Positions 1-64,000 of a stretch of DNA of 64,000 nucleotides are shown here, in pieces. The stretch lies in NCBI RefSeq assembly GCF_004297185.1, contig NZ_PGCL01000001.1:1-64000 (forward strand), written 5' to 3'. Source of the stretch: Methanofollis fontis (GTDB lineage: Archaea; Halobacteriota; Methanomicrobia; Methanomicrobiales; Methanofollaceae). How positions within the stretch are numbered: position 1 is the stretch's first letter; the number at the start of each line of letters is the position of its first letter. The translations under genes and the position numbers were made by a program. The notes below the pieces were generated by a model that was given only the letters and a program-made list of their open reading frames with translations, made no database searches and was not told the origin of the DNA.

Positions 1-144
1 GTCAACCAGAGGGTCAACGGAGGGCAGTTCTACCTTCTTGGAACCTATACATTCTATGCAGATTCAGGAGGGGCAATCAGGATACGAAACGACGCCACCG
101 ATGGATATGTCATCGCAGACGCAGTCATGCTGACTCGAGTCTGA
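1..144 (+). CDS. C-terminal fragment of a secreted golvesin-like domain protein
   Basis: An open frame enters from the left edge and stops with TGA at 142-144. The 47 visible residues (VNQRVNGGQFYLLGTYTF ... DGYVIADAVMLTRV) match the end of each repeated C-terminal domain of the large surface protein at 12176-14788 (VNQRINGGSFNLLGEYAF ... DGYVIADAVRFV). This is therefore the last part of a golvesin/xanthan-lyase-type beta-sandwich domain, probably carbohydrate- or surface-binding. The rest of the protein lies outside the window. It faces the leftward glycosyltransferase gene that follows. Identity as this domain is an inference from the internal match. Confidence 0.75.
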   Translation, partial: VNQRVNGGQFYLLGTYTFYADSGGAIRIRNDATDGYVIADAVMLTRV

Positions 145-273
145 AGTATCGGCCCAACCCCTTTTTTCGGTTCTTCCACTTCTGAACAGATGTCCATGAA
201 ACAATCTCTTGAATCCCCCATCATCAGAATTGTGCCGAATGCCAGAACCTCACCGAAAATAGATTTTTTAGGA

Positions 274-1440
274 TCATTCAAATTGCCGAAATACTTTAAA
301 TAGAGTTTTTTCGACAGCACCCTCAGAATAAGAGGAAAGGAATCTCTGGCGGGCATGGCGTCCAATAGCCTCTGCCTCTTCAGGGTGATGGAGAATAGAG
401 GCAATTTTTTCAGCGATCTGGTCCGGTGCATCAGGTTCAACGATCCAGCCGCACCCATCAAGGATTCTGGAGAGATCGGACACATCGGTCGCGATTATCG
501 GTCGTGCCATCGCCATCGCATCGAACAATTTTGCCGGCACCTGACCAACGGTTGCTGGACCCCGCCGCTGTGGAATGACAACTAGATCGGACAGTGCCAG
601 AAACTCAGGAACATTTGAAAAAGGTTGAAGTCCGTAACTCTGAAAACAGGAGCCCAGATGTTTTTTCCCGCATGCCACCAGGTCTCTGCAGTATTCGGAG
701 TCATCCATCCCCACAACCATACAGATGATATCATCGGAGCCATTCAGACGAACAGCCTCTATGAGATCTTCAAGCCCCTTATGGGGGCGGGGTGTCCCCA
801 TAAACATCACGACACGTTTTCCATCATCAATCGCATACTTCCCCCGCAGAAGAGAGCGATCATAAACACCCGGATCAAACATCTCTGCAGAGCGGGCATG
901 CCAGACAATCGTACCCCCAAAACGGTTCTGTAAAAAGTGGCTTGACACCGTGATCTCATCGGTGTACGGGATGAGGCGCTCGAAGAACAGGGTCCCCCAG
1001 AACGAACAGGGATCAAATGGATGGAGAGTTGAGTGCGCCAGAGACATCATCAGGGCTGAACGTGATTTGGCCTTTAAATCTTCAAGATAGAGACCACGAT
1101 CCCAGTCATCGATATCAAGGATGAGAGGATTCCGTGCAGCCAGCTTCCTGAAAAGGCCCACACCAAAACTCGACGACAGCGGTTTGACCGGATAGACGAC
1201 ATCTCCATCGATCATGCCGGCGAGCTCCCGCATATGGGTGGAAGACCTGAAATGCCCTTTCACAGGTAGAATTGTGCATTCCAGATCCTTTTCAGAGGCG
1301 AGAGGCCCCCAGATACTGCCATCAGACGCAGGACCCACCACCTCAACACGGTAGCGCTTCCGCAACATCTTCCCGAGAAACAATACCCGTGTGATCCCAT
1401 TTTTCGAGAAATCAGAGGCAAGCAGAGATATTTTCACCAT
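274..1440 (-). CDS. GT-B glycosyltransferase (GT4-like, divergent)
   Basis: 388 residues. A Rossmann-like N-terminal half is followed by a GT-B C-terminal half with MFMGTPRPHKGLEDLI (nucleotide-sugar site after the interdomain linker) and GQVPAKLFDAMAMARPIIAT, the region where GT4 enzymes carry the EX7E motif. Here the two glutamates are replaced by Gly and Asp, so donor handling may differ. The ATG at 1440 is chosen because AAAGGTG precedes it and MVKISLLASDF is a typical GT4 start; the frame is open for 22 codons further upstream without such support. It is divergent from the glycosyltransferase run starting at 1972 and probably acts in the same surface-glycan pathway. Donor and acceptor are unknown. 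Confidence 0.8.
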   Translation of the reverse strand: MVKISLLASDFSKNGITRVLFLGKMLRKRYRVEVVGPASDGSIWGPLASEKDLECTILPVKGHFRSSTHMRELAGMIDGDVVYPVKPLSSSFGVGLFRKLAARNPLILDIDDWDRGLYLEDLKAKSRSALMMSLAHSTLHPFDPCSFWGTLFFERLIPYTDEITVSSHFLQNRFGGTIVWHARSAEMFDPGVYDRSLLRGKYAIDDGKRVVMFMGTPRPHKGLEDLIEAVRLNGSDDIICMVVGMDDSEYCRDLVACGKKHLGSCFQSYGLQPFSNVPEFLALSDLVVIPQRRGPATVGQVPAKLFDAMAMARPIIATDVSDLSRILDGCGWIVEPDAPDQIAEKIASILHHPEEAEAIGRHARQRFLSSYSEGAVEKTLFKVFRQFE

Positions 1441-1971
1441 TAAACACCTTTGAGGACATTTCGTGCAGAGCGTCAACCCTCCACCGGATCTCTCGTCGGT
1501 GGACACGACCCCGGGTTCAACCAGCCCGACTGCGACAAACCAATATTTATAGATATCCCAAACACTTTATCTATCAAAGGAAATTGCTCCACGGTCCCAT
1601 CTAATCTTGAAAAGAAAGCAATTCAGCAGGATTGAGAGAAAGACTGACCGACAACCATCCAACACCTGCATAAGTTTTTTATATTAGGTCCGGCATAGTG
1701 GACGCTCATCACATCGGGATGTTTCGGGGGAGACGTTTCCAGACAACAATCAGGCAGTACACTCTTTATCAACACGTCATAAAGAGGCAGATGCACGGCA
1801 ATCGACATATCTCTGGATATATCGTTAGATGTCTGCATCTCAGGTATCCGACCGTGCAGTGGATGCAATTGTTCTGTATCCCCGCCTGTGAGATCCGACC
1901 TGCCCCATTCAAATGGGAATCTGGCCGGCTTTCCCAGAAATCCCGACAGTTTCAGGGAAACAGGTGGTCAT
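1441..1971. other. Intergenic region between divergent glycosyltransferase genes
   Basis: About 530 bases without a convincing gene; short frames here have no SD and no family-like sequence. Two A/T stretches look like TATA elements: 1541-1554 (tataaatatt read leftward), suitable for the 274-1440 gene, and 1675-1686 (ttttttatatta) for the rightward operon. The second would leave a leader of roughly 260 bases before the ATG at 1972. No repeat or RNA gene was recognised. Confidence 0.5.
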
Positions 1972-3105
1972 ATGAGGATCCTTCAGTTTGCACCATATTA
2001 TCTTCCATATCTGGGGGGACAGGAACGCTATATCCACAACCTTACGATGCATCTGATCAAACGGGGACATGAAGTCGACATTATCACATCAGACTATCCG
2101 AAGTGCGAGAAGGGGGATAATGCCGCCGTTCAGGTACATCGCTGCAGTTGCATCTGCAGACCGTTGCGAAACCCGATATCACCTGAATTCCTGACACTCG
2201 GGAAGAAGATCGGAGATTATGATATCGTTCATACACATAATGAGCACAGTTCTGCTGCGATTGCAGCGGCCCATTATCGTAAATATTACGCTTCGCCCCT
2301 TTTTTTGACATGCCACGGGCGCCTTATCTTTGGAACACCCTATATGAACCTGATCGAAAAGGTCTATAGCAGAACACTGGGGAAAAAAATCCTCGGCATC
2401 TGCGACACCATCGTCGTCAATGGAGTTGACGATCGTAACTATATCCTTTCGATCAATCCACATTTCCAGGAAAAAATCGTCGTTCTGCATAATGCCATCG
2501 ACCCGGAGTATTTCTCATCATTTTCCGATTCCTTCGACCGGTGCACGGACGACGATACCCTCACCATCCTCTTTGTCGGGAGGTTGATCCGGAGAAAGGG
2601 CATAGAGTGGCTTATTAAATCGATGAAAATCTTAAAAAAAGAGCGGAGAGCAGGCAAAATCAAGTGCATTCTTGTTGGAGAAGGAGAAGATGAACTCTAT
2701 TTTAGAAAACTTGCCGGAGATTATGGTCTGAAGGACGATGTCATCTTCCTCGGTGCAGTTCACGAGGAGGAACTCATCTCCCTGTATAAAAATTCGGACA
2801 TTTTTGTGCTCCCATCGCTCTCCGAGGTCTGCCCCACGGTCGTTCTCGAAGCGATGTATTTCGGTCTGCCGGTGATCACGACAGACATTCCGGGCATCAG
2901 GGACCATTTCAATGGGGTTTCACTTCTGGTCCCACCACAAAACGAAGTATCACTCGCCGATGCGATACTGTGCCTCGCAGATAATTGTGAATTGAGGGAT
3001 GACCTGGCGATTAAGGGGATGAGCAGGGTTAAAAGCCAGTACACCTGGGACAGGGTAGCAGCCAACTACGAACAGATTTACGCAGCCAAACTGGACTATA
3101 CATGA
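1972..3105 (+). CDS. GT4 family glycosyltransferase
   Basis: 377 residues with the full GT4 layout. The N-terminal domain has a glycine-rich acceptor loop (YYLPYLGGQERY) and the C-terminal domain has ILFVGRLIRRKGIEWLI. The EX7E motif is intact (EVCPTVVLE), followed by AMYFGLPVITTDIPG. It should transfer a sugar from a nucleotide donor with retention, at the cytoplasmic face of the membrane. The ATG at 1972 is preceded by CAGGTGG; in-frame codons further upstream lack GT4 sequence. It is the first gene of a tightly packed run to 10420 and overlaps the next gene by 4 bases (ATGA). The sugar transferred cannot be told from sequence. Confidence 0.9.
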   Translation: MRILQFAPYYLPYLGGQERYIHNLTMHLIKRGHEVDIITSDYPKCEKGDNAAVQVHRCSCICRPLRNPISPEFLTLGKKIGDYDIVHTHNEHSSAAIAAAHYRKYYASPLFLTCHGRLIFGTPYMNLIEKVYSRTLGKKILGICDTIVVNGVDDRNYILSINPHFQEKIVVLHNAIDPEYFSSFSDSFDRCTDDDTLTILFVGRLIRRKGIEWLIKSMKILKKERRAGKIKCILVGEGEDELYFRKLAGDYGLKDDVIFLGAVHEEELISLYKNSDIFVLPSLSEVCPTVVLEAMYFGLPVITTDIPGIRDHFNGVSLLVPPQNEVSLADAILCLADNCELRDDLAIKGMSRVKSQYTWDRVAANYEQIYAAKLDYT

Positions 3106-4280
3106 CTGACCTGAAGTTGATGATGGTGACACCCTATTTTTATCCCAAAATGGGTGGTGTTGAAAAATACGTCTATGAGATCTGCTCACGCCTTGTCGAT
3201 CACTACAGCGTGGAGGTATCGGTCGTATGCACGAACTGGGATGCACACGACAACACCTACAGGGAAGAGACACTCGGCGGTATCAGCGTCTATAGACTGC
3301 CGTACCTCCTGAAAGTCTCGAGCACACCGGTCCATCCTGGATGGACGGCGATGCTGAGAGACCTGATCCGGCGGATTCAACCAGACGTGGTCAACGGGCA
3401 CATACCAGTACCGCAGATTGCCGACGGGGCTGTACGAGCAGCCCATAAGGAGAAGGTTCCATATATCCTGACCTATCATAACGACCTGACAGGATACAAC
3501 CCTGCAGTGAGAGCATTGTCCAGACTCTACTATCTCACAGAATGGAACAGAACACAGGAACTCTCACGGCTTATCATTGCCACATCCGAGTATTATGCAC
3601 AGACATCCCCATACCTCAGCCCTCATCTCGATAAAATCCGTATCGTCTCACCAGGGGTGGATATTGAAAAGTACCGGATGCTTCAAACCGACCATATCAG
3701 ACGCACATTCGGCCTCGGTGACGAGAAAATAATCCTGTTCGTCGGACAGCTGAACAGGGAAAGCCAGCACAAGGGACTGGAAGATCTGATCACCGCTATC
3801 AGTCATGTGAACCGGTCTTTTGACGCCAGACTTGTCGTCGTTGGAAAAGGCGACTATCTCGAGCATTACAGGCGACATGCAGAACGGGAAGGGGTCGATA
3901 AATACGTCATATTTGCCGGATATGTTGCCGACGAAGAGATAGTCCACTATTTCTGCGGAAGCGATGTAATGGTGCTTCCAAGTTACAACAGAGCGGAAGG
4001 CTTTGGAATGGTCCTGATCGAAGCACAGGCCTGTGGCACCCCTGTGATCGGAACGACGATGGGAGGGATCAGAGCAGCAGTCAGGGATCATGAGACCGGC
4101 CTGCTGGTCCCCCCCAGAGAACCGAAAAAAATCGCAGGGGCCATTCAGGAAATTTTACAGGACTCATCCTGCTCTGAACAGATGGGCCTCTCAGGCTACC
4201 GCTGGGTGCGGGAAAAATTCAGCTGGCAGAAGAGCACCAGTGACTTTTTCAGCGTTGCATGTGAGGGGGCCGGCAGATGA
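3102..4280 (+). CDS. GT4 family glycosyltransferase
   Basis: 392 residues. It begins MTDLKLMMVTPYFYPKMGG with the GT4 acceptor-side glycine loop, followed by ILFVGQLNRESQHKGLEDLI at the domain junction and an intact EX7E motif (EGFGMVLIE) followed by AQACGTPVIGT. It is a retaining nucleotide-sugar-dependent transferase, probably in assembly of an extracellular polysaccharide or glycoprotein glycan. Start and stop overlap both neighbours by 4 bases (ATGA), which implies coupled translation with the other glycosyltransferases. Resemblance to the preceding gene is at family level only, so it is not a recent duplicate. Confidence 0.9.
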   Translation: MTDLKLMMVTPYFYPKMGGVEKYVYEICSRLVDHYSVEVSVVCTNWDAHDNTYREETLGGISVYRLPYLLKVSSTPVHPGWTAMLRDLIRRIQPDVVNGHIPVPQIADGAVRAAHKEKVPYILTYHNDLTGYNPAVRALSRLYYLTEWNRTQELSRLIIATSEYYAQTSPYLSPHLDKIRIVSPGVDIEKYRMLQTDHIRRTFGLGDEKIILFVGQLNRESQHKGLEDLITAISHVNRSFDARLVVVGKGDYLEHYRRHAEREGVDKYVIFAGYVADEEIVHYFCGSDVMVLPSYNRAEGFGMVLIEAQACGTPVIGTTMGGIRAAVRDHETGLLVPPREPKKIAGAIQEILQDSSCSEQMGLSGYRWVREKFSWQKSTSDFFSVACEGAGR

Positions 4281-5287
4281 GGGTGTGCCTTATTGGAGCA
4301 TTTTCCGGCAACCCGGATGAGGGTTATAAAAATATTGCACGACACCTTGCCGATTACCTCTCCAGAGATCATGAACTGATGGAGGTGGAGAACAGGCACC
4401 TGATCTCTGCCGGTATCTGGAAGGAGATGAAAACGTTTTCACCGGATATCATTCATTATATCACGGCTCCCACCCAATCGAGTTTTTTTGTGCTCAAAAC
4501 AGCACAAAAAATCTGTGGGGGCGATGTGAAAACCGTCATCTCTGCTCTTCATCCCCGTTCACATGACCTGTTCAGCAATTCGTTCACCCGCCGGTATGTA
4601 CAAAGTCTCAAACCCGACCTGATTTTGACGCAGTGCAGAGAGATCGAGAACAATTTTACCTCTGCAGGATGCAAAACCTCCCGACTTCCAAATGGTGTGG
4701 ATACCTTGCGTTTCACGCCCCGCAACCAGGAAGATCGGATCAGAATGAGAGAATCACTCGGGATCGATGAAGAAAAATATGTCATTCTTCATGTCGGGCA
4801 TATTACAAGGGCAAGGGGGATAGGCATCTTACGGGATCTGCAGAACGCAGACAGAGACCATCAGGTGGTCATCGTCGGGAGTTCATATTTCAAACCAGAC
4901 CACACACTATGGAACGACCTGAAACAGAGCGGATGCCTCATACTCAATACCTATTTCAGACATATTGAGGAGATTTATGGTCTGGCAGACTGCTATGTCT
5001 TCCCGACACCGCCGGCAAACAGCATATTCATGCCTCTCTCTGTTCTTGAAGCCATGTCCTGCAACATTCCCGTTGTTTCTACCCCCTTCCAGGGATTGAC
5101 GGATCACTTTTCAGAGGGAGAAGGATTGAGATTTTTCACAGAACCCGTCGATCTGATCCGGCACATCGAGGAATATCAGCAGGGGGTTCGAGATACCGGG
5201 ATCAGAGAAAAGGTACTGCCGATCGACTGGAGCGTCATTGGCAGGCGACTGGAGGGCGAGTATCATAAAGTCGCCCAGGAGTGCTAA
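4277..5287 (+). CDS. GT-B glycosyltransferase, divergent GT4-like
   Basis: 336 residues, shorter than its neighbours. The start MRVCLIGAFSGNPDEGYKN resembles GT4 N-termini, and VILHVGHITRARGIGIL marks the start of the C-terminal Rossmann domain. In the EX7E region (IFMPLSVLEAMSCNIPVVST) the second Glu is kept but the first is Ile. It overlaps the previous gene by 4 bases and is followed after one base by the kinase-like gene. The function is probably another sugar transfer in the same pathway; the altered motif makes the donor sugar or catalytic competence uncertain. Confidence 0.8.
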   Translation: MRVCLIGAFSGNPDEGYKNIARHLADYLSRDHELMEVENRHLISAGIWKEMKTFSPDIIHYITAPTQSSFFVLKTAQKICGGDVKTVISALHPRSHDLFSNSFTRRYVQSLKPDLILTQCREIENNFTSAGCKTSRLPNGVDTLRFTPRNQEDRIRMRESLGIDEEKYVILHVGHITRARGIGILRDLQNADRDHQVVIVGSSYFKPDHTLWNDLKQSGCLILNTYFRHIEEIYGLADCYVFPTPPANSIFMPLSVLEAMSCNIPVVSTPFQGLTDHFSEGEGLRFFTEPVDLIRHIEEYQQGVRDTGIREKVLPIDWSVIGRRLEGEYHKVAQEC

Positions 5288-5288
5288 A

Positions 5289-5957
5289 ATGGGCAAAAAA
5301 GGCTTTTTTATCTGTTTTACCGGGATTGACGGTTCAGGAAAGAGCACCATTGTAAACATGCTGGTCAGTACCCTGAACGAGAAAGGGGTTCCTGTAAAGT
5401 ACCGTTACAACAGATATGTCCCGCTGCTGCTCAAACCGGCCCTCACTCTGGGAAAATTATTATTTTTCAGGAAAGAAGATTTTTTCTCGGACTATTCAGG
5501 ATATTCCAAGGCAAAAAAGAAAACCTCAAAACGGCACCCAGTTCTGGCAACGGCATACAGATCTTTGCTCATCTTCGATTATGCACTTCAGACCCTGGTC
5601 AGAATAAAAATTCCAGTGTATTTCGGCCAGAATATTGTCTGCGACCGCTATATCTACGACACAATAATCACGGATTTTTCTGTTGACTTCAATTTTACAG
5701 ATGAAGAAATCAGGAGTTCACTACACTCCTTCGATTTTTTTCCACGGCCTGACAGAGTGTTTCTCGTTGATGTGCCCGAAGAGATCGCCTTCAGCAGAAA
5801 AGACGATGTTCCTTCTGTCGACTATCTCCGTGACAGAAGGGCATCATACCACATACTTGCTTCAGAATGCGGAATGGATCTGATAGACGGATCACTACCG
5901 CTTGAAAGGATCCGACTCGAAGTGGAGAGTATTGCTCGGGGGGTTGCAAATGTCTAG
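5289..5957 (+). CDS. P-loop kinase of thymidylate-kinase type
   Basis: 222 residues. A Walker A motif near the N-terminus (FTGIDGSGKSTIVNM) and a DRYIYDT segment (DR motif) are hallmarks of the thymidylate/nucleoside-monophosphate kinase family. Start ATG 5289 follows CAGGAG at good spacing, and an upstream in-frame Met lies inside the previous gene. It is not at a housekeeping locus but inside a glycosyltransferase operon, and it is more basic and longer in the middle than a standard dTMP kinase. It may instead phosphorylate a sugar, lipid or other small acceptor for the glycan, or provide dTDP for sugar activation. The substrate is inference only. Confidence 0.75.
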   Translation: MGKKGFFICFTGIDGSGKSTIVNMLVSTLNEKGVPVKYRYNRYVPLLLKPALTLGKLLFFRKEDFFSDYSGYSKAKKKTSKRHPVLATAYRSLLIFDYALQTLVRIKIPVYFGQNIVCDRYIYDTIITDFSVDFNFTDEEIRSSLHSFDFFPRPDRVFLVDVPEEIAFSRKDDVPSVDYLRDRRASYHILASECGMDLIDGSLPLERIRLEVESIARGVANV

Positions 5958-7413
5958 GGTTGTCGTCATAGGTATAGACGGGCTTGATTCAGGACTTATA
6001 CAGAAGTATGAGCATATTTTGCCGAATTTTCAGAAGATAAAAGAGGGATCGCCGGATGTCGGCATGCACTCGGTGTTCCCTCCAGATTCCCCGACTGCCT
6101 GGACCTCAATATACACCGGTCAGAACCCTGCAGAGCATGGCGTTATCTCATTCAAAGACCCGTTTTCACCCGCTCGACTCTGCGAGTATCTCGGAACCGA
6201 CATATCCGGAAAGACCTTCTGGGACAGAGCAGGGAATGCCGGAAAAAAGGTGTGTGTCGTGTTTCCTCACCTCGGCTATCCGGTATGGGAGGTGAACGGG
6301 GTGATGGTCGGACGGACAACCGAAACCGACATACGTGAGTTTGACATCCAGATCTTCCCGGAACACCTGCAGGATCGTTATGATCTCTCTGATCTCTCTC
6401 CCATGACCTCTTATCCACTCAGGATTGGAGACATCATCCAACCGACACAGGACTTGATCCGTCGGGAGACAGACCTCGGACTCAAACTCTTTCAAGAAAA
6501 TGACTGGGACCTCTTTTTTATTTATTACTCCTCGATCGACAATATCGAACACCTGTTCTGGATGTATTATGATCCCGACGACCCGGAATACTCCGACAAT
6601 AACCCATATGAATCAGTCATTCCTGATTTTTACCACTATTATGACGAACATGTGATCGGTCCATTCCTCTCCCTTCTCGAGGAGGATATGACACTCATCG
6701 TCATCAGCGATCACGGGCATGGCATGCGACCGACAAAGGTTGTCAACATCAATGAGATGCTGAAACGGAACGGACTACTGAAAACAAAGCAGAACGGGCA
6801 AAATCCAGGGATCAGCAGTGCGGATATTGCACGAAGGCTCAAATCTTCGGTGGTCAATGCCGTCAGCGAATACCGCATTGTCGGAAAAGCGGCCTCAAAA
6901 ATATTGAGCCATTTCCCGGGAGGACTGGGCGCCTTTACCAGGATAACACCGATTGAAAAGCAGGGAACAAAAGCCTATCTTTCCGATCCCTCGGGGGGGC
7001 TGAAGGCATATTCCTATGCAGGCATCAGGATCGACAGAGAGTTTCTTCCAGCGGACCAGTATGAAGAGATACGCAGACAGATCTTCACAGAACTGCCTGA
7101 GATCAGGGATCCGGATACAGGAGAGCGTATTGTTGAGTGGGTAAAAAGCAGAGAGAACGTCTACACCGGCCCATACCTCGAAAAGTATCCGGATGTCCTC
7201 TTTAAACTGAGGGATGACTGGGGCGTTGGATGGGACATCAATGGTTCACTCTATAGCAGCAGCCCATCGCACAAACTTCATTCTGGAAACCACAGGCTGG
7301 AATCTGCAGTGTTTCTGGCATATGGAGAAAAAATCCCGATACACAAACAGATTCTGGACCTCACAGACATCTCCCCCATTATACTGGACCTGCTGAACGT
7401 TCCTGGAGAGTGA
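5950..7413 (+). CDS. Alkaline-phosphatase-superfamily phosphodiesterase/pyrophosphatase-like
   Basis: 487 residues. VVVIGIDGLDSGLI near the N-terminus gives the first metal-binding Asp, SPTAWTSIYTGQNPAEHGV holds the Thr nucleophile region, and VISDHGHGM supplies Asp/His metal ligands. This pattern fits the nucleotide pyrophosphatase/phosphodiesterase branch of the superfamily (two metal ions). The ATG at 5950 overlaps the kinase gene by 8 bases. No clear signal peptide is visible, so a cytoplasmic role is likely, such as hydrolysing nucleotide sugars, lipid-linked or phosphoglycan intermediates. Its setting inside a glycosyltransferase operon suggests a glycan-pathway role; the substrate is unknown. 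Confidence 0.8.
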   Translation: MSRVVVIGIDGLDSGLIQKYEHILPNFQKIKEGSPDVGMHSVFPPDSPTAWTSIYTGQNPAEHGVISFKDPFSPARLCEYLGTDISGKTFWDRAGNAGKKVCVVFPHLGYPVWEVNGVMVGRTTETDIREFDIQIFPEHLQDRYDLSDLSPMTSYPLRIGDIIQPTQDLIRRETDLGLKLFQENDWDLFFIYYSSIDNIEHLFWMYYDPDDPEYSDNNPYESVIPDFYHYYDEHVIGPFLSLLEEDMTLIVISDHGHGMRPTKVVNINEMLKRNGLLKTKQNGQNPGISSADIARRLKSSVVNAVSEYRIVGKAASKILSHFPGGLGAFTRITPIEKQGTKAYLSDPSGGLKAYSYAGIRIDREFLPADQYEEIRRQIFTELPEIRDPDTGERIVEWVKSRENVYTGPYLEKYPDVLFKLRDDWGVGWDINGSLYSSSPSHKLHSGNHRLESAVFLAYGEKIPIHKQILDLTDISPIILDLLNVPGE

Positions 7414-7418
7414 AGCCA

Positions 7419-8564
7419 ATGCCAGAAGAACCGTCAAAAGTGTGCCTGGTGATGCTGCCGCGTGCCCCGAAGGTCCCGTATAAATTTTTGTCCACCATGC
7501 TGGAGATATGCGAACCGATTACATCATCCGTGCATGTGATCACCGGAAACACTGAGAGGATCACCTATCCCGACACCGGTAAGGTCCATGTCCACGACAT
7601 CAACCGGTCCATGGAAAAACCTGAAGACAATTGTTCATTCCTGAAAAAACTTCAAAACGGACTCAATGTGGTCTGGATCCAGATGTTGATCTCAAGGGAG
7701 ATCCTTCGACTGCCACGGGATGTCGATCTGGTCGTCTTCTATGTATCCTGGCCATTTTACCTGATTCCACTCATTGCCTCAAAGTTATCCGGAAAAAGAA
7801 CGCTCGAGGTGATCACTCGATCTAAACTGAACACTTCGAGCGCCCTGAACAGGGCGTACGCCCTCCAGGACAGGCTTCTGCTGACATTGATCGATTTCAT
7901 ATCGCCAGAATCACCGAATCTCATCCATGAACTGGACCTTGAGCGATATCAGGAAAAGATCGTGCCGATGGGCGCCAGATATATAGATACCAATTTTTTC
8001 AGGCCAAAAAAACCGATTCTGGAAAGAGACTGTATCGGATATATCGGTCGCCTCTGCGAAGAGAAAGGGCTTCTGGATTTTGTAAAAGCCGTACCACTCC
8101 TCGATGAGGGCACGAATGTCCCCCGAATACTGATCGGCGGGGAGGGGGAGCTTGCCGACGAGGTCAGAAATCTGAACGGGACACCCGGATGCAGCATCCT
8201 CCAGCCAGGATGGATTCCTGAGAGCGATCTCCCGGACTACATGAGTCAACTCAGGGTTCTGGTGCTGCCGACGAGACATTCAGAGGGCCTTCCAACCATT
8301 ATTCTGGAGGCCATGGCCTGTGGAACACCTGTCCTTGCACCAGCGGTTGGAGGGATCGGGGATGTCGTGAGTGACGGAAAAACAGGGTTTATTCTGGAAA
8401 ATACCACTCCGGAATGTATCGCAAATAACCTGAAGAGTGCACTGAATCATCCCCTGCTCAACACGATATCAGAAAACGCCCGGAATGCCATCGAACAGGA
8501 GTATACCTATGAGCGTGCAACACAACGCTACCGGCAGATATTCGAGATCATGCGGAGTTCATGA
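7419..8564 (+). CDS. GT4 family glycosyltransferase
   Basis: 381 residues. IGYIGRLCEEKGLLDFV begins the C-terminal domain, and the EX7E motif is intact (EGLPTIILE) followed by AMACGTPVLAPAVGGIGDVV. It is a retaining GT4-type sugar transferase. A GTG at 7410 overlaps the previous stop, but GGAGAG lies directly against it; the ATG at 7419 has that SD at about 8 bases and is preferred. Its end overlaps the membrane-protein gene by 4 bases. Probably the last cytoplasmic sugar-adding enzyme before export or polymerisation; the order of action is inference. Confidence 0.9.
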   Translation: MPEEPSKVCLVMLPRAPKVPYKFLSTMLEICEPITSSVHVITGNTERITYPDTGKVHVHDINRSMEKPEDNCSFLKKLQNGLNVVWIQMLISREILRLPRDVDLVVFYVSWPFYLIPLIASKLSGKRTLEVITRSKLNTSSALNRAYALQDRLLLTLIDFISPESPNLIHELDLERYQEKIVPMGARYIDTNFFRPKKPILERDCIGYIGRLCEEKGLLDFVKAVPLLDEGTNVPRILIGGEGELADEVRNLNGTPGCSILQPGWIPESDLPDYMSQLRVLVLPTRHSEGLPTIILEAMACGTPVLAPAVGGIGDVVSDGKTGFILENTTPECIANNLKSALNHPLLNTISENARNAIEQEYTYERATQRYRQIFEIMRSS

Positions 8565-10420
8565 TGAATCTGAAAGAATCGAGACTTGTTGTTGACCTGG
8601 ATAAATACCTTGCACTGACCGGTCTGATTCTCTCATGTGCCCTGACAGCCTATTTTATCCTCAGGGCAGGCAACAACCTGTATGCGCTGACGGGCATATT
8701 TACATTTATTTCCTGTCTCTTCTGGCTTTTCATGAGGAAATCAGCAGATTTATCATGCAAAGTCATGGGTGATGCCTTCAGGTTCAGGCTTCTTGTGTCG
8801 GTTTTCTTTATTCTGCTCTTCTTCAGCATACTCACTGTCAGGTTGAGACCGGAAATTTATGAACGACCGATGGTCTATTTTATCGCAACCGCCCTGATGG
8901 CAGGCATTGTTGCGCTGGAAATCCTGTTCTCACAGCAACGATATCACTGGATCATTCTCTCTCAGGCAATGATCATCGGCATCAGCGTTGCCTGGTCACA
9001 GATGCTGATATTCCCAACAAGTGTACTTGGTATCGATCCCTCATACCATGAAGTATTCACCTATCGAATACTGGAAGCAGGCACCCTTCCGGGATCCGAA
9101 GATTATGCAAGTTTTCCATTGTTCCATCTGACCGTGGGCGCACAGATGCTCTTTGCCGAAATATCATATAAACATGCAACCATGCTTACGGTGAGTCTGG
9201 CACAGATAATCTGCAATGTCGTCTTCATCTATCTCATCGGTTCGTTTTTATTTGAAAACAAAAAAATCGGCCTGATGGCCGGTCTTCTCCTTGCGGTTTC
9301 CCACCACCAGATTTCGATGAGTTTCATATCGGTCCCCAATTCATATGCCGCAATATTTATTCTGGTCTCACTGTATCTCTTATTTATAAAAAAGCAGGAT
9401 AAAAGGCATTATACCAAAATGCTGGCGATCATTGTTCTTATCACCCTCATATTCACCCATACACTTACGGCCATGTGTATGGCGATTCTGCTATTCGTAT
9501 CCTGGATTACTGTCTTTGTGTATTCCTTGCTCCATTCACAGAAGGTGAGTCCAGTTTCGCTCAACCTAGCCGTGGGATTTTTTTTCATGATGTTTGCTTG
9601 GTGGATATATGCCTCAAGGAGCTTTCAGGCACTCGTACGTCTTTTTGAGTGGGGGTTCAGGATCGACTACTTTGTTGATGTTCCGGTCATTGCCTCCTCA
9701 TATTCGGTCCCCTTCTGGGAACAGATCTTTTCGAATATGCCCACGTTCATCTTCTTTTCTCTCTCATTTATCGGCGTTCTCTACATGATCGCTCATAAAG
9801 AAAACCATTACCTGTGGATAATGGCAGTTGTTGGCGTCACTCCTCTTTTTCTGGGATATTCAAGCTATATGACCGGCCATTCAATTATTGAACATCGGTG
9901 GTGGTATTTTTCACAGTTGCTTCTGAGTCTGCCGCTTGCCGTCACCATCCTGCTGCTCTCGACATGGAGACAACGCAGTACAACAATTATTTCATTCATC
10001 GTCCTGATATCCATCGCAGGACTTACATTCTTGATGATCCTGAATCCTATCGCAAACGAAGACAACCATGCATTTTCGAAAAATACCGGTATCAGACAGG
10101 CACTTACAGAATCTGAAATACAGGCCGTTCGTTCGGTCTCAGAGATGTGGAGCGGGATAATAAAGGCGGACAGTTATTATGTCTTTAACCAGGCGTGGGG
10201 GGGGTATACGATGTCCACCTTCGATGAAGAACTTGACAGGGGCGATTATTCATCACTGGGTCGATATCTCTCCCTTATCAGGACTGCCACCATGTACGAA
10301 CCATTCAGGTTTTACTCATCGGTCTATCGGTTTGACTTTGATCCTGGAGAAAAGTTGTCAGAACATGGGATTTCTCAGATCTATAATTGCGGGTCCGTGA
10401 GTGGATATCTTGGGGTATAG
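8561..10420 (+). CDS. Large polytopic membrane protein, GT-C-like
   Basis: 619 residues with roughly a dozen hydrophobic segments spread over residues 18-490 and a hydrophilic C-terminal domain of about 120 residues. A conserved-looking loop, GIDPSYHEVFTYRILEAG (D159, H163), after the early membrane segments resembles the acidic first extracytoplasmic loop of GT-C glycosyltransferases such as Dol-P-Man mannosyltransferases. It may transfer lipid-linked sugars outside the cell or polymerise the glycan made by the upstream enzymes. The start overlaps the previous gene (ATGATG, either Met possible) and the last 40 bases overlap the convergent gene below. GT-C assignment is inference from layout, not a confirmed domain. 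Confidence 0.65.
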   Translation: MMNLKESRLVVDLDKYLALTGLILSCALTAYFILRAGNNLYALTGIFTFISCLFWLFMRKSADLSCKVMGDAFRFRLLVSVFFILLFFSILTVRLRPEIYERPMVYFIATALMAGIVALEILFSQQRYHWIILSQAMIIGISVAWSQMLIFPTSVLGIDPSYHEVFTYRILEAGTLPGSEDYASFPLFHLTVGAQMLFAEISYKHATMLTVSLAQIICNVVFIYLIGSFLFENKKIGLMAGLLLAVSHHQISMSFISVPNSYAAIFILVSLYLLFIKKQDKRHYTKMLAIIVLITLIFTHTLTAMCMAILLFVSWITVFVYSLLHSQKVSPVSLNLAVGFFFMMFAWWIYASRSFQALVRLFEWGFRIDYFVDVPVIASSYSVPFWEQIFSNMPTFIFFSLSFIGVLYMIAHKENHYLWIMAVVGVTPLFLGYSSYMTGHSIIEHRWWYFSQLLLSLPLAVTILLLSTWRQRSTTIISFIVLISIAGLTFLMILNPIANEDNHAFSKNTGIRQALTESEIQAVRSVSEMWSGIIKADSYYVFNQAWGGYTMSTFDEELDRGDYSSLGRYLSLIRTATMYEPFRFYSSVYRFDFDPGEKLSEHGISQIYNCGSVSGYLGV

Positions 10421-11898
10421 TCTATCAGACAGACTCCATGGCAGAGATAGATCGGCAGATTGCCGAAAGAGAATATCCGGCACAGGCTGCGAAGAAGCGG
10501 GAATATCTCTAATTTTTTCGGGAATTCTATAGCGAACACATTGGATACCGGACTCTGAGCAGAAGAAGCAGGGTTGACGCTACAGTTGATCTGCGTAATG
10601 TTCGTGGACGCATAGATGAAGAAACCTGTTGAAGTCGGGTTCTCGCTCACACAGTTTTCAAGCACTACCCCATCCACATTGGAGAGATCAAATGAATTGA
10701 CAGCACCAATGTCCCGGCAATCGACCAGTGTCGCATTGACAACACCCCCGCGGATCATAAAACCACGACGATGGGTGCCCGAAGATGTGCAGTTCAGAAG
10801 TGTCACATCGCCGTTCGTGAAAAAACCAGCACCAAAATGACAGGTTTCTCCGGTGATTGCAGTCTTCTGAGCGTTGTTTTTACTGATACAATCTTTTAAT
10901 ACCACATTCCTGATTGTTGTCGGCTCAAAATGGAACCCGGATTCCCAGTTGCCTTCGGCATAACATCCATCGACAATCATGCCATCGACACTGCAGAGTT
11001 CTGCCAGATCAAAACCACAGACCCAGGGGTTATATCGACTGGAAAGACCGTAGTTGACAACCACACAATCCGTGTAGCGGATGTCTTTCACCCATGCACT
11101 GCTGGCGACCGACTGTGAGGCGGAGTTGATAAACCCGATACACCCACAGTCGATTGCAGAGCAGTTGATAAATTCAATATCCTGGATGACAGGTTTGTCC
11201 TTTGTGCACATGATCCTGAACGCACCGTCGATGGTGTCACCGGTGGTCATTGTAATGTCGTGGAGACGGACATGGTCACCCTCGATGAGGATGCATCCCT
11301 CCCCCACAGCCTTGAAATTTTCAAGCGTCACTCCCTGAACGGATGGGGAAATGAATATTGCTGCCTTTTTGCTCAGTGTAATGAGCGTATTTTCCACGCC
11401 CCGACCCTCCAGTACGCAGTCATTCTGCAGGGAAAGTGAGGAAGAGAGCGCAAAGGTGCCTTCACTCAGAACGATCGTGCCGCCACCGGACGAGGAGACA
11501 GCATTAATGGCAGCCTGAATTTCCTGCTGGTCACTGATACCGTCACAGATGTAGTCGGCATGAAGTTTGGACGTAGCTGAACTGTCACCTGCCGCTACAA
11601 CCAGAGTGGCTGCATTGACCGCCTGAAAGAGACAGAGCAGGAGAATCACACAGGACAGCAGACCCGGGACAGATAGTGTGGATGCCTCAGCAGGACAGTC
11701 TGATCCTGAAGATAGCCCTTCATATTCATATATGAGATGATTTCTGAACGTCAACCCAAACCCCCTGAATCCAGCTAGCGGCATTCCTTGAATCCCACGC
11801 AGGTAAAAAATCCTGAGTTGAACCAGCCCCATTATCCCGAACGGTCGTACAGAACAGACACTGTCTGGAACAGACCATGCAGGAATGACGATCCACAT
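10381..11898 (-). CDS. Truncated beta-helix surface protein (likely decaying paralogue)
   Basis: An open frame of 505 codons. From about residue 88 (LLLCLFQAVNAATLVVAAG) it parallels the 887-codon frame of the gene at 12176-14788 through the whole right-handed beta-helix region. Two things are odd. The signal-peptide Met of the paralogue is replaced by a non-start codon, so translation would have to begin 40-75 codons upstream in unrelated sequence, at ATG 11898, 11832 or 11784. It also ends soon after the helix in unrelated residues, without Pro-Thr linker or golvesin-like domains, and overlaps the convergent membrane-protein gene. An A/T-rich TATA-like stretch at about 11955-11970 precedes it. 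It is either a start-shifted short secreted protein or a pseudogene. Confidence 0.55.
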   Translation of the reverse strand: MWIVIPAWSVPDSVCSVRPFGIMGLVQLRIFYLRGIQGMPLAGFRGFGLTFRNHLIYEYEGLSSGSDCPAEASTLSVPGLLSCVILLLCLFQAVNAATLVVAAGDSSATSKLHADYICDGISDQQEIQAAINAVSSSGGGTIVLSEGTFALSSSLSLQNDCVLEGRGVENTLITLSKKAAIFISPSVQGVTLENFKAVGEGCILIEGDHVRLHDITMTTGDTIDGAFRIMCTKDKPVIQDIEFINCSAIDCGCIGFINSASQSVASSAWVKDIRYTDCVVVNYGLSSRYNPWVCGFDLAELCSVDGMIVDGCYAEGNWESGFHFEPTTIRNVVLKDCISKNNAQKTAITGETCHFGAGFFTNGDVTLLNCTSSGTHRRGFMIRGGVVNATLVDCRDIGAVNSFDLSNVDGVVLENCVSENPTSTGFFIYASTNITQINCSVNPASSAQSPVSNVFAIEFPKKLEIFPLLRSLCRIFSFGNLPIYLCHGVCLIDYTPRYPLTDPQL

Positions 11899-12175
11899 TA
11901 TCTCTCAGTCATTTCTTCCCGGATATGGACTAAGAAAACTCTTTCGGTATTATAATTATGATACGAGAAAAACCCTGCATGTGATTGTCGAGATATAACC
12001 CAACATGAAGTGTAATTATAATAGAATCAGGGCGGATGAAAACGAATTGCACCTATCGCCAGAATAATATATTGACACGCCCCATGATTCTTGGGGGAGG
12101 ACGGAAGAGTTCACAATTCATGGGTCCATTGTGCGAAAAAAAGAGGGGCAGATGAAGGCACCATACCAGTGCCTA

Positions 12176-14788
12176 TTATGCCACACGCACGAACCGGACC
12201 GCATCAGCGATCACATATCCGTCCGTGCCATCTGTACGAACCGTTATGGAACCGTCGGTCCCGGCATCAAAGGCATATTCACCAAGAAGGTTGAATGAAC
12301 CGCCGTTGATACGCTGGTTGACCGTGACCGTTTCGGTCTGTCCACGATGGGCGATGTCGACAGGAGTGTTGCTCGCACGGTTGTTATACTCGGTGTAGTA
12401 GAGGTAGACCGCATACGTCCCGGATTCTGGAAGGTCAGGCGTAAAGGTCACACTCTTACCTCCTTTCCCACTATTCTGGTCATGGAGATAGTTTGTGCCG
12501 TATGGTGAGTTGATCAGTTCATAGGTGCTTGAGGCCCATGCACCGGTAACGGTGACATGGGCTGTGTCGGTGTTGTCAAGGGTGATCTCCTCATCTGCTG
12601 GAGGGATCGGTGTCGGGGTGGGTGCCGGCCCGACGTATACGAACCGGACCGCATCAGCGACCACATACCCGTCTGTGCCGTCTGTACGAACCGTTATGGA
12701 ACCGTCAGTCCCGGCATCAAAGGCGTATTCACCAAGGAGGTTGAATGAACCGCCGTTGATACGCTGGTTGACCGTGACCGTTTCGGTCTGTCCACGATGG
12801 GCGATGTCGACAGGAGTGTTGCTCGCACGGTTGTTGTACTCGGTGTAGTAGAGGTAGACCGCATACGTCCCGGATTCTGGAAGGTCAGGTGTATAGGTCA
12901 CACTCTTATCCCCCTTCCCGCTATTCTGGTCATGGAGATAGTTTGCGCCGTATGGTGAGTTGATCAGTTCATAGGTGCTTGAGGCCCATGCACCGGTAAC
13001 GGTGACATGGGCAGTGTCGGTATTGTCAAGGGTGATCCCCTCGTCAGCCGGAGGCACCGGGGTCGGAGTGGGAGTAGGGGTCGGGGTAGGGGTCGGAATG
13101 GGTGCCGGCCCGACATACACGAACCGGACCGCATCGGCGATCACATACCCGTCCGTGCCGTCTGTACGAACCGTTATGGAACCGTCGGTCCCGGCATCAA
13201 AGGCATATTCACCAAGAAGGTTGAATGAACCGCCGTTGATACGCTGGTTGACCGTGACCGTTTCGGTCTGACCGCCATGGACGATGTCGACGGGAGTGTT
13301 GCTCGCACGGTTGTTGTACTCGGTGTAGTAGAGGTAGACCTCATACATCCCGCCCTCAGGGAGGTCGGCGGTAAAGGTCACACTCTTGCTTCCCTTTCCG
13401 CTGTTTCCATCATGGAAGTAATTTGCACCATAAGGAGGGTTGATCCCCGCAAAGGTGCTGGATGTCCACGCCCCTGTAACGGTGACATGGGCTGAATCGG
13501 TGTTGTCGATGGTGATCCCCTCGTCAGCCGGAGTCGGAACCGGGGTCGGAGTTGGGGTCGGAGTTGGGGTCGGAGTCGGGATCGGGGTTACAGGGTCGGG
13601 TGCCGTGTTCGATTTCACAACAGTGACACCCGAAAGGTCCAATCCGCTCGAGGATGTAGTCTTAATCGGACTCGACAGAGTGCTGTAGATGGTGCAGTCG
13701 ACCGTCCTGACATTAGAAGAGCCGTAAATCGCGAGACCTGCCGATTTCGGGCTCTCGCTCACACAGTTCTTCAGCACAACGCCGTTGACATTGGAGAGAT
13801 CAAATGAGTTGAGTGCACCACGGTCACTGCAGTTTACCAGTGTCGCAATGATGTCCCCGCCCCGGATCATGTAGCCGCGGCGGTGGTCGCCGATCGACAC
13901 GCAGTTTTCAAGGGTCACATCACCGTTGGTGAAATAACCAGCACCAAACAGACAGGTTTCTCCGGTGACTGCAGTCTTCTTCGCGTTGTCTTTGCTGAAA
14001 CAGTCCTTCATTACCACGTTCTTGATCGTCGTCGGTTCGAAGTGGAATCCGGATTCCCAGTTTCCTTCGGCATAACATCCCTCAATGACCATGCCGTCAA
14101 CATTATTGAGTTCTGCGAAGTCAAAGCCACAGACCCAGGGATTAAACTGGCTTGCAAGACCGCAGTTGATGGCCACACAGTCTATGTACCGGATGTCTTT
14201 CACCCATGAGTTGAAGGCGACCGACCGGGAAGCGGAGTTGATAAACCCGATACACCCACAGTCGATTGCCGAGCAGTTCACAAATTCGACATCACTGACA
14301 ACCGGTTTTCCACTCGAGCACATGATCCTGAACGCACCATCAACGGTGTCGCCGGTGGTCATCGTGATGTCATGGAGGCTGACATGGTCACCCTGGATGA
14401 GGATGCATCCCTCCCCCACGGCCTTGAAATTTCCGAGTGTTACCCTCTGAACAGAGGAGGAAATATATATCGTCGCCTTGTTGCTCAGTTTAAATAACGT
14501 TTTTTCTACTCCCTGACCTTCCAGCACACAGTCGTTCTGCAGGGAAAGCGAGGAAGAAAGCGCAAAGGTGCCTTCACTCAGGCTGATTGTGCCGCCACCG
14601 GACGAGGAGACAGCATTAATGGCAGCCTGAATTTCCTGTTGATCACTGATACCGTCACAGATGTAGTCGGCATGAAGTTGGGACGTTGCTGAACTATCAC
14701 TTGCCGCCACAACCAGAGTAGCTGCACTGACTGCCTGAAAGAGACAGAGCAGAAGAGCAGCGCCAAGTAGAATACTTGTTTTTGACAT
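12176..14788 (-). CDS. Secreted beta-helix protein with three golvesin-like C-terminal domains
   Basis: 870 residues. The signal peptide (MSKTSILLGAALLLCLFQAVSA) is followed by a pectate-lyase/NosD-like right-handed parallel beta-helix (about 30-400, with many short repeated strands such as VTLENCVSIGDHRRGYMIRG). Then comes a Pro-Thr linker and three nearly identical domains of about 135 residues (about 423-557, 582-717 and 732-870) separated by PTPTP linkers. Each begins DNTDxAHVTVTGAW and ends DGYVIADAVRF, typical of golvesin/xanthan-lyase C-terminal beta-sandwiches. Probably cell-surface, binding or modifying glycan. ATG 14788 starts the signal peptide; GTG 14797, closer to GGGGGA, is an alternative. 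Confidence 0.85.
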   Translation of the reverse strand: MSKTSILLGAALLLCLFQAVSAATLVVAASDSSATSQLHADYICDGISDQQEIQAAINAVSSSGGGTISLSEGTFALSSSLSLQNDCVLEGQGVEKTLFKLSNKATIYISSSVQRVTLGNFKAVGEGCILIQGDHVSLHDITMTTGDTVDGAFRIMCSSGKPVVSDVEFVNCSAIDCGCIGFINSASRSVAFNSWVKDIRYIDCVAINCGLASQFNPWVCGFDFAELNNVDGMVIEGCYAEGNWESGFHFEPTTIKNVVMKDCFSKDNAKKTAVTGETCLFGAGYFTNGDVTLENCVSIGDHRRGYMIRGGDIIATLVNCSDRGALNSFDLSNVNGVVLKNCVSESPKSAGLAIYGSSNVRTVDCTIYSTLSSPIKTTSSSGLDLSGVTVVKSNTAPDPVTPIPTPTPTPTPTPTPVPTPADEGITIDNTDSAHVTVTGAWTSSTFAGINPPYGANYFHDGNSGKGSKSVTFTADLPEGGMYEVYLYYTEYNNRASNTPVDIVHGGQTETVTVNQRINGGSFNLLGEYAFDAGTDGSITVRTDGTDGYVIADAVRFVYVGPAPIPTPTPTPTPTPTPVPPADEGITLDNTDTAHVTVTGAWASSTYELINSPYGANYLHDQNSGKGDKSVTYTPDLPESGTYAVYLYYTEYNNRASNTPVDIAHRGQTETVTVNQRINGGSFNLLGEYAFDAGTDGSITVRTDGTDGYVVADAVRFVYVGPAPTPTPIPPADEEITLDNTDTAHVTVTGAWASSTYELINSPYGTNYLHDQNSGKGGKSVTFTPDLPESGTYAVYLYYTEYNNRASNTPVDIAHRGQTETVTVNQRINGGSFNLLGEYAFDAGTDGSITVRTDGTDGYVIADAVRFVRVA
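12179..13525 (-). repeat. Three tandem coding repeats (golvesin-like domains)
   Basis: Three units of about 400 bases start at equivalent points 12191, 12641 and 13121, giving offsets of 450 and 480 bases. The 30-base difference lies in the Pro-Thr-encoding linker. The first two units are nearly base-for-base identical, including silent positions; the third is a little more diverged. This suggests recent duplication or ongoing gene conversion. Confidence 0.9.
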
Positions 14789-14835
14789 TTTTATCACTGG
14801 TCCCCCTCTGGGCACATGATAATTTTTACACAATA

Positions 14836-14856
14836 ACATTTAAAGTTGCCGAAATG
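14836..14856 (-). promoter_or_regulatory. Putative TATA/BRE promoter for the beta-helix gene
   Basis: Read leftward, the sequence is CGGCAACTTTAAATGTTATT: a purine-containing BRE-like element directly before a TATA-like TTTAAATG. It is about 50 bases upstream of the ATG at 14788, which would put transcription start some 25 bases before the coding region. No experimental support. Confidence 0.5.
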
Positions 14857-15847
14857 AATTACAGAATTATTCGAGGTATTTTTGAAAATAATGAGAGCAA
14901 CAAACCATTAAAGAGACACAGATCAAAATTGGTTGGGAAAATCGGCCGCAGAAAAGAGAATTTCTACACATCAATACATTGCCGTTTAACAGATATTCAC
15001 CGCGTACAAATAATGTAAGCCCATGAAGTTTTAAAATTAATGATCAATCAGCCACATCACAAACAAAAAAGATTATATCAGACCACTCACACGACAAATC
15101 CAAAAGAAAAGCCGCAGAAATTTAAATCCACACGCCAGAATAGCAGATTAAATAAATTGAGACTGACAAGTATCAATTTTAGAAAATCTGACACAATTGC
15201 ATCAAATAAGCATTAAAGGCACAAAAAAAGACAACCATAGAAATTTGTTTTTGATTTACAACCCATACTACAAAAAATTCAATTAACGGGAAATAATGAG
15301 ACAATCAAGCACATTTTTTGCTCAAAATAGAGAGAAAATATCGTCCCAGGATAGGTCCGATACGGAGACTCCCGGACACGCCCTACAGAACAGGGGACGG
15401 CAAATATATTTTTGAACACATAATAGTTTCAAAATTTTTGAAATTTCCCCCTCAAGGCAACATTACGCTACATGAAATACGACATTGTAGAATTTTACCC
15501 CGATAATATCACATAATCTAAGAATATTATTAAAAAAGAAACAAAATAACAATGCGCTTAAATAAAATCATCATTATGAAAAAATATCCTCATTACTCCC
15601 CTTTTGATCACAGACAACCACGCCATCATTCCCGTGACCTTTCAGACGAAAAAAATAACCCAATAGCCACATTATGCAAAAAAATCCCAGGAATCCCGTT
15701 TTGATCGAATGCCCGGAATGAGGAGCAGAACATTGCCGCATACATTCCCGACCATGACGGGCCCCCCCGCGAATAGATCCATGGGGCCATCCCCCCCTTA
15801 TAGAGTATTAAATGAAACAGAACTCGCCATCAGAGGTGAGGACTGTT
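14857..15847. other. Gene-free A/T-rich stretch
   Basis: Roughly 1 kb clearly richer in A and T than anything else in the window, with many short A runs and stops in all frames. The longest frame (15318-15506) has no SD and no recognisable sequence. TATA-like stretches occur (for example around 15120 and 15140), but no tRNA, CRISPR or inverted-repeat element was seen. It separates the surface-protein genes from the acetyltransferase and may be remnant accessory DNA. Confidence 0.6.
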
Positions 15848-16450
15848 TCAACCGCTATCTTCCAACTGCTGAGGGTATGGGACTTTCACCGTTCCTGAAA
15901 CCTCTGCCGGGACACCCGTGGCCACAGAATTGGCAGGAACGTCCCTGACCACCACGGCATTTGCCCCGATGATAGAATTATCTCCAATGGATACAGGACC
16001 GAGGATCTTCGATCCTGCCCCCAGCATCACATTATCTCCAATAATAGGGGTTGTGCGTTCGTCCCGTTTCTTCCCCGGAACAATCCCTATCGTCACACCC
16101 TGGTAGATGGTGACGTTTTTACCGATCTCCACACCATATCCGATCACAATACACTGCGCATTCGGGATGAACAGGCCCGATCCGATATCCGCATATGGCG
16201 ATATGCGGATGCCGGTCAGGGCAGAACCCATGAACCGGAAAAATGGCCCAATAAATCGTATTTTATTTCTGACGATCCGGTTGTTCACCCGGTAAAAATA
16301 TATTGCACGAAAGCCGGGCTCCAGGACGAAATACCGCGTTACATGCGCATAATATCTGATCTTTCTCGATAGATCAGGCCTACCGGGACGTGAATAGAAA
16401 TATCTCCCAATATCGGCTGCAAATATGCGTTCAGGGGAGGGGGGCTTCAT
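15848..16450 (-). CDS. Hexapeptide-repeat acetyltransferase (serine acetyltransferase-like)
   Basis: 200 residues. The C-terminal half is a left-handed beta-helix of hexapeptide repeats (IGYGVEIGKNVTIYQGVTIG, IGDNVMLGAGSKILGPVSIG, IGDNSIIGANAVVVRDVP) ending in the PANSVATGVPA turn common to CysE-type and sugar O-acetyltransferases. It would transfer acetyl from acetyl-CoA. The N-terminal 80 residues are basic and contain an aromatic helix (RYFVLEPGFRAIYFYRVNN), similar to serine acetyltransferase relatives found in glycan loci. Neither cysK nor other cysteine genes are nearby, while glycosyltransferases are, so glycan acetylation is as likely as cysteine synthesis. The SD before ATG 16450 is weak. 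Confidence 0.75.
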   Translation of the reverse strand: MKPPSPERIFAADIGRYFYSRPGRPDLSRKIRYYAHVTRYFVLEPGFRAIYFYRVNNRIVRNKIRFIGPFFRFMGSALTGIRISPYADIGSGLFIPNAQCIVIGYGVEIGKNVTIYQGVTIGIVPGKKRDERTTPIIGDNVMLGAGSKILGPVSIGDNSIIGANAVVVRDVPANSVATGVPAEVSGTVKVPYPQQLEDSG

Positions 16451-16618
16451 GAATCATCTTCACATATCTTTTCAGCATTTTATAGGTGCCGGTGACCCTT
16501 ATGGATAGACAGACCGGACAGGATTGCTTCAAGACCCCATACAGGAGGAGAGGATGACGACCCCGGACAGATAGAACACCCATAAAACGAGTGTCCATGG
16601 TTCTGAAAAAAAGAGGAA

Positions 16619-17845
16619 TTATGTCCCGATATCCCACGCCGACATATAGTGCTCCTGCTCCTCAGAGAGGGCGTCGATCGTGATGCCAAGGGAGGTGAGT
16701 TTTCTGCCCGCCACCTCCTCGTCGATGGCGTTGGGGACATCATAGACACCGGCGACAAGACTCTTCCCATTTTCAAGGATATATTTCGCCGAAAGTGCCT
16801 GAAGGGCAAATGAGAGATCCATCACCTCGATCGGGTGGCCCATACCCTTCGGCGTGGCGAGGTTCACCAGGCGCCCCTCCGCGAGCACGTGGATCTTATG
16901 CCCGTCCAGCACATAGGTGTCGATCCCGTCCCGGCGTTCGATGTCACCGGCGTTCTTCTCAAGCCACTCGACATCGATCTCGACATTGAAGTGCCCGGCA
17001 TTGGAGAGGATGGCACCGTCTCTGAGCAGGGGGAAGTGACGTTCGGTGAGGATCGAGGTGTTGCCGGTGGTGGTGATGAAGATCTCGCCGAGCGCCGACG
17101 CCGCCTCCATCGGCATCACGGCAAAGCCCTCCATATGGGCCTCGAGTGCCCGCCGGGTATCGACTTCGGTGACGATCACCCGCGCACCGAGCCCGCGGGC
17201 CTTCCTGGCGACGCCACGCCCGCAATACCCGTATCCGGCCACGACAAGATACTTGCCGGCAAGCAGGCAGTTCGTGGTCGCCATGATCGCCGAGAGCGAA
17301 CTCTCGCCGGTGCCGTGGACGTTGTCAAAGTGGCGTTTCATCGGGGTGTCGTTCACCGCGATCACCGGGAACTTGAGGGCACCCTCGTCCGCCATCGAAC
17401 GGAGGCGGTGGATGCCGGTGGTCGTCTCCTCGCACCCGCCGATGATGCCGGGGAGGAGGTCCTGCCGCCGGGTGTGGAGCTCGAAGATCAGGTCCATGCC
17501 GTCGTCGATAGTGATCGAGGGGCGGGCGTCCAGGACACGGTTGATCGCCGCATAATACTCCTCATTGGAGCATGCCCTCTTCGCATAGCAGTGGACGCCG
17601 GCGACCTCATTCAGCGCCTCCGCCACGTCGTCCTGCGTGGAGAGGGGGTTGCACCCGGTGATGTACACCTCCGCCCCGCCCGCGGCGAGGGTCTCGACGA
17701 GAACGGCAGTTTTTGCCTCCACATGGAGGGCCATGCCGATCGTTACGCCCTCAAGGGGCCGCTTTTCCTCAAATTCTCGCCTGATGCTCCCGAGGACCGG
17801 CATATACTGCCTGGCCCAGTCCATCTTCTGCTGACCGCTCTTCAT
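16619..17845 (-). CDS. ahcY: S-adenosyl/S-inosyl-homocysteine hydrolase family protein
   Basis: 408 residues. Family signatures are [20 protein letters not shown] (substrate site), [20 protein letters not shown] (NAD-binding Rossmann loop), TTTGNTSIL and [11 protein letters not shown]. It recycles the product of SAM-dependent methylation to homocysteine. In methanogens the homologue of MJ1388 prefers S-inosylhomocysteine formed after deamination, so this activity is the better guess for this organism. ATG 17845 has GGTGAT three bases upstream; the frame extends further without a start signal. Divergent from hisF across about 170 bases. Confidence 0.9.
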
Positions 17846-18018
17846 TGCATCACCACAACATTTCTCCGGGAAGGTTGGACGTGACGGCACTTCAAGGGTT
17901 TGCAGGGGCGGATGCCCGCACCGGGAGGAAAGACCCCTTCCCGTCAAATGGAGCGAGTCGCCGGTCCGGTTCCCCGCAGCCCAAATACTGATTATCCCCG
18001 GAGTCAGAGAAGCTCTGT

Positions 18019-18825
18019 ATGGCACTCACCAAGCGGATCATCCCCTGCCTGGACCTCAAGGACGGGCGTGTCGTGAAGGGGACGCACTTCCTTGGCCTGC
18101 GTGATGCGGGCGACCCCGTGGAGCTGGCGGCGCGCTACAACACCCAGGGGGCGGACGAGGTGATCTTTCTGGACATCACCGCCTCAAAGGAGGGGAGGGG
18201 CACCCTCATCCCGGTGATCGAGCGGGCGGCCGACGAGCTCTTCCTGCCGCTCACGGTCGGCGGGGGGATCAGGACCATCGATGACATCACCCAGATCCTC
18301 AGGGCCGGGGCGGACAAGGTCTCGATCAATACGAGTGCCGTGAACGATCCCTCACTGATCAGCCGCGGCGCCGAGCGCTTCGGCACCCAGTGCATCGTGG
18401 TGGCGATCGACGTGCGGGCGAACCCGGCGATGGAGGAGGGGAAGACGCCGATCGCCCTTGACAACGGGCGGGAGGTCTGGTACGAGGTGGTGACGATGGG
18501 CGGGTCGCACCCGACCGGCATCGACGCTGTCGGATGGGCGCAGGAGGTCGAAGAACGGGGTGCAGGCGAGATCCTGCTGACAAGCATGGAGACCGACGGC
18601 ACAAAAGCGGGCTTCGACCTGCCGATCACCCGCACGATCTCGGAGAACGTCGGCATCCCGGTGATCGCCAGCGGCGGTGTCGGAACGCTGGAGCATTTTT
18701 ATGAGGGGTTCACCCTCGGAAAAGCGGACGCCTGCCTTGCGGCAAGCGTCTTCCACTACGGGGAGTTCACCATCCGGCAGGTCAAGGAGTATCTGGCCGG
18801 ACGGGGTATCCCGGTACGGCTGTGA
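18019..18825 (+). CDS. hisF: Imidazole glycerol phosphate synthase cyclase subunit HisF
   Basis: 268 residues, a (beta/alpha)8 barrel. It has [15 protein letters not shown] with catalytic Asp12, VAIDVRAN with catalytic Asp131, and phosphate-binding loops GGGIRTIDD and [11 protein letters not shown]. Using ammonia from HisH, it converts PRFAR to imidazole glycerol phosphate plus AICAR in histidine and purine metabolism. No hisH or other his gene is adjacent. The last 44 bases overlap the 3' end of convergent pheT. Confidence 0.97.
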
Positions 18826-20422
18826 GGTCCAGTTCGAGCGCCGCCACCGGGTGCTCGAGCGAGAAGGCGGTGAGCACCTCCGGGTGGATCTCGCCAAACA
18901 CCCCCACCCTTTTTCCGTCCACGATCACATCGCCCCTGCGCCCGTCGATGAATGCCGGATCGGCCGATTCGACAAAGGTCGCCCCGACCCCGCACTCGCG
19001 GCAGAGGGCGTCCATGGCGGCGTAGGCCTCCGAGAAATCGGCGCCCGGATGGATCGAGGCGGCGGCCACGCTCTGGAGCGTGGTTGTCGCCCGGATCACG
19101 TCTCCGACGGCAAAGATCCGCTGCGGCAGTTCACGGTGGCAGTTGATCTCCAGGATCTCCATGATCAGGGGGAGGATATCGGTGCGCACCACGCTCTGGT
19201 CCTCGGAGATCGGTTTTGAGACCCGCAGGAGGTCGGTGGACGGTTCGCGCCCCATCCGCTCATAGAGGATCCGCTCCGAGGTGAGGGTGAAGGGGAGCAC
19301 CTCCAGGTGCCCCATGCCGGTGAAGACCGAGCGGACGGTGCGCTCGAGGACGGCGATCGGGTGCTCCCGCCCGGTGGTGTAGGTCCGCGGCCGGGAGGTC
19401 TCGAAACGGTCATAGCCATAGGCGATGGCGAGGTCCTCGAAGAGATCGGCGTCATGGATGATATCGGCCCGATAGGGCGGGACAAGCACGCGGACCCCTC
19501 CGTCGTCGAGGGGTTCAGCGCCGAAACGCATCTTCTGCAGGAGCGCGGCCATCTCGTCGGCCGAGAGATCGAGGCCGATGAGGCGGCGGCAGGCGTCCAC
19601 CGTGACGATCCGCTCTGTCGGCGAGAGGTCGGGGCAGGCGGTCCCGTCGATCTCCACGCTCTCGATCGTCGCCCCTGCTTCGGCCAGGGCGGTGCAGATG
19701 ATGGCGGCGGCCATTCTGACAGCACGCTCGTCGGTGCCGGTGCAGTCCAGGAGGATGGTCGTCGTCTCCGTCGTCACCCGCGTCAGCTCGCCGTTGATGA
19801 TCGGCGGGAAGGAGAGCACCCGGCCCTCTGCATCCACAATCAGGGGGAAACGGTCGAAGGCATCCACAATATGGGCATAGTCGCGGCCCTTGGGGTGCTG
19901 CTCCAGGATCTCCTCGAGGCTGAGTTCTTCCTCGAAGTCCAGGGGGACAAACCGGTGGTCCCGCGGGGCGGCGAGATAGCGGAAGGGGGGGCGCACGGCA
20001 TCCATGTCATGGACACCGATCGCCACCTTCCGCCGCCCCCGCCCGAGGGCCCAGTGCAGGGCCTCCTGCAGCCCCATCAGGCTCTCGATACCCGCCTCGT
20101 CCATGCGGACGTTCCTGATCACGGCCGATGCGAGGTGGGGCCGGATCTCCGCAAGTCCGGGATCGACACTGAAGGTGATCCCTGAAGCGGTGACCGGATA
20201 GGAGGGAAGACCCCCCTCGATCCCCAGGAACCCCCGCATCGCCCGGGCGACCCCCTCGGTGGAGTAGAGGTCCACCCTGCTCGGGAAGAACTCCACGTCC
20301 ACGCCGTCCTCAAGGGTGCGCTCGATATCAGATCCGATCATCGGCAGCCGCTCCAGGATCGTCTCCCGGTCGGCGCCGGTCAGGCGCTCGAGATATTCGT
20401 AATTGAGACTGATGATTGCCAT
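18782..20422 (-). CDS. pheT: Phenylalanyl-tRNA synthetase beta subunit
   Basis: 546 residues, the archaeal length (shorter than bacterial PheT). It contains B3/B4 and B5 domains and a catalytic-like core domain without active site residues. [20 protein letters not shown] is a typical archaeal start. Forms the alpha2-beta2 enzyme with the adjacent pheS product to charge tRNA-Phe, contributing editing and tRNA binding. ATG 20422 follows GGAGGAGTGATCAG. Four bases separate it from the pheS stop, so the genes are co-transcribed after endA and trpS. Confidence 0.97.
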
Positions 20423-20426
20423 CTGA

Positions 20427-21860
20427 TCACTCCTCCCTCCCGATCACGGGGTGGTCGCGTATCCAGTCGATGTCGCTGCGGTAGAGCTGGCGGAGGTCCC
20501 GGAGCCCCAGGCGCAGCATCGCAAGCCTGCTGATCCCGAGCCCCCAGGCAAGCACGGGCGCCTCGATCCCCCAGGGGGCGGTGACCTCCTCCCTGAAGAC
20601 GCCGGCACCGCCGAGCTCCACCCAGCCAAGCCCGTCCACCCGGACCTCGGGCTCCACCGAGGGTTCGGTGTAGGGGAAGTAGCCCGGCCTGAACCTGACG
20701 GCGTCAAAGCCCATGGCGGCGTAAAACTCCTTCAGATACCCGAGGAGGTCGCGGAAGGTGACGTCCTCGTCCATTACGATCCCCTCGAGCTGCTCAAACT
20801 CCGGCAGATGGGTGGGATCGATCGCCTCGCGCCGGTAGACCCGCCCGAGGGCAAAGGCCTTCACCGGCGGGCGGCGGGTGGCCACCAGGTGGCGGATGGA
20901 GAGGGGGGTAGTGTGGGTGCGGAGCACGCACTGCTCGGCCTTTGCCGGGTCCCATCGCCCGCCCCATCCGGTGGAGGAGGTGTCCCCGCCATGCTCGTGG
21001 ATATCCCTGACCCCCTCCCATCCCGGCGGACAGGGTTCGGCGAGGTCGAGGTAGAAGGTGTCCTGCATCTCGCGTGCCGGGTGGTCCTGCGGCTGAAAGA
21101 GGGCGTCGAAGTCCCAGAAGGCGCTCTGGACGATCTCGCCCCGCATCTCCTCAAAGCCCATCTCCAGCAGGATCCGGCGGACATCATCAAGCACACCGCC
21201 ATAGGGGTGGGTCTTGCCCGGCCAGATACGTTTCGGCGGGGTGGCGAGGCTGTAGCGGCGGAGGTTTGCGGTCCGCCAGGAGCCGCTGATGATCTGCTCG
21301 CGCGTCAGGGTGCCGGTTTCCTCGGTGAGGTCGAGTCCGGCATCGACGAGCGCCCGGCCCGCGGCCGTGATCCGGATCTGCCACGCCGTCTCCTCGGAGG
21401 CGGTGATCAGGTTGCGCTTGAGGAGATCGGCGATGCCGGGCATGCCCTCCTTCGGGTCCTGCAGGGCGATCTCGTCATCGCCGGGGGGCACCTCGCCGAC
21501 CCGCTCTGCGACGCCGGCGCGGATCGTGATCCAGCCCTTCTTCCTGAGCCAGCCGATCCCGATTCTTGAAAGGGGGTGGGCCTGCAGGTCCCGCATCGGG
21601 GCCGAATCACCGACATTCTCCAGCATCTGCCGTTCGGGAAGTCCGTTCTTCCGGTAGTCCTCGCCCTCGGGGGTGAGGGCATAGGTCGTCGTGGTCGTCC
21701 GCACGACCTCTGCAAGCCCGCTATCAGCACAGAGATGGGCATACTGCACGACCGCCGCCTCCGTCGTCCCGAGAGCACCGGCAAGGGCGCCGGTCCCGGC
21801 CTCGCCGAGAGGGGCAAGGGCCACGAGGAGGCGTTTTTCATTCAGGGTGAGATCTGCCAT
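20427..21860 (-). CDS. pheS: Phenylalanyl-tRNA synthetase alpha subunit
   Basis: 477 residues. The N-terminal winged-helix-like region (1-100) probably binds tRNA. The class II core includes [20 protein letters not shown], the motif 2 region [19 protein letters not shown], the phenylalanine pocket [18 protein letters not shown] and motif 3 [15 protein letters not shown]. It activates phenylalanine with ATP and transfers it to tRNA-Phe. The start overlaps the trpS stop by one base (TAATG), with GGTGGATG upstream. Confidence 0.97.
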
Positions 21861-23113
21861 TATTCATCCACCAGATGTTCCACTTCATCCATCCGCTCTC
21901 TGAAATCCTTCAGGAACGCCTTAGTCCGTTCAAGCGTTTCTTTCTTGCATGTTCCGCACATCATCTCGCCGGACCGGCATTTCCTGCAGATCTCGGCAAG
22001 TTCGGCATCGTCCTCCTCCATGTGGAAAAGGTTGAGGAGATAGACCGAACACCGTTCAGGTTCGCCGCCCAGGCGTTTCTGCTCCTCTAGGGTCATGCGT
22101 CCGCCGGTGAGCGCCCCCATCACCTTCTTCTTCAGGTCCTTCTCCGACTCATGGAAGGAGATGAAACTCTCGGGGACCGATGAGGACATCTTTCCGCCCT
22201 GCAGCCCCTGCATGAAGGTGTGATAAGTGGCGGACGGGGCGATGAAGCCATACCCGCCGTGGTCGATCTCGATCTCCCGCACCGCCGCCTCGATTGCCTG
22301 CAGGTCCCCTCCCCTGACATCCACATGCCCGCCATAGCGTTTTGAACCGGGGAACGCTGCGTGGACGGCATCGATCGCCGCATCAGGGGCGTTCTTCGAC
22401 CGGACGCTCACGTGCCCGTCCCGCTGCTCCACCAGGAACATCCTGAGCTTGTATGCGACGTCCCGGGTCAGCCTGATATGCGGGTCCTGGTCGATGCCGA
22501 CCGGCACCACCGTCGGCGCCGGTCCGCAGTCAGTCTGTGGGTAGAGGATGTCCGCCACCTGTGTGGCCACGCTCATCCCGTGGGCGAGGGAGGTCTCCTG
22601 CGTGAAGCCGTATATCGCCGAGAGATCGGAGAAATTGATCTTGATCGCCGCCTCGAAGGCCAGATCCTTGAGGGGGTCGTTGCTGCTCTGGGCATAGGTC
22701 GTCCCCTGGTAGCCGAGGGCATACAGGCAGGTGAGGTACTCCCGCCCGAACTCCCGGCACTGCTCCCACGGGATGCCCCGGACGGCATGCGCCTCGCGGT
22801 CGGCGACCGCCACATAACCGCGTCCGCCCTGCTCCACATGCCAGACCACCTCCTTCATCACCATCAGGTGACCGAGGTGCGGGTGGCCGGAGGGCATGAA
22901 ACCGGTCATCACGTTAAAGGGTGTTCTGTTCCTGACGGCGTCGGCGATCGGACCGTAGTCACGATGGCCGACGACGATCCCCCGGCGCATGAATGGCGGG
23001 ACGTCGGGGAGGCGGTCAATGACGGTTTCCATCGGTTCGATGCCGAATTCGGTGAAGAGTTTCCCGACATCGACCGTCTGGCTGCTTGCCCATGGATTGA
23101 TCCCCTGCTGCAT
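21860..23113 (-). CDS. trpS: Tryptophanyl-tRNA synthetase
   Basis: 417 residues. This is a class I synthetase with an archaeal/eukaryal-type HIGH variant (SGHPHLGHLMVMKEV) and a KMSKS variant (GGKMSSSVPES). The C-terminal part contains a small Cys pair (MMCGTC) before a helical end. It charges tRNA-Trp. MQQGINPWASSQ at 23113 is the natural start; about 100 further in-frame upstream codons are an antisense-like extension overlapping endA. It begins 10 bases after the endA stop and overlaps pheS by one base. Confidence 0.96.
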   Translation of the reverse strand: MQQGINPWASSQTVDVGKLFTEFGIEPMETVIDRLPDVPPFMRRGIVVGHRDYGPIADAVRNRTPFNVMTGFMPSGHPHLGHLMVMKEVVWHVEQGGRGYVAVADREAHAVRGIPWEQCREFGREYLTCLYALGYQGTTYAQSSNDPLKDLAFEAAIKINFSDLSAIYGFTQETSLAHGMSVATQVADILYPQTDCGPAPTVVPVGIDQDPHIRLTRDVAYKLRMFLVEQRDGHVSVRSKNAPDAAIDAVHAAFPGSKRYGGHVDVRGGDLQAIEAAVREIEIDHGGYGFIAPSATYHTFMQGLQGGKMSSSVPESFISFHESEKDLKKKVMGALTGGRMTLEEQKRLGGEPERCSVYLLNLFHMEEDDAELAEICRKCRSGEMMCGTCKKETLERTKAFLKDFRERMDEVEHLVDE

Positions 23114-23123
23114 AGGTCGTATC

Positions 23124-24131
23124 TCACAGTTTGATTCGTGCAAATTCGATGTACTGAATGCCGTCTGTATGTACACAGGCAAACAACATCTTCTTTTTGA
23201 CACTGTGCGCAAGGCGGACTGAACGGGAGATCGCCACCATGGTGAGGGCGGTTCCCGCAGGGATGGCCTGAGCGAGCATCGGCGAGTGCTGGATGCCGCC
23301 GATGTAGACCCGGAAATGATGGCCGAACTTGTAACCCGTCTTCGGGGCATGGCCGCGGCGGCGCAGGTCTGCATAGACCGCCGCCTTCTCCAGGAGTTCG
23401 GCGTCGTATTCGGCGGCGGCGGCAAAGTATTCCTCCCGTGAGAGAGGGACGTCGTCCCGGACCAGAGAAAGGCGACGATCGTCCATCAGGGCAAGTGCCT
23501 CCACGGGGGAGAGCATGATCCGATCCGAATCGAGCAGTTTGCCAAATCCAGCCTCAGAAAGCCATTCGGCACCGGCGACCGGGACGAGGGCGACGGCGCC
23601 AACCGCTTCGCCCTCCGCCTGCCCTCCCGTCTCTGCCTCATCGGGTGCCGGAAGATGATCGACCTTCACCTCATAGTAGGTGAGTTCACCCTCGTCGTCC
23701 ACGGCGGCGACCACATACTGCTTGCGCATGTTTCCGGCCGTCGCCACCTCGGCGGTCACCCTATCAAAGTCCACAAGGTCACGCTCGGCGAGCACCCTTA
23801 CAAGATACTGCGAGTGCCCCTTCCCCGGACGTTCACCCCGCCGAAAGACCCGGAAATCATGGGGGCCGGTCTGGAGGGCATAGCCGCGCTCGCGCAGGTC
23901 GCGGTAGACCAGGTAGCGCCGAAAAAATCCCGGTGTCCTGGAGTACTCACGCAGGAGCGAGGGTGCATCATGGCCCGTCACCGTGATCCGATTCCGCCAG
24001 AGGAGGTAGAGCCCCTCCTCAGGGGCGAGGCGGAGACCGCCCTTCACGGGTCGGCCATACCCGCCGCTCTCATAGAGCGAAAGACCCTCCTGCCCGAGGT
24101 GGAGAGCATTGCCGTCGATTGTCGCCTTCAC
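23124..24131 (-). CDS. endA: tRNA-splicing endonuclease EndA, two-repeat type
   Basis: 335 residues, about twice the single-domain EndA, so it belongs to the homodimeric form with two fused endonuclease repeats. The C-terminal repeat holds the catalytic triad Tyr267 (TGYKFGHHFRVY), His282 (QHSP) and a Lys in SVKKK (312-314). The N-terminal repeat has the equivalent His106 and Lys137 but no Tyr and acts structurally. It cuts bulge-helix-bulge introns from tRNA precursors. The start is a GTG at 24131 with a poor SD, chosen because MKATIDG is the family N-terminus. First gene of endA-trpS-pheS-pheT. Confidence 0.93.
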   Translation of the reverse strand: MKATIDGNALHLGQEGLSLYESGGYGRPVKGGLRLAPEEGLYLLWRNRITVTGHDAPSLLREYSRTPGFFRRYLVYRDLRERGYALQTGPHDFRVFRRGERPGKGHSQYLVRVLAERDLVDFDRVTAEVATAGNMRKQYVVAAVDDEGELTYYEVKVDHLPAPDEAETGGQAEGEAVGAVALVPVAGAEWLSEAGFGKLLDSDRIMLSPVEALALMDDRRLSLVRDDVPLSREEYFAAAAEYDAELLEKAAVYADLRRRGHAPKTGYKFGHHFRVYIGGIQHSPMLAQAIPAGTALTMVAISRSVRLAHSVKKKMLFACVHTDGIQYIEFARIKL

Positions 24132-24183
24132 GTGGGGTACGGGTGGGCGCCGCCTGAATATATATGGTGGTGAATGGACCGCC

Positions 24184-24645
24184 TCACACTCGCCTGATCT
24201 CGGTGAGGAGCATGACGATCGAGAGGCTGATCAGATTGAGGGTGGTGGCCCCGGACCATACCACCGATTCCCATGGTGTGAGGGCGGCAATCCATCCGGA
24301 CCAGAGCATGATGCAGATGATCGAGAAGGAGAGGAGGGTGTCGAACGCAAGGAAAACGGTCGGCATACCGACAAGGCGGCCCATCTGAGCGATGGAACAG
24401 TATTCAAATGGTGCCCCACGCCCCAGGAGATCGAGGAGGGCGCGACCCGCATTCATCATCATATCCACCCCCGCCCAGAGGAGGACACCGGCCCCGAAGA
24501 GGGCCAGAAGGGGTCGGTCACCCCCGCCAGCGCGGATGGCGGAGAGGCCGAAGAGGAGTTTGAATATACAGAAGGGGAGACCTATGGTGAGGCTCAGAAA
24601 GAACGGACGGCTGAAAAAACGGGCGAGTGAATCCGCCTTCCCCAT
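24184..24645 (-). CDS. Small integral membrane protein, unknown
   Basis: 153 residues with four or five hydrophobic segments (about 10-30, 45-62, 92-118 and 125-150). A short N-terminal hydrophilic stretch begins MGKADSLARFFSRPF. It contains no recognisable catalytic motif or familiar domain. It lies 21 bases downstream of the sensor gene on the same strand, so it may be co-expressed, and 52 bases upstream of endA. Confidence 0.6.
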   Translation of the reverse strand: MGKADSLARFFSRPFFLSLTIGLPFCIFKLLFGLSAIRAGGGDRPLLALFGAGVLLWAGVDMMMNAGRALLDLLGRGAPFEYCSIAQMGRLVGMPTVFLAFDTLLSFSIICIMLWSGWIAALTPWESVVWSGATTLNLISLSIVMLLTEIRRV

Positions 24646-24666
24646 ATCCTTCCCCCCGTCCCCTGA

Positions 24667-26280
24667 TCAGGCCGAAAACTCATTATGTTTTCTGAGAAAA
24701 TCGCGGACCGATTCAGAGACGCACCAGCCGCGATCGATCTCGTCGACAATGCCGTTGATGATCTCCGCCTGTTCGAGAATTCGACTTTTTTCCGATTCTT
24801 CCACGTCCATATCAGAGACAGCGACGATCACGGCAAGCGGATTTCTGATGCGGTCGTTGAGGCTTGCAAGCTGTGTCATGTTCCGCTCGATCTGCTCGAG
24901 CGCCCTGAACCGCTCCTCCTCGAACCGTTTCCTCTCCGTGATGTCCTGACAGACCACGATGAACGGCCCCTCCCCATCGACACCGGGTCCGATATCTGAG
25001 ATGCTCACCAGACCCCAGACCGTCTCAGCGTCAGGACGGAGGAATGAGCGTTCTTCCTCACCGACACCGCCGGGAGCGGTTATAAAACCAGGGATCTGCC
25101 TGCCAATAAGTTCGTCAACGCCAAGGAAGCGTGAAGTAGCGCCGTTCGCATCGATCACCGTGCCGCTGGCGTCCACCAGCGCCTTCGGGACCGAGGAGTT
25201 ATGAAATATGGCCGAGAAAATCCGCTCGTTTTTCCGGAGATTCTCTTCTATACGACGCCGTTCGGTGATGTCCTCACCAGAAAGGAGTGTCCATCCCTCC
25301 ATGCCGTCGTGGGGGAGCGGCGAAGCGTTCCAGCGAACATACCGCACCTCCCCGCCGGGGGGAGTCACCGGAATGACAACATTTTTCGCAGCCTCGGCGT
25401 CGCTGCCGATGCATTTCCGGGCATCCCCGTGCCATTCAGGGGGGACAAAGGAGAGGAGGGTCCGCCCCATCAGGAGGTGTTCGTTCAGACCGAAGACCGT
25501 CGAGGCCGAGGGGTTCACCCGCCTGATGAGACCGTCCCCGTCAATCACCACCATGGCGACGGCGGACGTCGTGAAATAGGCCTCGGCCTCGTCCCGCTGG
25601 TGGACGATCTCCGCCTCATACCGTTTCTTTTCGACAAGATGACTGATCCATCGGGAGAGGCGGGTCTGGTCCTGCGTGTCGGATGCAGATGCATGATCAT
25701 CGCAGAAATAATGATTATCATAGAGTTCTTCCCCGATCATCGCTTTTGGATGCGCCATGAGGGCATCGAGGAGGGCAGATGCTGGAAAAATTCGGCGGTC
25801 ATAGAGGCAGAAGGCCGTGCAGGGAAGCGTCCCCAGAAGGGTGTTTATCGCCGCCTCATACTCAAATAATCGATCAGATCCAGGAAAGTGCCGGAGTGCC
25901 CAGGATGCATCCCCGATCATCCTGAGAGCAGGAAAACCGTCTTCAATTGCTCCGGAAACGGTACGGCAGATATAATCGCTCATCCGGATCGGATCAAACT
26001 GACCTCCCGAAAGATAGAGCGATTCCGCCGTTCCGACCATCACCTGACCGGATCCGATGAGGTCGTCCAGGGGCAGCCCCCCCTCCGAGAGTCCTCCGAT
26101 CATCGCTTCAGGAGGTATGCGGTCGATGAAGCAGACGATACGTTCGCCCCGTTCGAGTCCGCACCTGATGGCCGATTCGACGACGGACCACCACTCTTCA
26201 TCGACATCATAGATACAGCAGACATGGCTGCCGGGGCTGAGATCATATATATCCCGGCGAGAGAACATCGACGCCCGCAT
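24667..26280 (-). CDS. MEDS-PAS-PAS sensor protein with degenerate kinase end
   Basis: 537 residues. About 1-190 is a MEDS (DcmR-type sensory) domain: GSHVCCIYDVDEEWW, FPALRMIGDASWAL, TAFCLYDRRIFP. Two PAS domains follow (about 215-335 and 345-460). The end resembles a HisKA dimerisation helix, but the H-box reads LNDRIRNPL with Asp where the phospho-accepting His should be, and there is no ATP-binding domain. It probably senses a small ligand or redox state and signals by protein contact, not by phosphotransfer. ATG 26280 is favoured by GTGAT three bases upstream over ATG 26295. Confidence 0.8.
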   Translation of the reverse strand: MRASMFSRRDIYDLSPGSHVCCIYDVDEEWWSVVESAIRCGLERGERIVCFIDRIPPEAMIGGLSEGGLPLDDLIGSGQVMVGTAESLYLSGGQFDPIRMSDYICRTVSGAIEDGFPALRMIGDASWALRHFPGSDRLFEYEAAINTLLGTLPCTAFCLYDRRIFPASALLDALMAHPKAMIGEELYDNHYFCDDHASASDTQDQTRLSRWISHLVEKKRYEAEIVHQRDEAEAYFTTSAVAMVVIDGDGLIRRVNPSASTVFGLNEHLLMGRTLLSFVPPEWHGDARKCIGSDAEAAKNVVIPVTPPGGEVRYVRWNASPLPHDGMEGWTLLSGEDITERRRIEENLRKNERIFSAIFHNSSVPKALVDASGTVIDANGATSRFLGVDELIGRQIPGFITAPGGVGEEERSFLRPDAETVWGLVSISDIGPGVDGEGPFIVVCQDITERKRFEEERFRALEQIERNMTQLASLNDRIRNPLAVIVAVSDMDVEESEKSRILEQAEIINGIVDEIDRGWCVSESVRDFLRKHNEFSA

Positions 26281-26515
26281 CAGATCACGCGCCATTCATG
26301 CACAACTTGGCGGGATGGCAATATATGATGCTCGATCCAGATCTCCGGAGGGGCGGATGGGATGGTGTTCGCCCCTGCTCATTCAGGAGCAGGAAAAAGG
26401 GCCCATAACCCGACCATTCAGCAAAATTGCCCCATTCAGACCACATTGGCGTGAGAGAGAATGCCCACATACAGGCCATTTTATAATATCCGGATCAACC
26501 GGATCTGCGAGCCAC

Positions 26516-27415
26516 ATGGGGTTGAAACTGCCGCACCTGAACGGATCCACTTATTTTGCAATTGCCGCCGTCCTCCTTCTCACCGCACCGCCGACCTTGG
26601 GTTACATGGCGTGGGAGGGGCAGAACACATCGGTCACCACACTCTCATTTGCCGGCGCACCCGAAGGGATTGTGTTCATTGCCGATCCCCACCTGCGGGA
26701 GGACAACATCGACCATATCAGACGGGTGATCGAGGAGGTAAACGCCCTCAATCCATCGGTCGTGCTGATCGGCGGCGATTTTGTGTATGGAGAGGAGCCC
26801 GACCTCTCCCTGCAGGAGATCTGGCGGGAGATCGACGCACCCACCTATGCAGTGCTCGGGAACCATGACTATAAGGCCGGTATTGATGCAGTCACCGGAC
26901 TTGAGAAGGTGATCGCAATCCAGGAGACGGAGCGGAGCGTCGAACACTATGATATGTCCCCACTCGGAGAGACGGACACCGACCCGGTTTTTGCCGATGC
27001 CCTGACGGCACAACTGGAATCGGCCGGTGTGCATGTGCTCAGGAACGAGTATGTCACCCTTGACCTGAACGGCACGCCCCTCCTGCTGGTCGGTGTGGAT
27101 GACGGATGGGCCGGCATGGCCGATCCCCCGACCGTCCCCCGCACCGATGCCTTTACAATCTACCTGATCCACGAACCCGAATGCCGGGCACCATGGGAGG
27201 CCGACCTGATCCTCTGCGGCCACACCCACGGCGGACAGTTCATGCTCCCCGGCATCCAGACGCTCAATGACAACGGCGTCCTCGAGCTCTCCGGACTGGT
27301 GACAAAAGACGATACACCGGTCTATATCAGCAGGGGACTTGGCACCTCAAACCTTCCGGCCGAACTCCGCCTCAATGCCCCGCCCGAGATCGTCCTGATC
27401 GGGCCCGCGGGCTGA
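26516..27415 (+). CDS. Membrane-anchored metallophosphoesterase
   Basis: 299 residues. One N-terminal membrane segment (STYFAIAAVLLLTAPPTLGYM) is followed by a calcineurin-like phosphoesterase. The metal-binding motifs are IADPHL (DxH), VLIGGDFVYG (GDxx), VLGNHDY (GNHD), YLIHEP and LCGHTHGGQF (GHxH). YaeI-type relatives act on phospholipid head groups such as lipid A precursors at the membrane; the archaeal substrate is unknown. An earlier in-frame ATG at 26315 has 67 codons of unrelated sequence. The end overlaps the convergent membrane-protein gene by 69 bases. Confidence 0.88.
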   Translation: MGLKLPHLNGSTYFAIAAVLLLTAPPTLGYMAWEGQNTSVTTLSFAGAPEGIVFIADPHLREDNIDHIRRVIEEVNALNPSVVLIGGDFVYGEEPDLSLQEIWREIDAPTYAVLGNHDYKAGIDAVTGLEKVIAIQETERSVEHYDMSPLGETDTDPVFADALTAQLESAGVHVLRNEYVTLDLNGTPLLLVGVDDGWAGMADPPTVPRTDAFTIYLIHEPECRAPWEADLILCGHTHGGQFMLPGIQTLNDNGVLELSGLVTKDDTPVYISRGLGTSNLPAELRLNAPPEIVLIGPAG

Positions 27416-28042
27416 GGCCGTATTTTTCATCGACCCCGGTTTCAGAAACAGCAGTGCGACCTCCTCTTTTGTCAGGCGGCGGAGATAGAAGTTCCCGACC
27501 GCAGCGATTATCAGGGCACCGAAGAGGTCGAAGATGAGATCGGTCATCGTATCGTCCAGACCGTGCTGGAGGTTCATCTGAAACAGGGTATCGAACAGAT
27601 ACTCATAGATCTCCCAGAACGCACCCAGGGCCATCGTGAATATCACGATAAACCCGATGATCATCGGGCGGGTGAGGCGAAGACCGGAATACCTGTCCAT
27701 AAGGAGGACCAGGGCAAATCCGAGGACCGAGATCGTGATCGAGGAGACAAAATGAGCGATTTTATCATAATACGGTGAAAACACCATATAAAAATCGGAG
27801 ATATGCCCGGCGACATGAAGATAGATGGAGAGGGCGATGAGCAGGTTCACCTCCCACGGCATGCAGATGTCCCCCCGCCGCGAGACGATGTAGGGGACGG
27901 TGGTGAGGAAAAAGGCAAAAAGACCCACAAAGGCAAGGAACCAGTCGCCGATACAGGCGCTATAGCCAACACTCAGGAGGATCAGCCCCTGCACAAAGTA
28001 GGCGACGAGGTTTCCGGGAGATGGGATGCGAACGTTCTTCAC
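27347..28042 (-). CDS. Polytopic membrane protein, DUF2238/YjdF-like
   Basis: 231 residues with about six hydrophobic segments. Conserved-looking polar residues lie within or next to the membrane: YYDKIAHFVSSITIS, GAFWEIYEYLFD and HGLDDTMTDLIFDLFGALI. The combination DK-x2-H, WEIYE and DTxxDLxFDxxGA is typical of the DUF2238/YjdF family, whose function is unknown. The start is GTG 28042. The hydrophilic C-terminal 40 residues are encoded over the convergent phosphoesterase gene end and are probably dispensable. Confidence 0.75.
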   Translation of the reverse strand: MKNVRIPSPGNLVAYFVQGLILLSVGYSACIGDWFLAFVGLFAFFLTTVPYIVSRRGDICMPWEVNLLIALSIYLHVAGHISDFYMVFSPYYDKIAHFVSSITISVLGFALVLLMDRYSGLRLTRPMIIGFIVIFTMALGAFWEIYEYLFDTLFQMNLQHGLDDTMTDLIFDLFGALIIAAVGNFYLRRLTKEEVALLFLKPGSMKNTASARGPDQDDLGRGIEAEFGRKV

Positions 28043-28315
28043 CAGATGCCGGTTGTCGCGATGGATTATTAATACTTCACCGGGCGGAATGGCAGAAGAG
28101 GCCAGATGGAATGAACCGGGGTCTGCGAAAATTCCTTATGATCCTGGGCGCCGCGGGGAAGCGCCCCAGCAGGCGCCCGGCACTGCCGGCACCTCGAACT
28201 GAACCGTAGATCCACGGCATTCACCGGGGCGCTACACCGATGAGAAGGGGGTCGGCAGAGATCATCTTCACAACGAATATTACCAGAGAAACAAAATTAT
28301 TGACACATACCGGAG

Positions 28316-28696
28316 ATGACAGCTTTGACACGGATCCTCATTATCGATGACTCATCGTTTCAGAGAAAGATCATCTCGACAATCCTTTCTGGCGATGGTC
28401 ATGAGACGATTTTTGCCCCTGACGGGACCGAAGGGCTCCGTCTGCTTGTCGATGCAGCGCCCGATCTCCTTGTGCTCGACCTCCTGATGCCCGGGGTGGA
28501 CGGACTCGAGGTGCTTCGCCTGATGCGGCAGGACAGCATCTGCACACCGGTAATCGTGCTCACCGCCGACATCCAGGATTCGACCCGAGAGCAGTGCAGC
28601 GCACTGGGAGCGAGAGCATTCATCAATAAACCGGTAAAACGGGATGAACTGCTGAGTGCTGTCAGAGAGGTTCTTGCCGAGGGAAAGGAGCAATGA
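28316..28696 (+). CDS. Response regulator receiver (CheY-like)
   Basis: 126 residues, a single receiver domain. Acidic pocket D11/D12 (IIDDSS), phosphorylation site D55 (LLVLDLLMPG), T83 (VLTAD) and K105 (NKPVK) are all present. With no output domain it should act by binding a partner when phosphorylated. ATG 28316 lies directly on its GGAG; TTG at 28325 with the same SD at 8 bases is an alternative start. It overlaps the CheC-like gene by 4 bases, so the pair is likely to act together. Confidence 0.93.
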   Translation: MTALTRILIIDDSSFQRKIISTILSGDGHETIFAPDGTEGLRLLVDAAPDLLVLDLLMPGVDGLEVLRLMRQDSICTPVIVLTADIQDSTREQCSALGARAFINKPVKRDELLSAVREVLAEGKEQ

Positions 28697-29295
28697 GCCT
28701 GAACAACGAAGATCTCGATGCCATCAGGGAGCTGGTGAATATCGGCGTCGGTCGTGCTGCCGCCATGCTGAACGAGATCACCTGCTCCCACATAATTCTC
28801 CATGTCCCCACGCTCCAGGTGATCAGGATCGACGAACTCGATGCCGCCTGCGGTCTCCCGGTGGAGGGGACCGCCGCAACGGTCAAGATCGATTTCAAGG
28901 GGTTTTTTACCGGCACCACCGCCCTCATCTTCCCGCCTGAGAGCGCCGCCGCCCTGGTGATGGCGATCACCGGGGAGAACGGAGATCAGCCAGAACTGGA
29001 TGCGATACGGATCGAGACCCTCACCGAGGTCGGCAACATCTTCATCAACGGGGTGATGGGATCGATCGGAAATGTGCTCGGTCAGCAGATCACCTACACC
29101 CCCCCCCTCTATGTGGAGGATTCGATCGCACAGATTGTCTGGAACGCCCGCTTTCATGCCGATGAGCGGGTGCTCCTGGCCAATACACGGTTTTTTGTCG
29201 AGGACATCAATGTCGAGGGCATTATCGCCATGATCCTTGAGATCGGATCCCTGGAAACCCTGCTGGAGAAGATCGCCGCCGTCAGGGGAGAATGA
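28693..29295 (+). CDS. cheC: CheC-like CheY-P phosphatase
   Basis: 200 residues with two CheC/CheX-type phosphatase centres. The first is D9-x3-E13-x2-N16 with P39 exactly 22 residues on; the second is E108-x3-E112-x2-N115 with P138 at the same spacing. Both should be active on a phosphorylated receiver, the obvious partner being the CheY-like protein encoded just upstream (4-base overlap). No cheA, cheB or receptor gene is in the window, so the pair may belong to a non-chemotactic pathway or to a distant che operon. Confidence 0.88.
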   Translation: MSLNNEDLDAIRELVNIGVGRAAAMLNEITCSHIILHVPTLQVIRIDELDAACGLPVEGTAATVKIDFKGFFTGTTALIFPPESAAALVMAITGENGDQPELDAIRIETLTEVGNIFINGVMGSIGNVLGQQITYTPPLYVEDSIAQIVWNARFHADERVLLANTRFFVEDINVEGIIAMILEIGSLETLLEKIAAVRGE

Positions 29296-29298
29296 ACA

Positions 29299-30048
29299 AT
29301 GACAGGGAAGACCTCAACTGGACCATGGCAGGGAATGGATTTCCTGCCGGCGGGCATCTGCATCATCGATGCAGGCTACGTGGTGAGGTACTGGAATGCC
29401 TGTCTGGAGGAATGGACCGGGATCACGGCCGAAGAGGTCATCGGGCAGCGGATCACCGAGCGCTTCCCTGCACTTGACCGGACGACGGTCATCTCACGAA
29501 TCGACCAGACGCTCAGGGGAGGGGCGCCCAGCGTTTTTTCTTCCCAGATCCACACCTTTGTCATACCCTCCTATCTGCAGGACGGCAGTGCGCGCGCTCA
29601 GCGCACCAGCCTCATCCCCCTTGCGACCGATATGGAGGGGCTGTATCATGCCATGTTCATCTGCGAGGATGTGAGCGCCCTGACAGAGCAGGTGAAGGCA
29701 TTCAGGGAGATGAGGAACAACACCCTCTACGAACTCGAAGAGCGGAAAAAAGCGGAGATGGAGATGAAGGACGCCTACGAGGATCTCCTGTCCTTCCTCC
29801 TTGAGTACCTCTCCGAACTCTCAGAAGGCGCCCGCAATGCCAGTGACGACCTGGATGCGGTTGTGAAGAGCATTGAGGCGGGTACAGCGGAAGATCAGGA
29901 CATCAGGACCTGCCTGCTCAGGGTGATGGACACCAGCACTTCACTCGAGAGGACACTCTCAGATCTCGCTGTTGCCGTCGCAGAAAGAAAAAAAGAGATT
30001 CCGGACGTTTTTAAGAAATCCCTTATCGAGCGCGGCTACACCAGTTGA
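29299..30048 (+). CDS. PAS-domain protein with coiled-coil tail
   Basis: 249 residues. A PAS fold occupies about 12-130 (PAGICIIDAGYVVRYWNACL, followed by EEWTGITAEEVIGQ). A long charged helix, about 133-240, includes ELEERKKAEMEMKDAYEDLL and is probably a coiled coil. There is no kinase, GGDEF or DNA-binding domain. ATG 29299 has GGGGAG at 8 bases and starts four bases after the cheC stop, so it is the third gene of the receiver-phosphatase operon and may feed a signal to it. Confidence 0.8.
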   Translation: MTGKTSTGPWQGMDFLPAGICIIDAGYVVRYWNACLEEWTGITAEEVIGQRITERFPALDRTTVISRIDQTLRGGAPSVFSSQIHTFVIPSYLQDGSARAQRTSLIPLATDMEGLYHAMFICEDVSALTEQVKAFREMRNNTLYELEERKKAEMEMKDAYEDLLSFLLEYLSELSEGARNASDDLDAVVKSIEAGTAEDQDIRTCLLRVMDTSTSLERTLSDLAVAVAERKKEIPDVFKKSLIERGYTS

Positions 30049-30163
30049 AGGCGCCCATCCACCTGCAGGATCGAGATCTGTCCTGAACAGGCGCCTTCTC
30101 TCTTCTCTTCATCATCATGGAATGGAGAATCCCGGGCGGAGGGGGACCGGGAGAGAAAATATA

Positions 30164-31291
30164 TCAGACCCATCCGATTCCGGTCATCAGGAGGGCGAAG
30201 AGGACGAGGTCATAGGTGGCATGGGTAATGGCGCACACCGTGGTATTGGTCCTCAATCTGAGCACGGCAAACACGCATCCTGCAAGCAGCACCGAGAGCA
30301 CGCCGTCCCATGCATACTGGTAGGCATGGAGCGATGCAAAGACGGCGACCGAGAAGGCGATCCCGAACCTTGGTTGCAACAGTCCCCGGATCGCCAGTTC
30401 TTCCCCCACGCCCGCGACGATCGCCGCTACCACGGCGGCGGCGGGGGTGAGATAGGCGGCGAAGAGAGAGCGCATGTAGTCCTGATCGGTGACGCCCCAT
30501 CCGAGATGCATCCAGAGACCGATGATGGCATGATCGACCACCCAGAAGATGCCGACGAGCGCCACCCCCGCACCAAGGGCGAACAGCACCTCCCTCCGGT
30601 CCGGCACCACCACACCGAGGCGATCGAGCACCTCAGAAAGCGTCCGGCGCACCAGGAGGCCGGCGGCAAGAAAGACACCGGCAACTGTCCATAATAACCC
30701 ATAAAAGTCCGTTTTTGCAGCCTCTGCCGGGGTGATTGGAGCGAGGACAAAGTCCGGGTTCGCCATCAGGTCAACGAGTGGGGCGTGACCCAGGACGGTA
30801 AGCGGGATGAGCGGAAAGAGGGTCAGGGCGCCGATGACCACGAGCCCGATAGTGTGAACAAAATTGTCGGGATCGATCGGGATATGCCGGGCGAGACGGG
30901 AGCGAACACGCCGGGAAAAGCCGAGGCAGCAGATGAGGAACGCTCCAGAACAGAGGAGCATAGATACGAAGAACGTCACCACCATCCGGGCGGGAGGATT
31001 ATCCAGATCGGTGGTGAAAAACCATGGCGCCAGCGAGAGCATCCACGAGAGGGCGGCAAGAGAGAGGATCAGGACGACGGCAAGGGTGACAACCAACGGC
31101 TTCAGGCGCGGTCGCAGAATTGCCAGGTGGGCGAGCAGGGCGAGCAGGACAATCGGGGCAACCTCCGCCCCGGTCGAGAAAAACAGCCCGATTTCACTCT
31201 GCGGGTCACCGGAGAAGGCGACGGCGATCGCCGCCGCCCCGGCAAGTATGGCGCCAAGGATCAGCAGGGGGTGATAGGAGGTCCGGTCCAT
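30164..31291 (-). CDS. CPBP-family intramembrane metalloprotease
   Basis: 375 residues, about nine membrane segments. The C-terminal CPBP (CAAX protease/Abi) domain has all expected motifs: EELAIR (E297, E298, R302), FASLH (H322) and THATYD (H357, D361). Such proteins are glutamate-type membrane proteases or scaffolds involved in protein processing or immunity to peptides. The N-terminal half adds an extra multi-helix membrane domain. It stands alone between an unrelated convergent operon and endonuclease IV. Confidence 0.88.
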   Translation of the reverse strand: MDRTSYHPLLILGAILAGAAAIAVAFSGDPQSEIGLFFSTGAEVAPIVLLALLAHLAILRPRLKPLVVTLAVVLILSLAALSWMLSLAPWFFTTDLDNPPARMVVTFFVSMLLCSGAFLICCLGFSRRVRSRLARHIPIDPDNFVHTIGLVVIGALTLFPLIPLTVLGHAPLVDLMANPDFVLAPITPAEAAKTDFYGLLWTVAGVFLAAGLLVRRTLSEVLDRLGVVVPDRREVLFALGAGVALVGIFWVVDHAIIGLWMHLGWGVTDQDYMRSLFAAYLTPAAAVVAAIVAGVGEELAIRGLLQPRFGIAFSVAVFASLHAYQYAWDGVLSVLLAGCVFAVLRLRTNTTVCAITHATYDLVLFALLMTGIGWV

Positions 31292-31419
31292 GATTTCGGC
31301 CTATGGGGGGTGGTTTGTCGGGAGGCGATAAAAACAAGAGGGGAGGGGGCGGACTCTGAAAAACGGGGAATCAGACATCATTGAGAACAGTTTTTCCGTC
31401 CGGCACGTATCCAGGTGCG

Positions 31420-31439
31420 GGGAGGGGGGTTCCCCTCCC
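31420..31439. repeat. Perfect hairpin, 8-bp stem
   Basis: GGGAGGGG at 31420-31427 and CCCCTCCC at 31432-31439 are separated by GGTT. It lies in the 284-base gap downstream of the leftward endonuclease gene and before the leftward protease gene. No T run follows it on either strand, so it is not a typical archaeal terminator; it could stabilise an mRNA 3' end. The rest of the gap holds only three short GGGATAA-type direct repeats at 31534-31560. Confidence 0.6.
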
Positions 31440-31575
31440 TGAAAGGATCTTCCACACAGCCGGAGCATAGGACCAGCCCCAGAACACGGAGGATAGGAAG
31501 GGAAGAGATTGCAATCGTGCGATATCAGCAGAAAGAGGGATAAGAGGGATAAAAGGGATCAAAATCAGGTGGCGT

Positions 31576-32418
31576 TCACTCCCCGGCCAGTTCCCTGAGG
31601 CGACAGATGTTTCCGGCGTCGTTTCGGATTTCATCCACCGGCGTCTCGCAGATCAGGGGGAGGCGCCGGATCGTTGGAACGGCGAGAAACGCCGCAAACC
31701 CCTCCTCGCCGATCTCGCCGAGGCCGATGTGCTGGTGACGGTCGAGGTGCGACCCGAGCGTCCCCCTGCAGTCGTTGCAGTGGATGACACGGAGACGATC
31801 GAGACCGATCGCTCCGTCGAAGAGTTCGAGACTCTCTCCGACTGCCCCTTCGTCCCTGAGGTCATATCCGGCGGCGAAGGCATGGCAGGTGTCAAAACAG
31901 ACTGCCGTGCGTTCTTCGGGCAGGGCGTCCAGAATCAGGGCAATCTCCTCAAATGTGCCCCCGAGACTGTTCTTTGTGCCGGCGGTGTTCTCCAGGAGGA
32001 GGCAGACTTCGCCCGGTGTGTCGTCGAACGCCCGCAGAATCCCGTCGATCAGGCGCCTCCTTCCCCCCTCGATCCCGGTGCCGAGATGGCTCCCGAGGTG
32101 CATCACCAGATGGGGGATGCCCAGGGCAGAGCACCGCTCCAGTTCTGCGATGAGGGTGGCGACCGATTTCTCATAGACCTCCTCTTTTGGCGAGGCGAGG
32201 TTCGGGAGATAGGGCATGTGGTCCACCACCGGATAGAGGCCCGATGCCGCAAGGCGTCCTCTGAACCCCTCGATATCGGCGTCGGTGAGGTCCTTGAACC
32301 CCCAGCCGCGGGGATTTCTGGAGAAGATCTGGAAGCAGTCGCATCCCCGCTCCTCCGCCCTCACCACGGCGTTCGCGAGCGAACCGGCGATCGAGACATG
32401 GCACCCGGCACGGATCAT
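31576..32418 (-). CDS. nfo: Endonuclease IV (AP endonuclease)
   Basis: 280 residues, TIM barrel with three zinc ions. Metal-ligand motifs visible are the GCHVSIAGSL start, VMHLGSHLG, LLLENTAGTK, VCFDTCHAFAAGYD, IHCNDCRGTLGS...DRHQHIG and the late ICETP. It cleaves the phosphodiester backbone 5' of abasic sites in base-excision repair. ATG 32418 matches the family N-terminus; ATG 32445 adds nine residues and neither has a strong SD. Alone as a repair gene, divergent from the VOC gene. Confidence 0.95.
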   Translation of the reverse strand: MIRAGCHVSIAGSLANAVVRAEERGCDCFQIFSRNPRGWGFKDLTDADIEGFRGRLAASGLYPVVDHMPYLPNLASPKEEVYEKSVATLIAELERCSALGIPHLVMHLGSHLGTGIEGGRRRLIDGILRAFDDTPGEVCLLLENTAGTKNSLGGTFEEIALILDALPEERTAVCFDTCHAFAAGYDLRDEGAVGESLELFDGAIGLDRLRVIHCNDCRGTLGSHLDRHQHIGLGEIGEEGFAAFLAVPTIRRLPLICETPVDEIRNDAGNICRLRELAGE

Positions 32419-32566
32419 GGATGAGCATAGGGCGGCAGCACGCATCAGGGTGACGGAGATGGCGTGAAGATGGAGGAGTTGATCGGCAGGAACTCCAGAC
32501 CCCTATCCTCCCGGTCATCCAAACCATTAAACGACCGGCCGCACCTGTTCTCCTCCGGTGAATATC

Positions 32567-32938
32567 ATGGCGACGATCGTGCATTTTGACCTGCCTGCAG
32601 AAGACCTCGAACGTGCGAAGACCTTCTACTCCACCCTTTTCGGGTGGAAGTTCGAACTGCCCCCGGGCTGGACGGACTATTACCTGATCTCCACCACCGC
32701 CGAAGACGGTTCCCCCGGCATCGGCGGCGGCATGGGCACGCGGGGAGCGCCGGATCAACAGATCACCAACTATGTCGGGGTACCGTCCATCGACGCCACC
32801 CTGGTCGACGTGGACCGCCTCGGCGGAAAGGTGCTCCTCCCGAAAACCGCCGTGCAAAAATTCGGATATCTGGCCGTTTGCCAGGATACCGAGGGGAACA
32901 CATTCGGGCTCTGGGAAGAGGATCCAGAAGCGGAGTGA
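32567..32938 (+). CDS. VOC-family (glyoxalase/dioxygenase-like) protein
   Basis: 123 residues, two beta-alpha-beta-beta-beta modules. IVHFDLPAEDLERAKTFYST, followed by LFGWKFE, is the usual opening, and GYLAVCQDTEGNTFGLWEED is the usual closing with a Glu metal ligand. Members bind small molecules or metal-dependent substrates; this short stand-alone type is mostly uncharacterised. The ATG at 32567 has GGTGA five bases upstream and is preferred over GTG 32558. No neighbouring gene suggests a substrate. Confidence 0.85.
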   Translation: MATIVHFDLPAEDLERAKTFYSTLFGWKFELPPGWTDYYLISTTAEDGSPGIGGGMGTRGAPDQQITNYVGVPSIDATLVDVDRLGGKVLLPKTAVQKFGYLAVCQDTEGNTFGLWEEDPEAE

Positions 32939-32971
32939 TACACAGGGAGAGAAAAACGGAGGAGGCGCTCC

Positions 32972-33922
32972 TCAGCGCATCCGACTGAGCACCGCCTCAC
33001 CCACCTGCACGGTCGAGGCGGCGCCGCCGAGATCGGGCGTCCGCACCCCCGCGGCACAGGCGGCATCCACCGCCGCATCCACCGCCGCCGCCTCGTCCGC
33101 ATGTCCGACATGGGCGAGGAGCATGGCGGCAGAGCGGATCGCCGCCACCGGATTCGCAATTCCCCGCCCGGCGATGTCAGGGGCGCTCCCGTGGACCGGT
33201 TCAAAAAAGGCATGGGAATCGCCGACGTTTGCCGAGGGGAGGAGGCCGAGTCCGCCGACCAGATAGGCGGCGGCGTCGGAGATGATGTCGCCGAAGATGT
33301 TCGTGGTCACCACCACATTATAGCGGGACGGGTGCATGAGGAGGTCGAGACAGAGGGCGTCGATATATTTCTCTTCCCAGCGCACACCGGCGGATTCTGC
33401 CTCCTCGATCGCACACCGGCGGAAGAGGACGTCGGACTTGATCACATTCGCCTTGGTGCCGATCGTCATCAGCCCGTTTTCTGCCAGGGCCGCGGCATAT
33501 CGGGCGATCCGTCGGCTTCCCCCATCGGTGACCACCCGCAGGGTGCAGGCGCTCCCGGGCAGCGCCCACTCGATCCCGGAGTAGAGCCCCTCGGTGTTCT
33601 CCCGCACGATGGTGACCGAGAATCCCGGTCCGCGGACCGGTCTCACGTTTGCATAGAGGTCGAGATCTTTTCTGATCTGCAGGAGCACGCTCCGGTAGTC
33701 GGGGTCAGGCGGGGTGGTCACCGCCCCGAAGAGGATGGCATCCGCCTCACGGAGGGCGTCCATCTCCCCGGATCCGATGGCGGCGCCACAGCGCTCCCAG
33801 CGGCCGAACCCCACCTCGACAGGGTAATAGTCCCAGTCAGGGTGGAGGTGGCGGAGCACGGACTCGGCGACCGGCACCACCTCCCGCCCGATGCCGTCAC
33901 CCGGAACGACGGCGATCTTCAT
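32972..33922 (-). CDS. aksF: Isocitrate/isopropylmalate dehydrogenase family, probably homoisocitrate dehydrogenase AksF
   Basis: 316 residues. It has VVPGDGIGREVVP, the metal-site region VVTTNIFGDIISD, RENTEGLYSGIEW and EPVHGSAPDIAGRG. It oxidises and decarboxylates (homo)n-isocitrate to the next longer 2-oxoacid with NAD(P), the third step of each elongation round leading to 2-oxosuberate for coenzyme B. Assignment to AksF over LeuB rests on the adjacent aksA/D/E genes. ATG 33922 follows GGAGGGAGC; it overlaps the unknown gene by 26 bases. Last gene of the leftward operon. Confidence 0.85.
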   Translation of the reverse strand: MKIAVVPGDGIGREVVPVAESVLRHLHPDWDYYPVEVGFGRWERCGAAIGSGEMDALREADAILFGAVTTPPDPDYRSVLLQIRKDLDLYANVRPVRGPGFSVTIVRENTEGLYSGIEWALPGSACTLRVVTDGGSRRIARYAAALAENGLMTIGTKANVIKSDVLFRRCAIEEAESAGVRWEEKYIDALCLDLLMHPSRYNVVVTTNIFGDIISDAAAYLVGGLGLLPSANVGDSHAFFEPVHGSAPDIAGRGIANPVAAIRSAAMLLAHVGHADEAAAVDAAVDAACAAGVRTPDLGGAASTVQVGEAVLSRMR

Positions 33923-34715
33923 GCTCCCTCCATGCCGACACCGCCGCCCGCAGCACCGTGTCGATCGTGTGCGGGGAGGCGCCCCAGTGGACCACTCCCC
34001 CCAGTTTCCCGTTCCAGACACCCACACCCTCCCGGTCGGCGCGGCAGCAGCGGGCGATGAAGGGTTCCTCCGCCACCTGCGTCAGGGGGCAGATCTCATC
34101 AACCACGATCGACCCCCCGTAGTTCTCAGAACAGAACTGGCGGGCGGTGAGGCATCCGGCCACCCGCTCAGTGCCATCAAGGGGATCGGAATCGAGGGTA
34201 CGCTCAAACCCACCCGCCCTGCACGGGTAGACTTCTGCCGCCGTATCCCTGATATCCCTGAGATGGTACTCGAAACGGACGCCAAGGTCGCCGAAGAGCC
34301 CGACCGATTCGAGCTCCTCCAGGATCGCCGCCAGGTGCGGACGGGGCGGTACGATGTCATAGACGTGCACGGTCAGGAGATCCCCGGGTTCGGGGTCGAT
34401 CACAAACGTCTTTGAGTCATCAGGGCTCCGGAAGATAGTGCACCGGTGCCCTCCCTCGCGTGCCAGCCGGATCAACAATGCACGGTCGCCGAAATTCACC
34501 GGATCTGGCCAGACAAGGGTCTCGTCCGGGGTGGCGAGCACCTCCTCGTCCAGGACCTTGCGCATCAGTCCGTTTCCGTCTGACAGGCGGACGGCACGGA
34601 TCTCCGACCCCTCCGGGGTCTCCCGGATCAGCCACCTGGAGAGGAAATAGATACGGTCACCGAGGGGATGCCCGGCGGCGATCCCCACATACTTGCACTC
34701 CTCAGGAAAGATCAT
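33897..34715 (-). CDS. Unknown protein in the coenzyme B operon
   Basis: 272 residues, soluble, no signal peptide or membrane segment, no family I can name. Notable features are a central acidic/proline region (VYDIVPPRPHLAAIL), ERVAGCLTARQFCSENYGGS, DEICPLTQVAEEPFIARCC with several Cys, and VVHWGASPHTIDTVLRAAVSAW near the end. It overlaps aksE by 4 bases and aksF by 26, so it is translated together with both. A role in coenzyme B synthesis or its regulation is inferred from position only. Confidence 0.7.
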   Translation of the reverse strand: MIFPEECKYVGIAAGHPLGDRIYFLSRWLIRETPEGSEIRAVRLSDGNGLMRKVLDEEVLATPDETLVWPDPVNFGDRALLIRLAREGGHRCTIFRSPDDSKTFVIDPEPGDLLTVHVYDIVPPRPHLAAILEELESVGLFGDLGVRFEYHLRDIRDTAAEVYPCRAGGFERTLDSDPLDGTERVAGCLTARQFCSENYGGSIVVDEICPLTQVAEEPFIARCCRADREGVGVWNGKLGGVVHWGASPHTIDTVLRAAVSAWREHEDRRRSG

Positions 34716-35185
34716 TCACGTCCTCCGCTCAGGTAGGCAACGAGGCCGCCGGCAGCAAGGATCGCCCGCATCCGGGCCGAGAGAGGGGCCACCGGGCGGC
34801 GTTCGCCACCGGCCTTGATCCAGCCCTCCTCCAGGTCAAATCTGACCATTTCATCCTCCTTGCATCCTGCCTCGCAGACCAGCACCGGCAGACCAATATT
34901 GACGGCATTGCGATAAAAGATTCTGGCAAAGGAGGGTGCGGCCACGGCGACGACGCCCGCCTCCTTCAGCGCCACCACCGCCTGCTCCCGCGACGACCCG
35001 CAACCGAAGTTCTTCCCTGCCATGATCACCGCACCCCGCAGGCGGGGCGCAAGGCCGGGGTCGAGGTCCTCGAATACATGCCCGGCCCAGACCGAACGGT
35101 CCTTTGTGCGGAGATAGCGTCCTGCGATGATGAGGTCGGTGTCGATATCGGTCCCCAGACAGACCGCATGCCCCTCCCCCCTCAC
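34712..35185 (-). CDS. aksE: Homoaconitase small subunit AksE
   Basis: 157 residues, the swivel domain of aconitase-family enzymes. GTDIDTDLIIAGRYLRT gives the substrate loop YLRT at 24-27; the Arg is the signature associated with homoaconitase, as opposed to isopropylmalate isomerase (usually YLVx). FGCGSSREQA is the conserved small-subunit motif. The GTG at 35185 has GGAGGGGTG just upstream and overlaps the large-subunit stop; longer upstream frames are out-of-family. Works with AksD to isomerise homocitrate and its longer homologues. Confidence 0.9.
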   Translation of the reverse strand: MRGEGHAVCLGTDIDTDLIIAGRYLRTKDRSVWAGHVFEDLDPGLAPRLRGAVIMAGKNFGCGSSREQAVVALKEAGVVAVAAPSFARIFYRNAVNIGLPVLVCEAGCKEDEMVRFDLEEGWIKAGGERRPVAPLSARMRAILAAGGLVAYLSGGRE

Positions 35186-36396
35186 TGGCACCCCTCCGGG
35201 GAGCAGATTGCACCGGCGAGCGCCGTCGCCGCCGCTGTCGAGGGGGAGGCGAGATAGATCTCCCCGCCGACGCCCATCCGGTTCCGGAAATTCCGGTTCG
35301 CCGTCGAGAGGCAGACCTCGCCCTCGCCGATCACCCCCATGTGCGCCCCCAGGCACGGACCGCACCCCGGCGTGGCAACGGCGCACCCGGCCTCCACCAG
35401 ATCGGAGAGCACGCCTGTCGCCGCCGCACGCAGGAGCACGGCGCGGGAGGCCGGGACGACGACGGTACGCACCGCCACCGTCTTTCCCCGGACGATCGCC
35501 GCAAACCGTTCGAGGTCCTGGTAGCGCCCGCCTGTGCAGGTGCCGAGGAATACCTGATCCACAGAAAGCCCCTCCTTTTCTGCAACCGGACAGACCGTGT
35601 CCACGCGGGGCGGCAGGGCAAGGAGCGGTTCCTGGGCAGAGAGGTCGATGCTGATCTCCGCGGAATACCTTTGCGTCCCCCCCGGCTGGAGGGGGGTGTC
35701 GAGGCCGAAGGAGGCAAGATATGCACGCGTCACCGCATCAGAACGGAACATGCCGGTCTTCGCCCCGGTCTCCACTGCCATATTGCAGAGGGTGAGGCGG
35801 TCGGCGATCGAGAGGGAGGCGGCACCCTCTCCGGCAAACTCCAGGGCGCGGTAGGTGGCGCCGTCCATGCCCAGGGCGCCCACGACGGCGAGGGCGACAT
35901 CCTTCGCCTCGGCACCGCCCGAGAGTTCACCCTCGAAGAGCACTCCCGTGGTCTCGGGCACCAGGAACCAGGTCTCCCCGGTGGCCCAGATGCCCGCCAT
36001 ATCGGTCGCACCGACCCCGGTCGCAAACGCTCCGAACGCTCCGAGCGTGCAGGTGTGAGAGTCGGCGCCCACGATCACCTCGCCGGGCAGGGCGCGCCCC
36101 TCGGCCATCACCTGGTGGCAGACGCCCGAACCCACGTCATGGAACTGCATGCCGGTCCGGCGTGCAAACGCCCGGAGCTCATGCTGCAGGTCGGCGGTGA
36201 CCGAGGTGTTCGCCGGCACGATATGATCGAATATAAGGTACTTCCGATCCGGGTCGGTGAACCTGCCGGTGCCGATCTCCTCCCATGCCGCACGGGCCAG
36301 CACTCCGGTGCCGTCGTGCACATAGGCGCGGTCGACAGGGCGGTCCACATAGGATCCGGCAGGAGCACCCAGGATCTCCTCGGAGAGGGTGTTCAC
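35182..36396 (-). CDS. aksD: Homoaconitase large subunit AksD
   Basis: 404 residues. This is an aconitase/isopropylmalate-isomerase large subunit with [4Fe-4S]-binding Cys in FLGTCTGGRYQDL and TPGCGPCLGAHMG, plus VGADSHTCTLGAFGAFATGVG and the terminal NRNFRNRMG. It dehydrates and rehydrates homocitrate, (homo)2- and (homo)3-citrate in coenzyme B chain elongation. GTG 36396 is preceded by GGGAGGGGGGGC; its upstream overlap with aksA is 4 bases. The neighbours (aksA, aksE, aksF) decide between the leucine and coenzyme B pathways. Confidence 0.9.
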   Translation of the reverse strand: MNTLSEEILGAPAGSYVDRPVDRAYVHDGTGVLARAAWEEIGTGRFTDPDRKYLIFDHIVPANTSVTADLQHELRAFARRTGMQFHDVGSGVCHQVMAEGRALPGEVIVGADSHTCTLGAFGAFATGVGATDMAGIWATGETWFLVPETTGVLFEGELSGGAEAKDVALAVVGALGMDGATYRALEFAGEGAASLSIADRLTLCNMAVETGAKTGMFRSDAVTRAYLASFGLDTPLQPGGTQRYSAEISIDLSAQEPLLALPPRVDTVCPVAEKEGLSVDQVFLGTCTGGRYQDLERFAAIVRGKTVAVRTVVVPASRAVLLRAAATGVLSDLVEAGCAVATPGCGPCLGAHMGVIGEGEVCLSTANRNFRNRMGVGGEIYLASPSTAAATALAGAICSPEGCQ

Positions 36397-37535
36397 GCCC
36401 CCCCTCCCGTCCGGTCGGCACAGATGGCCTTGCAGAGAATCTCCTGGAGCACCTCCGGGGTGACGGCGCATTTCGCCTCGCTCCGGGCCTTCACCTGGTG
36501 GAGCACCCAGGTGATCTCATCCTCCTCCAGGTCATAGCCGAGACTTGAGGCCACATGCCGCACGGCATGCCGCCCGGTGTGTTTTCCCAGGATAAAGGTG
36601 CGATCGCACCCGACAAGGGCGGGCCTGACATATTCATAGGCCTCGGGGTCCCGGAGGATCGCCGCGATATGGATCCCGCTCTCATGCGCAAATGCATGGT
36701 CCCCGACGATCGCCTTGTTCCGTGCGATCGACAGCCCGGAGGCCTGTGTCACCAGCTCAGAGAGGGCATGGAGCCCGGAGAGGTCGTAACGGTTGATCCC
36801 ACCCTTCAGGGCAAGCAGGACGAGCACCTCCTCGAGGGCGGCGTTTCCCGCACGCTCCCCGATCCCGTTCACCGTCGTATGGAGCTGGAAGGCGCCGGAC
36901 GCCGCCGCCGTCACCGTATTCGCGGTGGCGCACCCCATGTCGTCATGGCAGTGGATGCAGAGCGGGACGCCCACGGAGGGTGCATATTCCTGCACAACGG
37001 CCACCATCTCGATCGGCGTCATGCACCCGACGGTGTCGGCAAAGGTGACCAGGTCGGCGCCATGCGCAACTGCCTGCCGGTAGGACTCGAACAGAAACCC
37101 GGGATCAGAACGGGAGGCGTCCTCGGCGCCGAAACGCACCTGCACACCATGATCATGGGCATAGGCGACCATTTCCATCGTGCGGGCGAGCACCTCCTCC
37201 CTGGGACGGCCGTACTTCAGACTGATATGCAGGTCGGAGGTGGGCATGAACACCCCGATCATGTCCACACCACAGTCCAGGGCGGCGTCGATGTCCTCCT
37301 GTTTCGCCCTCGATAGGGCACAGATCCGGGCATCAAGCCCCATCTCACATATGGCCCTGACGGCTGCCTTTTCACTCGCCGATACCGCCGGGAATCCGGC
37401 CTCGATCACCTCGATGCCGGTGCCGTCGAGCATACCGGCGATTTCCATCTTCTCCTCGCAGGTGAACGTGACGCCGGGCGTCTGTTCACCGTCACGCAGT
37501 GTGACATCGCAGATCTCAACATTCCACCTGTTCAT
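36393..37535 (-). CDS. aksA: Homocitrate synthase AksA
   Basis: 380 residues, a DRE-TIM metallolyase. It has DVTLRDGEQTPGV (catalytic RD), the metal motif CIHCHDDMGCATANT, TTVNGIGERAGNA and HAFAHESGIHIAAILRDPEAYE. It condenses acetyl-CoA with 2-oxoglutarate and then with 2-oxoadipate and 2-oxopimelate, opening each round of 2-oxosuberate synthesis. ATG 37535 follows GGAGGTGA at 5 bases; a GTG nine bases earlier overlaps that SD. It overlaps the IorA-like gene by 20 bases. Confidence 0.92.
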   Translation of the reverse strand: MNRWNVEICDVTLRDGEQTPGVTFTCEEKMEIAGMLDGTGIEVIEAGFPAVSASEKAAVRAICEMGLDARICALSRAKQEDIDAALDCGVDMIGVFMPTSDLHISLKYGRPREEVLARTMEMVAYAHDHGVQVRFGAEDASRSDPGFLFESYRQAVAHGADLVTFADTVGCMTPIEMVAVVQEYAPSVGVPLCIHCHDDMGCATANTVTAAASGAFQLHTTVNGIGERAGNAALEEVLVLLALKGGINRYDLSGLHALSELVTQASGLSIARNKAIVGDHAFAHESGIHIAAILRDPEAYEYVRPALVGCDRTFILGKHTGRHAVRHVASSLGYDLEEDEITWVLHQVKARSEAKCAVTPEVLQEILCKAICADRTGGGA

Positions 37536-38664
37536 GACTCTCACCTCCCGGACAGTTTCCCCTGACGATCACCGTTTTCGGCCCATCTGAAGGCCGAATC
37601 AGCCGGTCCAGGGCGTTCATATCAGCGGCCTCGACAACCGAGGGCCGCGCCCACTCCAGGTAGCGGGAGATATCGGCCACCGCCGATCCCCCGACCATAC
37701 CCATCCGCCTGTTCTCGATGACGATGCACAGCAGGGGCACCCCTTTCTCGTGGACATCGATGAGGGCGTTGATCCCCGAGTGCAGGATGGCATAGTCGCC
37801 GATCAGAGCGACACCCGTCGCCCTCGCCCCCACTGCCACCGCCGATCCCAGCCCATAACTGGCGATGCCGACTGAACCGGGCGGGTTCAGGGCGAGGAGA
37901 GAGCATCCTGCATCCACCGCCGCCCGCATGCCCCGCCGTTCGAGCAGGGCAAAGAGGGGGCGAAACGGACAACCCCTGCAGAACGTCCGGAAATATCCCC
38001 GATCATGAAAGGTTTCCGGGCGGTCCTGTGGGGCATCGGCCGGCGGCATGGCGACCCGCACCCCCTCAGGCGGACGATGATCCGCATGTGCCGCCGCCGT
38101 CTGCAGGGCATGCGCCCACCGCCCCCGCATCGTCAGGGCGGGATCCGCAACCTCCCCCTGCCCGGTCGGCACCCCGACATCTTTCACCTCTCCGGCCTCA
38201 GCCTGGAGGATATCGGGCGTCACCCGCAGCAGGGCGACCCGGGAGAGCGCCGCCGAGAGGGCGAAGGCTTCGACAAGGGCGGACGGGAGATCTTCGGCGG
38301 ATTCGGCCTCCACCACCGGCACCATCGCAAGGGGGCCGAATGGGCGCGAGTCCTGGGCCGCCTGCGAGGCGCGGGCATGCGGGTCATCACCGACCACCAC
38401 CACCACCGGCGCCCTGAGCCCCTGCGCCGTTGCCTGGACCAGGGGATCAGCGAGGAGGTTCATCCCCACATTTTTGACGAGCACTGCGGCAGGTCGGGCT
38501 GCGAGGGAGGATCCGAGGGCGTACTCCAGCGCCACCTTCTCATTGGTGCAGATCTCGGCGCCGGCCAGCACTCCGCACCCGGTGACCGGATACCCGGGCA
38601 CGGTGAAGATGCGTCCGGGTGCCGCCCTTCGCAGGGCCTTCGCCAGCACCGCCTCGCCGTCCAT
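37516..38664 (-). CDS. IorA-like TPP-dependent enzyme without ferredoxin domain
   Basis: 382 residues. The N-terminal half resembles a pyrimidine-binding domain (FTVPGYPVTGCGVL, EKVALEYALGSSLAA, VKNVGMNLLADPL, VVVVGDDPHAR). The C-terminal half has FCRGCPFRPLFALLE, GIASYGLGSAV and the TPP/Mg site IGDYAILHSGINALIDV with downstream IVIENRRMGMVGG. This is the pattern of indolepyruvate:ferredoxin oxidoreductase alpha subunit (IorA), but the usual C-terminal 2x[4Fe-4S] domain is absent and no IorB gene is near. Within the aks operon it is a candidate 2-oxoacid decarboxylase (see findings). ATG 38664 has GGGAGGG at 7 bases. Confidence 0.8.
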   Translation of the reverse strand: MDGEAVLAKALRRAAPGRIFTVPGYPVTGCGVLAGAEICTNEKVALEYALGSSLAARPAAVLVKNVGMNLLADPLVQATAQGLRAPVVVVVGDDPHARASQAAQDSRPFGPLAMVPVVEAESAEDLPSALVEAFALSAALSRVALLRVTPDILQAEAGEVKDVGVPTGQGEVADPALTMRGRWAHALQTAAAHADHRPPEGVRVAMPPADAPQDRPETFHDRGYFRTFCRGCPFRPLFALLERRGMRAAVDAGCSLLALNPPGSVGIASYGLGSAVAVGARATGVALIGDYAILHSGINALIDVHEKGVPLLCIVIENRRMGMVGGSAVADISRYLEWARPSVVEAADMNALDRLIRPSDGPKTVIVRGNCPGGESHEQVEC

Positions 38665-38666
38665 CC

Positions 38667-39632
38667 TCATTCCCTCCCCGGCATCAGGTCGCATCCGGCA
38701 CAGGCAACGCACATCGTCTGCGCCTCCGCCGGATCGAGGCCGCCCTCCCGGATCTCCCGGGTGGCAATCTCGTTCAGCCGCATCAGCCGCCCGGCATCGG
38801 GACGGCGGAGATGGGCGCACCCGGCCGAGGGTGTGAGCGGCCGGAGGATCGGGATCACCCCGATCGAGCAGAGGCGATGCACCGCCGCTTCGATCTCATC
38901 GTCACTCTCCCCGAGGCCGACGATGATGTTGCTCTGGACATGGTTTTTCCCGAAGAGGCGGACCGATTCGACAAGCACCTCCCAGATCAGGTTCCAGTCG
39001 AGCCCCGGACACATCTCGGCAAAGATGCCGGGAGTGGCCGCCTCCAGGTTGAACTTCACCTCGTCGGCACCTGCTTCCCGGAGCAGGCGGGGGGTGTCCG
39101 CCGTCGGATAGATCGAGACGCCGATCGGGAGGCCGAAGCGGACGAGCGCCCGCACCACCTCGACCGTCCGCCGTTCCTCCTCCTCCACGCTCCCGGCAAC
39201 CCCGCTCGTGATCGAGATGGCGTCGATGCGTTCGAGCACCGAGCGCACCATCGCCACTACCTCCGCCGTCGTCCTGCTCCCTCCCGAACACGCAGGCACC
39301 GCACAGTAACGGCAGGAGAAGATGCACCCCGGAGTGAGGGTGATGAAGGCCTGGCGGGGGCAGTGGAGGGCCGGCGCCTCCAGCACACCCCGGACCATCT
39401 CGCCCCTGAACGGGATTGCGGCATTCCCCTTCCCCTCATGGACCAGGGTGAGCGGGGCATCCGGATCGACGGCAAGGCGCACTCGCCGACCGCCGACCGA
39501 GAAAAACACCGATCCCGCCCCCCCCGCACCGGGCCCGGCGCTGGAAGAGGCAATATACTCCTTCGCCGGGGCCCCGACGATCCGCACCCGCCCTTCGGCC
39601 AGAAGGGCCGCCTTCACTGCGATCCAGTCCAT
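38667..39632 (-). CDS. Radical SAM protein, unknown reaction
   Basis: 321 residues. The radical SAM cluster is Cys103-x3-Cys107-x2-Cys110 (PGCIFSCRYCAVPAC), with ITSGVAGS as a likely SAM-binding GGE-like strand, then IGVSIYPTADTPRLL and IIVGLGESDDE. The C-terminus has CVACAGC, possible ligands of a second cluster. A 90-residue N-terminal region precedes the barrel. It lies between the marker-11-like genes and the IorA-like gene in a tight operon. I do not recognise the subfamily; it is shorter than the Arg-methylating marker protein 10. Confidence 0.8.
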   Translation of the reverse strand: MDWIAVKAALLAEGRVRIVGAPAKEYIASSSAGPGAGGAGSVFFSVGGRRVRLAVDPDAPLTLVHEGKGNAAIPFRGEMVRGVLEAPALHCPRQAFITLTPGCIFSCRYCAVPACSGGSRTTAEVVAMVRSVLERIDAISITSGVAGSVEEEERRTVEVVRALVRFGLPIGVSIYPTADTPRLLREAGADEVKFNLEAATPGIFAEMCPGLDWNLIWEVLVESVRLFGKNHVQSNIIVGLGESDDEIEAAVHRLCSIGVIPILRPLTPSAGCAHLRRPDAGRLMRLNEIATREIREGGLDPAEAQTMCVACAGCDLMPGRE

Positions 39633-40528
39633 AGCGCCAGCGCCTCCTCATAATCGGTATAGAAGGGGATCGCCGCCACCGCACCGATCAGCCCGCGGCC
39701 GTCCATCACCACCTGCACCCCCTCCAGCACGGCGTCGAGATCGGCAGAGGTCACCTCGCCCCGCTTCACCGCCTCGCCGTATCCCCTGAGAGGCGATGGA
39801 TCGAAGCCGGTGAACACCGCCATACCGGTCTCCTCAGAGAGGGTGTGGCGGCGAAGAAGAGCCGCAAAGCGTTGGACAAGCCCGTCCGGATCGGTGGATG
39901 CAAACTCCACCGCACAGGCGACGCAGTTCTTTGTCCTGAATGCGACCGGGTAGAGCTGGACGATGGTGTGGGAGAGGTAGACCGAGGCATCGTCGGCCAC
40001 GGCGCGGGCGATGTTGTGCACCAGCGTCCATGTCGCACCGGCGTCCGGGGTATCGGTGTCGTCCACCCCGATGATCACCCGCTCCCGCCGCGGCAGACGG
40101 AGCGTGGAGCCCGCCAGTTTTCCACCGCCTGACTCGTCACATTCCGCCCCGATGACACCTCCGGCCAGTGCCCGGCACGCCGCCGCCCCGACACCGCCGC
40201 CACCCATCCCGAGATAGGTGACCGAGACCTCGTCACCCTCTACCGCCGCCCCGGCAATACCGGCCGGAAACCGCGACCCCTCGAGGGGGAGATCGACCGT
40301 CCCGGCCCGAAGCACGTATCTGGTCGTCGGCCCGACAGTGCGGGCCGAGAGAACCACTGGACTCTGCGCATAGTGGTGCCGCACCCAGTGGGCCCCGCCC
40401 AGGCAGTCGTAGAACTCCACCACCTCGATCCGGTCACCGCTCCTCTCGGCGATCCCGACGATGAGTGGGTACCTGACCACATAGGGGTCAGAGAGAGCCC
40501 CGGAACCCTCCATCTTCATACCGTCCAT
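39614..40528 (-). CDS. Methanogenesis marker protein 11-like paralogue
   Basis: 304 residues. A central nucleotide-binding-type motif, IIGVDDTDTPDAGATW (Asp156-Asp159), is followed by IVQLYPVAFRTKNCVACAVEF, SEETGMAVFTGFDPSP and GRGLIGAVAAIPF. The same elements in the same order occur in the upstream gene, so the two are paralogues. The DDTD motif also recalls TiaS-type tRNA agmatidine synthases, hinting at ATP-dependent chemistry. ATG 40528 follows GGGGGTG; the end overlaps the radical SAM gene by 19 bases. Function unknown. Confidence 0.7.
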   Translation of the reverse strand: MDGMKMEGSGALSDPYVVRYPLIVGIAERSGDRIEVVEFYDCLGGAHWVRHHYAQSPVVLSARTVGPTTRYVLRAGTVDLPLEGSRFPAGIAGAAVEGDEVSVTYLGMGGGGVGAAACRALAGGVIGAECDESGGGKLAGSTLRLPRRERVIIGVDDTDTPDAGATWTLVHNIARAVADDASVYLSHTIVQLYPVAFRTKNCVACAVEFASTDPDGLVQRFAALLRRHTLSEETGMAVFTGFDPSPLRGYGEAVKRGEVTSADLDAVLEGVQVVMDGRGLIGAVAAIPFYTDYEEALALWTGSQ

Positions 40529-40549
40529 CCCGCACCCCCTGATCTCCCC

Positions 40550-41497
40550 TCACTCTCCGTAGAGCCCTGCCGCCTCGACACCGCGGTTGCCCCAGAGCAC
40601 GGCGCCCAGGGCACCGATCCGCCCCTTGCTCCGTGCCGAGTCGATGAAGGTGATGCCAAGACGCTCTGCCTCGGCCTCGACCTCCTCGCGGGTGAGGATA
40701 TCGGTCTTGATCCGGCGAGAGTAATCTGATACCGGAATTTCGATCCCCCGATAATAGGCGATCCCGGTGTCGCCGGAGACGGCGTTGCTCTCCACATACT
40801 CCTTCACGAACGCCAGGAGGGGCTCCACCGAACCCGAACGCACGGCGAAGTTCAGCACCGATCCGACACAGTTCGTCGTCTTCTTTGGTACGGCCGGGTT
40901 GAGCTGCACCAGCCGCATATTAAGGTACTCAACTCCGGGGATCATGCACGCCTCGGCGCACTTCAGGGCGAGCACCCAGGTGGCACCCTCCTGTTTGGTG
41001 TCTGTGTCGTCGATGCCGATCGTCACCTTCTCGTATTTCGGGGAAACGATCCGCACCCGGCAGACACGGGCACCGCCGATCTGCAGGTCCTCCTCGGTCG
41101 GGTACTCGGCCCGGATCACGCCGGGCGCCTGCGGCAGGCATGCGGCCACACCCACACCGGCACCGGCGATCCCCGCCCAGGTGGTCACGACTTCCTCCCC
41201 CTGCACCTCGACACCTTCGAGGGCCTGACCGCCGATCTCCTTTCCGGCAGCGCCGAAATGAGCCTCATATCTGCCGAGGCGGGCCTTCATCGTCATCGAT
41301 GACCCCTGCGCCTCGGCAGAGGACAGCGCCCCGCCGGCACGCCGTCGGTTCATCATGTCCCACTCGATGGTGCCGCGGTGGCGGCAGGACTCCAGGATCT
41401 CCGCCGTTCCGGCCTGTTCATCCACCATGACAATGAATTTCTGTGCAAACAGGGGTCCGAAGCGGGCCCTGACCTCGTCGGGTGTGAGTGTGATCAT
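40550..41497 (-). CDS. Methanogenesis marker protein 11
   Basis: 315 residues. TIGIDDTDTKQEGATW (DDTD at 163-166), MRLVQLNPAVPKKTTNCVGS, SGDTGIAYYRGIEIP and SKGRIGALGAVLWGNRGVEA are the recognisable elements of the marker-11 family, found as far as I recall only in methanogens. Biochemical role is unknown; the DDTD motif suggests an ATP- or nucleotide-dependent step. ATG 41497 follows GGTGTATAATC. It is the first gene of the leftward operon, with a strong inverted repeat just upstream. Confidence 0.7.
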   Translation of the reverse strand: MITLTPDEVRARFGPLFAQKFIVMVDEQAGTAEILESCRHRGTIEWDMMNRRRAGGALSSAEAQGSSMTMKARLGRYEAHFGAAGKEIGGQALEGVEVQGEEVVTTWAGIAGAGVGVAACLPQAPGVIRAEYPTEEDLQIGGARVCRVRIVSPKYEKVTIGIDDTDTKQEGATWVLALKCAEACMIPGVEYLNMRLVQLNPAVPKKTTNCVGSVLNFAVRSGSVEPLLAFVKEYVESNAVSGDTGIAYYRGIEIPVSDYSRRIKTDILTREEVEAEAERLGITFIDSARSKGRIGALGAVLWGNRGVEAAGLYGE

Positions 41498-41511
41498 GAT
41501 TATACACCGAA

Positions 41512-41529
41512 AATTTCGTTGACGAAATT
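41512..41529. promoter_or_regulatory. Perfect inverted repeat, candidate operator of the marker-11/aks operon
   Basis: AATTTCG-TTGA-CGAAATT: 7-bp perfect arms with a 4-base spacer, 14 bases upstream of the marker-11 start codon. Read leftward, a TATA-like CTTTATCC lies at about 41545-41553, so the palindrome would sit near the transcription start, a classic repressor position in archaea. Confidence 0.5.
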
Positions 41530-41727
41530 ATCGGCACCATTACGGATAAAGGGATCGGCGCTGCGGCGGGGCAGAACTCCCCGCTCGCCGGTGAAGGTCA
41601 GGACCGGGCACCATCCGATGGAGTACACCGGCGTTCTGGATGACAGGATCAGGACGGAGAAGTGACAATTGGTATCTTATCCGGTGCATGATCCGGACCC
41701 CCGGATCACCGCACACATGAAAAAAAG

Positions 41728-42612
41728 TTAGAAGAGATCCTTCAGGTCGATCTTGAAGGGTCCGAGGCTGCCGCCGAAGTTGCCGGCGCTGATGAAGACA
41801 ACACCCGGCACCATGCATGCCGCTCTGATGCCCTCGGCCATCGCCTCCTTCACGGCCTCCTCGTCCAGACCGTCGATGACGATCTCGTAGAGCGCCTTCA
41901 CACCTTCGGGGACCATGGAGCCCTCGACCTTCTCACGCAGGGTCGGGCAGTATTTCTCGTTCGTGCTTGCGGGCATGAACTTGTATTTGTTGCTGCCGAC
42001 CTTTGAGCCCGAGGCGACGATGCCGCCCGGGAAGGGAGTGACAACACCGCAGACGGCGCTGATCGCATCGACTGCTGCCTGGGCGCCGGTGAGGGCCGCC
42101 ATCTGGTTCTCGCCCATCACAAAGAAGTTGCCGCCGGCAACGCCCTTGACGATGCCGAAGTCCTCCTCACCGACATATTCGCCGTTCATGATCGGGATCG
42201 CCCAGCACTGCCGGCCGCCGACTTCCTTCTTGTACTCAAAGCCGTCGCCGAAGAAGTGGAGCTTCACCGGGATACGCTCCTCGGCCTCGGGCAGACCGTC
42301 GAATACGGCGGTGGTCGGGGCGGTGAGCACACACTCGGCAAGCCGCTCAACGACCTGCTCCTTCAGCTTCTTCTTGCCGGCACAGATGAGAATCGCATAT
42401 CCGGGCCTTCCGTCCGGGGTCTCGTCTGCAGAGACGAATCCCTCGATGCCTGCCTCACAGGGGCATCCGATGGCGGAGGTTGCGAAACCGGTCGCCTCGG
42501 TTGCCGCCTTGTAGGCCCACTCCTCGGTGACGGCGGTGATGATTACCCGGCACACCCACGTCGGAAATGCCTCAGCATACGTGTCGTCGATGGTCACACC
42601 ATTATACTCCAT
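41728..42612 (-). CDS. ftr: Formylmethanofuran--tetrahydromethanopterin N-formyltransferase
   Basis: 294 residues, normal Ftr length. It begins MEYNGVTIDDTYAEAFPTW and continues with typical Ftr segments (ATGFATSAIGCPCEAG, VVTPFPGGIVASGSKVGSNKY, ISAGNFGGSLGPFKI). It transfers the formyl group from formylmethanofuran to tetrahydromethanopterin, step 2 of CO2 reduction, and acts as a soluble homotetramer. GAGGTG precedes ATG 42612. Divergent from the fwd-hdr operon; a TATA-like gcatatagaaat (read leftward) lies at about 42694-42706. Confidence 0.98.
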   Translation of the reverse strand: MEYNGVTIDDTYAEAFPTWVCRVIITAVTEEWAYKAATEATGFATSAIGCPCEAGIEGFVSADETPDGRPGYAILICAGKKKLKEQVVERLAECVLTAPTTAVFDGLPEAEERIPVKLHFFGDGFEYKKEVGGRQCWAIPIMNGEYVGEEDFGIVKGVAGGNFFVMGENQMAALTGAQAAVDAISAVCGVVTPFPGGIVASGSKVGSNKYKFMPASTNEKYCPTLREKVEGSMVPEGVKALYEIVIDGLDEEAVKEAMAEGIRAACMVPGVVFISAGNFGGSLGPFKIDLKDLF

Positions 42613-43029
42613 ATATACACCTCATGTGCTGAGGGGCGGGCCCTGCCCGACACCCCGTACACTGAATAGAGAATGCAACAGGGGAACAGATGAAGATTTC
42701 TATATGCAGAACAGACCATTCGGACCGGTCCCGGGCGGGCACTGGACCCGACCGGCAACACCCGATTACCCTGACAGATGAGCATGGGCACCGGGCAGGC
42801 AGCCATCCGGCGGGGAACTGGAGAATATTTCCGCTGAAAACCCCAACGCACAATTTTTCAGTCGTCAGAGCCCCGATGCATTTAATCTTCGCCGTGAATC
42901 AACACATTTCAATTGATCGACTTCCAAAAACAGGTTTTTTCCCTGCCCTCTCATTCAGAAGGTTTATGTATATTATTTTCCAACTCTTTCTTAATCGATT
43001 TTATATCGAGATAGCTGGTGCGTGAAACC
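42613..43029. promoter_or_regulatory. Divergent promoter region between ftr and fwd-hdr operon
   Basis: 417 bases with no gene. For the rightward operon, an archaeal promoter-like AAGGTTTATGTATATTA (BRE plus TATA) lies at 42959-42974, about 57 bases before the fwdG ATG. Between them is the inverted repeat TCGAT-TTTAT-ATCGA (42995-43009), positioned near the expected transcription start. The leftward TATA for ftr is near 42694-42706. The middle part, 42710-42950, shows nothing I can name. Confidence 0.5.
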
Positions 43030-43302
43030 ATGGCATTTGCAGTGCATGTAAACATGGAACGGTGTACCGGTTGTAACAATTGTGTGGTCGCGTGCCCAGT
43101 GGATGCACTGGAGCTCAACACCGTGGATCCTGTCACAACCGACAAGATCTACAAGGTGATGAACGGCAAGGCAATCGTCCTTGACGTTGATCACGAGCTC
43201 TGCGCCGGTTGTGGCGTATGTGTCGAGGCGTGTCCGTACAATGTGATACGGCTGGTCTTTGGACCGATTCAGTCCGGGCCGGGTGCCCAGACACAAGGAT
43301 AA
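43030..43302 (+). CDS. fwdG: Formylmethanofuran dehydrogenase subunit G (dicluster ferredoxin)
   Basis: 90 residues with two [4Fe-4S] motifs, CTGCNNCVVACP and CAGCGVCVEACP, the second followed by a Gln/Gly-rich tail. It carries electrons into the formylmethanofuran dehydrogenase core. ATG 43030 is preceded by GGTGCGTGA; an in-frame GTG at 43018 is less likely. First gene of a ten-gene operon, 18 bases before the polyferredoxin gene. FwdG is chosen over a free ferredoxin because of that context. Confidence 0.85.
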   Translation: MAFAVHVNMERCTGCNNCVVACPVDALELNTVDPVTTDKIYKVMNGKAIVLDVDHELCAGCGVCVEACPYNVIRLVFGPIQSGPGAQTQG

Positions 43303-43320
43303 TAGGAGTGAGGGTAATTC

Positions 43321-44487
43321 ATGCCGATATTTCCAAAATTCTCCAAGAAGAGAGATGGTGTAAACATCATCAACGAGCAGAGACTTCTGCAGCAGGCAAA
43401 CCACCTGATTCTTGATACCCAGCGGTGCACAGGCTGCGGTATCTGTTCGGAGTCCTGCCCCGAGGATGCAATTGCGATCAGTATGGTCGGAGCGACCAAG
43501 AGGAAGAATGCAGTCGACTACGCTACCCCGGTGAACATTGACGAAGTCAAGTGTTCCTACTGTGGCGTCTGCGTCATCATGTGCCCCTTCAACGCCCTGA
43601 CCCTGAAGATCGACGGCGAAGAACGACTCCCCATCGTTGAGAAGGAGGGCTTCCCGCAGTACGACATGGTCACGAAAGTTGACGAAGAGAAGTGCGTCAG
43701 GTGCACCGTCTGTGAAGACGTCTGCCCCCGCGATGCCATCGACCGCGACGTCCCCGAGTTCGAGGGAGCGAGCGATGATGGCCGCGACCGCCAGAGCGCC
43801 CTGACATCGAAGACCACCTTCACGGTCGACACCGAGAAGTGTACGGTCTGTGGTGTCTGCGGAGCACTCTGCCCGGCGATCACCGTCAAGCGCAAACCCT
43901 TCACCGCCGAGACTGGCGACGTCGAGGGCGACGTCCTCTGGGAGGAGAGCCTCTGCGACGGTTGTACGGTCTGTGTCGAAGCCTGCCCCGAGGAGGCAAT
44001 CACGGTCACCCGCGAGGTCGAATCAAAGGTGCTCCCCGGCAAGGTCAACATCATCGAGGATGAGTGCTGCACCTGCCGCTGGTGTGCAATCAACTGTCCG
44101 ACCGAGGCGATCACCGTCGAGAAGATCTTCGAGGGCGAGATCGAGTTCCACGCTGAGAAGTGCCCCGGCGGATGCTCGACCTGCGCCGAGATCTGCCCGG
44201 CCAATGCGATCTATCTCCCGTCCCCGTCCCCTGCAGCCCAGATGAAGGGGGAGAAGGAGGCAAACATCGCCGTCAACAAGGATCTCTGCATCCTCTGCGG
44301 CGCCTGTGTGAACGCCTGCCCGGGTGAGGACATCATCGTCCTGAAGCGGACCGGCATCAGGGTGAAGGGCAAGGAGACCGACCTGTACAACAGGATCAAG
44401 GACAAACTCCTGACGCCGAGGACCTCGAAGGTCAAGGAAGGCGTAGCCCCCGGCTCAGTGGAACTGAAGGCCCTGGAGAAGGCGTGA
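43321..44487 (+). CDS. fwdF: Formylmethanofuran dehydrogenase subunit F (polyferredoxin)
   Basis: 388 residues with eight CxxCxxCxxxC motifs (CTGCGICSESC, CSYCGVCVIMC, CVRCTVCEDVC, CTVCGVCGALC, CDGCTVCVEAC, CCTCRWCAINC, CPGGCSTCAEIC variant, CILCGACVNAC), so up to eight [4Fe-4S] clusters. In the Fwd complex this wire links catalytic units and, here, probably joins to the Hdr complex encoded directly downstream. The C-terminal 60 residues are cluster-free. The seventh motif has an extra Gly (CPGGC), a small deviation. Confidence 0.95.
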   Translation: MPIFPKFSKKRDGVNIINEQRLLQQANHLILDTQRCTGCGICSESCPEDAIAISMVGATKRKNAVDYATPVNIDEVKCSYCGVCVIMCPFNALTLKIDGEERLPIVEKEGFPQYDMVTKVDEEKCVRCTVCEDVCPRDAIDRDVPEFEGASDDGRDRQSALTSKTTFTVDTEKCTVCGVCGALCPAITVKRKPFTAETGDVEGDVLWEESLCDGCTVCVEACPEEAITVTREVESKVLPGKVNIIEDECCTCRWCAINCPTEAITVEKIFEGEIEFHAEKCPGGCSTCAEICPANAIYLPSPSPAAQMKGEKEANIAVNKDLCILCGACVNACPGEDIIVLKRTGIRVKGKETDLYNRIKDKLLTPRTSKVKEGVAPGSVELKALEKA

Positions 44488-44495
44488 GGTGCACC

Positions 44496-45071
44496 ATGGC
44501 AAAAGGATATAACGACCCTGCAATGGAAGAGAAGTTCCAGGACAGGTACTTCCATTCTGAAGACAGCAACCCCGAATTTACCAAGAAGGTCGAGGAGATC
44601 TCCCGCACCATTGCACACATGTGCTACCAGTGCGGTACCTGCACAGGTTCCTGCCCCTCGGCACCCCGTTCGAGCTACCGTATCCGGCGGTTCGTCCGCC
44701 GTGCCGTGATGGGTCTTGAGAACGAATCACTCACCGACCCGGACCTCTGGCTCTGCACCACCTGCTACAGCTGCACCGACCGCTGTCCGCGTGACATCGC
44801 CCCGACCGACATCATCATGGCGATGCGCAACCTGGCCTTCCAGAGGGACATCATCCCGAGGAACTTCCTCAAGACGATCCAGCTCATCTACACCACCGGT
44901 CACGGTGTGCCCAACAACGACGTGAACCGGGCAGCTCGTGTGAAGCTCGGTCTTGAGGCCGAACCGGAGACGACCCACAAGTATCCCGAATACCTGCCGG
45001 GCATCCAGAAGATCATGGACCACTACAAGATGAAAGAGAATGCAGACAGAATCCTCTCGGAGGGTGAGTGA
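44496..45071 (+). CDS. hdrC: CoB--CoM heterodisulfide reductase subunit C
   Basis: 191 residues, soluble. Two [4Fe-4S] motifs, CYQCGTCTGSCP (from C43) and CTTCYSCTDRCP, move electrons from HdrA to HdrB. RSSYRIRRFVRRAVMG between them and the helical C-terminus are typical of HdrC. ATG 44496 has GAGGTG at 4 bases; the in-frame GTG at 44484 is a read-back into fwdF. It overlaps hdrB's possible GTG start by 4 bases. Confidence 0.97.
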   Translation: MAKGYNDPAMEEKFQDRYFHSEDSNPEFTKKVEEISRTIAHMCYQCGTCTGSCPSAPRSSYRIRRFVRRAVMGLENESLTDPDLWLCTTCYSCTDRCPRDIAPTDIIMAMRNLAFQRDIIPRNFLKTIQLIYTTGHGVPNNDVNRAARVKLGLEAEPETTHKYPEYLPGIQKIMDHYKMKENADRILSEGE

Positions 45072-45073
45072 GA

Positions 45074-45976
45074 ATGCACAACGGCATGCACGAGTATGCA
45101 TTCTTCCTGGGATGCATCGCACCGAACCGCTACCCGGGCTGTGAGGCCGCCGCCATCAAGACGAGCAGGGCACTCGGCATCGAACTCCTTCCCCTGAAGG
45201 GTGCGAGCTGCTGCCCGGCACCGGGCGCATTTGGCGCCGCCGACCTCTATGTCTGGTATGCGATGGCCGCACGCAACATCGTCCTCGCCGAGGAGATGGG
45301 CAAGGACATCACCCTGATCTGCAACGGCTGCTACAAGTCGATCTACGAGGTCAACGAGCGCCTGAAGGAGCACGACGACCTTCGCGACGGCGTCAACGAG
45401 GTTCTCGCCGAGATCGACATGGAGTTCAAGGGGAGCATCGATGTCTACCACCTGGCCGAACTCTACTACGACCCCAAGATCTGTGGTGTCGAGAAGATCC
45501 GCGAGTCGGTTGTCCGTCCGCTCGAAGGCACGAAGATCGCCGTCCACTATGGATGCCACCTTCTCAAGCCGATCAAGGAGCGCCGGTTCACCGATGCGGA
45601 GAACCCGATGTGGATCGAGGAGCTCGTCGAGGCGCTCGGCGCCGAGACCGTCCAGTACCGCAACAAGATGCAGTGCTGCGGCGCAGGCGGCGGTGTCCGC
45701 GGCTTTGATATCGCCCACTCGCTGGACATCACCAACGAGAAGCTGATTAACGTCACCGAAGCAGGCGCGGACGCCATCACCGAAGTCTGTCCGTTCTGCC
45801 AGCTCCAGTACGACCGCGGTCAGATCGAGATCAAGGATAAGTTCGGTATCGAATGGGGCATTCCGGTGCTTCACTACAACGAACTGCTGGGCCTTGCCCA
45901 GGGGATGAGCCCCCAGGAGCTTGCGCTTGACCTCCACGGCATCGACTGCAAGCCGTTCCTGGACAAGATCCTGTAA
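45074..45976 (+). CDS. hdrB: CoB--CoM heterodisulfide reductase subunit B
   Basis: 300 residues. Two CCG-type Cys-rich domains: GASCCPAPGAFG with CNGCYKS, and MQCCGAGGGVRG with CPFCQLQYD. They hold the two non-cubane [4Fe-4S] clusters that cleave the CoM-S-S-CoB disulfide. MHNGMHEYAFFLGCIAPNRYPG is a classic HdrB start. ATG 45074 after GGAGGGTGAG is preferred over GTG 45068. Followed by hdrA after 13 bases. Confidence 0.97.
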   Translation: MHNGMHEYAFFLGCIAPNRYPGCEAAAIKTSRALGIELLPLKGASCCPAPGAFGAADLYVWYAMAARNIVLAEEMGKDITLICNGCYKSIYEVNERLKEHDDLRDGVNEVLAEIDMEFKGSIDVYHLAELYYDPKICGVEKIRESVVRPLEGTKIAVHYGCHLLKPIKERRFTDAENPMWIEELVEALGAETVQYRNKMQCCGAGGGVRGFDIAHSLDITNEKLINVTEAGADAITEVCPFCQLQYDRGQIEIKDKFGIEWGIPVLHYNELLGLAQGMSPQELALDLHGIDCKPFLDKIL

Positions 45977-45989
45977 GGGAGGAATATCA

Positions 45990-48005
45990 ATGGCAGAAGA
46001 GAAGAAACAACCCAGAATTGGTGTGTTTGTGTGCCACTGCGGTACCAACATCGCAGGCTCTGTTGACATCGAGGCGGTGAAGGACTACGCGATGAGCCTC
46101 CCGAACGTCATCGTCGCAGACGACTACCAGTATATGTGTTCAACGCCGGGTCAGAGCAAGATCATCGATGCGATCCATGAGGCCGACCTCACCGGTGTCG
46201 TCGTTGCAGCATGCACGCCCCGTCTCCACGAGCCGACCTTCCGGACGGCCACAAAAGAGGGCGGACTCAATCCGTTCCGCTTTGAGATGGCGAACATCCG
46301 TGACCAGAACTCGTGGGTGCACATGCATGACCGCGAGGGCGCCACCGAGAAGGCGAAGGACCAGGTCCGCATCGCCGTCGCGAAGGCGTCCCTGCTCGAG
46401 GACCTTTACCCGAAGAGCGTGCCCGTCGAGCATGCAGCCATGGTCGTCGGCGCCGGTGTCGGCGGTATCCAGGCCGCACTCGACCTGGCAAACGCCGGGA
46501 TCAAGACCTACCTGATCGAGAAGTCGCCGACCGTCGGCGGACGCATGTCCCAGCTCGACAAGACCTTCCCGACGCTCGACTGTTCGCAGTGTATCCTCAC
46601 CCCGAAGATGGTGGACGTCGGACGTCACCCGAACATCGAGCTCTACACTTACACCGAGGTCGAGGAGGTCAACGGCTACATCGGCAACTTCGACATCACC
46701 CTCCGCAAGAAGGCCCGCGGCGTCATGAGCCCGACCGAAGCGGCGGCAAAGGGAATCGAGGGCGGCGGCTGCAACGGTTGTGGCGACTGTGACGCCGTCT
46801 GTCCGGTCATCAAGCCGAACCCGTTCGAGTTCGGCATGAAGCCCAGAAAGGCGATCTACATCTACCACCCGCAGGTCGTCCCCCTGGTCTACACCATCGA
46901 CTTCGACTCCTGTGTGAAGTGCGGGCTGTGTGTCGAGGCATGCGGCGAGAAGAAGGCCATCGACCTGGAAATGGAGGACTCCTTCGAGACCGTCAAGGTC
47001 GGCACCGTTGTCCTGGCCACCGGCTACGACATCTTCCCGATCGAGAAGAAGCGCGAATGGGGCTACAAGCAGTTCGACAACGTCATCACCTCGCTTGAGT
47101 TCGAGCGCCTGATCTGTGCGTCCGGTCCGACCGGCGGTCACCTGATCCGTCCGTCCGACGGCGTGACCCCGAAGAAGGTCGCATTCGTCCTCTGTGCGGG
47201 CTCCCGTGACAACACCGGCGTCGGCAAGCCCTACTGCAGCCGCTTCTGCTGCATGTACTCGCTCAAGCACGCCCACCAGATCATGGAGAAGATCCCTGGA
47301 TGCACGCCCTACATCTTCTACATGGACATCCGGTCCTTCGGCAAGATGTACGAGGAGTTCTACTACCGCATCCAGGACGAGGGTGCGAAGTTCATCCGCG
47401 GCCGTGTAGCAAACGTCCTCGAAGATGCAAAGACCAAGAACCTTCACGTCTATGCCGAGGACACCCTGCTTGCACGCCCCATTGACCTCGAGGTCGACAT
47501 GGTCGTTCTCGCCGCCGCCATCCAGCCCAACGATGATGAGGCCACCGTCAGGAAACTCTTCGGTGTCTCCAAGTCGATGGACGGCTGGATGCTTGAGGCT
47601 CACCCGAAGCTGAACCCCTGCGGCACCACGACCGCCGGTATCTTCCTGGCCGGCGTCTGCCAGGGCCCCAAGGACATCCCCGACACGGTCGCCCAGGCCG
47701 AGGGTGCAGCATCTGCGGCATCCATCCCGATCCACATGGGCAAGGTGGAGCTCGAGCCCTACTTCGCACAGTGCATCGAGGAGAAGTGTGCGGGATGCGG
47801 AATGTGCATCAGCCAGTGCCCCTACTCCGCTCTCGACCTCGTCGAGAAGGACGGGCGCAAGGTCATGCAGGTCACCGAGGCGAAGTGCAAGGGCTGCGGC
47901 ACCTGCGGCGGTTTCTGCCCCGGCGGTGCGATTTACATGCAGCACTTCACGACCCCACAGATTGTAGCGCAGATTGACGCATTCCTCCTCGGAGGTGAGG
48001 AGTAA
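45990..48005 (+). CDS. hdrA: CoB--CoM heterodisulfide reductase subunit A
   Basis: 671 residues. The N-terminal domain has VFVCHCGTNIAGSVD, the FAD Rossmann core has VVGAGVGGIQAALDLANAG, followed by EKSPTVGGRMSQLDKTFPTLDC. Inserted [4Fe-4S] motifs are CNGCGDCDAVCP and CVKCGLCVEAC. The C-terminal ferredoxin domain has CAGCGMCISQCP and CKGCGTCGGFCP. Its FAD bifurcates electrons between heterodisulfide (via HdrC/B) and ferredoxin. All Cys are normal; no selenocysteine position was seen. ATG 45990 follows GGGAGGAATATCA. Confidence 0.98.
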   Translation: MAEEKKQPRIGVFVCHCGTNIAGSVDIEAVKDYAMSLPNVIVADDYQYMCSTPGQSKIIDAIHEADLTGVVVAACTPRLHEPTFRTATKEGGLNPFRFEMANIRDQNSWVHMHDREGATEKAKDQVRIAVAKASLLEDLYPKSVPVEHAAMVVGAGVGGIQAALDLANAGIKTYLIEKSPTVGGRMSQLDKTFPTLDCSQCILTPKMVDVGRHPNIELYTYTEVEEVNGYIGNFDITLRKKARGVMSPTEAAAKGIEGGGCNGCGDCDAVCPVIKPNPFEFGMKPRKAIYIYHPQVVPLVYTIDFDSCVKCGLCVEACGEKKAIDLEMEDSFETVKVGTVVLATGYDIFPIEKKREWGYKQFDNVITSLEFERLICASGPTGGHLIRPSDGVTPKKVAFVLCAGSRDNTGVGKPYCSRFCCMYSLKHAHQIMEKIPGCTPYIFYMDIRSFGKMYEEFYYRIQDEGAKFIRGRVANVLEDAKTKNLHVYAEDTLLARPIDLEVDMVVLAAAIQPNDDEATVRKLFGVSKSMDGWMLEAHPKLNPCGTTTAGIFLAGVCQGPKDIPDTVAQAEGAASAASIPIHMGKVELEPYFAQCIEEKCAGCGMCISQCPYSALDLVEKDGRKVMQVTEAKCKGCGTCGGFCPGGAIYMQHFTTPQIVAQIDAFLLGGEE

Positions 48006-48431
48006 ATGGCAGAACAGGAATGGCAACCGAAGATCATCGCCATCATCTGCAACTGGTGTTCGTACGCCGGTGCAGACCTTGCGGGTTCAGCCCGTACCCA
48101 GTACCCGCCCGACGTCCGTGCCATCCGTGTGATGTGCACCGGCCGTGTTGACCCGCTCTTCGTCATGAAGGCATTTGCCGACGGAGCAGACGGCGTGCTC
48201 ATCTCGGGCTGCCACTTCGGCGACTGCCACTACCTTGCAGGGAACTTCAAGTGCGCCAAGAGGATGTTCCTCATGAAGAGTGTCCTCAAGGACCTCGGCA
48301 TCGAGGACACCCGTCTGCGCATGACGTTTGTTTCCGCATCCGAGGGTGCAAAGTGGGCAAAGGTCATGGAGGACGTTGTCGACACCATCAAAGAACTTGG
48401 TCCGAGCCCCCTCAACGAGCTGAAGGCGTAA
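48006..48431 (+). CDS. mvhD: MvhD-type [2Fe-2S] electron-transfer subunit
   Basis: 141 residues. Four or more conserved Cys in ICNWCSYAGADLAG, VMCTGRVDP and SGCHFGDCHYLAGN bind the [2Fe-2S] cluster that brings electrons to HdrA. In class I methanogens it links Mvh hydrogenase to Hdr. Here no mvhA or mvhG is next to it, so the donor is probably a formate dehydrogenase or F420-linked module encoded elsewhere. It begins directly after the hdrA stop and is followed by fwdD. Confidence 0.95.
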   Translation: MAEQEWQPKIIAIICNWCSYAGADLAGSARTQYPPDVRAIRVMCTGRVDPLFVMKAFADGADGVLISGCHFGDCHYLAGNFKCAKRMFLMKSVLKDLGIEDTRLRMTFVSASEGAKWAKVMEDVVDTIKELGPSPLNELKA

Positions 48432-48449
48432 GCGACGGAGGATGTTACG

Positions 48450-48851
48450 GTGCCAGTAATTGAATTGAATCTGATATCAGGCCGGACGATCCAGCAGGGC
48501 GTCTCAATGGAGGGCGGGAAAGAAAAACCCGCCTACACCAAGGCCTGCGGCATCATCGAGATGGATGATGCCGACTTCAAGCGCCTGGGCGCCTGGAGAA
48601 ACACCAACGTCCGTGTCACCAGCGAGTACGGCAGCGTCGTCGTCAAGGCAGTGCAGGCGACCCAGGGGCCCCACCCGGGACTCGCGTTTATCCCGATGGG
48701 ACCGTGGGCAAACCAGGTCATCAGCCCGAACACCTACTCCACGGGCATGCCGACCTTCAAGGGCGTGCCGGTGACGGTCGAGGTCGCCAATGATCAACCA
48801 GTGTTCGACGCTCTCGAACTCGTTCGCAAAGCCTGCAGGGGTGAGATCTGA
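48450..48851 (+). CDS. fwdD: Formylmethanofuran dehydrogenase subunit D
   Basis: 133 residues. It is a molybdopterin-dinucleotide-binding double-psi beta-barrel with ELNLISGRTIQQGVSMEGGK at the start and LAFIPMGPWANQVISPNTY as the pterin loop. Together with FwdB it forms the catalytic W/Mo unit that interconverts CO2 and formate. The start is a GTG at 48450 with GGAGGATG upstream. It overlaps the fwdB start by one base. Confidence 0.95.
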   Translation: MPVIELNLISGRTIQQGVSMEGGKEKPAYTKACGIIEMDDADFKRLGAWRNTNVRVTSEYGSVVVKAVQATQGPHPGLAFIPMGPWANQVISPNTYSTGMPTFKGVPVTVEVANDQPVFDALELVRKACRGEI

Positions 48852-50167
48852 TGTCGAAAATTATCACCGATGTGGTCTGTCCGTTCTGCGGTACCCTCTG
48901 TGACGACCTTGAGGTCAAGGTCTCTGACGACGGCTCAAAGATCGAGGAGGTCTACAACGCCTGCGTCATCGGCACGGAGAAGTTCCTGCATTCACAGGCC
49001 ACGGACCGCCTGACGGTCCCGATGAAGAAGGACGATGCCGGTGAGTGGCATGAGACGAGCATGAACGACGCCGTGGAGTACACGGCCCAGATGCTCGCCA
49101 ACGCCAAGAAGCCACTCATGTACGGCTGGTCCTCAACCTCCTGTGAGGCGCAGAGCATCGGTCACGAGATCGCAGAGCTCTGCGGCGCAGTCGTCGACAA
49201 CACCGCCACCGTCTGCCACGGCACCACCCTTATCGCCGTGCAGGATGTCGGTGTGCCGAGCTGCACCCTCGGTGAGGTGAAGAACCGCGCCGACCGGATC
49301 ATCTTCTGGGGCTGCAACCCGGCCCACGCCCACCCGCGGCACATGAGCCGCTACTCGATCTTCCCGAGGGGATTCTTCACCGGGAAGGGTCACAAGGCAC
49401 GGAAGATGATCGTCGTCGACCCGCGGAAGACCGATACCGCAGGGATGGCCGACATCCACATGCAGATCGAGCAGGGAAGGGACTACGAACTCCTGAGCGC
49501 CCTGCGTGTGGCAGTCCGCGGCGCCCCGCTGCCCGAGACGGTGGCAGGCATCCCGAGAGAGATCATCCAGGATGCAGCCGATACCCTGAAGAGCGGCCGT
49601 TTTGTGGTGATTTTCTTCGGCATGGGTGTGACCCAGTCGCTCTCGAAGAACCACAACATCGACATGGCCATCATGCTCACCAAGGACCTCAATGAGCACA
49701 CCAAGGCAGCCATCATGCCGATGCGCGGGCACTACAATGTCACGGGATCCGGCGAGGTCATGGGGTGGCAGTTCGGCTACCCGTTCTCGATCGATCTCTC
49801 CCGCGGCTTTGCCCGCTACAACCCCGGCGACTCGAGTTCGAATGACCTCCTGCGCCGCGGCGAGGTGGATGCAGTGTTTGTCCTCGGATCAGATCCGGGT
49901 GCGCACTTCCCGTTCTCCTCGGTGAAGAAGATCTGGGACCTCCCGTCGGTCTGCGTCGAACCGCATTACACGCCGACAACGGCGGTCAGCAAACTCCATG
50001 TCCCGGTCGCCTTTGTCGGCGTCGAGGTCGGAGGATGCGCCTATCGCATGGATGCCGTCCCGATCCACTGTCGGAAGGTCGCCGAACCGCCCGAGGGTGT
50101 GCTCACCGACGAGGAGTTCCTCAAGCTCGTGCTCGCACGTGTCAAGGAGATCAAGGGGGTAGCATAA
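48851..50167 (+). CDS. fwdB: Formylmethanofuran dehydrogenase subunit B
   Basis: 438 residues. The N-terminal [4Fe-4S] cluster is bound by Cys10, 13, 17 and 38 (VCPFCGTLC). The active-site metal ligand is Cys122 (TATVCHGTT), a cysteine, not selenocysteine. WGCNPAHAHPRHMSRYS and VVDPRKTDT belong to the pterin site. It reduces CO2 to formate at a tungsto- or molybdopterin; the metal cannot be told from sequence. It lies between fwdD (1-base overlap) and fwdA. Confidence 0.97.
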   Translation: MSKIITDVVCPFCGTLCDDLEVKVSDDGSKIEEVYNACVIGTEKFLHSQATDRLTVPMKKDDAGEWHETSMNDAVEYTAQMLANAKKPLMYGWSSTSCEAQSIGHEIAELCGAVVDNTATVCHGTTLIAVQDVGVPSCTLGEVKNRADRIIFWGCNPAHAHPRHMSRYSIFPRGFFTGKGHKARKMIVVDPRKTDTAGMADIHMQIEQGRDYELLSALRVAVRGAPLPETVAGIPREIIQDAADTLKSGRFVVIFFGMGVTQSLSKNHNIDMAIMLTKDLNEHTKAAIMPMRGHYNVTGSGEVMGWQFGYPFSIDLSRGFARYNPGDSSSNDLLRRGEVDAVFVLGSDPGAHFPFSSVKKIWDLPSVCVEPHYTPTTAVSKLHVPVAFVGVEVGGCAYRMDAVPIHCRKVAEPPEGVLTDEEFLKLVLARVKEIKGVA

Positions 50168-50168
50168 C

Positions 50169-51878
50169 ATGGCAGAATACCTCATCAAAAACGGATTCGT
50201 CTTTGACCCGGTCCTCGGGATCAACGGCGATAAGACCGACATCGCCATCAAGGACGGCAAGATCGTCGAGTCGACCGCGCTCTCGAGCGCTACGGTCATC
50301 GACGCAGCCGGCAAGACCGTGATGGCAGGCGGTGTTGACGTTCACGCCCATGTGGCGGGTCCGAAAGTCAACGCCGGCCGCAATTTCCGTCCAGAGGACA
50401 AGCTCTTCACCTATGAGTCAGGGAAGGGCGTCAGGAGGATGGCGGGCGGGTTCTCTGTCCCGACCACCTTCAAGACGGGCTACTCGTACGCCCGCATGGG
50501 ATACACGACCGTGATGGAAGCGGCAATGCCGCCCCTCTACGCCCGTCACACCCATGAGGAGATGCGGGACACCCCGATCATCGACGAGGGTGCATACCCG
50601 GTCTTCGGGAACAACTGGTTTGTTCTCGAGTACCTCAAGAACAACGAGGTCGAGAACACCGCGGCCTACATCTCCTGGCTCCTGCGGACCACGAAGGGCT
50701 ATGCCGTCAAGATCGTCAACCCCGGCGGCACCGAGGCATGGGGATGGGGTCTGAACTGTAACTCGGTCCACGACCCGGTCCCGTACTTCGACATCACGCC
50801 GGCCCAGATCATGAAGGGTCTGATGGAGGCAAACGAGTACCTCAAGCTCCCGCACTCCATCCACATCCACACCAATAACCTGGGCAACCCCGGCAACTAC
50901 GAGACCACGCTGGACACCTTCAAGCTCTTCGAGGGAGAGAAGCCGAAGGACGAGTTCGGCCGCCAGCAGGTGATGCACCACACCCATGTCCAGTTCCACT
51001 CCTATGGTGGCGACAACTGGGGCAACATGGAGTCGAAGGCCGACACGATCATGGACTATGTCAACGCCCATGACAACCTGACCATCGACATCGGGCAGGT
51101 CACCCTGGACGAGACCACGACGATGACCGCGGACGGTCCGTTCGAGCACCACCTCACCGAACTGAACCACCTGAAGTGGACGAACCGTGATGTGGAACTT
51201 GAGACCTGTGCAGGGATCGTGCCCTACGTCTACTCGCCCAACATCAAGGTCTGCGGTATCCAGTGGGCTATCGGCCTTGAACTGGCGCTGCTTGCCAAGG
51301 ACCACATGCGTGTCCACCTGACCACCGACCACCCGAACGCCGGACCCTTCACCAGGTACCCGCGTGTCATGAAGTGGCTGATGAGCCAGAAGGCCCGTGA
51401 GGCCCAGCTCGACGCCATGAAGTGGGGCGACAAGGTCAGGGGCCAGAGCCTGATCTCAGGCATCGACCGTGAACTGAGCCTCTACGAGATCGCGATGATG
51501 ACCCGTGCGGGTACGGCCAAGTGTCTTGGTCTTGCTCACATGTACGGCAGCCTCAAGCCCGGTCTCGAGGGCGATGTGGCCGTCTACGACTACAACCCCG
51601 AGACCGCCGACGATCCCGAGCAGATCGAGCGTGCCTTCGGCAATGCCGCCTACCTCTTCAAGGCAGGCGAGATGGTTGTCAAGGACGGCGAGATTCTCAG
51701 CAACGGGCGGAAGCGCACCCTGTGGGTGGACGTCAAGGTCAAGGAGAACCCGCAGGTCATGCGTGATGTCACCGAGAAGTTCCTCAAGTACTACACGGTC
51801 ACGCAGGCGAACTACGAGGTTCACGAGGAAGGCTACATCAGGAATCCCTACCGCATCGAGGTGGATGCAACCCAGTAA
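50169..51878 (+). CDS. fwdA: Formylmethanofuran dehydrogenase subunit A
   Basis: 569 residues, an amidohydrolase-fold enzyme with a binuclear zinc site. GGVDVHAHVAGPK carries the first two His ligands, SIHIHTNNLG and MHHTHVQFHSYGG carry later ones, and HLTTDHPNAGPFTRYP carries the conserved Asp. It condenses formate, delivered through an internal tunnel from FwdB, with methanofuran. The C-terminal LAHMYGSLKPGLEGDVAVYD is the usual amidohydrolase return strand. One base separates it from the fwdB stop. Confidence 0.97.
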   Translation: MAEYLIKNGFVFDPVLGINGDKTDIAIKDGKIVESTALSSATVIDAAGKTVMAGGVDVHAHVAGPKVNAGRNFRPEDKLFTYESGKGVRRMAGGFSVPTTFKTGYSYARMGYTTVMEAAMPPLYARHTHEEMRDTPIIDEGAYPVFGNNWFVLEYLKNNEVENTAAYISWLLRTTKGYAVKIVNPGGTEAWGWGLNCNSVHDPVPYFDITPAQIMKGLMEANEYLKLPHSIHIHTNNLGNPGNYETTLDTFKLFEGEKPKDEFGRQQVMHHTHVQFHSYGGDNWGNMESKADTIMDYVNAHDNLTIDIGQVTLDETTTMTADGPFEHHLTELNHLKWTNRDVELETCAGIVPYVYSPNIKVCGIQWAIGLELALLAKDHMRVHLTTDHPNAGPFTRYPRVMKWLMSQKAREAQLDAMKWGDKVRGQSLISGIDRELSLYEIAMMTRAGTAKCLGLAHMYGSLKPGLEGDVAVYDYNPETADDPEQIERAFGNAAYLFKAGEMVVKDGEILSNGRKRTLWVDVKVKENPQVMRDVTEKFLKYYTVTQANYEVHEEGYIRNPYRIEVDATQ

Positions 51879-51889
51879 GGTGATGGCAA

Positions 51890-52690
51890 ATGGAGACAGT
51901 AACACTCACACCCAGGGCCCAGCCTGAACTCTACATCGACGCGGAGAACGTCACCCCTGATGCATTTGCCGGAAAGAGCGCTGCGGAGATCGAGGCGATC
52001 CATGTCCATGAGGGCAACCAGACCCAGATGCTCGGCGATTACTTCACCGTATCCGGTAAGGGCGGTGCGACTGCCGCAGAGACGCGGATCGTAATCAACG
52101 GCGACGTCGTCCGGGTCAAGTACCTCGGCATGCGGATGACGGCCGGCGAGATCGAGATCAAGGGCAGTGCAGACATGTATGTCGGCGCCTGGATGGAAGG
52201 CGGCAAGATCCATGTCACCGGCAGTGTCGATGCCTTCGCCGGCACCGGCATGAAGGGCGGCGACCTGATCATCGACGGCAATGCCGGCAACTACCTAGGC
52301 GCCGCCTACCGTGGCGACTGGCGCGGCATGCAGTCCGGCACCATCAGGGTGAAGGGCAATGCCGGTTCCGATATCGGGACCTTCATGAACGGCGGCACCA
52401 TCATCATCGAGGGCGATGTCGACGTCCATGTCGGCACCCACGCCGAGGGCGGCACCATCATCGTGAAGGGCAACGGCAAGTCCAAGATCGGCGGTCAGAT
52501 GGTGAAGGGGGACATCTATGTCTTCGGCACCATCGACGTCATGATGCCGGGCTATATCTACCGGAAGGACGTCGACCTCGAGGTCGACGGCACAAAGGCG
52601 ACCTTCGCCCACTATGAGGGCGACATGGGCGAACGCCACGGCAAACGCAAAGGCCAGGTCATTTACGGCAACATCTATCAGAAATACTGA
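51890..52690 (+). CDS. fwdC: Formylmethanofuran dehydrogenase subunit C
   Basis: 266 residues. A beta-helix of Gly-rich repeats (GGKIHVTGSVDAFAGTGMKG, GGTIIIEGDVDVHVGTHAEG) like the glutamate synthase alpha C-terminal domain. It holds FwdA and FwdB/D together. Last gene of the operon; a T tract follows eight bases after the stop codon. Confidence 0.97.
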   Translation: METVTLTPRAQPELYIDAENVTPDAFAGKSAAEIEAIHVHEGNQTQMLGDYFTVSGKGGATAAETRIVINGDVVRVKYLGMRMTAGEIEIKGSADMYVGAWMEGGKIHVTGSVDAFAGTGMKGGDLIIDGNAGNYLGAAYRGDWRGMQSGTIRVKGNAGSDIGTFMNGGTIIIEGDVDVHVGTHAEGGTIIVKGNGKSKIGGQMVKGDIYVFGTIDVMMPGYIYRKDVDLEVDGTKATFAHYEGDMGERHGKRKGQVIYGNIYQKY

Positions 52691-52694
52691 TATC

Positions 52695-52706
52695 CCCTTT
52701 TTTTTC
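52695..52706 (+). terminator. T-tract terminator after fwdC
   Basis: Eight consecutive T (52698-52705) just after the fwdC stop, preceded by CCCC. Archaeal RNA polymerase typically terminates at such tracts without a required hairpin. Confidence 0.6.
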
Positions 52707-52709
52707 TTC

Positions 52710-53196
52710 GGTCTCGTGCGTTACGCACCGTCCATTCCCATTCTCTGTGTCACACCCTTCACGAATACTGCCGGGCAGTGCAGGACCGACTGGGATCGAG
52801 ATTTAAAATTTTAGCAAAACATGGGCAGAAATCAAAATGAATACAACATTCTAAATATTTCAGGAAAATAACCAAGCGCAGCCATGTTTCACATAATATA
52901 CACACCACATTAATACTGAATAACACACAGTGGATCCATTGTCACACTTTATCCCTGCCAGCCCCGGCGTCCGAAACTACTATTTGAAGATTCTTTCTCT
53001 CCTCCCATATTCAATCAGATGTATATAGGCTCATTCTGCCCCGTCAAACACAACCCTTATATGGCGAGATGATGATTATGCAATTGTCCCCTGAGGGACG
53101 TGCAGTAGTACCAGCAGCGATTATCAGTGTCTCCTTTAGTGTTCATCGCACAGTTCCTGTAGTGTATAGTAAAAAAACGTAATCTGGAGGAATTAT
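52710..53196 (+). promoter_or_regulatory. mcr: mcr promoter and leader region
   Basis: About 490 bases without a gene, A/T-rich between 52800 and 52950. TATA candidates are tgtatatagg (53020-53029) and accCTTATATGG (53053-53063). The latter predicts a start near 53087, exactly where a small hairpin GTCCC-CTGA-GGGAC (53086-53099) lies, leaving a leader of about 110 bases. CTGGAGGA precedes the mcrB ATG at 53197. No small ORF of note was found. Confidence 0.5.
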
Positions 53197-54504
53197 ATGG
53201 CAAAATATTCAGACACGATTGACCTTTACGACGACGAGGGCAAGCTGCTCAAGAGCGGCGTCACCCTCGAGAAGGTCAGCCCGGTTGTGAACCCCGCGAT
53301 CAAGAAGATGATCGACCTCACCAAGAGGACGATCGCCGTCAACCTCGCCGGCATCGAGAACGGTGTCAAGACTGGCGCCGTCGGAACGAAGGCCGACAAG
53401 ATCATGGGCAGGACCCTTGACCTTGACATCGTCAAGGACTCCGACGCCATCATGGCCAAGGTAAAGGAGATGGTCCAGGTCGAGGAGGGCGACGACACCA
53501 ACCTGAAGAACTTCGGCGGCAAGCTCTATCTCGTCGAGGTCCCGAAGGCCCGTATCGAGGCGGCCGCCACCTACGACGCCGCCATCACCTCGGTCGCCGC
53601 CGCAACCACCTATGCACTTCTCGACCAGTATGACATCGGCGCCTTTGATGCAGGCATCGTCAAGGCAGCGGTCTGGGGTACCTACCCGCAGACCATGGAC
53701 ATGAAGGGCGCAAACGTCGCTTCCATCCTGTCCATCCCGCAGAACAACGAAGGTCTCGGCTTTGCCCTCAGGAACATCCCGGCCAACCACACCGTGATGA
53801 TCACGGCCCGCAACGCCATGCAGGGCGCTGCCCTTGCATCCACCTTCGAGCAGGCCGGCCAGTTTGAGATGGGCAACGCCATCGGTCCCTTCGAGCGTGC
53901 CCAGCTCCTCGGCTACGCCTACCAGGGCCTGAACGCCAACAACATTGTCTATGACCTCGTCAAGGCGAACGGCGCAAGCGGCACCATCGGTACCGTTGTC
54001 CAGTCCCTGGTCGAGCGTGCGATCGAGGACGGCGTCATCGCTCCGGGCAAGAAGGGCGGCTACTTCCAGTACTACGACACCAAGGACCCGATGCTCTGGA
54101 ACGCCTATGCCGCAGCAGGCACCCTGGCAGCCACCATGGTCAACTGTGGTGCCGGCCGGTTCGCACAGGCCGTCTCCTCGACCCTGCTCTACTTCAACGA
54201 CCTCATCGAGCACGAGACCGGCCTGCCGGGCTGTGACTACGGTCGTGTGATGGGTACTGCCGTCGGTTTCTCGTTCTTCAGCCACTCGATCTATGGTGGC
54301 GGCGGTCCGGGTATCTTCAACGGCAACCACGTCGTGACCAGGCACTCCGCCGGTTTCGCCATCCCGTGTGTGGTCGCCGCCTGCTGTGTCGATGCCGGCA
54401 CCCAGATGTTCGCCCCGGAGGGCACGTCCAAGATCTACGGCGAGACCTACGGCAAGATCGAAGAGTTCGCAAAACCGCTCCAGCACATTGCAAACGCTGT
54501 ATAA
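53197..54504 (+). CDS. mcrB: Methyl-coenzyme M reductase beta subunit
   Basis: 435 residues, full length. It begins MAKYSDTIDLYDDEGKLL. FSFFSHSIYGGGGPGIFNGN and AIPCVVAACCVDAGTQMF lie near the C-terminal active-site region that contributes residues binding coenzyme B and F430. Forms the (alpha-beta-gamma)2 enzyme that releases methane from methyl-CoM and CoB. First gene of mcrBDCGA, the canonical order. Confidence 0.99.
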   Translation: MAKYSDTIDLYDDEGKLLKSGVTLEKVSPVVNPAIKKMIDLTKRTIAVNLAGIENGVKTGAVGTKADKIMGRTLDLDIVKDSDAIMAKVKEMVQVEEGDDTNLKNFGGKLYLVEVPKARIEAAATYDAAITSVAAATTYALLDQYDIGAFDAGIVKAAVWGTYPQTMDMKGANVASILSIPQNNEGLGFALRNIPANHTVMITARNAMQGAALASTFEQAGQFEMGNAIGPFERAQLLGYAYQGLNANNIVYDLVKANGASGTIGTVVQSLVERAIEDGVIAPGKKGGYFQYYDTKDPMLWNAYAAAGTLAATMVNCGAGRFAQAVSSTLLYFNDLIEHETGLPGCDYGRVMGTAVGFSFFSHSIYGGGGPGIFNGNHVVTRHSAGFAIPCVVAACCVDAGTQMFAPEGTSKIYGETYGKIEEFAKPLQHIANAV

Positions 54505-54516
54505 GGTAGTCGTCTG

Positions 54517-54987
54517 ATGACAGAAGCCACATATCCCCAGTGCAGGATTGTGCCAGCGCGTTTCCTCAATCCGGAGACGGTCGAGAACCTCCTCAACCGC
54601 TTTCTGGAGGTCGGTGGCATCAGGAAGCTGGTCCTCAACGGACCGCGCCTCCCCACCACCGTCCCCTATGGCCCGGCCCGCGGTCAACCGAATCCACACC
54701 AGATGCGGAGGGTGATCCGGGTCGGCGACCAGGACGTGGAACTCCAGGTGCAGGTGGGGACGATCCTCCTCGAACTCGAAGATAGGTCCTACATCGATGG
54801 GATCAAAAAGGCATGCGAAGAGGTCTTTGTCAAGTTCCCATTCGGATTCTCTGAAGGGAAATACATGAAGACCGAAGCGACCGTTTCAGATTATGCAAAA
54901 TACGGCCCCGATGCGGATAAAATGTTTCTCGGTACCACCGATCCAAAAAGCCGCAGCGGACCGCTGATCATTCAGGGAACCAAATAA
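54517..54987 (+). CDS. mcrD: Methyl-coenzyme M reductase operon protein D
   Basis: 156 residues, normal McrD length. PQCRIVPARFLNPETVENLL at the start and RLPTTVPYGPARGQPNPH are characteristic. It is not part of the mature enzyme; it is thought to help assembly or activation of Mcr. It lies between mcrB (12-base gap) and mcrC (1-base gap). Confidence 0.97.
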   Translation: MTEATYPQCRIVPARFLNPETVENLLNRFLEVGGIRKLVLNGPRLPTTVPYGPARGQPNPHQMRRVIRVGDQDVELQVQVGTILLELEDRSYIDGIKKACEEVFVKFPFGFSEGKYMKTEATVSDYAKYGPDADKMFLGTTDPKSRSGPLIIQGTK

Positions 54988-54988
54988 T

Positions 54989-55609
54989 ATGCCGATCGGA
55001 CGGGTAACCCAGGTAGTGGACTGCAGGGAGAGCATGGGGATGGGCAAAGGCGGGGGCCTGGCCCAGCGCGGCACCATCTCAGAATGCCGCCATCCGGATG
55101 TAATCGTCGTCGGCATGTCGCCGGGACGCCGGCATGTAACAAAGCCGGTGTGTGACATCACATCCGCCCTGCGACGCGAGGGCGTTGAATTTTCCGTCAG
55201 CACCCTTGTATTGAACGCAGGAAGCGGTGTCCCTCCCGACGCTCCGAAGATTGCCGGATCAGTCCTTGGCGCCTACTTCGGGCTTACCGAAAGAGAGATC
55301 GAGCAGATTGAAGAGCATAAGGTCGCGATCCTCCACCACGGGAACGTCAGGTCCCATGTGGTGCAGAAGATCCGGTTCATTCTGGAGCACGTCGACGTCA
55401 AGGCCGTCGTCGTCTCCCAGTGCCCGATCGACTACGAGGATCTCGCAAAGGAGGGCGTCAAAACCGCCCTCGTCATGCCGCCCCCTGAGAGTGTGAGGAC
55501 AAAGGGAAGCGTGGAGACGATCGTCTCCGGCGTTACCAGAGGCCAGACCCCTTCACGGGAGAAGATGGCAGAAGTCATTGCAGCCGTTACCAGACTGATG
55601 AAAGAATAG
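54989..55609 (+). CDS. mcrC: Methyl-coenzyme M reductase operon protein C
   Basis: 206 residues. VDCRESMGMGKGGGLAQRGT and VIVVGMSPGRRHVTKPVC are the typical McrC features. It is associated with the ATP-dependent activation component that reduces nickel in F430. It lies in the standard place before mcrG; the next start has GAGGTGA within the 22-base gap. Confidence 0.97.
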   Translation: MPIGRVTQVVDCRESMGMGKGGGLAQRGTISECRHPDVIVVGMSPGRRHVTKPVCDITSALRREGVEFSVSTLVLNAGSGVPPDAPKIAGSVLGAYFGLTEREIEQIEEHKVAILHHGNVRSHVVQKIRFILEHVDVKAVVVSQCPIDYEDLAKEGVKTALVMPPPESVRTKGSVETIVSGVTRGQTPSREKMAEVIAAVTRLMKE

Positions 55610-55631
55610 AATTATTGAGGTGAAATTGTCT

Positions 55632-56396
55632 ATGGCATACAAACCGCAGTTCGGACCGGGCACCTCCGCTGTCGCCGAGAACAGGCGCAAGCAGATGAAC
55701 CCGGGCTACCAGCTGAGCAAAATTCGTGACGTGACCGACGAGGACGTCGTCCTGATCCTCGGACACCGGGCCCCCGGTGCGGCCTACCCGACCGCCCACC
55801 CGCCCCTGGCCGAGCAGCAGGAGCCCGACTGCCCTGTCCGCAAGCTCGTCACCCCGACCGATGGCGCAAAGGCCGGCGACCGCGTCCGCTACATCCAGTT
55901 CGCAGACTCGATGTTCAACGCACCGTCCCAGCCCTACCAGCGCACCTACATGGAATGCTACCGCTTCCGCGGCATCGACCCCGGTACGCTCTCCGGCCGT
56001 CAGATCGTCGAGTGCCGCGAGCGTGACCTTGAGAGCTACTCGAAGGAGCTGATCAACACCGAGGTCTTCGACCCGGCGCTCGTCTCCTGCCGTGGTGCGA
56101 CCGTGCACGGTCACTCCCTCCGTCTCGCAGAGGACGGCATGATGTTCGACATGCTCCAGCGCTGTGTGCTCGGCGCAGACGGCGTGGTCAAGTACGTCAA
56201 GAACCAGATCGGCGAGCCCCTGGACCGTGCGGTCGAGGTCGGCAAGCCCATGGACGCAGAATGGCTCAAGGCAAACACGACCATCTTCCACTCGCTCGCC
56301 GGCACGGCGTTCCGCGACGACCAGGAGTATGTTGAGTACGTCCAGCGGATCCACTCGCTGAGGACCAAATACGGCTTCATGCCGAAGGAGGAGTGA
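55632..56396 (+). CDS. mcrG: Methyl-coenzyme M reductase gamma subunit
   Basis: 254 residues. It begins [40 protein letters not shown] and the region around [18 protein letters not shown] are typical. It helps form the F430 pocket. ATG 55632 is chosen over an in-frame GTG at 55620 because GAGGTGA then serves as SD. Followed by mcrA after 5 bases. Confidence 0.98.
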
Positions 56397-56401
56397 TATA
56401 C

Positions 56402-58108
56402 ATGGCAAAGATTGAGAGGTCACAGAAGCTGTTCCTCAAGGCGCTCAAGGAGAAGTTCGAGGGGCAGGACGTCCAGTCCGAGAAGGCAGAGTTCTACAAG
56501 TTCGGCGGCCTCAAGCAGTCCCCGAGGAAACAGGAGTTCCTGAAGGAGTCCCGTGCCATCGAGATGCAGCGCGGTATCTCCATGTACGACCCCGAGCGCT
56601 GCCACCTTGGCGGCATCCCGATGGGTCAGCGCCAGCTGATGACCTACGAGGTCTCCGGCACCGGCGTGTTCGTTGAGGGTGACGACCTGCACTTCGTCAA
56701 CAACGCTGCCATGCAGCAGTTCTGGGACGACATCCGCAGGACCGTCATCGTCGGCATGGACCTTGCCCACGCCACCCTGCAGAAGCGTCTCGGCAAGGAA
56801 GTCACCCCCGAGACGATCAACGAGTACCTCCACATCCTCAACCACGCCATGCCCGGCGCAGCCGTGGTCCAGGAGCACATGGTTGAGACCCACCCGGCGC
56901 TCACCGACGACTGCTACGTGAAGGTCTTTACCGGCGACGACGAACTCGCCGACGACATCGAGCCCCAGTTCCTCCTGAACATCGAGAAGCTCTTCCCGGC
57001 CAAGTCCGCGGAGGCCCTCAAGGCGGCGGTCGGCAAGTCGATGTGGCAGTCGATCCACATCCCGACGTCCGTCTCGCGCACCTGTGATGGCGGTACCACC
57101 TCCCGCTGGTCTGCGATGCAGATCGGTATGTCCTACATCGCCGCATACCGCATGTGCGCCGGTGAGGCCGCAGTCGCCGACCTGTCCTTCGCCGCCAAGC
57201 ACGCTGGCGTCATCCAGATGGCCGACATCCTTCCGGCCCGCCGTGCACGCGGCCCGAACGAGCCCGGCGGCATCAAGTTCGGCCACTTCGCCGACATGAT
57301 CCAGGCCGACCGCAAGTACCCCAACGACCCCGCCAAGGCATCACTCGAGGTTGTCGGTGCAGGTACGATGCTCTTCGACCAGATCTGGCTCGGTTCCTAC
57401 ATGTCCGGCGGTGTCGGCTTCACCCAGTACGCCACGGCGGCGTACACCGACAACATCCTTGACGAGTTCACCTACTACGGTATGGACTACATCAAGGACA
57501 AGTACAACGTCGACTGGAAGAACCCGAACGCCGGTGACAAGGTCAAGGCCTCGCAGGAGGTCGTCAACGACATCGCCTCCGAGGTCACCCTCAACGCCAT
57601 GGAGCAGTACGAGCAGTTCCCGACCATGATGGAGGACCACTTCGGCGGTTCCCAGCGTGCCGGTGTCATCGCCGCTGCGTCCGGTCTCTCATCCGCCATT
57701 GCAACCGGCAACTCCAACGCCGGTCTCAACGGCTGGTACCTCTCCATGCTCATGCACAAGGAAGGCTGGAGCCGTCTCGGCTTCTTCGGCTACGACCTGC
57801 AGGACCAGTGTGGTTCGACCAACTCGCTCTCCGTCCGTCCGGACGAGGGTGCGATCGGCGAGTTCCGCGGCCCGAACTACCCGAACTACGCCATGAACGT
57901 CGGCCACCAGGGCGAGTACGCCGCCATTGTGGGCAGTGCCCACTACACTCGCGGCGATGCCTGGTCGATGAACCCGCTGATCAAGATCGCCTTCGCGGAC
58001 CCCTCGCTGAAGTTCGACTTCGCCGAACCTCGCCGCGAGTTCGCAAAGGGTGCGATCAGGGAGTTCATGCCGGCAGGCGAGCGCTCGCTGATCATCCCGG
58101 CGAAATAA
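56402..58108 (+). CDS. mcrA: Methyl-coenzyme M reductase alpha subunit
   Basis: 568 residues. The active-site region carries all sites modified in characterised enzymes: [12 protein letters not shown] (N-methyl-His), [13 protein letters not shown] (5-methyl-Arg) and [14 protein letters not shown] (thioglycine and S-methyl-Cys sites). The F430 axial Gln region lies in [10 protein letters not shown]. It catalyses methane formation. ATG 56402 follows GGAGGAGTGA. The sequence is of Methanomicrobiales type as far as I can judge without an alignment. Confidence 0.99.
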
Positions 58109-58120
58109 TCCAACAACACA

Positions 58121-58136
58121 ATTTTTTTTTCTTTAC
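58121..58136 (+). terminator. T-tract terminator after mcrA
   Basis: A run of nine T at 58122-58130 followed by CTTTA, 13 bases after the mcrA stop; the usual form of an archaeal terminator. Confidence 0.65.
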
Positions 58137-58143
58137 TGCAAGA

Positions 58144-58215
58144 CAGTATTCCAAAAAACGCAGTATTATCCCATTTTGGGTATTTTAAACAAAATAATGG
58201 GAGTATTGCCAATAC
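58144..58215. promoter_or_regulatory. Inverted and direct repeats upstream of the mtr promoter
   Basis: The palindrome GTATTG-C-CAATAC (58203-58215) is perfect and ends about 10 bases before the mtr TATA box. A near-palindrome, TATCCCA-TT-TTGGGTA, lies at 58167-58182. AGTATT occurs three times (58145, 58162, 58202), always followed by C/A/G and then CC. The arrangement looks like a multi-site operator controlling mtr. Confidence 0.5.
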
Positions 58216-58218
58216 TTT

Positions 58219-58237
58219 CCGAAACATTTAATTAAAT
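58219..58237 (+). promoter_or_regulatory. mtr: BRE/TATA promoter of the mtr operon
   Basis: CCGAAACATTTAATTAAAT: purine-rich BRE followed by a TATA-like element. About 103 bases separate it from the mtrE ATG, giving a leader of roughly 75-80 bases. Confidence 0.6.
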
Positions 58238-58339
58238 CATAAACGACTGTTAAATGAACCACAAAGAGTTTGTACTCCATCTGTGTGGTAACGCGAAGTG
58301 AAATCTCTCGTGCATCGTAGTGCGCTGGGAGGGAGACGA

Positions 58340-59239
58340 ATGGAAAGCATATTATTAGGCGTAGGAGTAACAGCATTGGCAGGTGCTCTTGCTACTGTTG
58401 CCGGCGCTGCCGAGGACACTGAGTCTAACATCGGATCACAGGGTGACCCGAACTCTCAGGTCCAGCTGGCACCGCAGATGGGCTATATTCACCGGATTTA
58501 CAACAAGGCAGTATCCGGTGAACCGCCCGCATACGGTCTGTGGGTCACTATCGGCGCTGGCGTAGCCTGGGCATTTATGGTCACCGGAATGAATCCGGTG
58601 CTTGCGATTGTTATTGCATCCGCACTTGCGATCTTTGTGCAGGGGGCGTATGCGACGACCGCCTATCTCGGGCGGACGGCGAGTCTGAACAAATTTGAAC
58701 AGCCGGTGTACATCGACCTCCTGAAGTCGGTCACCACCGTCACGATGGCGCATGCCTTTGTAGCGGTGTTTACGACGGTATCGATGTGCTATCTTCTGAA
58801 CGCGGCCCTTGGCCACCCGTTCCCGCTGGCTCTTCTCGGTATCGTCTGGGGTATTGCCCTCGGTGCCGCCGGTTCTGCGACCGGAAACCCGTTCTATGGA
58901 AAGGAGCGGCAGTACCAGTCCCAGAAGTTCGGCGCGGGCGTGCCGATCTCGGCATCCGGCAACATCGTCCGCTATGCCGAGGCAGGGCAGCGCAGCTCAC
59001 TCGACAATGGCTGGTTCACCGGCAAGCTTGGCGGCCCGGCATCGGGCGTCTGCTTCGGGCTGATCGTGTTCCTCGAACTCTGGAGGACCGTCCTCTTTGA
59101 GGAGATCGCCGGAGGCTGGGGTGCGATCATCGCCGGCGTACTCATTATTCTGGTCTTCATGATCATCGACCGTTACGTTGAGGTCTGGGCCCGCAAGAAC
59201 TACGGCCCGTACGTGAAGGCTGAGGAGGCAACTGCATGA
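58340..59239 (+). CDS. mtrE: Tetrahydromethanopterin S-methyltransferase subunit E
   Basis: 299 residues with about six hydrophobic segments. MESILLGVGVTALAGALATV starts the protein and NIGSQGDPNSQVQLAPQMGY and ATGNPFYGKERQYQSQ are conserved hydrophilic loops. It is one of the three membrane subunits (C, D, E) proposed to form the sodium path. ATG 58340 follows GGGAGGGAGACGA; the in-frame upstream codon at 58298 has no SD. Confidence 0.98.
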   Translation: MESILLGVGVTALAGALATVAGAAEDTESNIGSQGDPNSQVQLAPQMGYIHRIYNKAVSGEPPAYGLWVTIGAGVAWAFMVTGMNPVLAIVIASALAIFVQGAYATTAYLGRTASLNKFEQPVYIDLLKSVTTVTMAHAFVAVFTTVSMCYLLNAALGHPFPLALLGIVWGIALGAAGSATGNPFYGKERQYQSQKFGAGVPISASGNIVRYAEAGQRSSLDNGWFTGKLGGPASGVCFGLIVFLELWRTVLFEEIAGGWGAIIAGVLIILVFMIIDRYVEVWARKNYGPYVKAEEATA

Positions 59240-60075
59240 GCGCCCTTGGTGGAGCAGCAGCAGGCGGAGAAGGCATCAACCCCATGGGGTCTGCCATCGG
59301 TATCGTCGTTCTCATCATAGCGGTTGCCATCACCGCAATCATGGCACCAGCAGCCCTCGGAGCCATCATCGGCGTGATCATCGGCGGCCTTCTCATCGGC
59401 TTCGGTGTGCACTTCGTGCCGGTCGGCGGTGCGCCGGCGGCCATGGGTCAGGCACCGGGTATCGCCACTGGTGTGGCAATGCTCGCGGCCGGTGCCGGTC
59501 TTGCCGGTCTCTTCGGCGGTGCATGGGCAGCGGCGAACCCGGCGTTCGGTATTGCGATCGTCATCGCGGCCGGCGCAGTCGGCGGCGGTCTGATGATGGC
59601 AATCACCTGTCTGATGGTGAACATCATCTATGTCTTCGGCATGGGTATCCCGTCCGCATCCGGTAAGGTCGACAAGGACCCGATCACCGGTGACTCACAG
59701 CCCGAGTACAAGTCTCAGGGTACCGAGGGTCACGGTCTGCCGTTCATCTCATATGTCGGCGGTGTGATCGGCGGTCTGCTCGGCGGTGCCGGCGGTACGC
59801 TCATCTACTATGAGCTTCTGCAGGTCTACTCGGCAGCGCTGCCCGCACTCTTCAACGCAGAGGCCGCTGAGGTTCTGCCTGTTGCGGTCTCGCTCGCGGG
59901 CATCTTTGCCATCGGCATGTTCCTGGTGAACGCTGTGCTTGCAGCGTACAACATCACGGGTACGATCGAGGGCCCGCACGACCCGAAGTTCAAGCGTTTC
60001 CCCCGTGCGATCATCGGGTGTGCCGTCGCTTCGGCGGTCTGCGGCCTGTTTGCAATTCTGATTGTGGTGGTGTAA
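59236..60075 (+). CDS. mtrD: Tetrahydromethanopterin S-methyltransferase subunit D
   Basis: 279 residues, strongly hydrophobic with about six or seven membrane segments. MSALGGAAAGGEGINPMGSA begins it; GIPSASGKVDKDPITGDSQP is the conserved loop. A membrane subunit with E and C, probably contributing to sodium translocation. It overlaps mtrE by 4 bases (ATGA). Confidence 0.98.
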   Translation: MSALGGAAAGGEGINPMGSAIGIVVLIIAVAITAIMAPAALGAIIGVIIGGLLIGFGVHFVPVGGAPAAMGQAPGIATGVAMLAAGAGLAGLFGGAWAAANPAFGIAIVIAAGAVGGGLMMAITCLMVNIIYVFGMGIPSASGKVDKDPITGDSQPEYKSQGTEGHGLPFISYVGGVIGGLLGGAGGTLIYYELLQVYSAALPALFNAEAAEVLPVAVSLAGIFAIGMFLVNAVLAAYNITGTIEGPHDPKFKRFPRAIIGCAVASAVCGLFAILIVVV

Positions 60076-60078
60076 GAG

Positions 60079-60939
60079 ATGTCAGTACAAATAACCGCAT
60101 CTGAAGGCGGCATCCCGCACGACACGCTCATGGCGGTCGGGCTGATCGGTTCGATCGTCTGCCTGTACCTGACCTACCTCAACGGTGCAACGGGTACGGA
60201 CGTCTTTTCGTTCTTCGGCGGGCTTGCTGCTGTTTTCGCCCTCATCTGGGGCACGGACACGATCAAGCACCTCTGCAGCTATGGTATCGGTACCGGCGTT
60301 CCGTCCGCAGGCATGATCGCCTTCGGCACCGGCGTCATCGCCATGCTGCTGGCAACCCAGTTCGATGGCATGTATCTTGCCCCGATCATGGCGGTCGTCA
60401 TCGGCGCCATCGTCGGCTTTGTCGCCGGTTTCCTGGCGAACAATGTCATGAACATGAACATCCCGGTCATGATCCGCTCGCTCACCGAGATGGCCATCAT
60501 CGGCGCCATTGTGATCATGGGCCTGACGGCCGTTATGGCCGGCGGATTCGGCTTCGACGCCCTCTCGGTCACGATGGTTCAGATCCTCGGACCCCTGGAG
60601 GCCACGTCCTATGCATCCTCGCTCCTCGGCGGATGCCTGATTGCAGTCGCCTTCATGCTCGGCGGCATCGCTCTCCAGCACCCGTTCAACGCCTGTCTCG
60701 GCCCCGGCGAGCAGCAGGACAGGACGCTCATGCTCGCAGCCGAGTGCGGCTTCCTCTCCATGATTGTCGTCGCTGCGATCTCGTTCGCCTTCGTCAGCAT
60801 GTTTGCAGCCGTGATCTCCCTGATCGTCGCCATTGCAGGCTGGTATTACACCTATGCAAAGTACATCGAGCTCTCCAGGCGCGATGCATATGCATGGCTG
60901 AATGCAAAGCCGATTCTGGAACCAAAGGGTGAGGCCTGA
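60079..60939 (+). CDS. mtrC: Tetrahydromethanopterin S-methyltransferase subunit C
   Basis: 286 residues, about eight membrane segments. It starts MSVQITASEGGIPHDTLMAV; HPFNACLGPGEQQDRTLMLA is the conserved hydrophilic loop before the last helices. It is the third membrane subunit of the sodium-pumping part. It starts after a 3-base gap, and its stop overlaps the mtrB start by one base. Confidence 0.98.
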   Translation: MSVQITASEGGIPHDTLMAVGLIGSIVCLYLTYLNGATGTDVFSFFGGLAAVFALIWGTDTIKHLCSYGIGTGVPSAGMIAFGTGVIAMLLATQFDGMYLAPIMAVVIGAIVGFVAGFLANNVMNMNIPVMIRSLTEMAIIGAIVIMGLTAVMAGGFGFDALSVTMVQILGPLEATSYASSLLGGCLIAVAFMLGGIALQHPFNACLGPGEQQDRTLMLAAECGFLSMIVVAAISFAFVSMFAAVISLIVAIAGWYYTYAKYIELSRRDAYAWLNAKPILEPKGEA

Positions 60940-61223
60940 TGGGATACGTACAGGTACTTCCCGAATTCGGGCTGGTCGTCGACCCGATGGTCGGCGTCGT
61001 CACCACGGCGGGCGTCTCGTATCAGCCCGTGATCGACCAGGTGGCAGCACTTGAGCTGGTCGCCGACGACCTTGTCGGCATGCTCTCGGGCGAGGGTGCA
61101 TTCCAGTCCTCATATCCGGGCAGGGAAAAATCACTGGTCTTTGCCGGCGGCGTTACGGCGCTCTGGTATGGTATGGCTGTAGGACTGCTCATTGCGGGGA
61201 TCATTGTCTTCGCGCTGATGTGA
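60939..61223 (+). CDS. mtrB: Tetrahydromethanopterin S-methyltransferase subunit B
   Basis: 94 residues, one C-terminal membrane helix (LWYGMAVGLLIAGIIVFALM). The N-terminal part, VQVLPEFGLVVDPMVGVVTT, is typical of MtrB. It belongs to the central helix bundle with MtrA, F and G. One-base overlap with mtrC; mtrA follows after 9 bases. Confidence 0.97.
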   Translation: MGYVQVLPEFGLVVDPMVGVVTTAGVSYQPVIDQVAALELVADDLVGMLSGEGAFQSSYPGREKSLVFAGGVTALWYGMAVGLLIAGIIVFALM

Positions 61224-61232
61224 GGTGAAAAA

Positions 61233-61755
61233 ATGGCAGACAAAACATCACCGGCGAGCGGATGGCCCCTGATCAAGGGCGACTTCCACTCGGGCGACGC
61301 AAACTCCTGTGTCGCGGTTGTCACCATGGGCTCCCACCTCGATGAGCAGGCCATCTGTGACGCAGGCGCCGCACTCTGCGGTTCATGCAAGACCGAGAAC
61401 CTCGGCCTTGAGAAGGTCATCGCAAACGTCATCTCAAACCCGAACATCAGGTTTGTCATCACCTGCGGTACCGAAGTCAAGGGGCACCTTTCCGGGCAGA
61501 CCCTCATCGCACTCCACGCAAATGGCGTCGAGGGCGGTAAGGTCGTCGGATCCAAGGGCGCTATCCCCTTCATCGAGAACCTCGACGACTCAGCGATCAA
61601 GCGCTTCCAGGCGCAGGTCGAACTCGTCGATATCATGGAGGCAGAGGACCTCGGGGCGATCAAGGCGAAGATCAACGAACTCGCCGGGAAGGACCCGGGA
61701 GCATTCGGCGAACCGCCCATGGTCATCGAGGTCAAGGAAGCCGAGGGAGGCGCTG
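61233..61755 (+). repeat. Direct repeat of the mtrA corrinoid-domain sequence (second copy 62177-62699)
   Basis: 523 bases repeat at an offset of 944. I count seven differences, all silent third-position changes (for example AAA/AAG, GCG/GCA, GTT/GTC, GAA/GAG, GGG/GGA, AAT/AAC, GAG/GAA). The match ends abruptly at GGAGGCGCTG, where the two genes diverge. Confidence 0.97.
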
Positions 61756-61955
61756 AAGAGGTCTCCGGCGAAGTCGTTGAGATGAACGGCGACCTTGCGC
61801 TCATCCATTCCCGGTTCAAGATCATTGAGAAGATGGTAACCGACATCGGCTACCACGACCGCCTGGCGGCGGGCGTGTATTCAGGCAAGGTTGAAGGCCT
61901 GATGATCGGCCTGATTGTGTCATTTATCATCCTCGGTTTCCTGCTGGTGGGGTGA
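61233..61955 (+). CDS. mtrA: Tetrahydromethanopterin S-methyltransferase subunit A (corrinoid subunit)
   Basis: 240 residues. The corrinoid domain (1-172) contains His85 ([11 protein letters not shown]), the equivalent of the lower cobalt ligand in characterised MtrA. A linker (175-215) leads to one C-terminal membrane helix ([19 protein letters not shown]). It accepts the methyl group from MtrH and passes it to coenzyme M, with sodium movement. GAGGTGA precedes the ATG. The first 523 bases are repeated in the fusion gene at 62177. Confidence 0.98.
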
Positions 61956-61962
61956 AGTGAAC

Positions 61963-62166
61963 ATGGCAGAAGAAGAGAAGAAGACATCTGGAGCCATCAG
62001 GATGGCCGCCATCGACAACATCATGGCAGACATCAAATACAAGGCCCAGATCATGGCCAGGACCAACAAACTCGAGTCCGGCATCATGGACTCAGGCATT
62101 CCGGGTTTTGTGGCAGGCGCTGCCATCGCCCTGATCCTCGTCGTGGTGCCGGTCATGCTGATGTGA
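61963..62166 (+). CDS. mtrF: Tetrahydromethanopterin S-methyltransferase subunit F
   Basis: 67 residues, the usual MtrF size. A hydrophilic N-terminus ([20 protein letters not shown]) precedes one C-terminal membrane helix ([20 protein letters not shown]). It is part of the central stalk bundle. ATG 61963, preceded by GGTGAAGTGA, is preferred over in-frame codons inside mtrA. Its position after mtrA matches the canonical order; the gene expected next would be a stand-alone mtrG. Confidence 0.95.
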
Positions 62167-62176
62167 GGTAGAAAAC

Positions 62177-62908
62177 ATGGCAGACAAGACATCACCGGCG
62201 AGCGGATGGCCCCTGATCAAGGGCGACTTCCACTCGGGCGACGCAAACTCCTGTGTCGCAGTCGTCACCATGGGCTCCCACCTCGATGAGCAGGCCATCT
62301 GTGACGCAGGCGCCGCACTCTGCGGTTCATGCAAGACCGAGAACCTCGGCCTTGAGAAGGTCATCGCAAACGTCATCTCAAACCCGAACATCAGGTTTGT
62401 CATCACCTGCGGTACCGAGGTCAAGGGGCACCTTTCCGGACAGACCCTCATCGCACTCCACGCAAACGGCGTCGAGGGCGGTAAGGTCGTCGGATCCAAG
62501 GGCGCTATCCCCTTCATCGAGAACCTCGACGACTCAGCGATCAAGCGCTTCCAGGCGCAGGTCGAACTCGTCGATATCATGGAGGCAGAAGACCTCGGGG
62601 CGATCAAGGCGAAGATCAACGAACTCGCCGGGAAGGACCCGGGAGCATTCGGCGAACCGCCCATGGTCATCGAGGTCAAGGAAGCCGAGGGAGGCGCTGC
62701 CGGCGCGGCAGTTGCCGGTGCAAACCCCCAGTTCCTTGAGATCGAGAAGAGGCTCGACGAGATCGAGACGAAGATTGAGTTCGTGAACGCCGAGGTGGCC
62801 CAGCGCGTCGGTCGCAAGATCGGCAGGGACATCGGTATACTCTACGGACTGGTTGCAGGACTGACGGTCTTTATGATCCTGGTCTTCCTGCTCCCGAAAC
62901 TGATGTAA
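62177..62908 (+). CDS. MtrA corrinoid domain fused to MtrG
   Basis: 243 residues. Residues 1-174 are identical to mtrA of this operon (corrinoid domain with His85). Then comes a short Ala/Gly linker ([10 protein letters not shown]), and residues about 185-243 ([20 protein letters not shown], followed by a Gly/Arg-rich segment and [20 protein letters not shown]) are an MtrG with its membrane helix. MtrA's own linker and helix are absent. It occupies exactly the mtrG place between mtrF and mtrH, with SD GAGGT before the ATG. If made, the complex would carry a second tethered corrinoid domain. MtrG identity is from family knowledge; the fusion is directly visible. Confidence 0.93.
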
Positions 62909-62922
62909 GGAGGATAAGCAGT

Positions 62923-63951
62923 ATGTTCAAATTTGAGAAGGAACAGGCCGTATTCGACTTCAACGGCATTAAGATCGGTGGCCAGCCGGGAGAGTACCCC
63001 CGCGTCCTCGGCGCATCCATCTTCTACAACAAGCACGAAACCGTGCTCGACGACCACACAGGAAAGATCGACAAGGCAAAGGCAGAGGCCCTCTGGAACC
63101 GCTGCCAGGAGCTCTACGACCAGACCGGCAACCCGTACTTCTGCCAGATCATCGCTGAGTACGGCGAGGCCTTCGAGAGCTACTTCGACTGGTTCTGCTC
63201 GATCGACGACAAGACTCCGTTCCTGATGGACTCCTCCGCCCCGGAGGCGCTCATCCACGCCTGCGAGTATGTCACCGAGGTCGGCATCGCCGACCGTGCG
63301 ATCTACAACTCGATCAACGGCTCCATCCTGCCCGAGAGCATCGAGGCCCTGAAGAAGTCCGACGTCAACTCGGCGATTGTGCTCGCCTTCAACCCCGGCG
63401 ACCCGACGGTTGCCGGCCGTGAGAAGGTGCTCGCCGAGGGCGGTGTGGCCGGTCAGGCGCAGTCCATGATCGGCATCGCCGAGGATTGCGGCATCACCCG
63501 TCCGATCCTGGACACCGCGGCCACCCCGCTCGGCATGGGATCCGGCGGTTCGTTCCGCGAGATCCTGGCCTGCAAGGCGATCCACGGTCTGCCGACCGGC
63601 GGCGCCTACCACAACATGACCGTCTCCTGGACCTGGCTGAAGCGCTGGCGCAAGTCCGTCCTGGCCTCCCAGTACGAGGGCAAGGACGTCCTGCTCGAGC
63701 AGATGGCACACCACCACTTCGGCGGCATGGAGGGCATCAGGCAGACCGCATGGGCTTCGCCTGATATCGGCTGCAACATCATGGCCATGACCCTCGGCGC
63801 CGACCTGATCATGTTCGGTCCGATCGAGAACTGCGAGGGTATCGCCACGGCTGCGGCATTCTCCGACATCGTGCTTGCCGAGGCATTCCGTGAACTCGGC
63901 GGCGACCTCGGCGAGGGTGTCGACAAGCACCCCCTCCTGATGCTCGTCTAA
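62923..63951 (+). CDS. mtrH: Tetrahydromethanopterin S-methyltransferase subunit H
   Basis: 342 residues, soluble. It is a TIM-barrel methyltransferase related to B12-dependent methionine synthase methyltransferase domains. It begins MFKFEKEQAVFDFNGIKIGG; MDSSAPEALIHACEYVTE and PLGMGSGGSFREILACKAIH are typical. It takes the methyl group from methyl-tetrahydromethanopterin to the corrinoid of MtrA. AAGGAGGATAAG precedes the ATG, and the gene follows the fusion after 14 bases. Complete; the operon ends here. Confidence 0.98.
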   Translation: MFKFEKEQAVFDFNGIKIGGQPGEYPRVLGASIFYNKHETVLDDHTGKIDKAKAEALWNRCQELYDQTGNPYFCQIIAEYGEAFESYFDWFCSIDDKTPFLMDSSAPEALIHACEYVTEVGIADRAIYNSINGSILPESIEALKKSDVNSAIVLAFNPGDPTVAGREKVLAEGGVAGQAQSMIGIAEDCGITRPILDTAATPLGMGSGGSFREILACKAIHGLPTGGAYHNMTVSWTWLKRWRKSVLASQYEGKDVLLEQMAHHHFGGMEGIRQTAWASPDIGCNIMAMTLGADLIMFGPIENCEGIATAAAFSDIVLAEAFRELGGDLGEGVDKHPLLMLV

Positions 63952-63962
63952 ACCCCCCATAC

Positions 63963-63987
63963 TTTTTTTCGCACGAAAAACCGTGCG
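63963..63987 (+). terminator. Terminator region after mtrH
   Basis: Seven T (63963-63969) directly followed by the hairpin CGCACG-AAAAAC-CGTGCG (63970-63987). Starts 12 bases after the mtrH stop. Confidence 0.55.
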
Positions 63988-64000
63988 TCCGTTTGTCGAT

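Follow-up and report, generated by a model that had tools for sequence, protein, structure and literature searches.

The window, a stretch of 64,000 nucleotides from Methanofollis fontis, carries nine minus-strand genes that overlap or nearly touch, in the order m11-B, m11-A, rSAM, the gene of an IorA-like TPP enzyme, aksA, aksD, aksE, a DUF7714 gene, and aksF. The operon proposed in the initial annotation is thus confirmed. The open reading frames of m11-B, m11-A, and the radical SAM protein (rSAM) had been placed correctly, and the continuation through rSAM, the IorA-like protein, and aksA/D/E/F also stands, but the DUF7714 gene between aksE and aksF had been overlooked. As read from the sequence, m11-B (40550..41497, 315 aa) is separated by 21 bp from m11-A (39614..40528, 304 aa), which overlaps rSAM (38667..39632, 321 aa) by 19 bp. 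The overlap between rSAM and the TPP enzyme gene (37516..38670, 384 aa) is ATGA, with the start of the latter at 38670. The TPP enzyme gene in turn overlaps aksA (36393..37535) by about 20 bp. Overlaps of 4 bp join aksA to aksD (35182..36396), aksD to aksE (34712..35185), and aksE to the DUF7714 gene (33897..34715, 272 aa), and 26 bp are shared by the latter and aksF (32972..33922). Just upstream of m11-B lies a perfect, unstranded 18-bp palindrome, AATTTCGTTGACGAAATT (41512..41529). Its 14-bp core is found at the same place in all three congeneric loci compared (L071, L086, and L089) and in no other locus compared, save overlapping copies of the window's own stretch. The palindrome is a candidate operator that may have a regulatory role.

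Profile matches assign aksA to the homocitrate synthase type in its short form, aksD and aksE to the large and small subunit types of homoaconitase, and aksF to the homoisocitrate dehydrogenase type. Paralogue comparison revealed three full-length LEU1_arch proteins in the genome, with frames of 495 aa and 578 aa besides the operon's short AksA-type frame of 391 aa, and the two IPMI large subunits of the genome fall in different clades of a tree; both observations support the aks label. The name aksD is a functional guess, since its product reaches only 393 bits on the HacA_Meth homoaconitase family (NF040615, cut-off 550), and the homoaconitase role rests on context and the tree. The DUF7714 protein, with Cys-rich conserved motifs, matches PF24830 at 287 bits (gathering cut-off 25) and scores 56.1 bits on the XcbA family NF052538, below the cut-off of 150. 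It is found in 60 of 147 genomes. Its structure model, built on 2 sequences (pLDDT 35.5), was not used as evidence.

The product of m11-A is methanogenesis marker protein 11 (Mmp11) proper, with 316.7 bits on TIGR03280 (curated cut-off 255.8). The m11-B protein scores 195.5 bits and is therefore a paralogue outside the equivalog. As initially annotated, both proteins share a DDTD motif, intact in m11-B together with GATW, and both match the TiaS-type kinase domain TiaS_TCKD (PF22641, cut-off 27 bits) with 61.8 bits for m11-B and 43.9 bits for m11-A. On the full TiaS family NF040849 (cut-off 600 bits), m11-B reaches 34.3 bits and m11-A is not listed. The structure model of m11-A displays a pLDDT of 89.6, and its C-terminal half superimposes on the TiaS-tRNA-ATP complex 3amt with a Z-score of 20.2. 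All structural matches listed span model residues 144-292, and we claim no fold for the N-terminal half. Sequence comparison also indicates that the kinase motif residues of TiaS are retained. With this fold and motif in place, Mmp11 is likely to be an ATP-dependent phosphotransferase whose core is the TiaS kinase domain.

The rSAM protein matches PF04055 and, besides its CxxxCxxC motif, has an invariant C-terminal CxxCxxC in the alignment. A PDB profile search gave lipoyl synthase (LipA) and biotin synthase (BioB) as its nearest solved relatives, and in some lineages it adjoins a COG1900 aldehyde-thiolation homologue. Both points lend weak support to the earlier suggestion that rSAM takes part in thiol introduction, against which it counts that Mmp11-bearing genomes of the Methanobacteriota type and of Methanomethylicia gave no match of comparable score. 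Within the phylum sample rSAM occurs in 87 of the 90 McrA-positive genomes. Outside the phylum, where the search covered 37 of 80 named loci (L145 left out), most genomes with Mmp11 gave no rSAM match of comparable score, and a universal rSAM was discarded accordingly. We tentatively consider rSAM and the DUF7714 protein as lineage-specific parts of the coenzyme B pathway, which might contribute to thiol formation. The TPP enzyme matches the Pfam family TPP_enzyme_C above cut-off and TPP_enzyme_N just under it. It probably acts as a 2-oxosuberate decarboxylase, which would yield 7-oxoheptanoate.

Conservation of the neighbourhood was analysed in 55 of the 69 other genomes with Mmp11 over the cut-off (14 were left out) and in a named set, the best 80 of at least 540 confirmed relatives. 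Neighbours were called with phmmer/HMM bit thresholds and distances of our choosing. Lineage names of the numbered families are inferred (f1-f6, Methanomicrobiales-type; f8, Methanosarcinaceae-like; f9, Archaeoglobi-type; f10, ANME-1-like; f12, Methanoliparia-like; f14, Methanocellales-like; f21, Methanotrichaceae-like), and we assigned the groups of the named loci ourselves, L144 and L166 by gene neighbours or match. Genes of the aks type lie no more than 6 kb from m11-A in 25 of the 26 other Methanomicrobiales-type loci, in 3 of 4 Methanocellales-like loci, in 9 of 11 Methanomethylicia loci (the other two being on contigs under 4 kb), and both Methanofastidiosa loci, so that more than one lineage displays the linkage. 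The full nine-gene order is confined to Methanomicrobiales-type genomes. The Methanomethylicia operon is differently composed (aksA-Mmp4-aksD-aksE-TPP-m11A), with a TPP enzyme of the acetolactate synthase type, a different subfamily in the same place, and the Methanofastidiosa arrangement is Mmp11-aksA-TPP. In Methanobacteriales, 26 of 39 loci appeared at first to have aks neighbours. The IPMI large-subunit tree places the tested copies in the LeuC clade, including one with 575 bits on HacA_Meth (above the cut-off of 550), and this order was therefore not used as aks evidence. No aks gene was found near Mmp11 in 5/5 Methanococcales, 17/17 Archaeoglobi-type, 11/11 f8, and 4/4 f21 loci; the TPP enzyme gene is beside m11-A in all 15 loci of the last two families.

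The tie between the operon and coenzyme B, the electron donor in the methane-releasing step, thus survives the comparison: the linkage is not unique to this genome and recurs with other gene content in several lineages. Membership of the operon genes in the coenzyme B pathway is well supported, and we infer the exact steps. Because comparable gene sets also cluster in distant archaea, the Mmp11 proteins, the TPP enzyme, and rSAM are good candidates for the last steps. On balance, the locus appears to be a coenzyme B biosynthesis operon that combines the known aks chain-elongation genes with candidates for the later steps. Against this reading count the lineages with no aks gene near Mmp11, the leu-type neighbours in Methanobacteriales, the McrA-positive genomes without Mmp11 over the cut-off (26 of 90), the six Mmp11 genomes without McrA, the two McrA-positive Archaeoglobi-type genomes that have Mmp11 but no short AksA, and the limited occurrence of rSAM outside the phylum.

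For Mmp11, the initial annotation had named thiol introduction as one example; the evidence points instead toward ATP-dependent phosphoryl transfer and threonine. A third, HTH-fused Mmp11 copy lies in a homoserine dehydrogenase operon, which points to threonine. Of the 14 loci compared, 11 have this fusion within an ACT-homoserine dehydrogenase operon, and in family f16 m11-A itself adjoins homoserine dehydrogenase. Mmp4/MtxX accompanies Mmp11 in 69 of 70 genomes of the phylum sample and in 35 of 36 genomes outside it, and within f9 the two are present in the same 7 of 24 genomes. A separate Mmp11-like protein with a broken motif (DDTG), in genome G069 without Mmp4, was rejected. It is conceivable, at slightly less than even chances, that Mmp11, with Mmp4/MtxX as its functional partner, works on the threonine half of coenzyme B, where it would either phosphorylate the hydroxyl group of threonine or activate the acyl chain so that threonine can be coupled to it. 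More speculatively, Mmp11 and Mmp4 could supply, as a pair, the missing kinase and acyl-transfer activities, attaching this threonine and phosphorylating it with a tRNA-modification kinase fold that acts on a small molecule, and the HTH-fused copy could be a BirA-like sensor tying threonine supply to demand. The same proposal would have the pair active outside organisms with methyl-coenzyme M reductase (MCR), and thus a coenzyme B-type compound made there too: Mmp11, described as methanogen-specific in the initial annotation, also extends to Archaeoglobi-type genomes without McrA and to two MAGs of Actinomycetota.

Mmp11 and rSAM might instead serve post-translational modification or maturation of MCR, the proximity to aks genes being incidental. 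The near-constant presence of rSAM in McrA-positive genomes is compatible with such a role, as are the YcaO/TfuA genes of McrA thioamidation, which lie no more than 4 kb from m11-A in 4 of the 12 named Archaeoglobi loci, 2 of 5 f9 loci, both f7 loci, and the Korarchaeota locus. This explanation is nevertheless unlikely. With the weak McrA match of G111 (E 2.2e-4) excluded from the counts, Mmp11 over the cut-off is absent from 26 of 90 McrA-positive genomes, McrA-bearing ANME-1-like and Methanoliparia-like genomes lack it, and six McrA-less genomes, Archaeoglobi-type included, keep Mmp11, Mmp4, and rSAM. A strict McrA-Mmp11 link is ruled out by this presence profile, and the homoserine dehydrogenase and aks/TPP linkages would be left unexplained. 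Two loci of the McrA-less genomes adjoin coenzyme M genes. In the Geoglobus-type loci L055 and L115, m11A-rSAM lies beside cysteate synthase and comDE, which we also count in favour of the coenzyme B reading. This arrangement, together with the retention of Mmp11 in McrA-less genomes and in genomes without a short AksA (G058 and G119, Archaeoglobi-type and McrA-positive), would suit a function of Mmp11 in coenzyme M synthesis, or in a step common to both thiol cofactors. We consider such a function quite improbable, as our queries detected no coenzyme M genes near Mmp11 in the other lineages scanned, aks and TPP genes are linked to it in four groups, and coenzyme M contains neither threonine nor phosphate, so that the kinase fold and the homoserine link would have no explanation.

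A further possibility is that no common pathway underlies the neighbourhood, which would then stem from shared regulation or from the packing of genes in a single order; the restriction of the nine-gene order to Methanomicrobiales-type genomes would agree with this. The independent arrangements in Methanomethylicia and Methanofastidiosa, with a different TPP subfamily, and the concordance of Mmp11 and Mmp4 within f9 make it very unlikely. The least probable reading is that Mmp11 modifies RNA in the manner of TiaS, whose TCKD fold and motif it shares: the TiaS match is limited to the kinase half of Mmp11, the gene neighbours are metabolic, and the genome has a separate TiaS-like frame of 433 aa.

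A search of openly licensed papers found no enzyme assigned to coenzyme B steps past 2-oxosuberate, nothing on methanogenesis marker protein 11, and no role assigned to Mmp11 or Mmp4; PMC12068725 calls the coenzyme B pathway unknown. The operon supplies named, testable genes for the steps after 2-oxosuberate. Assignment to coenzyme B would account for two "methanogenesis marker" families at once and, given Mmp11 in McrA-less genomes, would widen the range of organisms in which coenzyme B chemistry is expected. It also suggests that a cofactor pathway took over a kinase fold familiar from tRNA modification.

Compared with known systems, the best profile relatives of rSAM are lipoyl synthase, LipS2, biotin synthase, and MSMEG_0568-type proteins. 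It remains far under the cut-offs of all of these, among them LipS2 (NF053743, 57 bits versus 270) and MSMEG_0568 (TIGR04043, 77.5 versus 303.7, a family that an f18 relative enters with 393.7 bits) and is distinguished by its invariant C-terminal CxxCxxC. The TPP enzyme shares TPP-binding domains with IorA (indolepyruvate ferredoxin oxidoreductase alpha) and with ComDE (sulfopyruvate decarboxylase), which forms an aldehyde by decarboxylating an acidic 2-oxo acid. It scores far below the IorA cut-off (TIGR03336, IOR_alpha, 112.2 versus 650.9 bits), with no ferredoxin-domain match in the Pfam search, and has no NCBIfam ComDE match. Mmp11 shares with TiaS, the tRNA(Ile2) 2-agmatinylcytidine synthetase, the fold of its C-terminal half, the DDTD motif, the GRGxIGA segment, and a conserved Thr that we take to be equivalent to Thr18. 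Unlike in TiaS, the kinase domain is C-terminal, behind an unrelated N-terminal half, and the rest of TiaS is unmatched. Mmp4/MtxX (TIGR03270), often adjacent to Mmp11-type genes, is here encoded elsewhere in the genome (G000:C2). Four genes of the known aks pathway (AksA, AksD/E, and AksF) are present in the operon, which adds to them five genes without an assigned pathway role.

The three ORFs that the initial annotation assigned to two Mmp11-type paralogues and a radical SAM protein (rSAM) are all real and lie within a nine-gene run on the minus strand (41497 to 32972): m11-B, m11-A, rSAM, an IorA-like thiamine (TPP) enzyme, aksA, aksD, aksE, DUF7714 and aksF. This confirms the operon observation, but the DUF7714 gene had been missing from the gene list. 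A 21-bp gap separates m11-B from m11-A, and the genes overlap at all other junctions. Upstream, 230 bp from the operon, ftr (41728-42612) lies on the same minus strand, while downstream about 530 bp precede the next same-strand ORF. The curated TIGR03280 cut-off is passed by m11-A (Mmp11 proper), with the paralogue m11-B scoring below it. Sequence comparison supports the aks naming, because the genome has three full-length LEU1_arch paralogues, among which the operon aksA alone is short, and aksD, one of two IPMI large subunits, separates from the LeuC clade in the tree; aksD scores below the HacA_Meth cut-off. A perfect palindrome, AATTTCGTTGACGAAATT, stands upstream of m11-B at 41512-41529, its 14-bp core being kept in all three congeneric loci compared, amid differing flanking sequence. 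Divergent from ftr and the operon, the plus strand carries putative polyferredoxin, HdrABC-like and formylmethanofuran dehydrogenase-like ORFs (43018-50167).

We compared the Mmp11 regions of 55 of the 69 other over-cut-off genomes from a 147-genome phylum sample. Among the 26 Methanomicrobiales-type loci besides the window, aks genes (within 6 kb of m11-A), rSAM (1 kb) and DUF7714 (8 kb) are each found in 25, the TPP gene (2 kb) in 24 and m11-B (1 kb) in 15. DUF7714 is present in 60 of the 147 genomes, every one with Mmp11; in the loci inspected, its gene is next to aksE and aksF or between them. Methanocellales-like loci have aks genes near m11-A in three of four cases. In the Methanosarcinaceae-like and Methanotrichaceae-like loci, the TPP gene adjoins m11-A in 15/15 and aks genes are near it in 0/15; in family f7, locus L282 has a separate cluster of TPP, aksA, aksD, aksE, aksF and DUF7714.

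Outside this sample, the named loci are the best 80 of 540 relatives from a profile search of genome contigs. Among these 80, the usual Methanomethylicia order is aksA, Mmp4 (Mmp4/MtxX), aksD, aksE, TPP, Mmp11 and a GMC-like FAD protein, with Mmp4 preceding aksA and an extra aksF in one locus; 9 of 11 loci have aks genes no more than 6 kb from Mmp11, the remaining two being on contigs shorter than 4 kb. In all 11, Mmp11 is followed by this GMC-like protein, which has a Cys-rich motif (e.g. L129:9947-11134) and is a possible alternative to rSAM/DUF7714. Both Methanofastidiosa loci among the 80 read Mmp11-aksA-TPP. No aks genes were found near Mmp11 in the five Methanococcales and 12 Archaeoglobi loci of this set, nor in five Archaeoglobi-type loci of the phylum sample. 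The aksDEF-like neighbours in 26 of the 39 Methanobacteriales loci among the 80 were rejected as aks and left out of the count because the tree places them as leu-type; lumazine synthase (ribH) lies between such leuCDB-like genes and mmp11, e.g. at L180:8577-8993. The conserved-neighbourhood check thus finds the aks-Mmp11 grouping well beyond one genome, which strengthens the proposed link to the coenzyme B pathway.

Across the 147 genomes, 70 have Mmp11 over the cut-off, 72 have Mmp4 and 69 have both; adding weaker full-length Mmp11-like proteins gives 74, 72 and 72. McrA, the MCR marker, is matched in 90 genomes, 64 of them with Mmp11 over the cut-off. The rSAM reaches at least 200 bits in 95 genomes; every one of the 70 with Mmp11 and 87 of the 90 with McrA are among them. 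In the Archaeoglobi-type family, Mmp11, Mmp4 and rSAM occur in the same 7 of 24 genomes and McrA in only three of these seven, a within-family concordance that is a safer argument than Fisher p-values, which ignore relatedness. Two Archaeoglobi-type loci also carry m11A-rSAM-cysteate synthase-comDE (L055:9396-14363; L115:8968-13904); no McrA match was found in the L055 genome, G124, which suggests that coenzyme M-type synthesis occurs there in the absence of MCR. Of 36 Mmp11 genomes reached via loci outside the sample, 35 have an Mmp4 match (28 over the cut-off) and only six an rSAM above 200 bits (Korarchaeota, Hydrothermarchaeota, two Mnemosynella/BMS3Abin16-type and two Actinomycetota). The Actinomycetota-labelled contigs carry an m11A-rSAM pair among bacterial-looking neighbours (L123:8944-11042; L127:8716-11045), and their genomes have Mmp4 matches of 155 and 162 bits, under the cut-off.

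According to the available part of PMC12068725, the coenzyme B pathway is still unknown and MMP16 or L-ASST may be needed; that of PMC3087415 gives intermediates as far as 2-oxosuberate. The reactions of individual operon proteins are offered as hypotheses. In Methanomethylicia and Methanofastidiosa the TPP protein is of the acetolactate synthase type, not the IorA-like type. The strongest argument for a common 2-oxo acid decarboxylation, in which the TPP enzyme would convert 2-oxosuberate to 7-oxoheptanoate, is that a different subfamily fills this position next to aks and Mmp11. For rSAM, the suggested thiol introduction fits its closest solved relatives by profile, lipoyl synthase (5exi) and biotin synthase (8vdw), and its neighbours. 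It adjoins a member of a single protein cluster of COG1900-type sulfurtransferases in two ANME-1-like, one of three Methanoliparia-like and one f23 loci (L204, L205, L206, L210), a scored member reaching 165 bits with TIGR03287, under the cut-off of 363.95, and in both f7 loci a protein from a cluster whose tested member is LarE-type. Against this, rSAM is absent elsewhere, so another enzyme must do the thiol job there. The C-terminal CxxCxxC is invariant in the alignment. The rSAM tree has two deep clades, so function may not be uniform across the family.

Our literature search of openly licensed papers found no function assignment for Mmp11. In the m11-A structure model (41 sequences, pLDDT 89.6), residues 145-300 match the TiaS-tRNA-ATP complex 3amt (Z 20.2, rmsd 2.0, 152 residues), and Foldseek matches with E <0.001 are TiaS chains only. 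Both paralogues have GxDDTD and GATW, whose Thr aligns with what we take to be Thr18 of TiaS, which a paper title cited in PMC6313347 calls a dual protein and RNA kinase. Fold, motifs and this description make ATP use by Mmp11 a well-based prediction. The available part of PMC3087415 describes Mmp4 as universal among methanogens and functionally uncharacterised. One member is weakly similar to phosphate butyryltransferase models (24.7 bits), and Mmp4 adjoins m11-B in 3/3 Methanocellales-like loci; it is attractive, though unproven, to see in Mmp4 an acyl-phosphate-handling protein that partners the kinase when an amide bond is formed.

A third Mmp11-type protein of the genome (C3:40328-41152), with an N-terminal winged-helix-like segment read from sequence, the fusion spanning about 40092-41213 on contig C3 (L265:6092-7213), is the last gene of an ACT-homoserine dehydrogenase-HTHm11 operon and probably regulates threonine synthesis. 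Of 14 HTH-Mmp11 loci examined, 11 have a homoserine dehydrogenase gene next to HTH-Mmp11 (Methanomicrobiales-type 11/11, Methanocellales-like 0/3). The same set recurs in two f18 loci, and one f16 locus has ACT, homoserine dehydrogenase, rSAM, Mmp4 and m11-A in one run. Since threonine is the amino acid that bears the phosphate of coenzyme B, a threonine-binding kinase domain would, judging by gene position, fit both settings.

Follow-up and report, generated by a model that had tools for sequence, protein, structure and literature searches.

Mtr carries out the Na+-pumping step of methanogenesis. In the structures of the complex available from other methanogens, MtrA, MtrB, MtrF and MtrG form a stalk whose N-termini are cytoplasmic, the central three-helix membrane bundle is made by MtrG, and, as seen by cryo-EM, the corrinoid domain of MtrA is mobile on a disordered linker (PMC10998594, PMC12774963). 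In some methanogens, a second MtrA domain has been described as a fusion to another subunit. Wang et al. 2015 (PMC4632066) reported an MtrA-MtrG fusion, named mtrA-2b, in eight of the eight Methanomicrobiales that they surveyed, with the normal gene, mtrA-1, retained, as well as an independent MtrA-MtrF fusion, mtrA-2a, in the Methanococcales and in Methanocella arvoryzae. Their trees and GENECONV analysis show a gene conversion of long standing that homogenises the MtrA domains; the same paper cites Sarmiento et al. 2013 in support of the idea that neither copy is dispensable. A survey published in 2018 (PMC6053082) again counted mtrA among the genes with long-lasting concerted evolution. In our literature searches, these two evolutionary papers were the only ones found to treat the fusion, and the searches returned neither biochemistry of the MtrA-MtrG protein nor a published structure or biochemistry of any Mtr from the Methanomicrobiales.

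The fusion gene of Methanofollis fontis and its operon

The window, i.e. the whole stretch of 64,000 nucleotides analysed here, comes from Methanofollis fontis and contains an MtrA-MtrG fusion gene situated after mtrF and before mtrH, with the normal mtrA-1 upstream. Although the initial annotation knew of no described example of such a gene, it is the mtrA-2b already known since 2015, an ordinary member of that family that adds one more species to it. The relevant features, all on the forward strand, are as follows.

60939..61223, forward strand: mtrB (Pfam match)
61233..61955, forward strand: mtrA-1, encoding a normal MtrA that has a C-terminal anchor of its own; partner of the fusion in gene conversion
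61963..62166, forward strand: mtrF (open reading frame and profile matches)
62177..62908, forward strand: mtrA-2b, the MtrA-MtrG fusion gene, 243 residues (PF04208 and PF04210 matches)
62177..62698, forward strand: corrinoid-binding MtrA domain of the fusion, residues 1-174, with the cobalt-ligand His85
62684..62725, forward strand: linker of the fusion, about residues 170-183, predicted to be disordered (pLDDT <50 at 170-183)
62726..62905, forward strand: MtrG part of the fusion, a single predicted continuous helix (residues 184-242) that includes the membrane span
62923..63951, forward strand: mtrH (NCBIfam match)

Both halves of the fusion are matched above the curated Pfam cut-offs, MtrA (PF04208) at residues 4-173 (2.3e-83) and MtrG (PF04210) at residues 184-237 (3e-24), and the NCBIfam assignment agrees. 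They are joined by some 14 linker residues, and the MtrG part begins without about the first nine positions of the MtrG profile; in alignments with MtrG chains of known structure, its match starts near residue 12 (9QTQ) or 17 (8Q3V). In the AlphaFold2 model (mean pLDDT 78), the MtrA domain is confident, the linker disordered and the remainder one long helix. A GAGGT motif stands 5' of the ATG; a scan for promoter and terminator consensus sequences gave no match above chance. The initial annotation was right in its reading of the gene: an intact frame with its own Shine-Dalgarno motif and its expected neighbours, encoding a complete MtrA domain with His85, a linker and MtrG with its membrane helix, downstream of a normal mtrA.

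Distribution of the fusion

Within the class to which the window belongs, a profile search matched MtrG in 179 of 232 genomes. On unbroken contigs, the MtrG-matching frame is typically at least 240 residues long and lacks about the first nine profile positions, and most genomes that are at least 95 % complete carry two MtrA matches. Outside the order, by comparison, the MtrG matches listed for a wider sample of the phylum are short frames of about 73-143 residues from stop to stop, which start at profile position 1-4. The best named relatives of the window locus are Methanofollis MAGs at 88-89 % identity, and the host falls within the Methanomicrobiales. A survey of mtr operons in that order, as the initial annotation had suggested, was made on operons drawn from fetched and named loci, and all 56 distinct complete operons contain mtrA-1, mtrF, the fusion and mtrH, in that sequence. 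Across the order, the linker of the fusion measures 12-15 residues, versus 19-22 in mtrA-1. In the operon recorded for Methanocella sp. PtaU1.Bin125 (locus L127, 2995-5116), mtrA is followed by an MtrA-MtrF fusion, two consecutive mtrG-like genes and then mtrH.

An assembly chimera, in which a plain mtrG had been wrongly joined to a copy of mtrA, was named in the initial annotation as one finding that would overturn the fusion; another was a known separate mtrG at some other locus, with the fusion copy silent. That the near-identical MtrA repeat troubles assemblers is plain from the short MtrG frames that were fetched (20 cases; further ones lie near contig starts), as 16 end at a contig edge in or beside the repeat, three more are interrupted by N gaps and one is frameshifted close to the end of its contig; with all 20 so explained, there is no real stand-alone mtrG counter-example among them. 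Many metagenome assemblies (loci L033-L052) are broken or N-gapped within the repeated MtrA domain, so automatic surveys under-count the fusion. Against a chimera, however, stands the occurrence of the same fusion gene in closed genomes of many genera, with fixed differences between the two copies within each genome. The genome of M. fontis itself (2.36 Mb, 98.5 % complete) holds two MtrA domains and one MtrG in total, and a profile search for a further mtrG besides the fusion found none. Moreover, the 763,690-bp contig continues beyond the window, so that no assembly edge falls at the fusion. Since a nearly complete genome yielded no other mtrG and the contig runs straight through this one, and since closed or single-contig genomes and the order-wide occurrence concur, the chimera was rejected, and we regard its chance as negligible.

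Concerted evolution of the two MtrA domains

In M. fontis, the fusion and mtrA-1 differ at only seven of their first 522 bases (98.6 % DNA identity between the MtrA domains), and every difference is at a third codon position; all seven are synonymous, so that residues 1-174 of the two proteins are identical. Immediately after the junction, identity drops abruptly to background. The synonymous divergence (dS) between the two copies is 0.06, versus 0.42-0.58 to other Methanofollis species, and by both dS and tree the MtrA domain of the fusion is nearer to the mtrA-1 of its own genome than to its orthologues. Taken by themselves, this identity and this low dS are what a recent, lineage-specific duplication and fusion would produce, as opposed to an old one under conversion. 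Yet the fusion is found order-wide, in an unchanged position and with the same kind of junction, and its MtrG tails are orthologous, whereas the MtrA domains pair by genome. A recent origin would need dozens of identical, independent fusions, and we consider it extremely improbable.

Conversion was assessed here through identity and tree topology. Over the 56 operons, the two MtrA domains have a mean DNA identity of 95.2 % within genomes, versus about 75 % between genomes. In the DNA tree, the two domains of one genome are sisters in 49 of 56 cases, with the remaining seven pairs lying inside clades of four sequences. A topology that groups every fusion copy in one clade is rejected (p-AU 0.002). 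At the protein level, His85 (present in 56/56 fusion copies) and Glu55 are invariant in both copies across the 56 operons, and the segment G109-N116 is conserved except for P112 (P or A) and I114 (I or L). Together with a dN/dS between copies that is low in most genomes, the invariance of His85 and Glu55 indicates constraint on both of them.

To judge from the divergence of their two copies (79-83 % DNA identity, dS about 0.7-1.1), conversion has lapsed in Methanospirillum, Methanomicrobium and a small number of further lineages. The loci concerned are L053, L062, L101, L102, L106, L107 and L108, and the cobalt-ligand site is kept in both of their copies. These lineages bear upon the idea that the fused MtrA domain has ceased to cycle methyl groups and acts instead as a cap with a structural or regulatory role, staying like mtrA-1 only as a by-product of conversion, an idea with which the shorter linker of the fusion would agree. 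Even at such divergence, though, dN/dS is about 0.07-0.13, and both copies retain His85, Glu55 and the greater part of the GAIPF-EN segment. This conservation in diverged pairs is the best evidence from sequence that the fused domain may be a working corrinoid carrier, and the cap appears unlikely to us.

Proposed origin and role of the fusion

We think it probable that mtrA-2b arose from an old mtrA duplicate fused to mtrG, has been kept alike to mtrA-1 by conversion, and most likely serves as a second mobile corrinoid carrier in the stalk. The duplicate would have shed its own anchor and joined mtrG in frame, and the resulting fusion would have displaced the stand-alone mtrG in the order's ancestor; gene conversion, whether from mtrA-1 or towards it, has since kept the corrinoid domains nearly identical. 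Incorporation of the fusion into Mtr is likely, because no other MtrG was found and this subunit forms the core of the stalk; the fusion protein would there take the place of MtrG, with the fused MtrA domain hanging into the cytoplasm on its flexible linker. From that position, it might move as a second carrier between MtrH and MtrCDE, and each protomer would have two corrinoid carriers, giving up to six per trimer. That MtrG should tether a second corrinoid domain is plausible by analogy, being in line with the cryo-EM topology of Mtr from other methanogens. As the linker is shorter than that of mtrA-1, the reach of the two carriers may differ. The structure and distribution of the gene, its concerted evolution with mtrA-1 and the conservation of its cobalt ligand are established by the data above; incorporation, corrinoid loading, six carriers per trimer and an effect on Na+ coupling are what we infer from them.

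Cleavage of the fusion, or use of an internal start, would instead yield a free MtrG and a soluble MtrA domain, and anchorless, soluble homologues of MtrA are indeed known in some methanogens (PMC4915002). However, there is no conserved internal start near the junction, as Met163 is replaced in several relatives and occurs in mtrA-1 as well, and the linker is held within its narrow range of lengths; separate products therefore seem very improbable, and the intact, stalk-borne fusion is the reading that we retain. One might go further and suppose that, where conversion has lapsed (Methanospirillum, Methanomicrobium and some Methanocorpusculaceae-like genomes), the carriers have specialised, and that the Mtr of the order is a two-carrier machine with a coupling scheme unlike that of the structurally characterised three-carrier enzymes, a conjecture to which we give little credence at present.

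Comparison with known systems

In domain order, position between mtrF and mtrH, retention of mtrA-1 and within-genome concerted evolution of the MtrA domains, the gene in the window and mtrA-2b (PMC4632066) are alike throughout, and no difference between them was found. The mtrA-2a gene of the same study resembles it in placing a duplicate MtrA domain on a single-helix stalk subunit and in being kept alike by conversion, but its partner is MtrF rather than MtrG and its origin was judged to be independent. The Mtr complexes of Methanothermobacter marburgensis and Methanosarcina mazei (PDB 8Q3V, 9QTQ) share the same subunits and operon with the window but, unlike it, have a single MtrA, a stand-alone MtrG and three corrinoid domains per trimer. 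The Mtr structures found in our search are of methanogens whose protomers each hold one corrinoid domain, and an order with two is a natural test of carrier shuttling and its coupling to Na+ transport.
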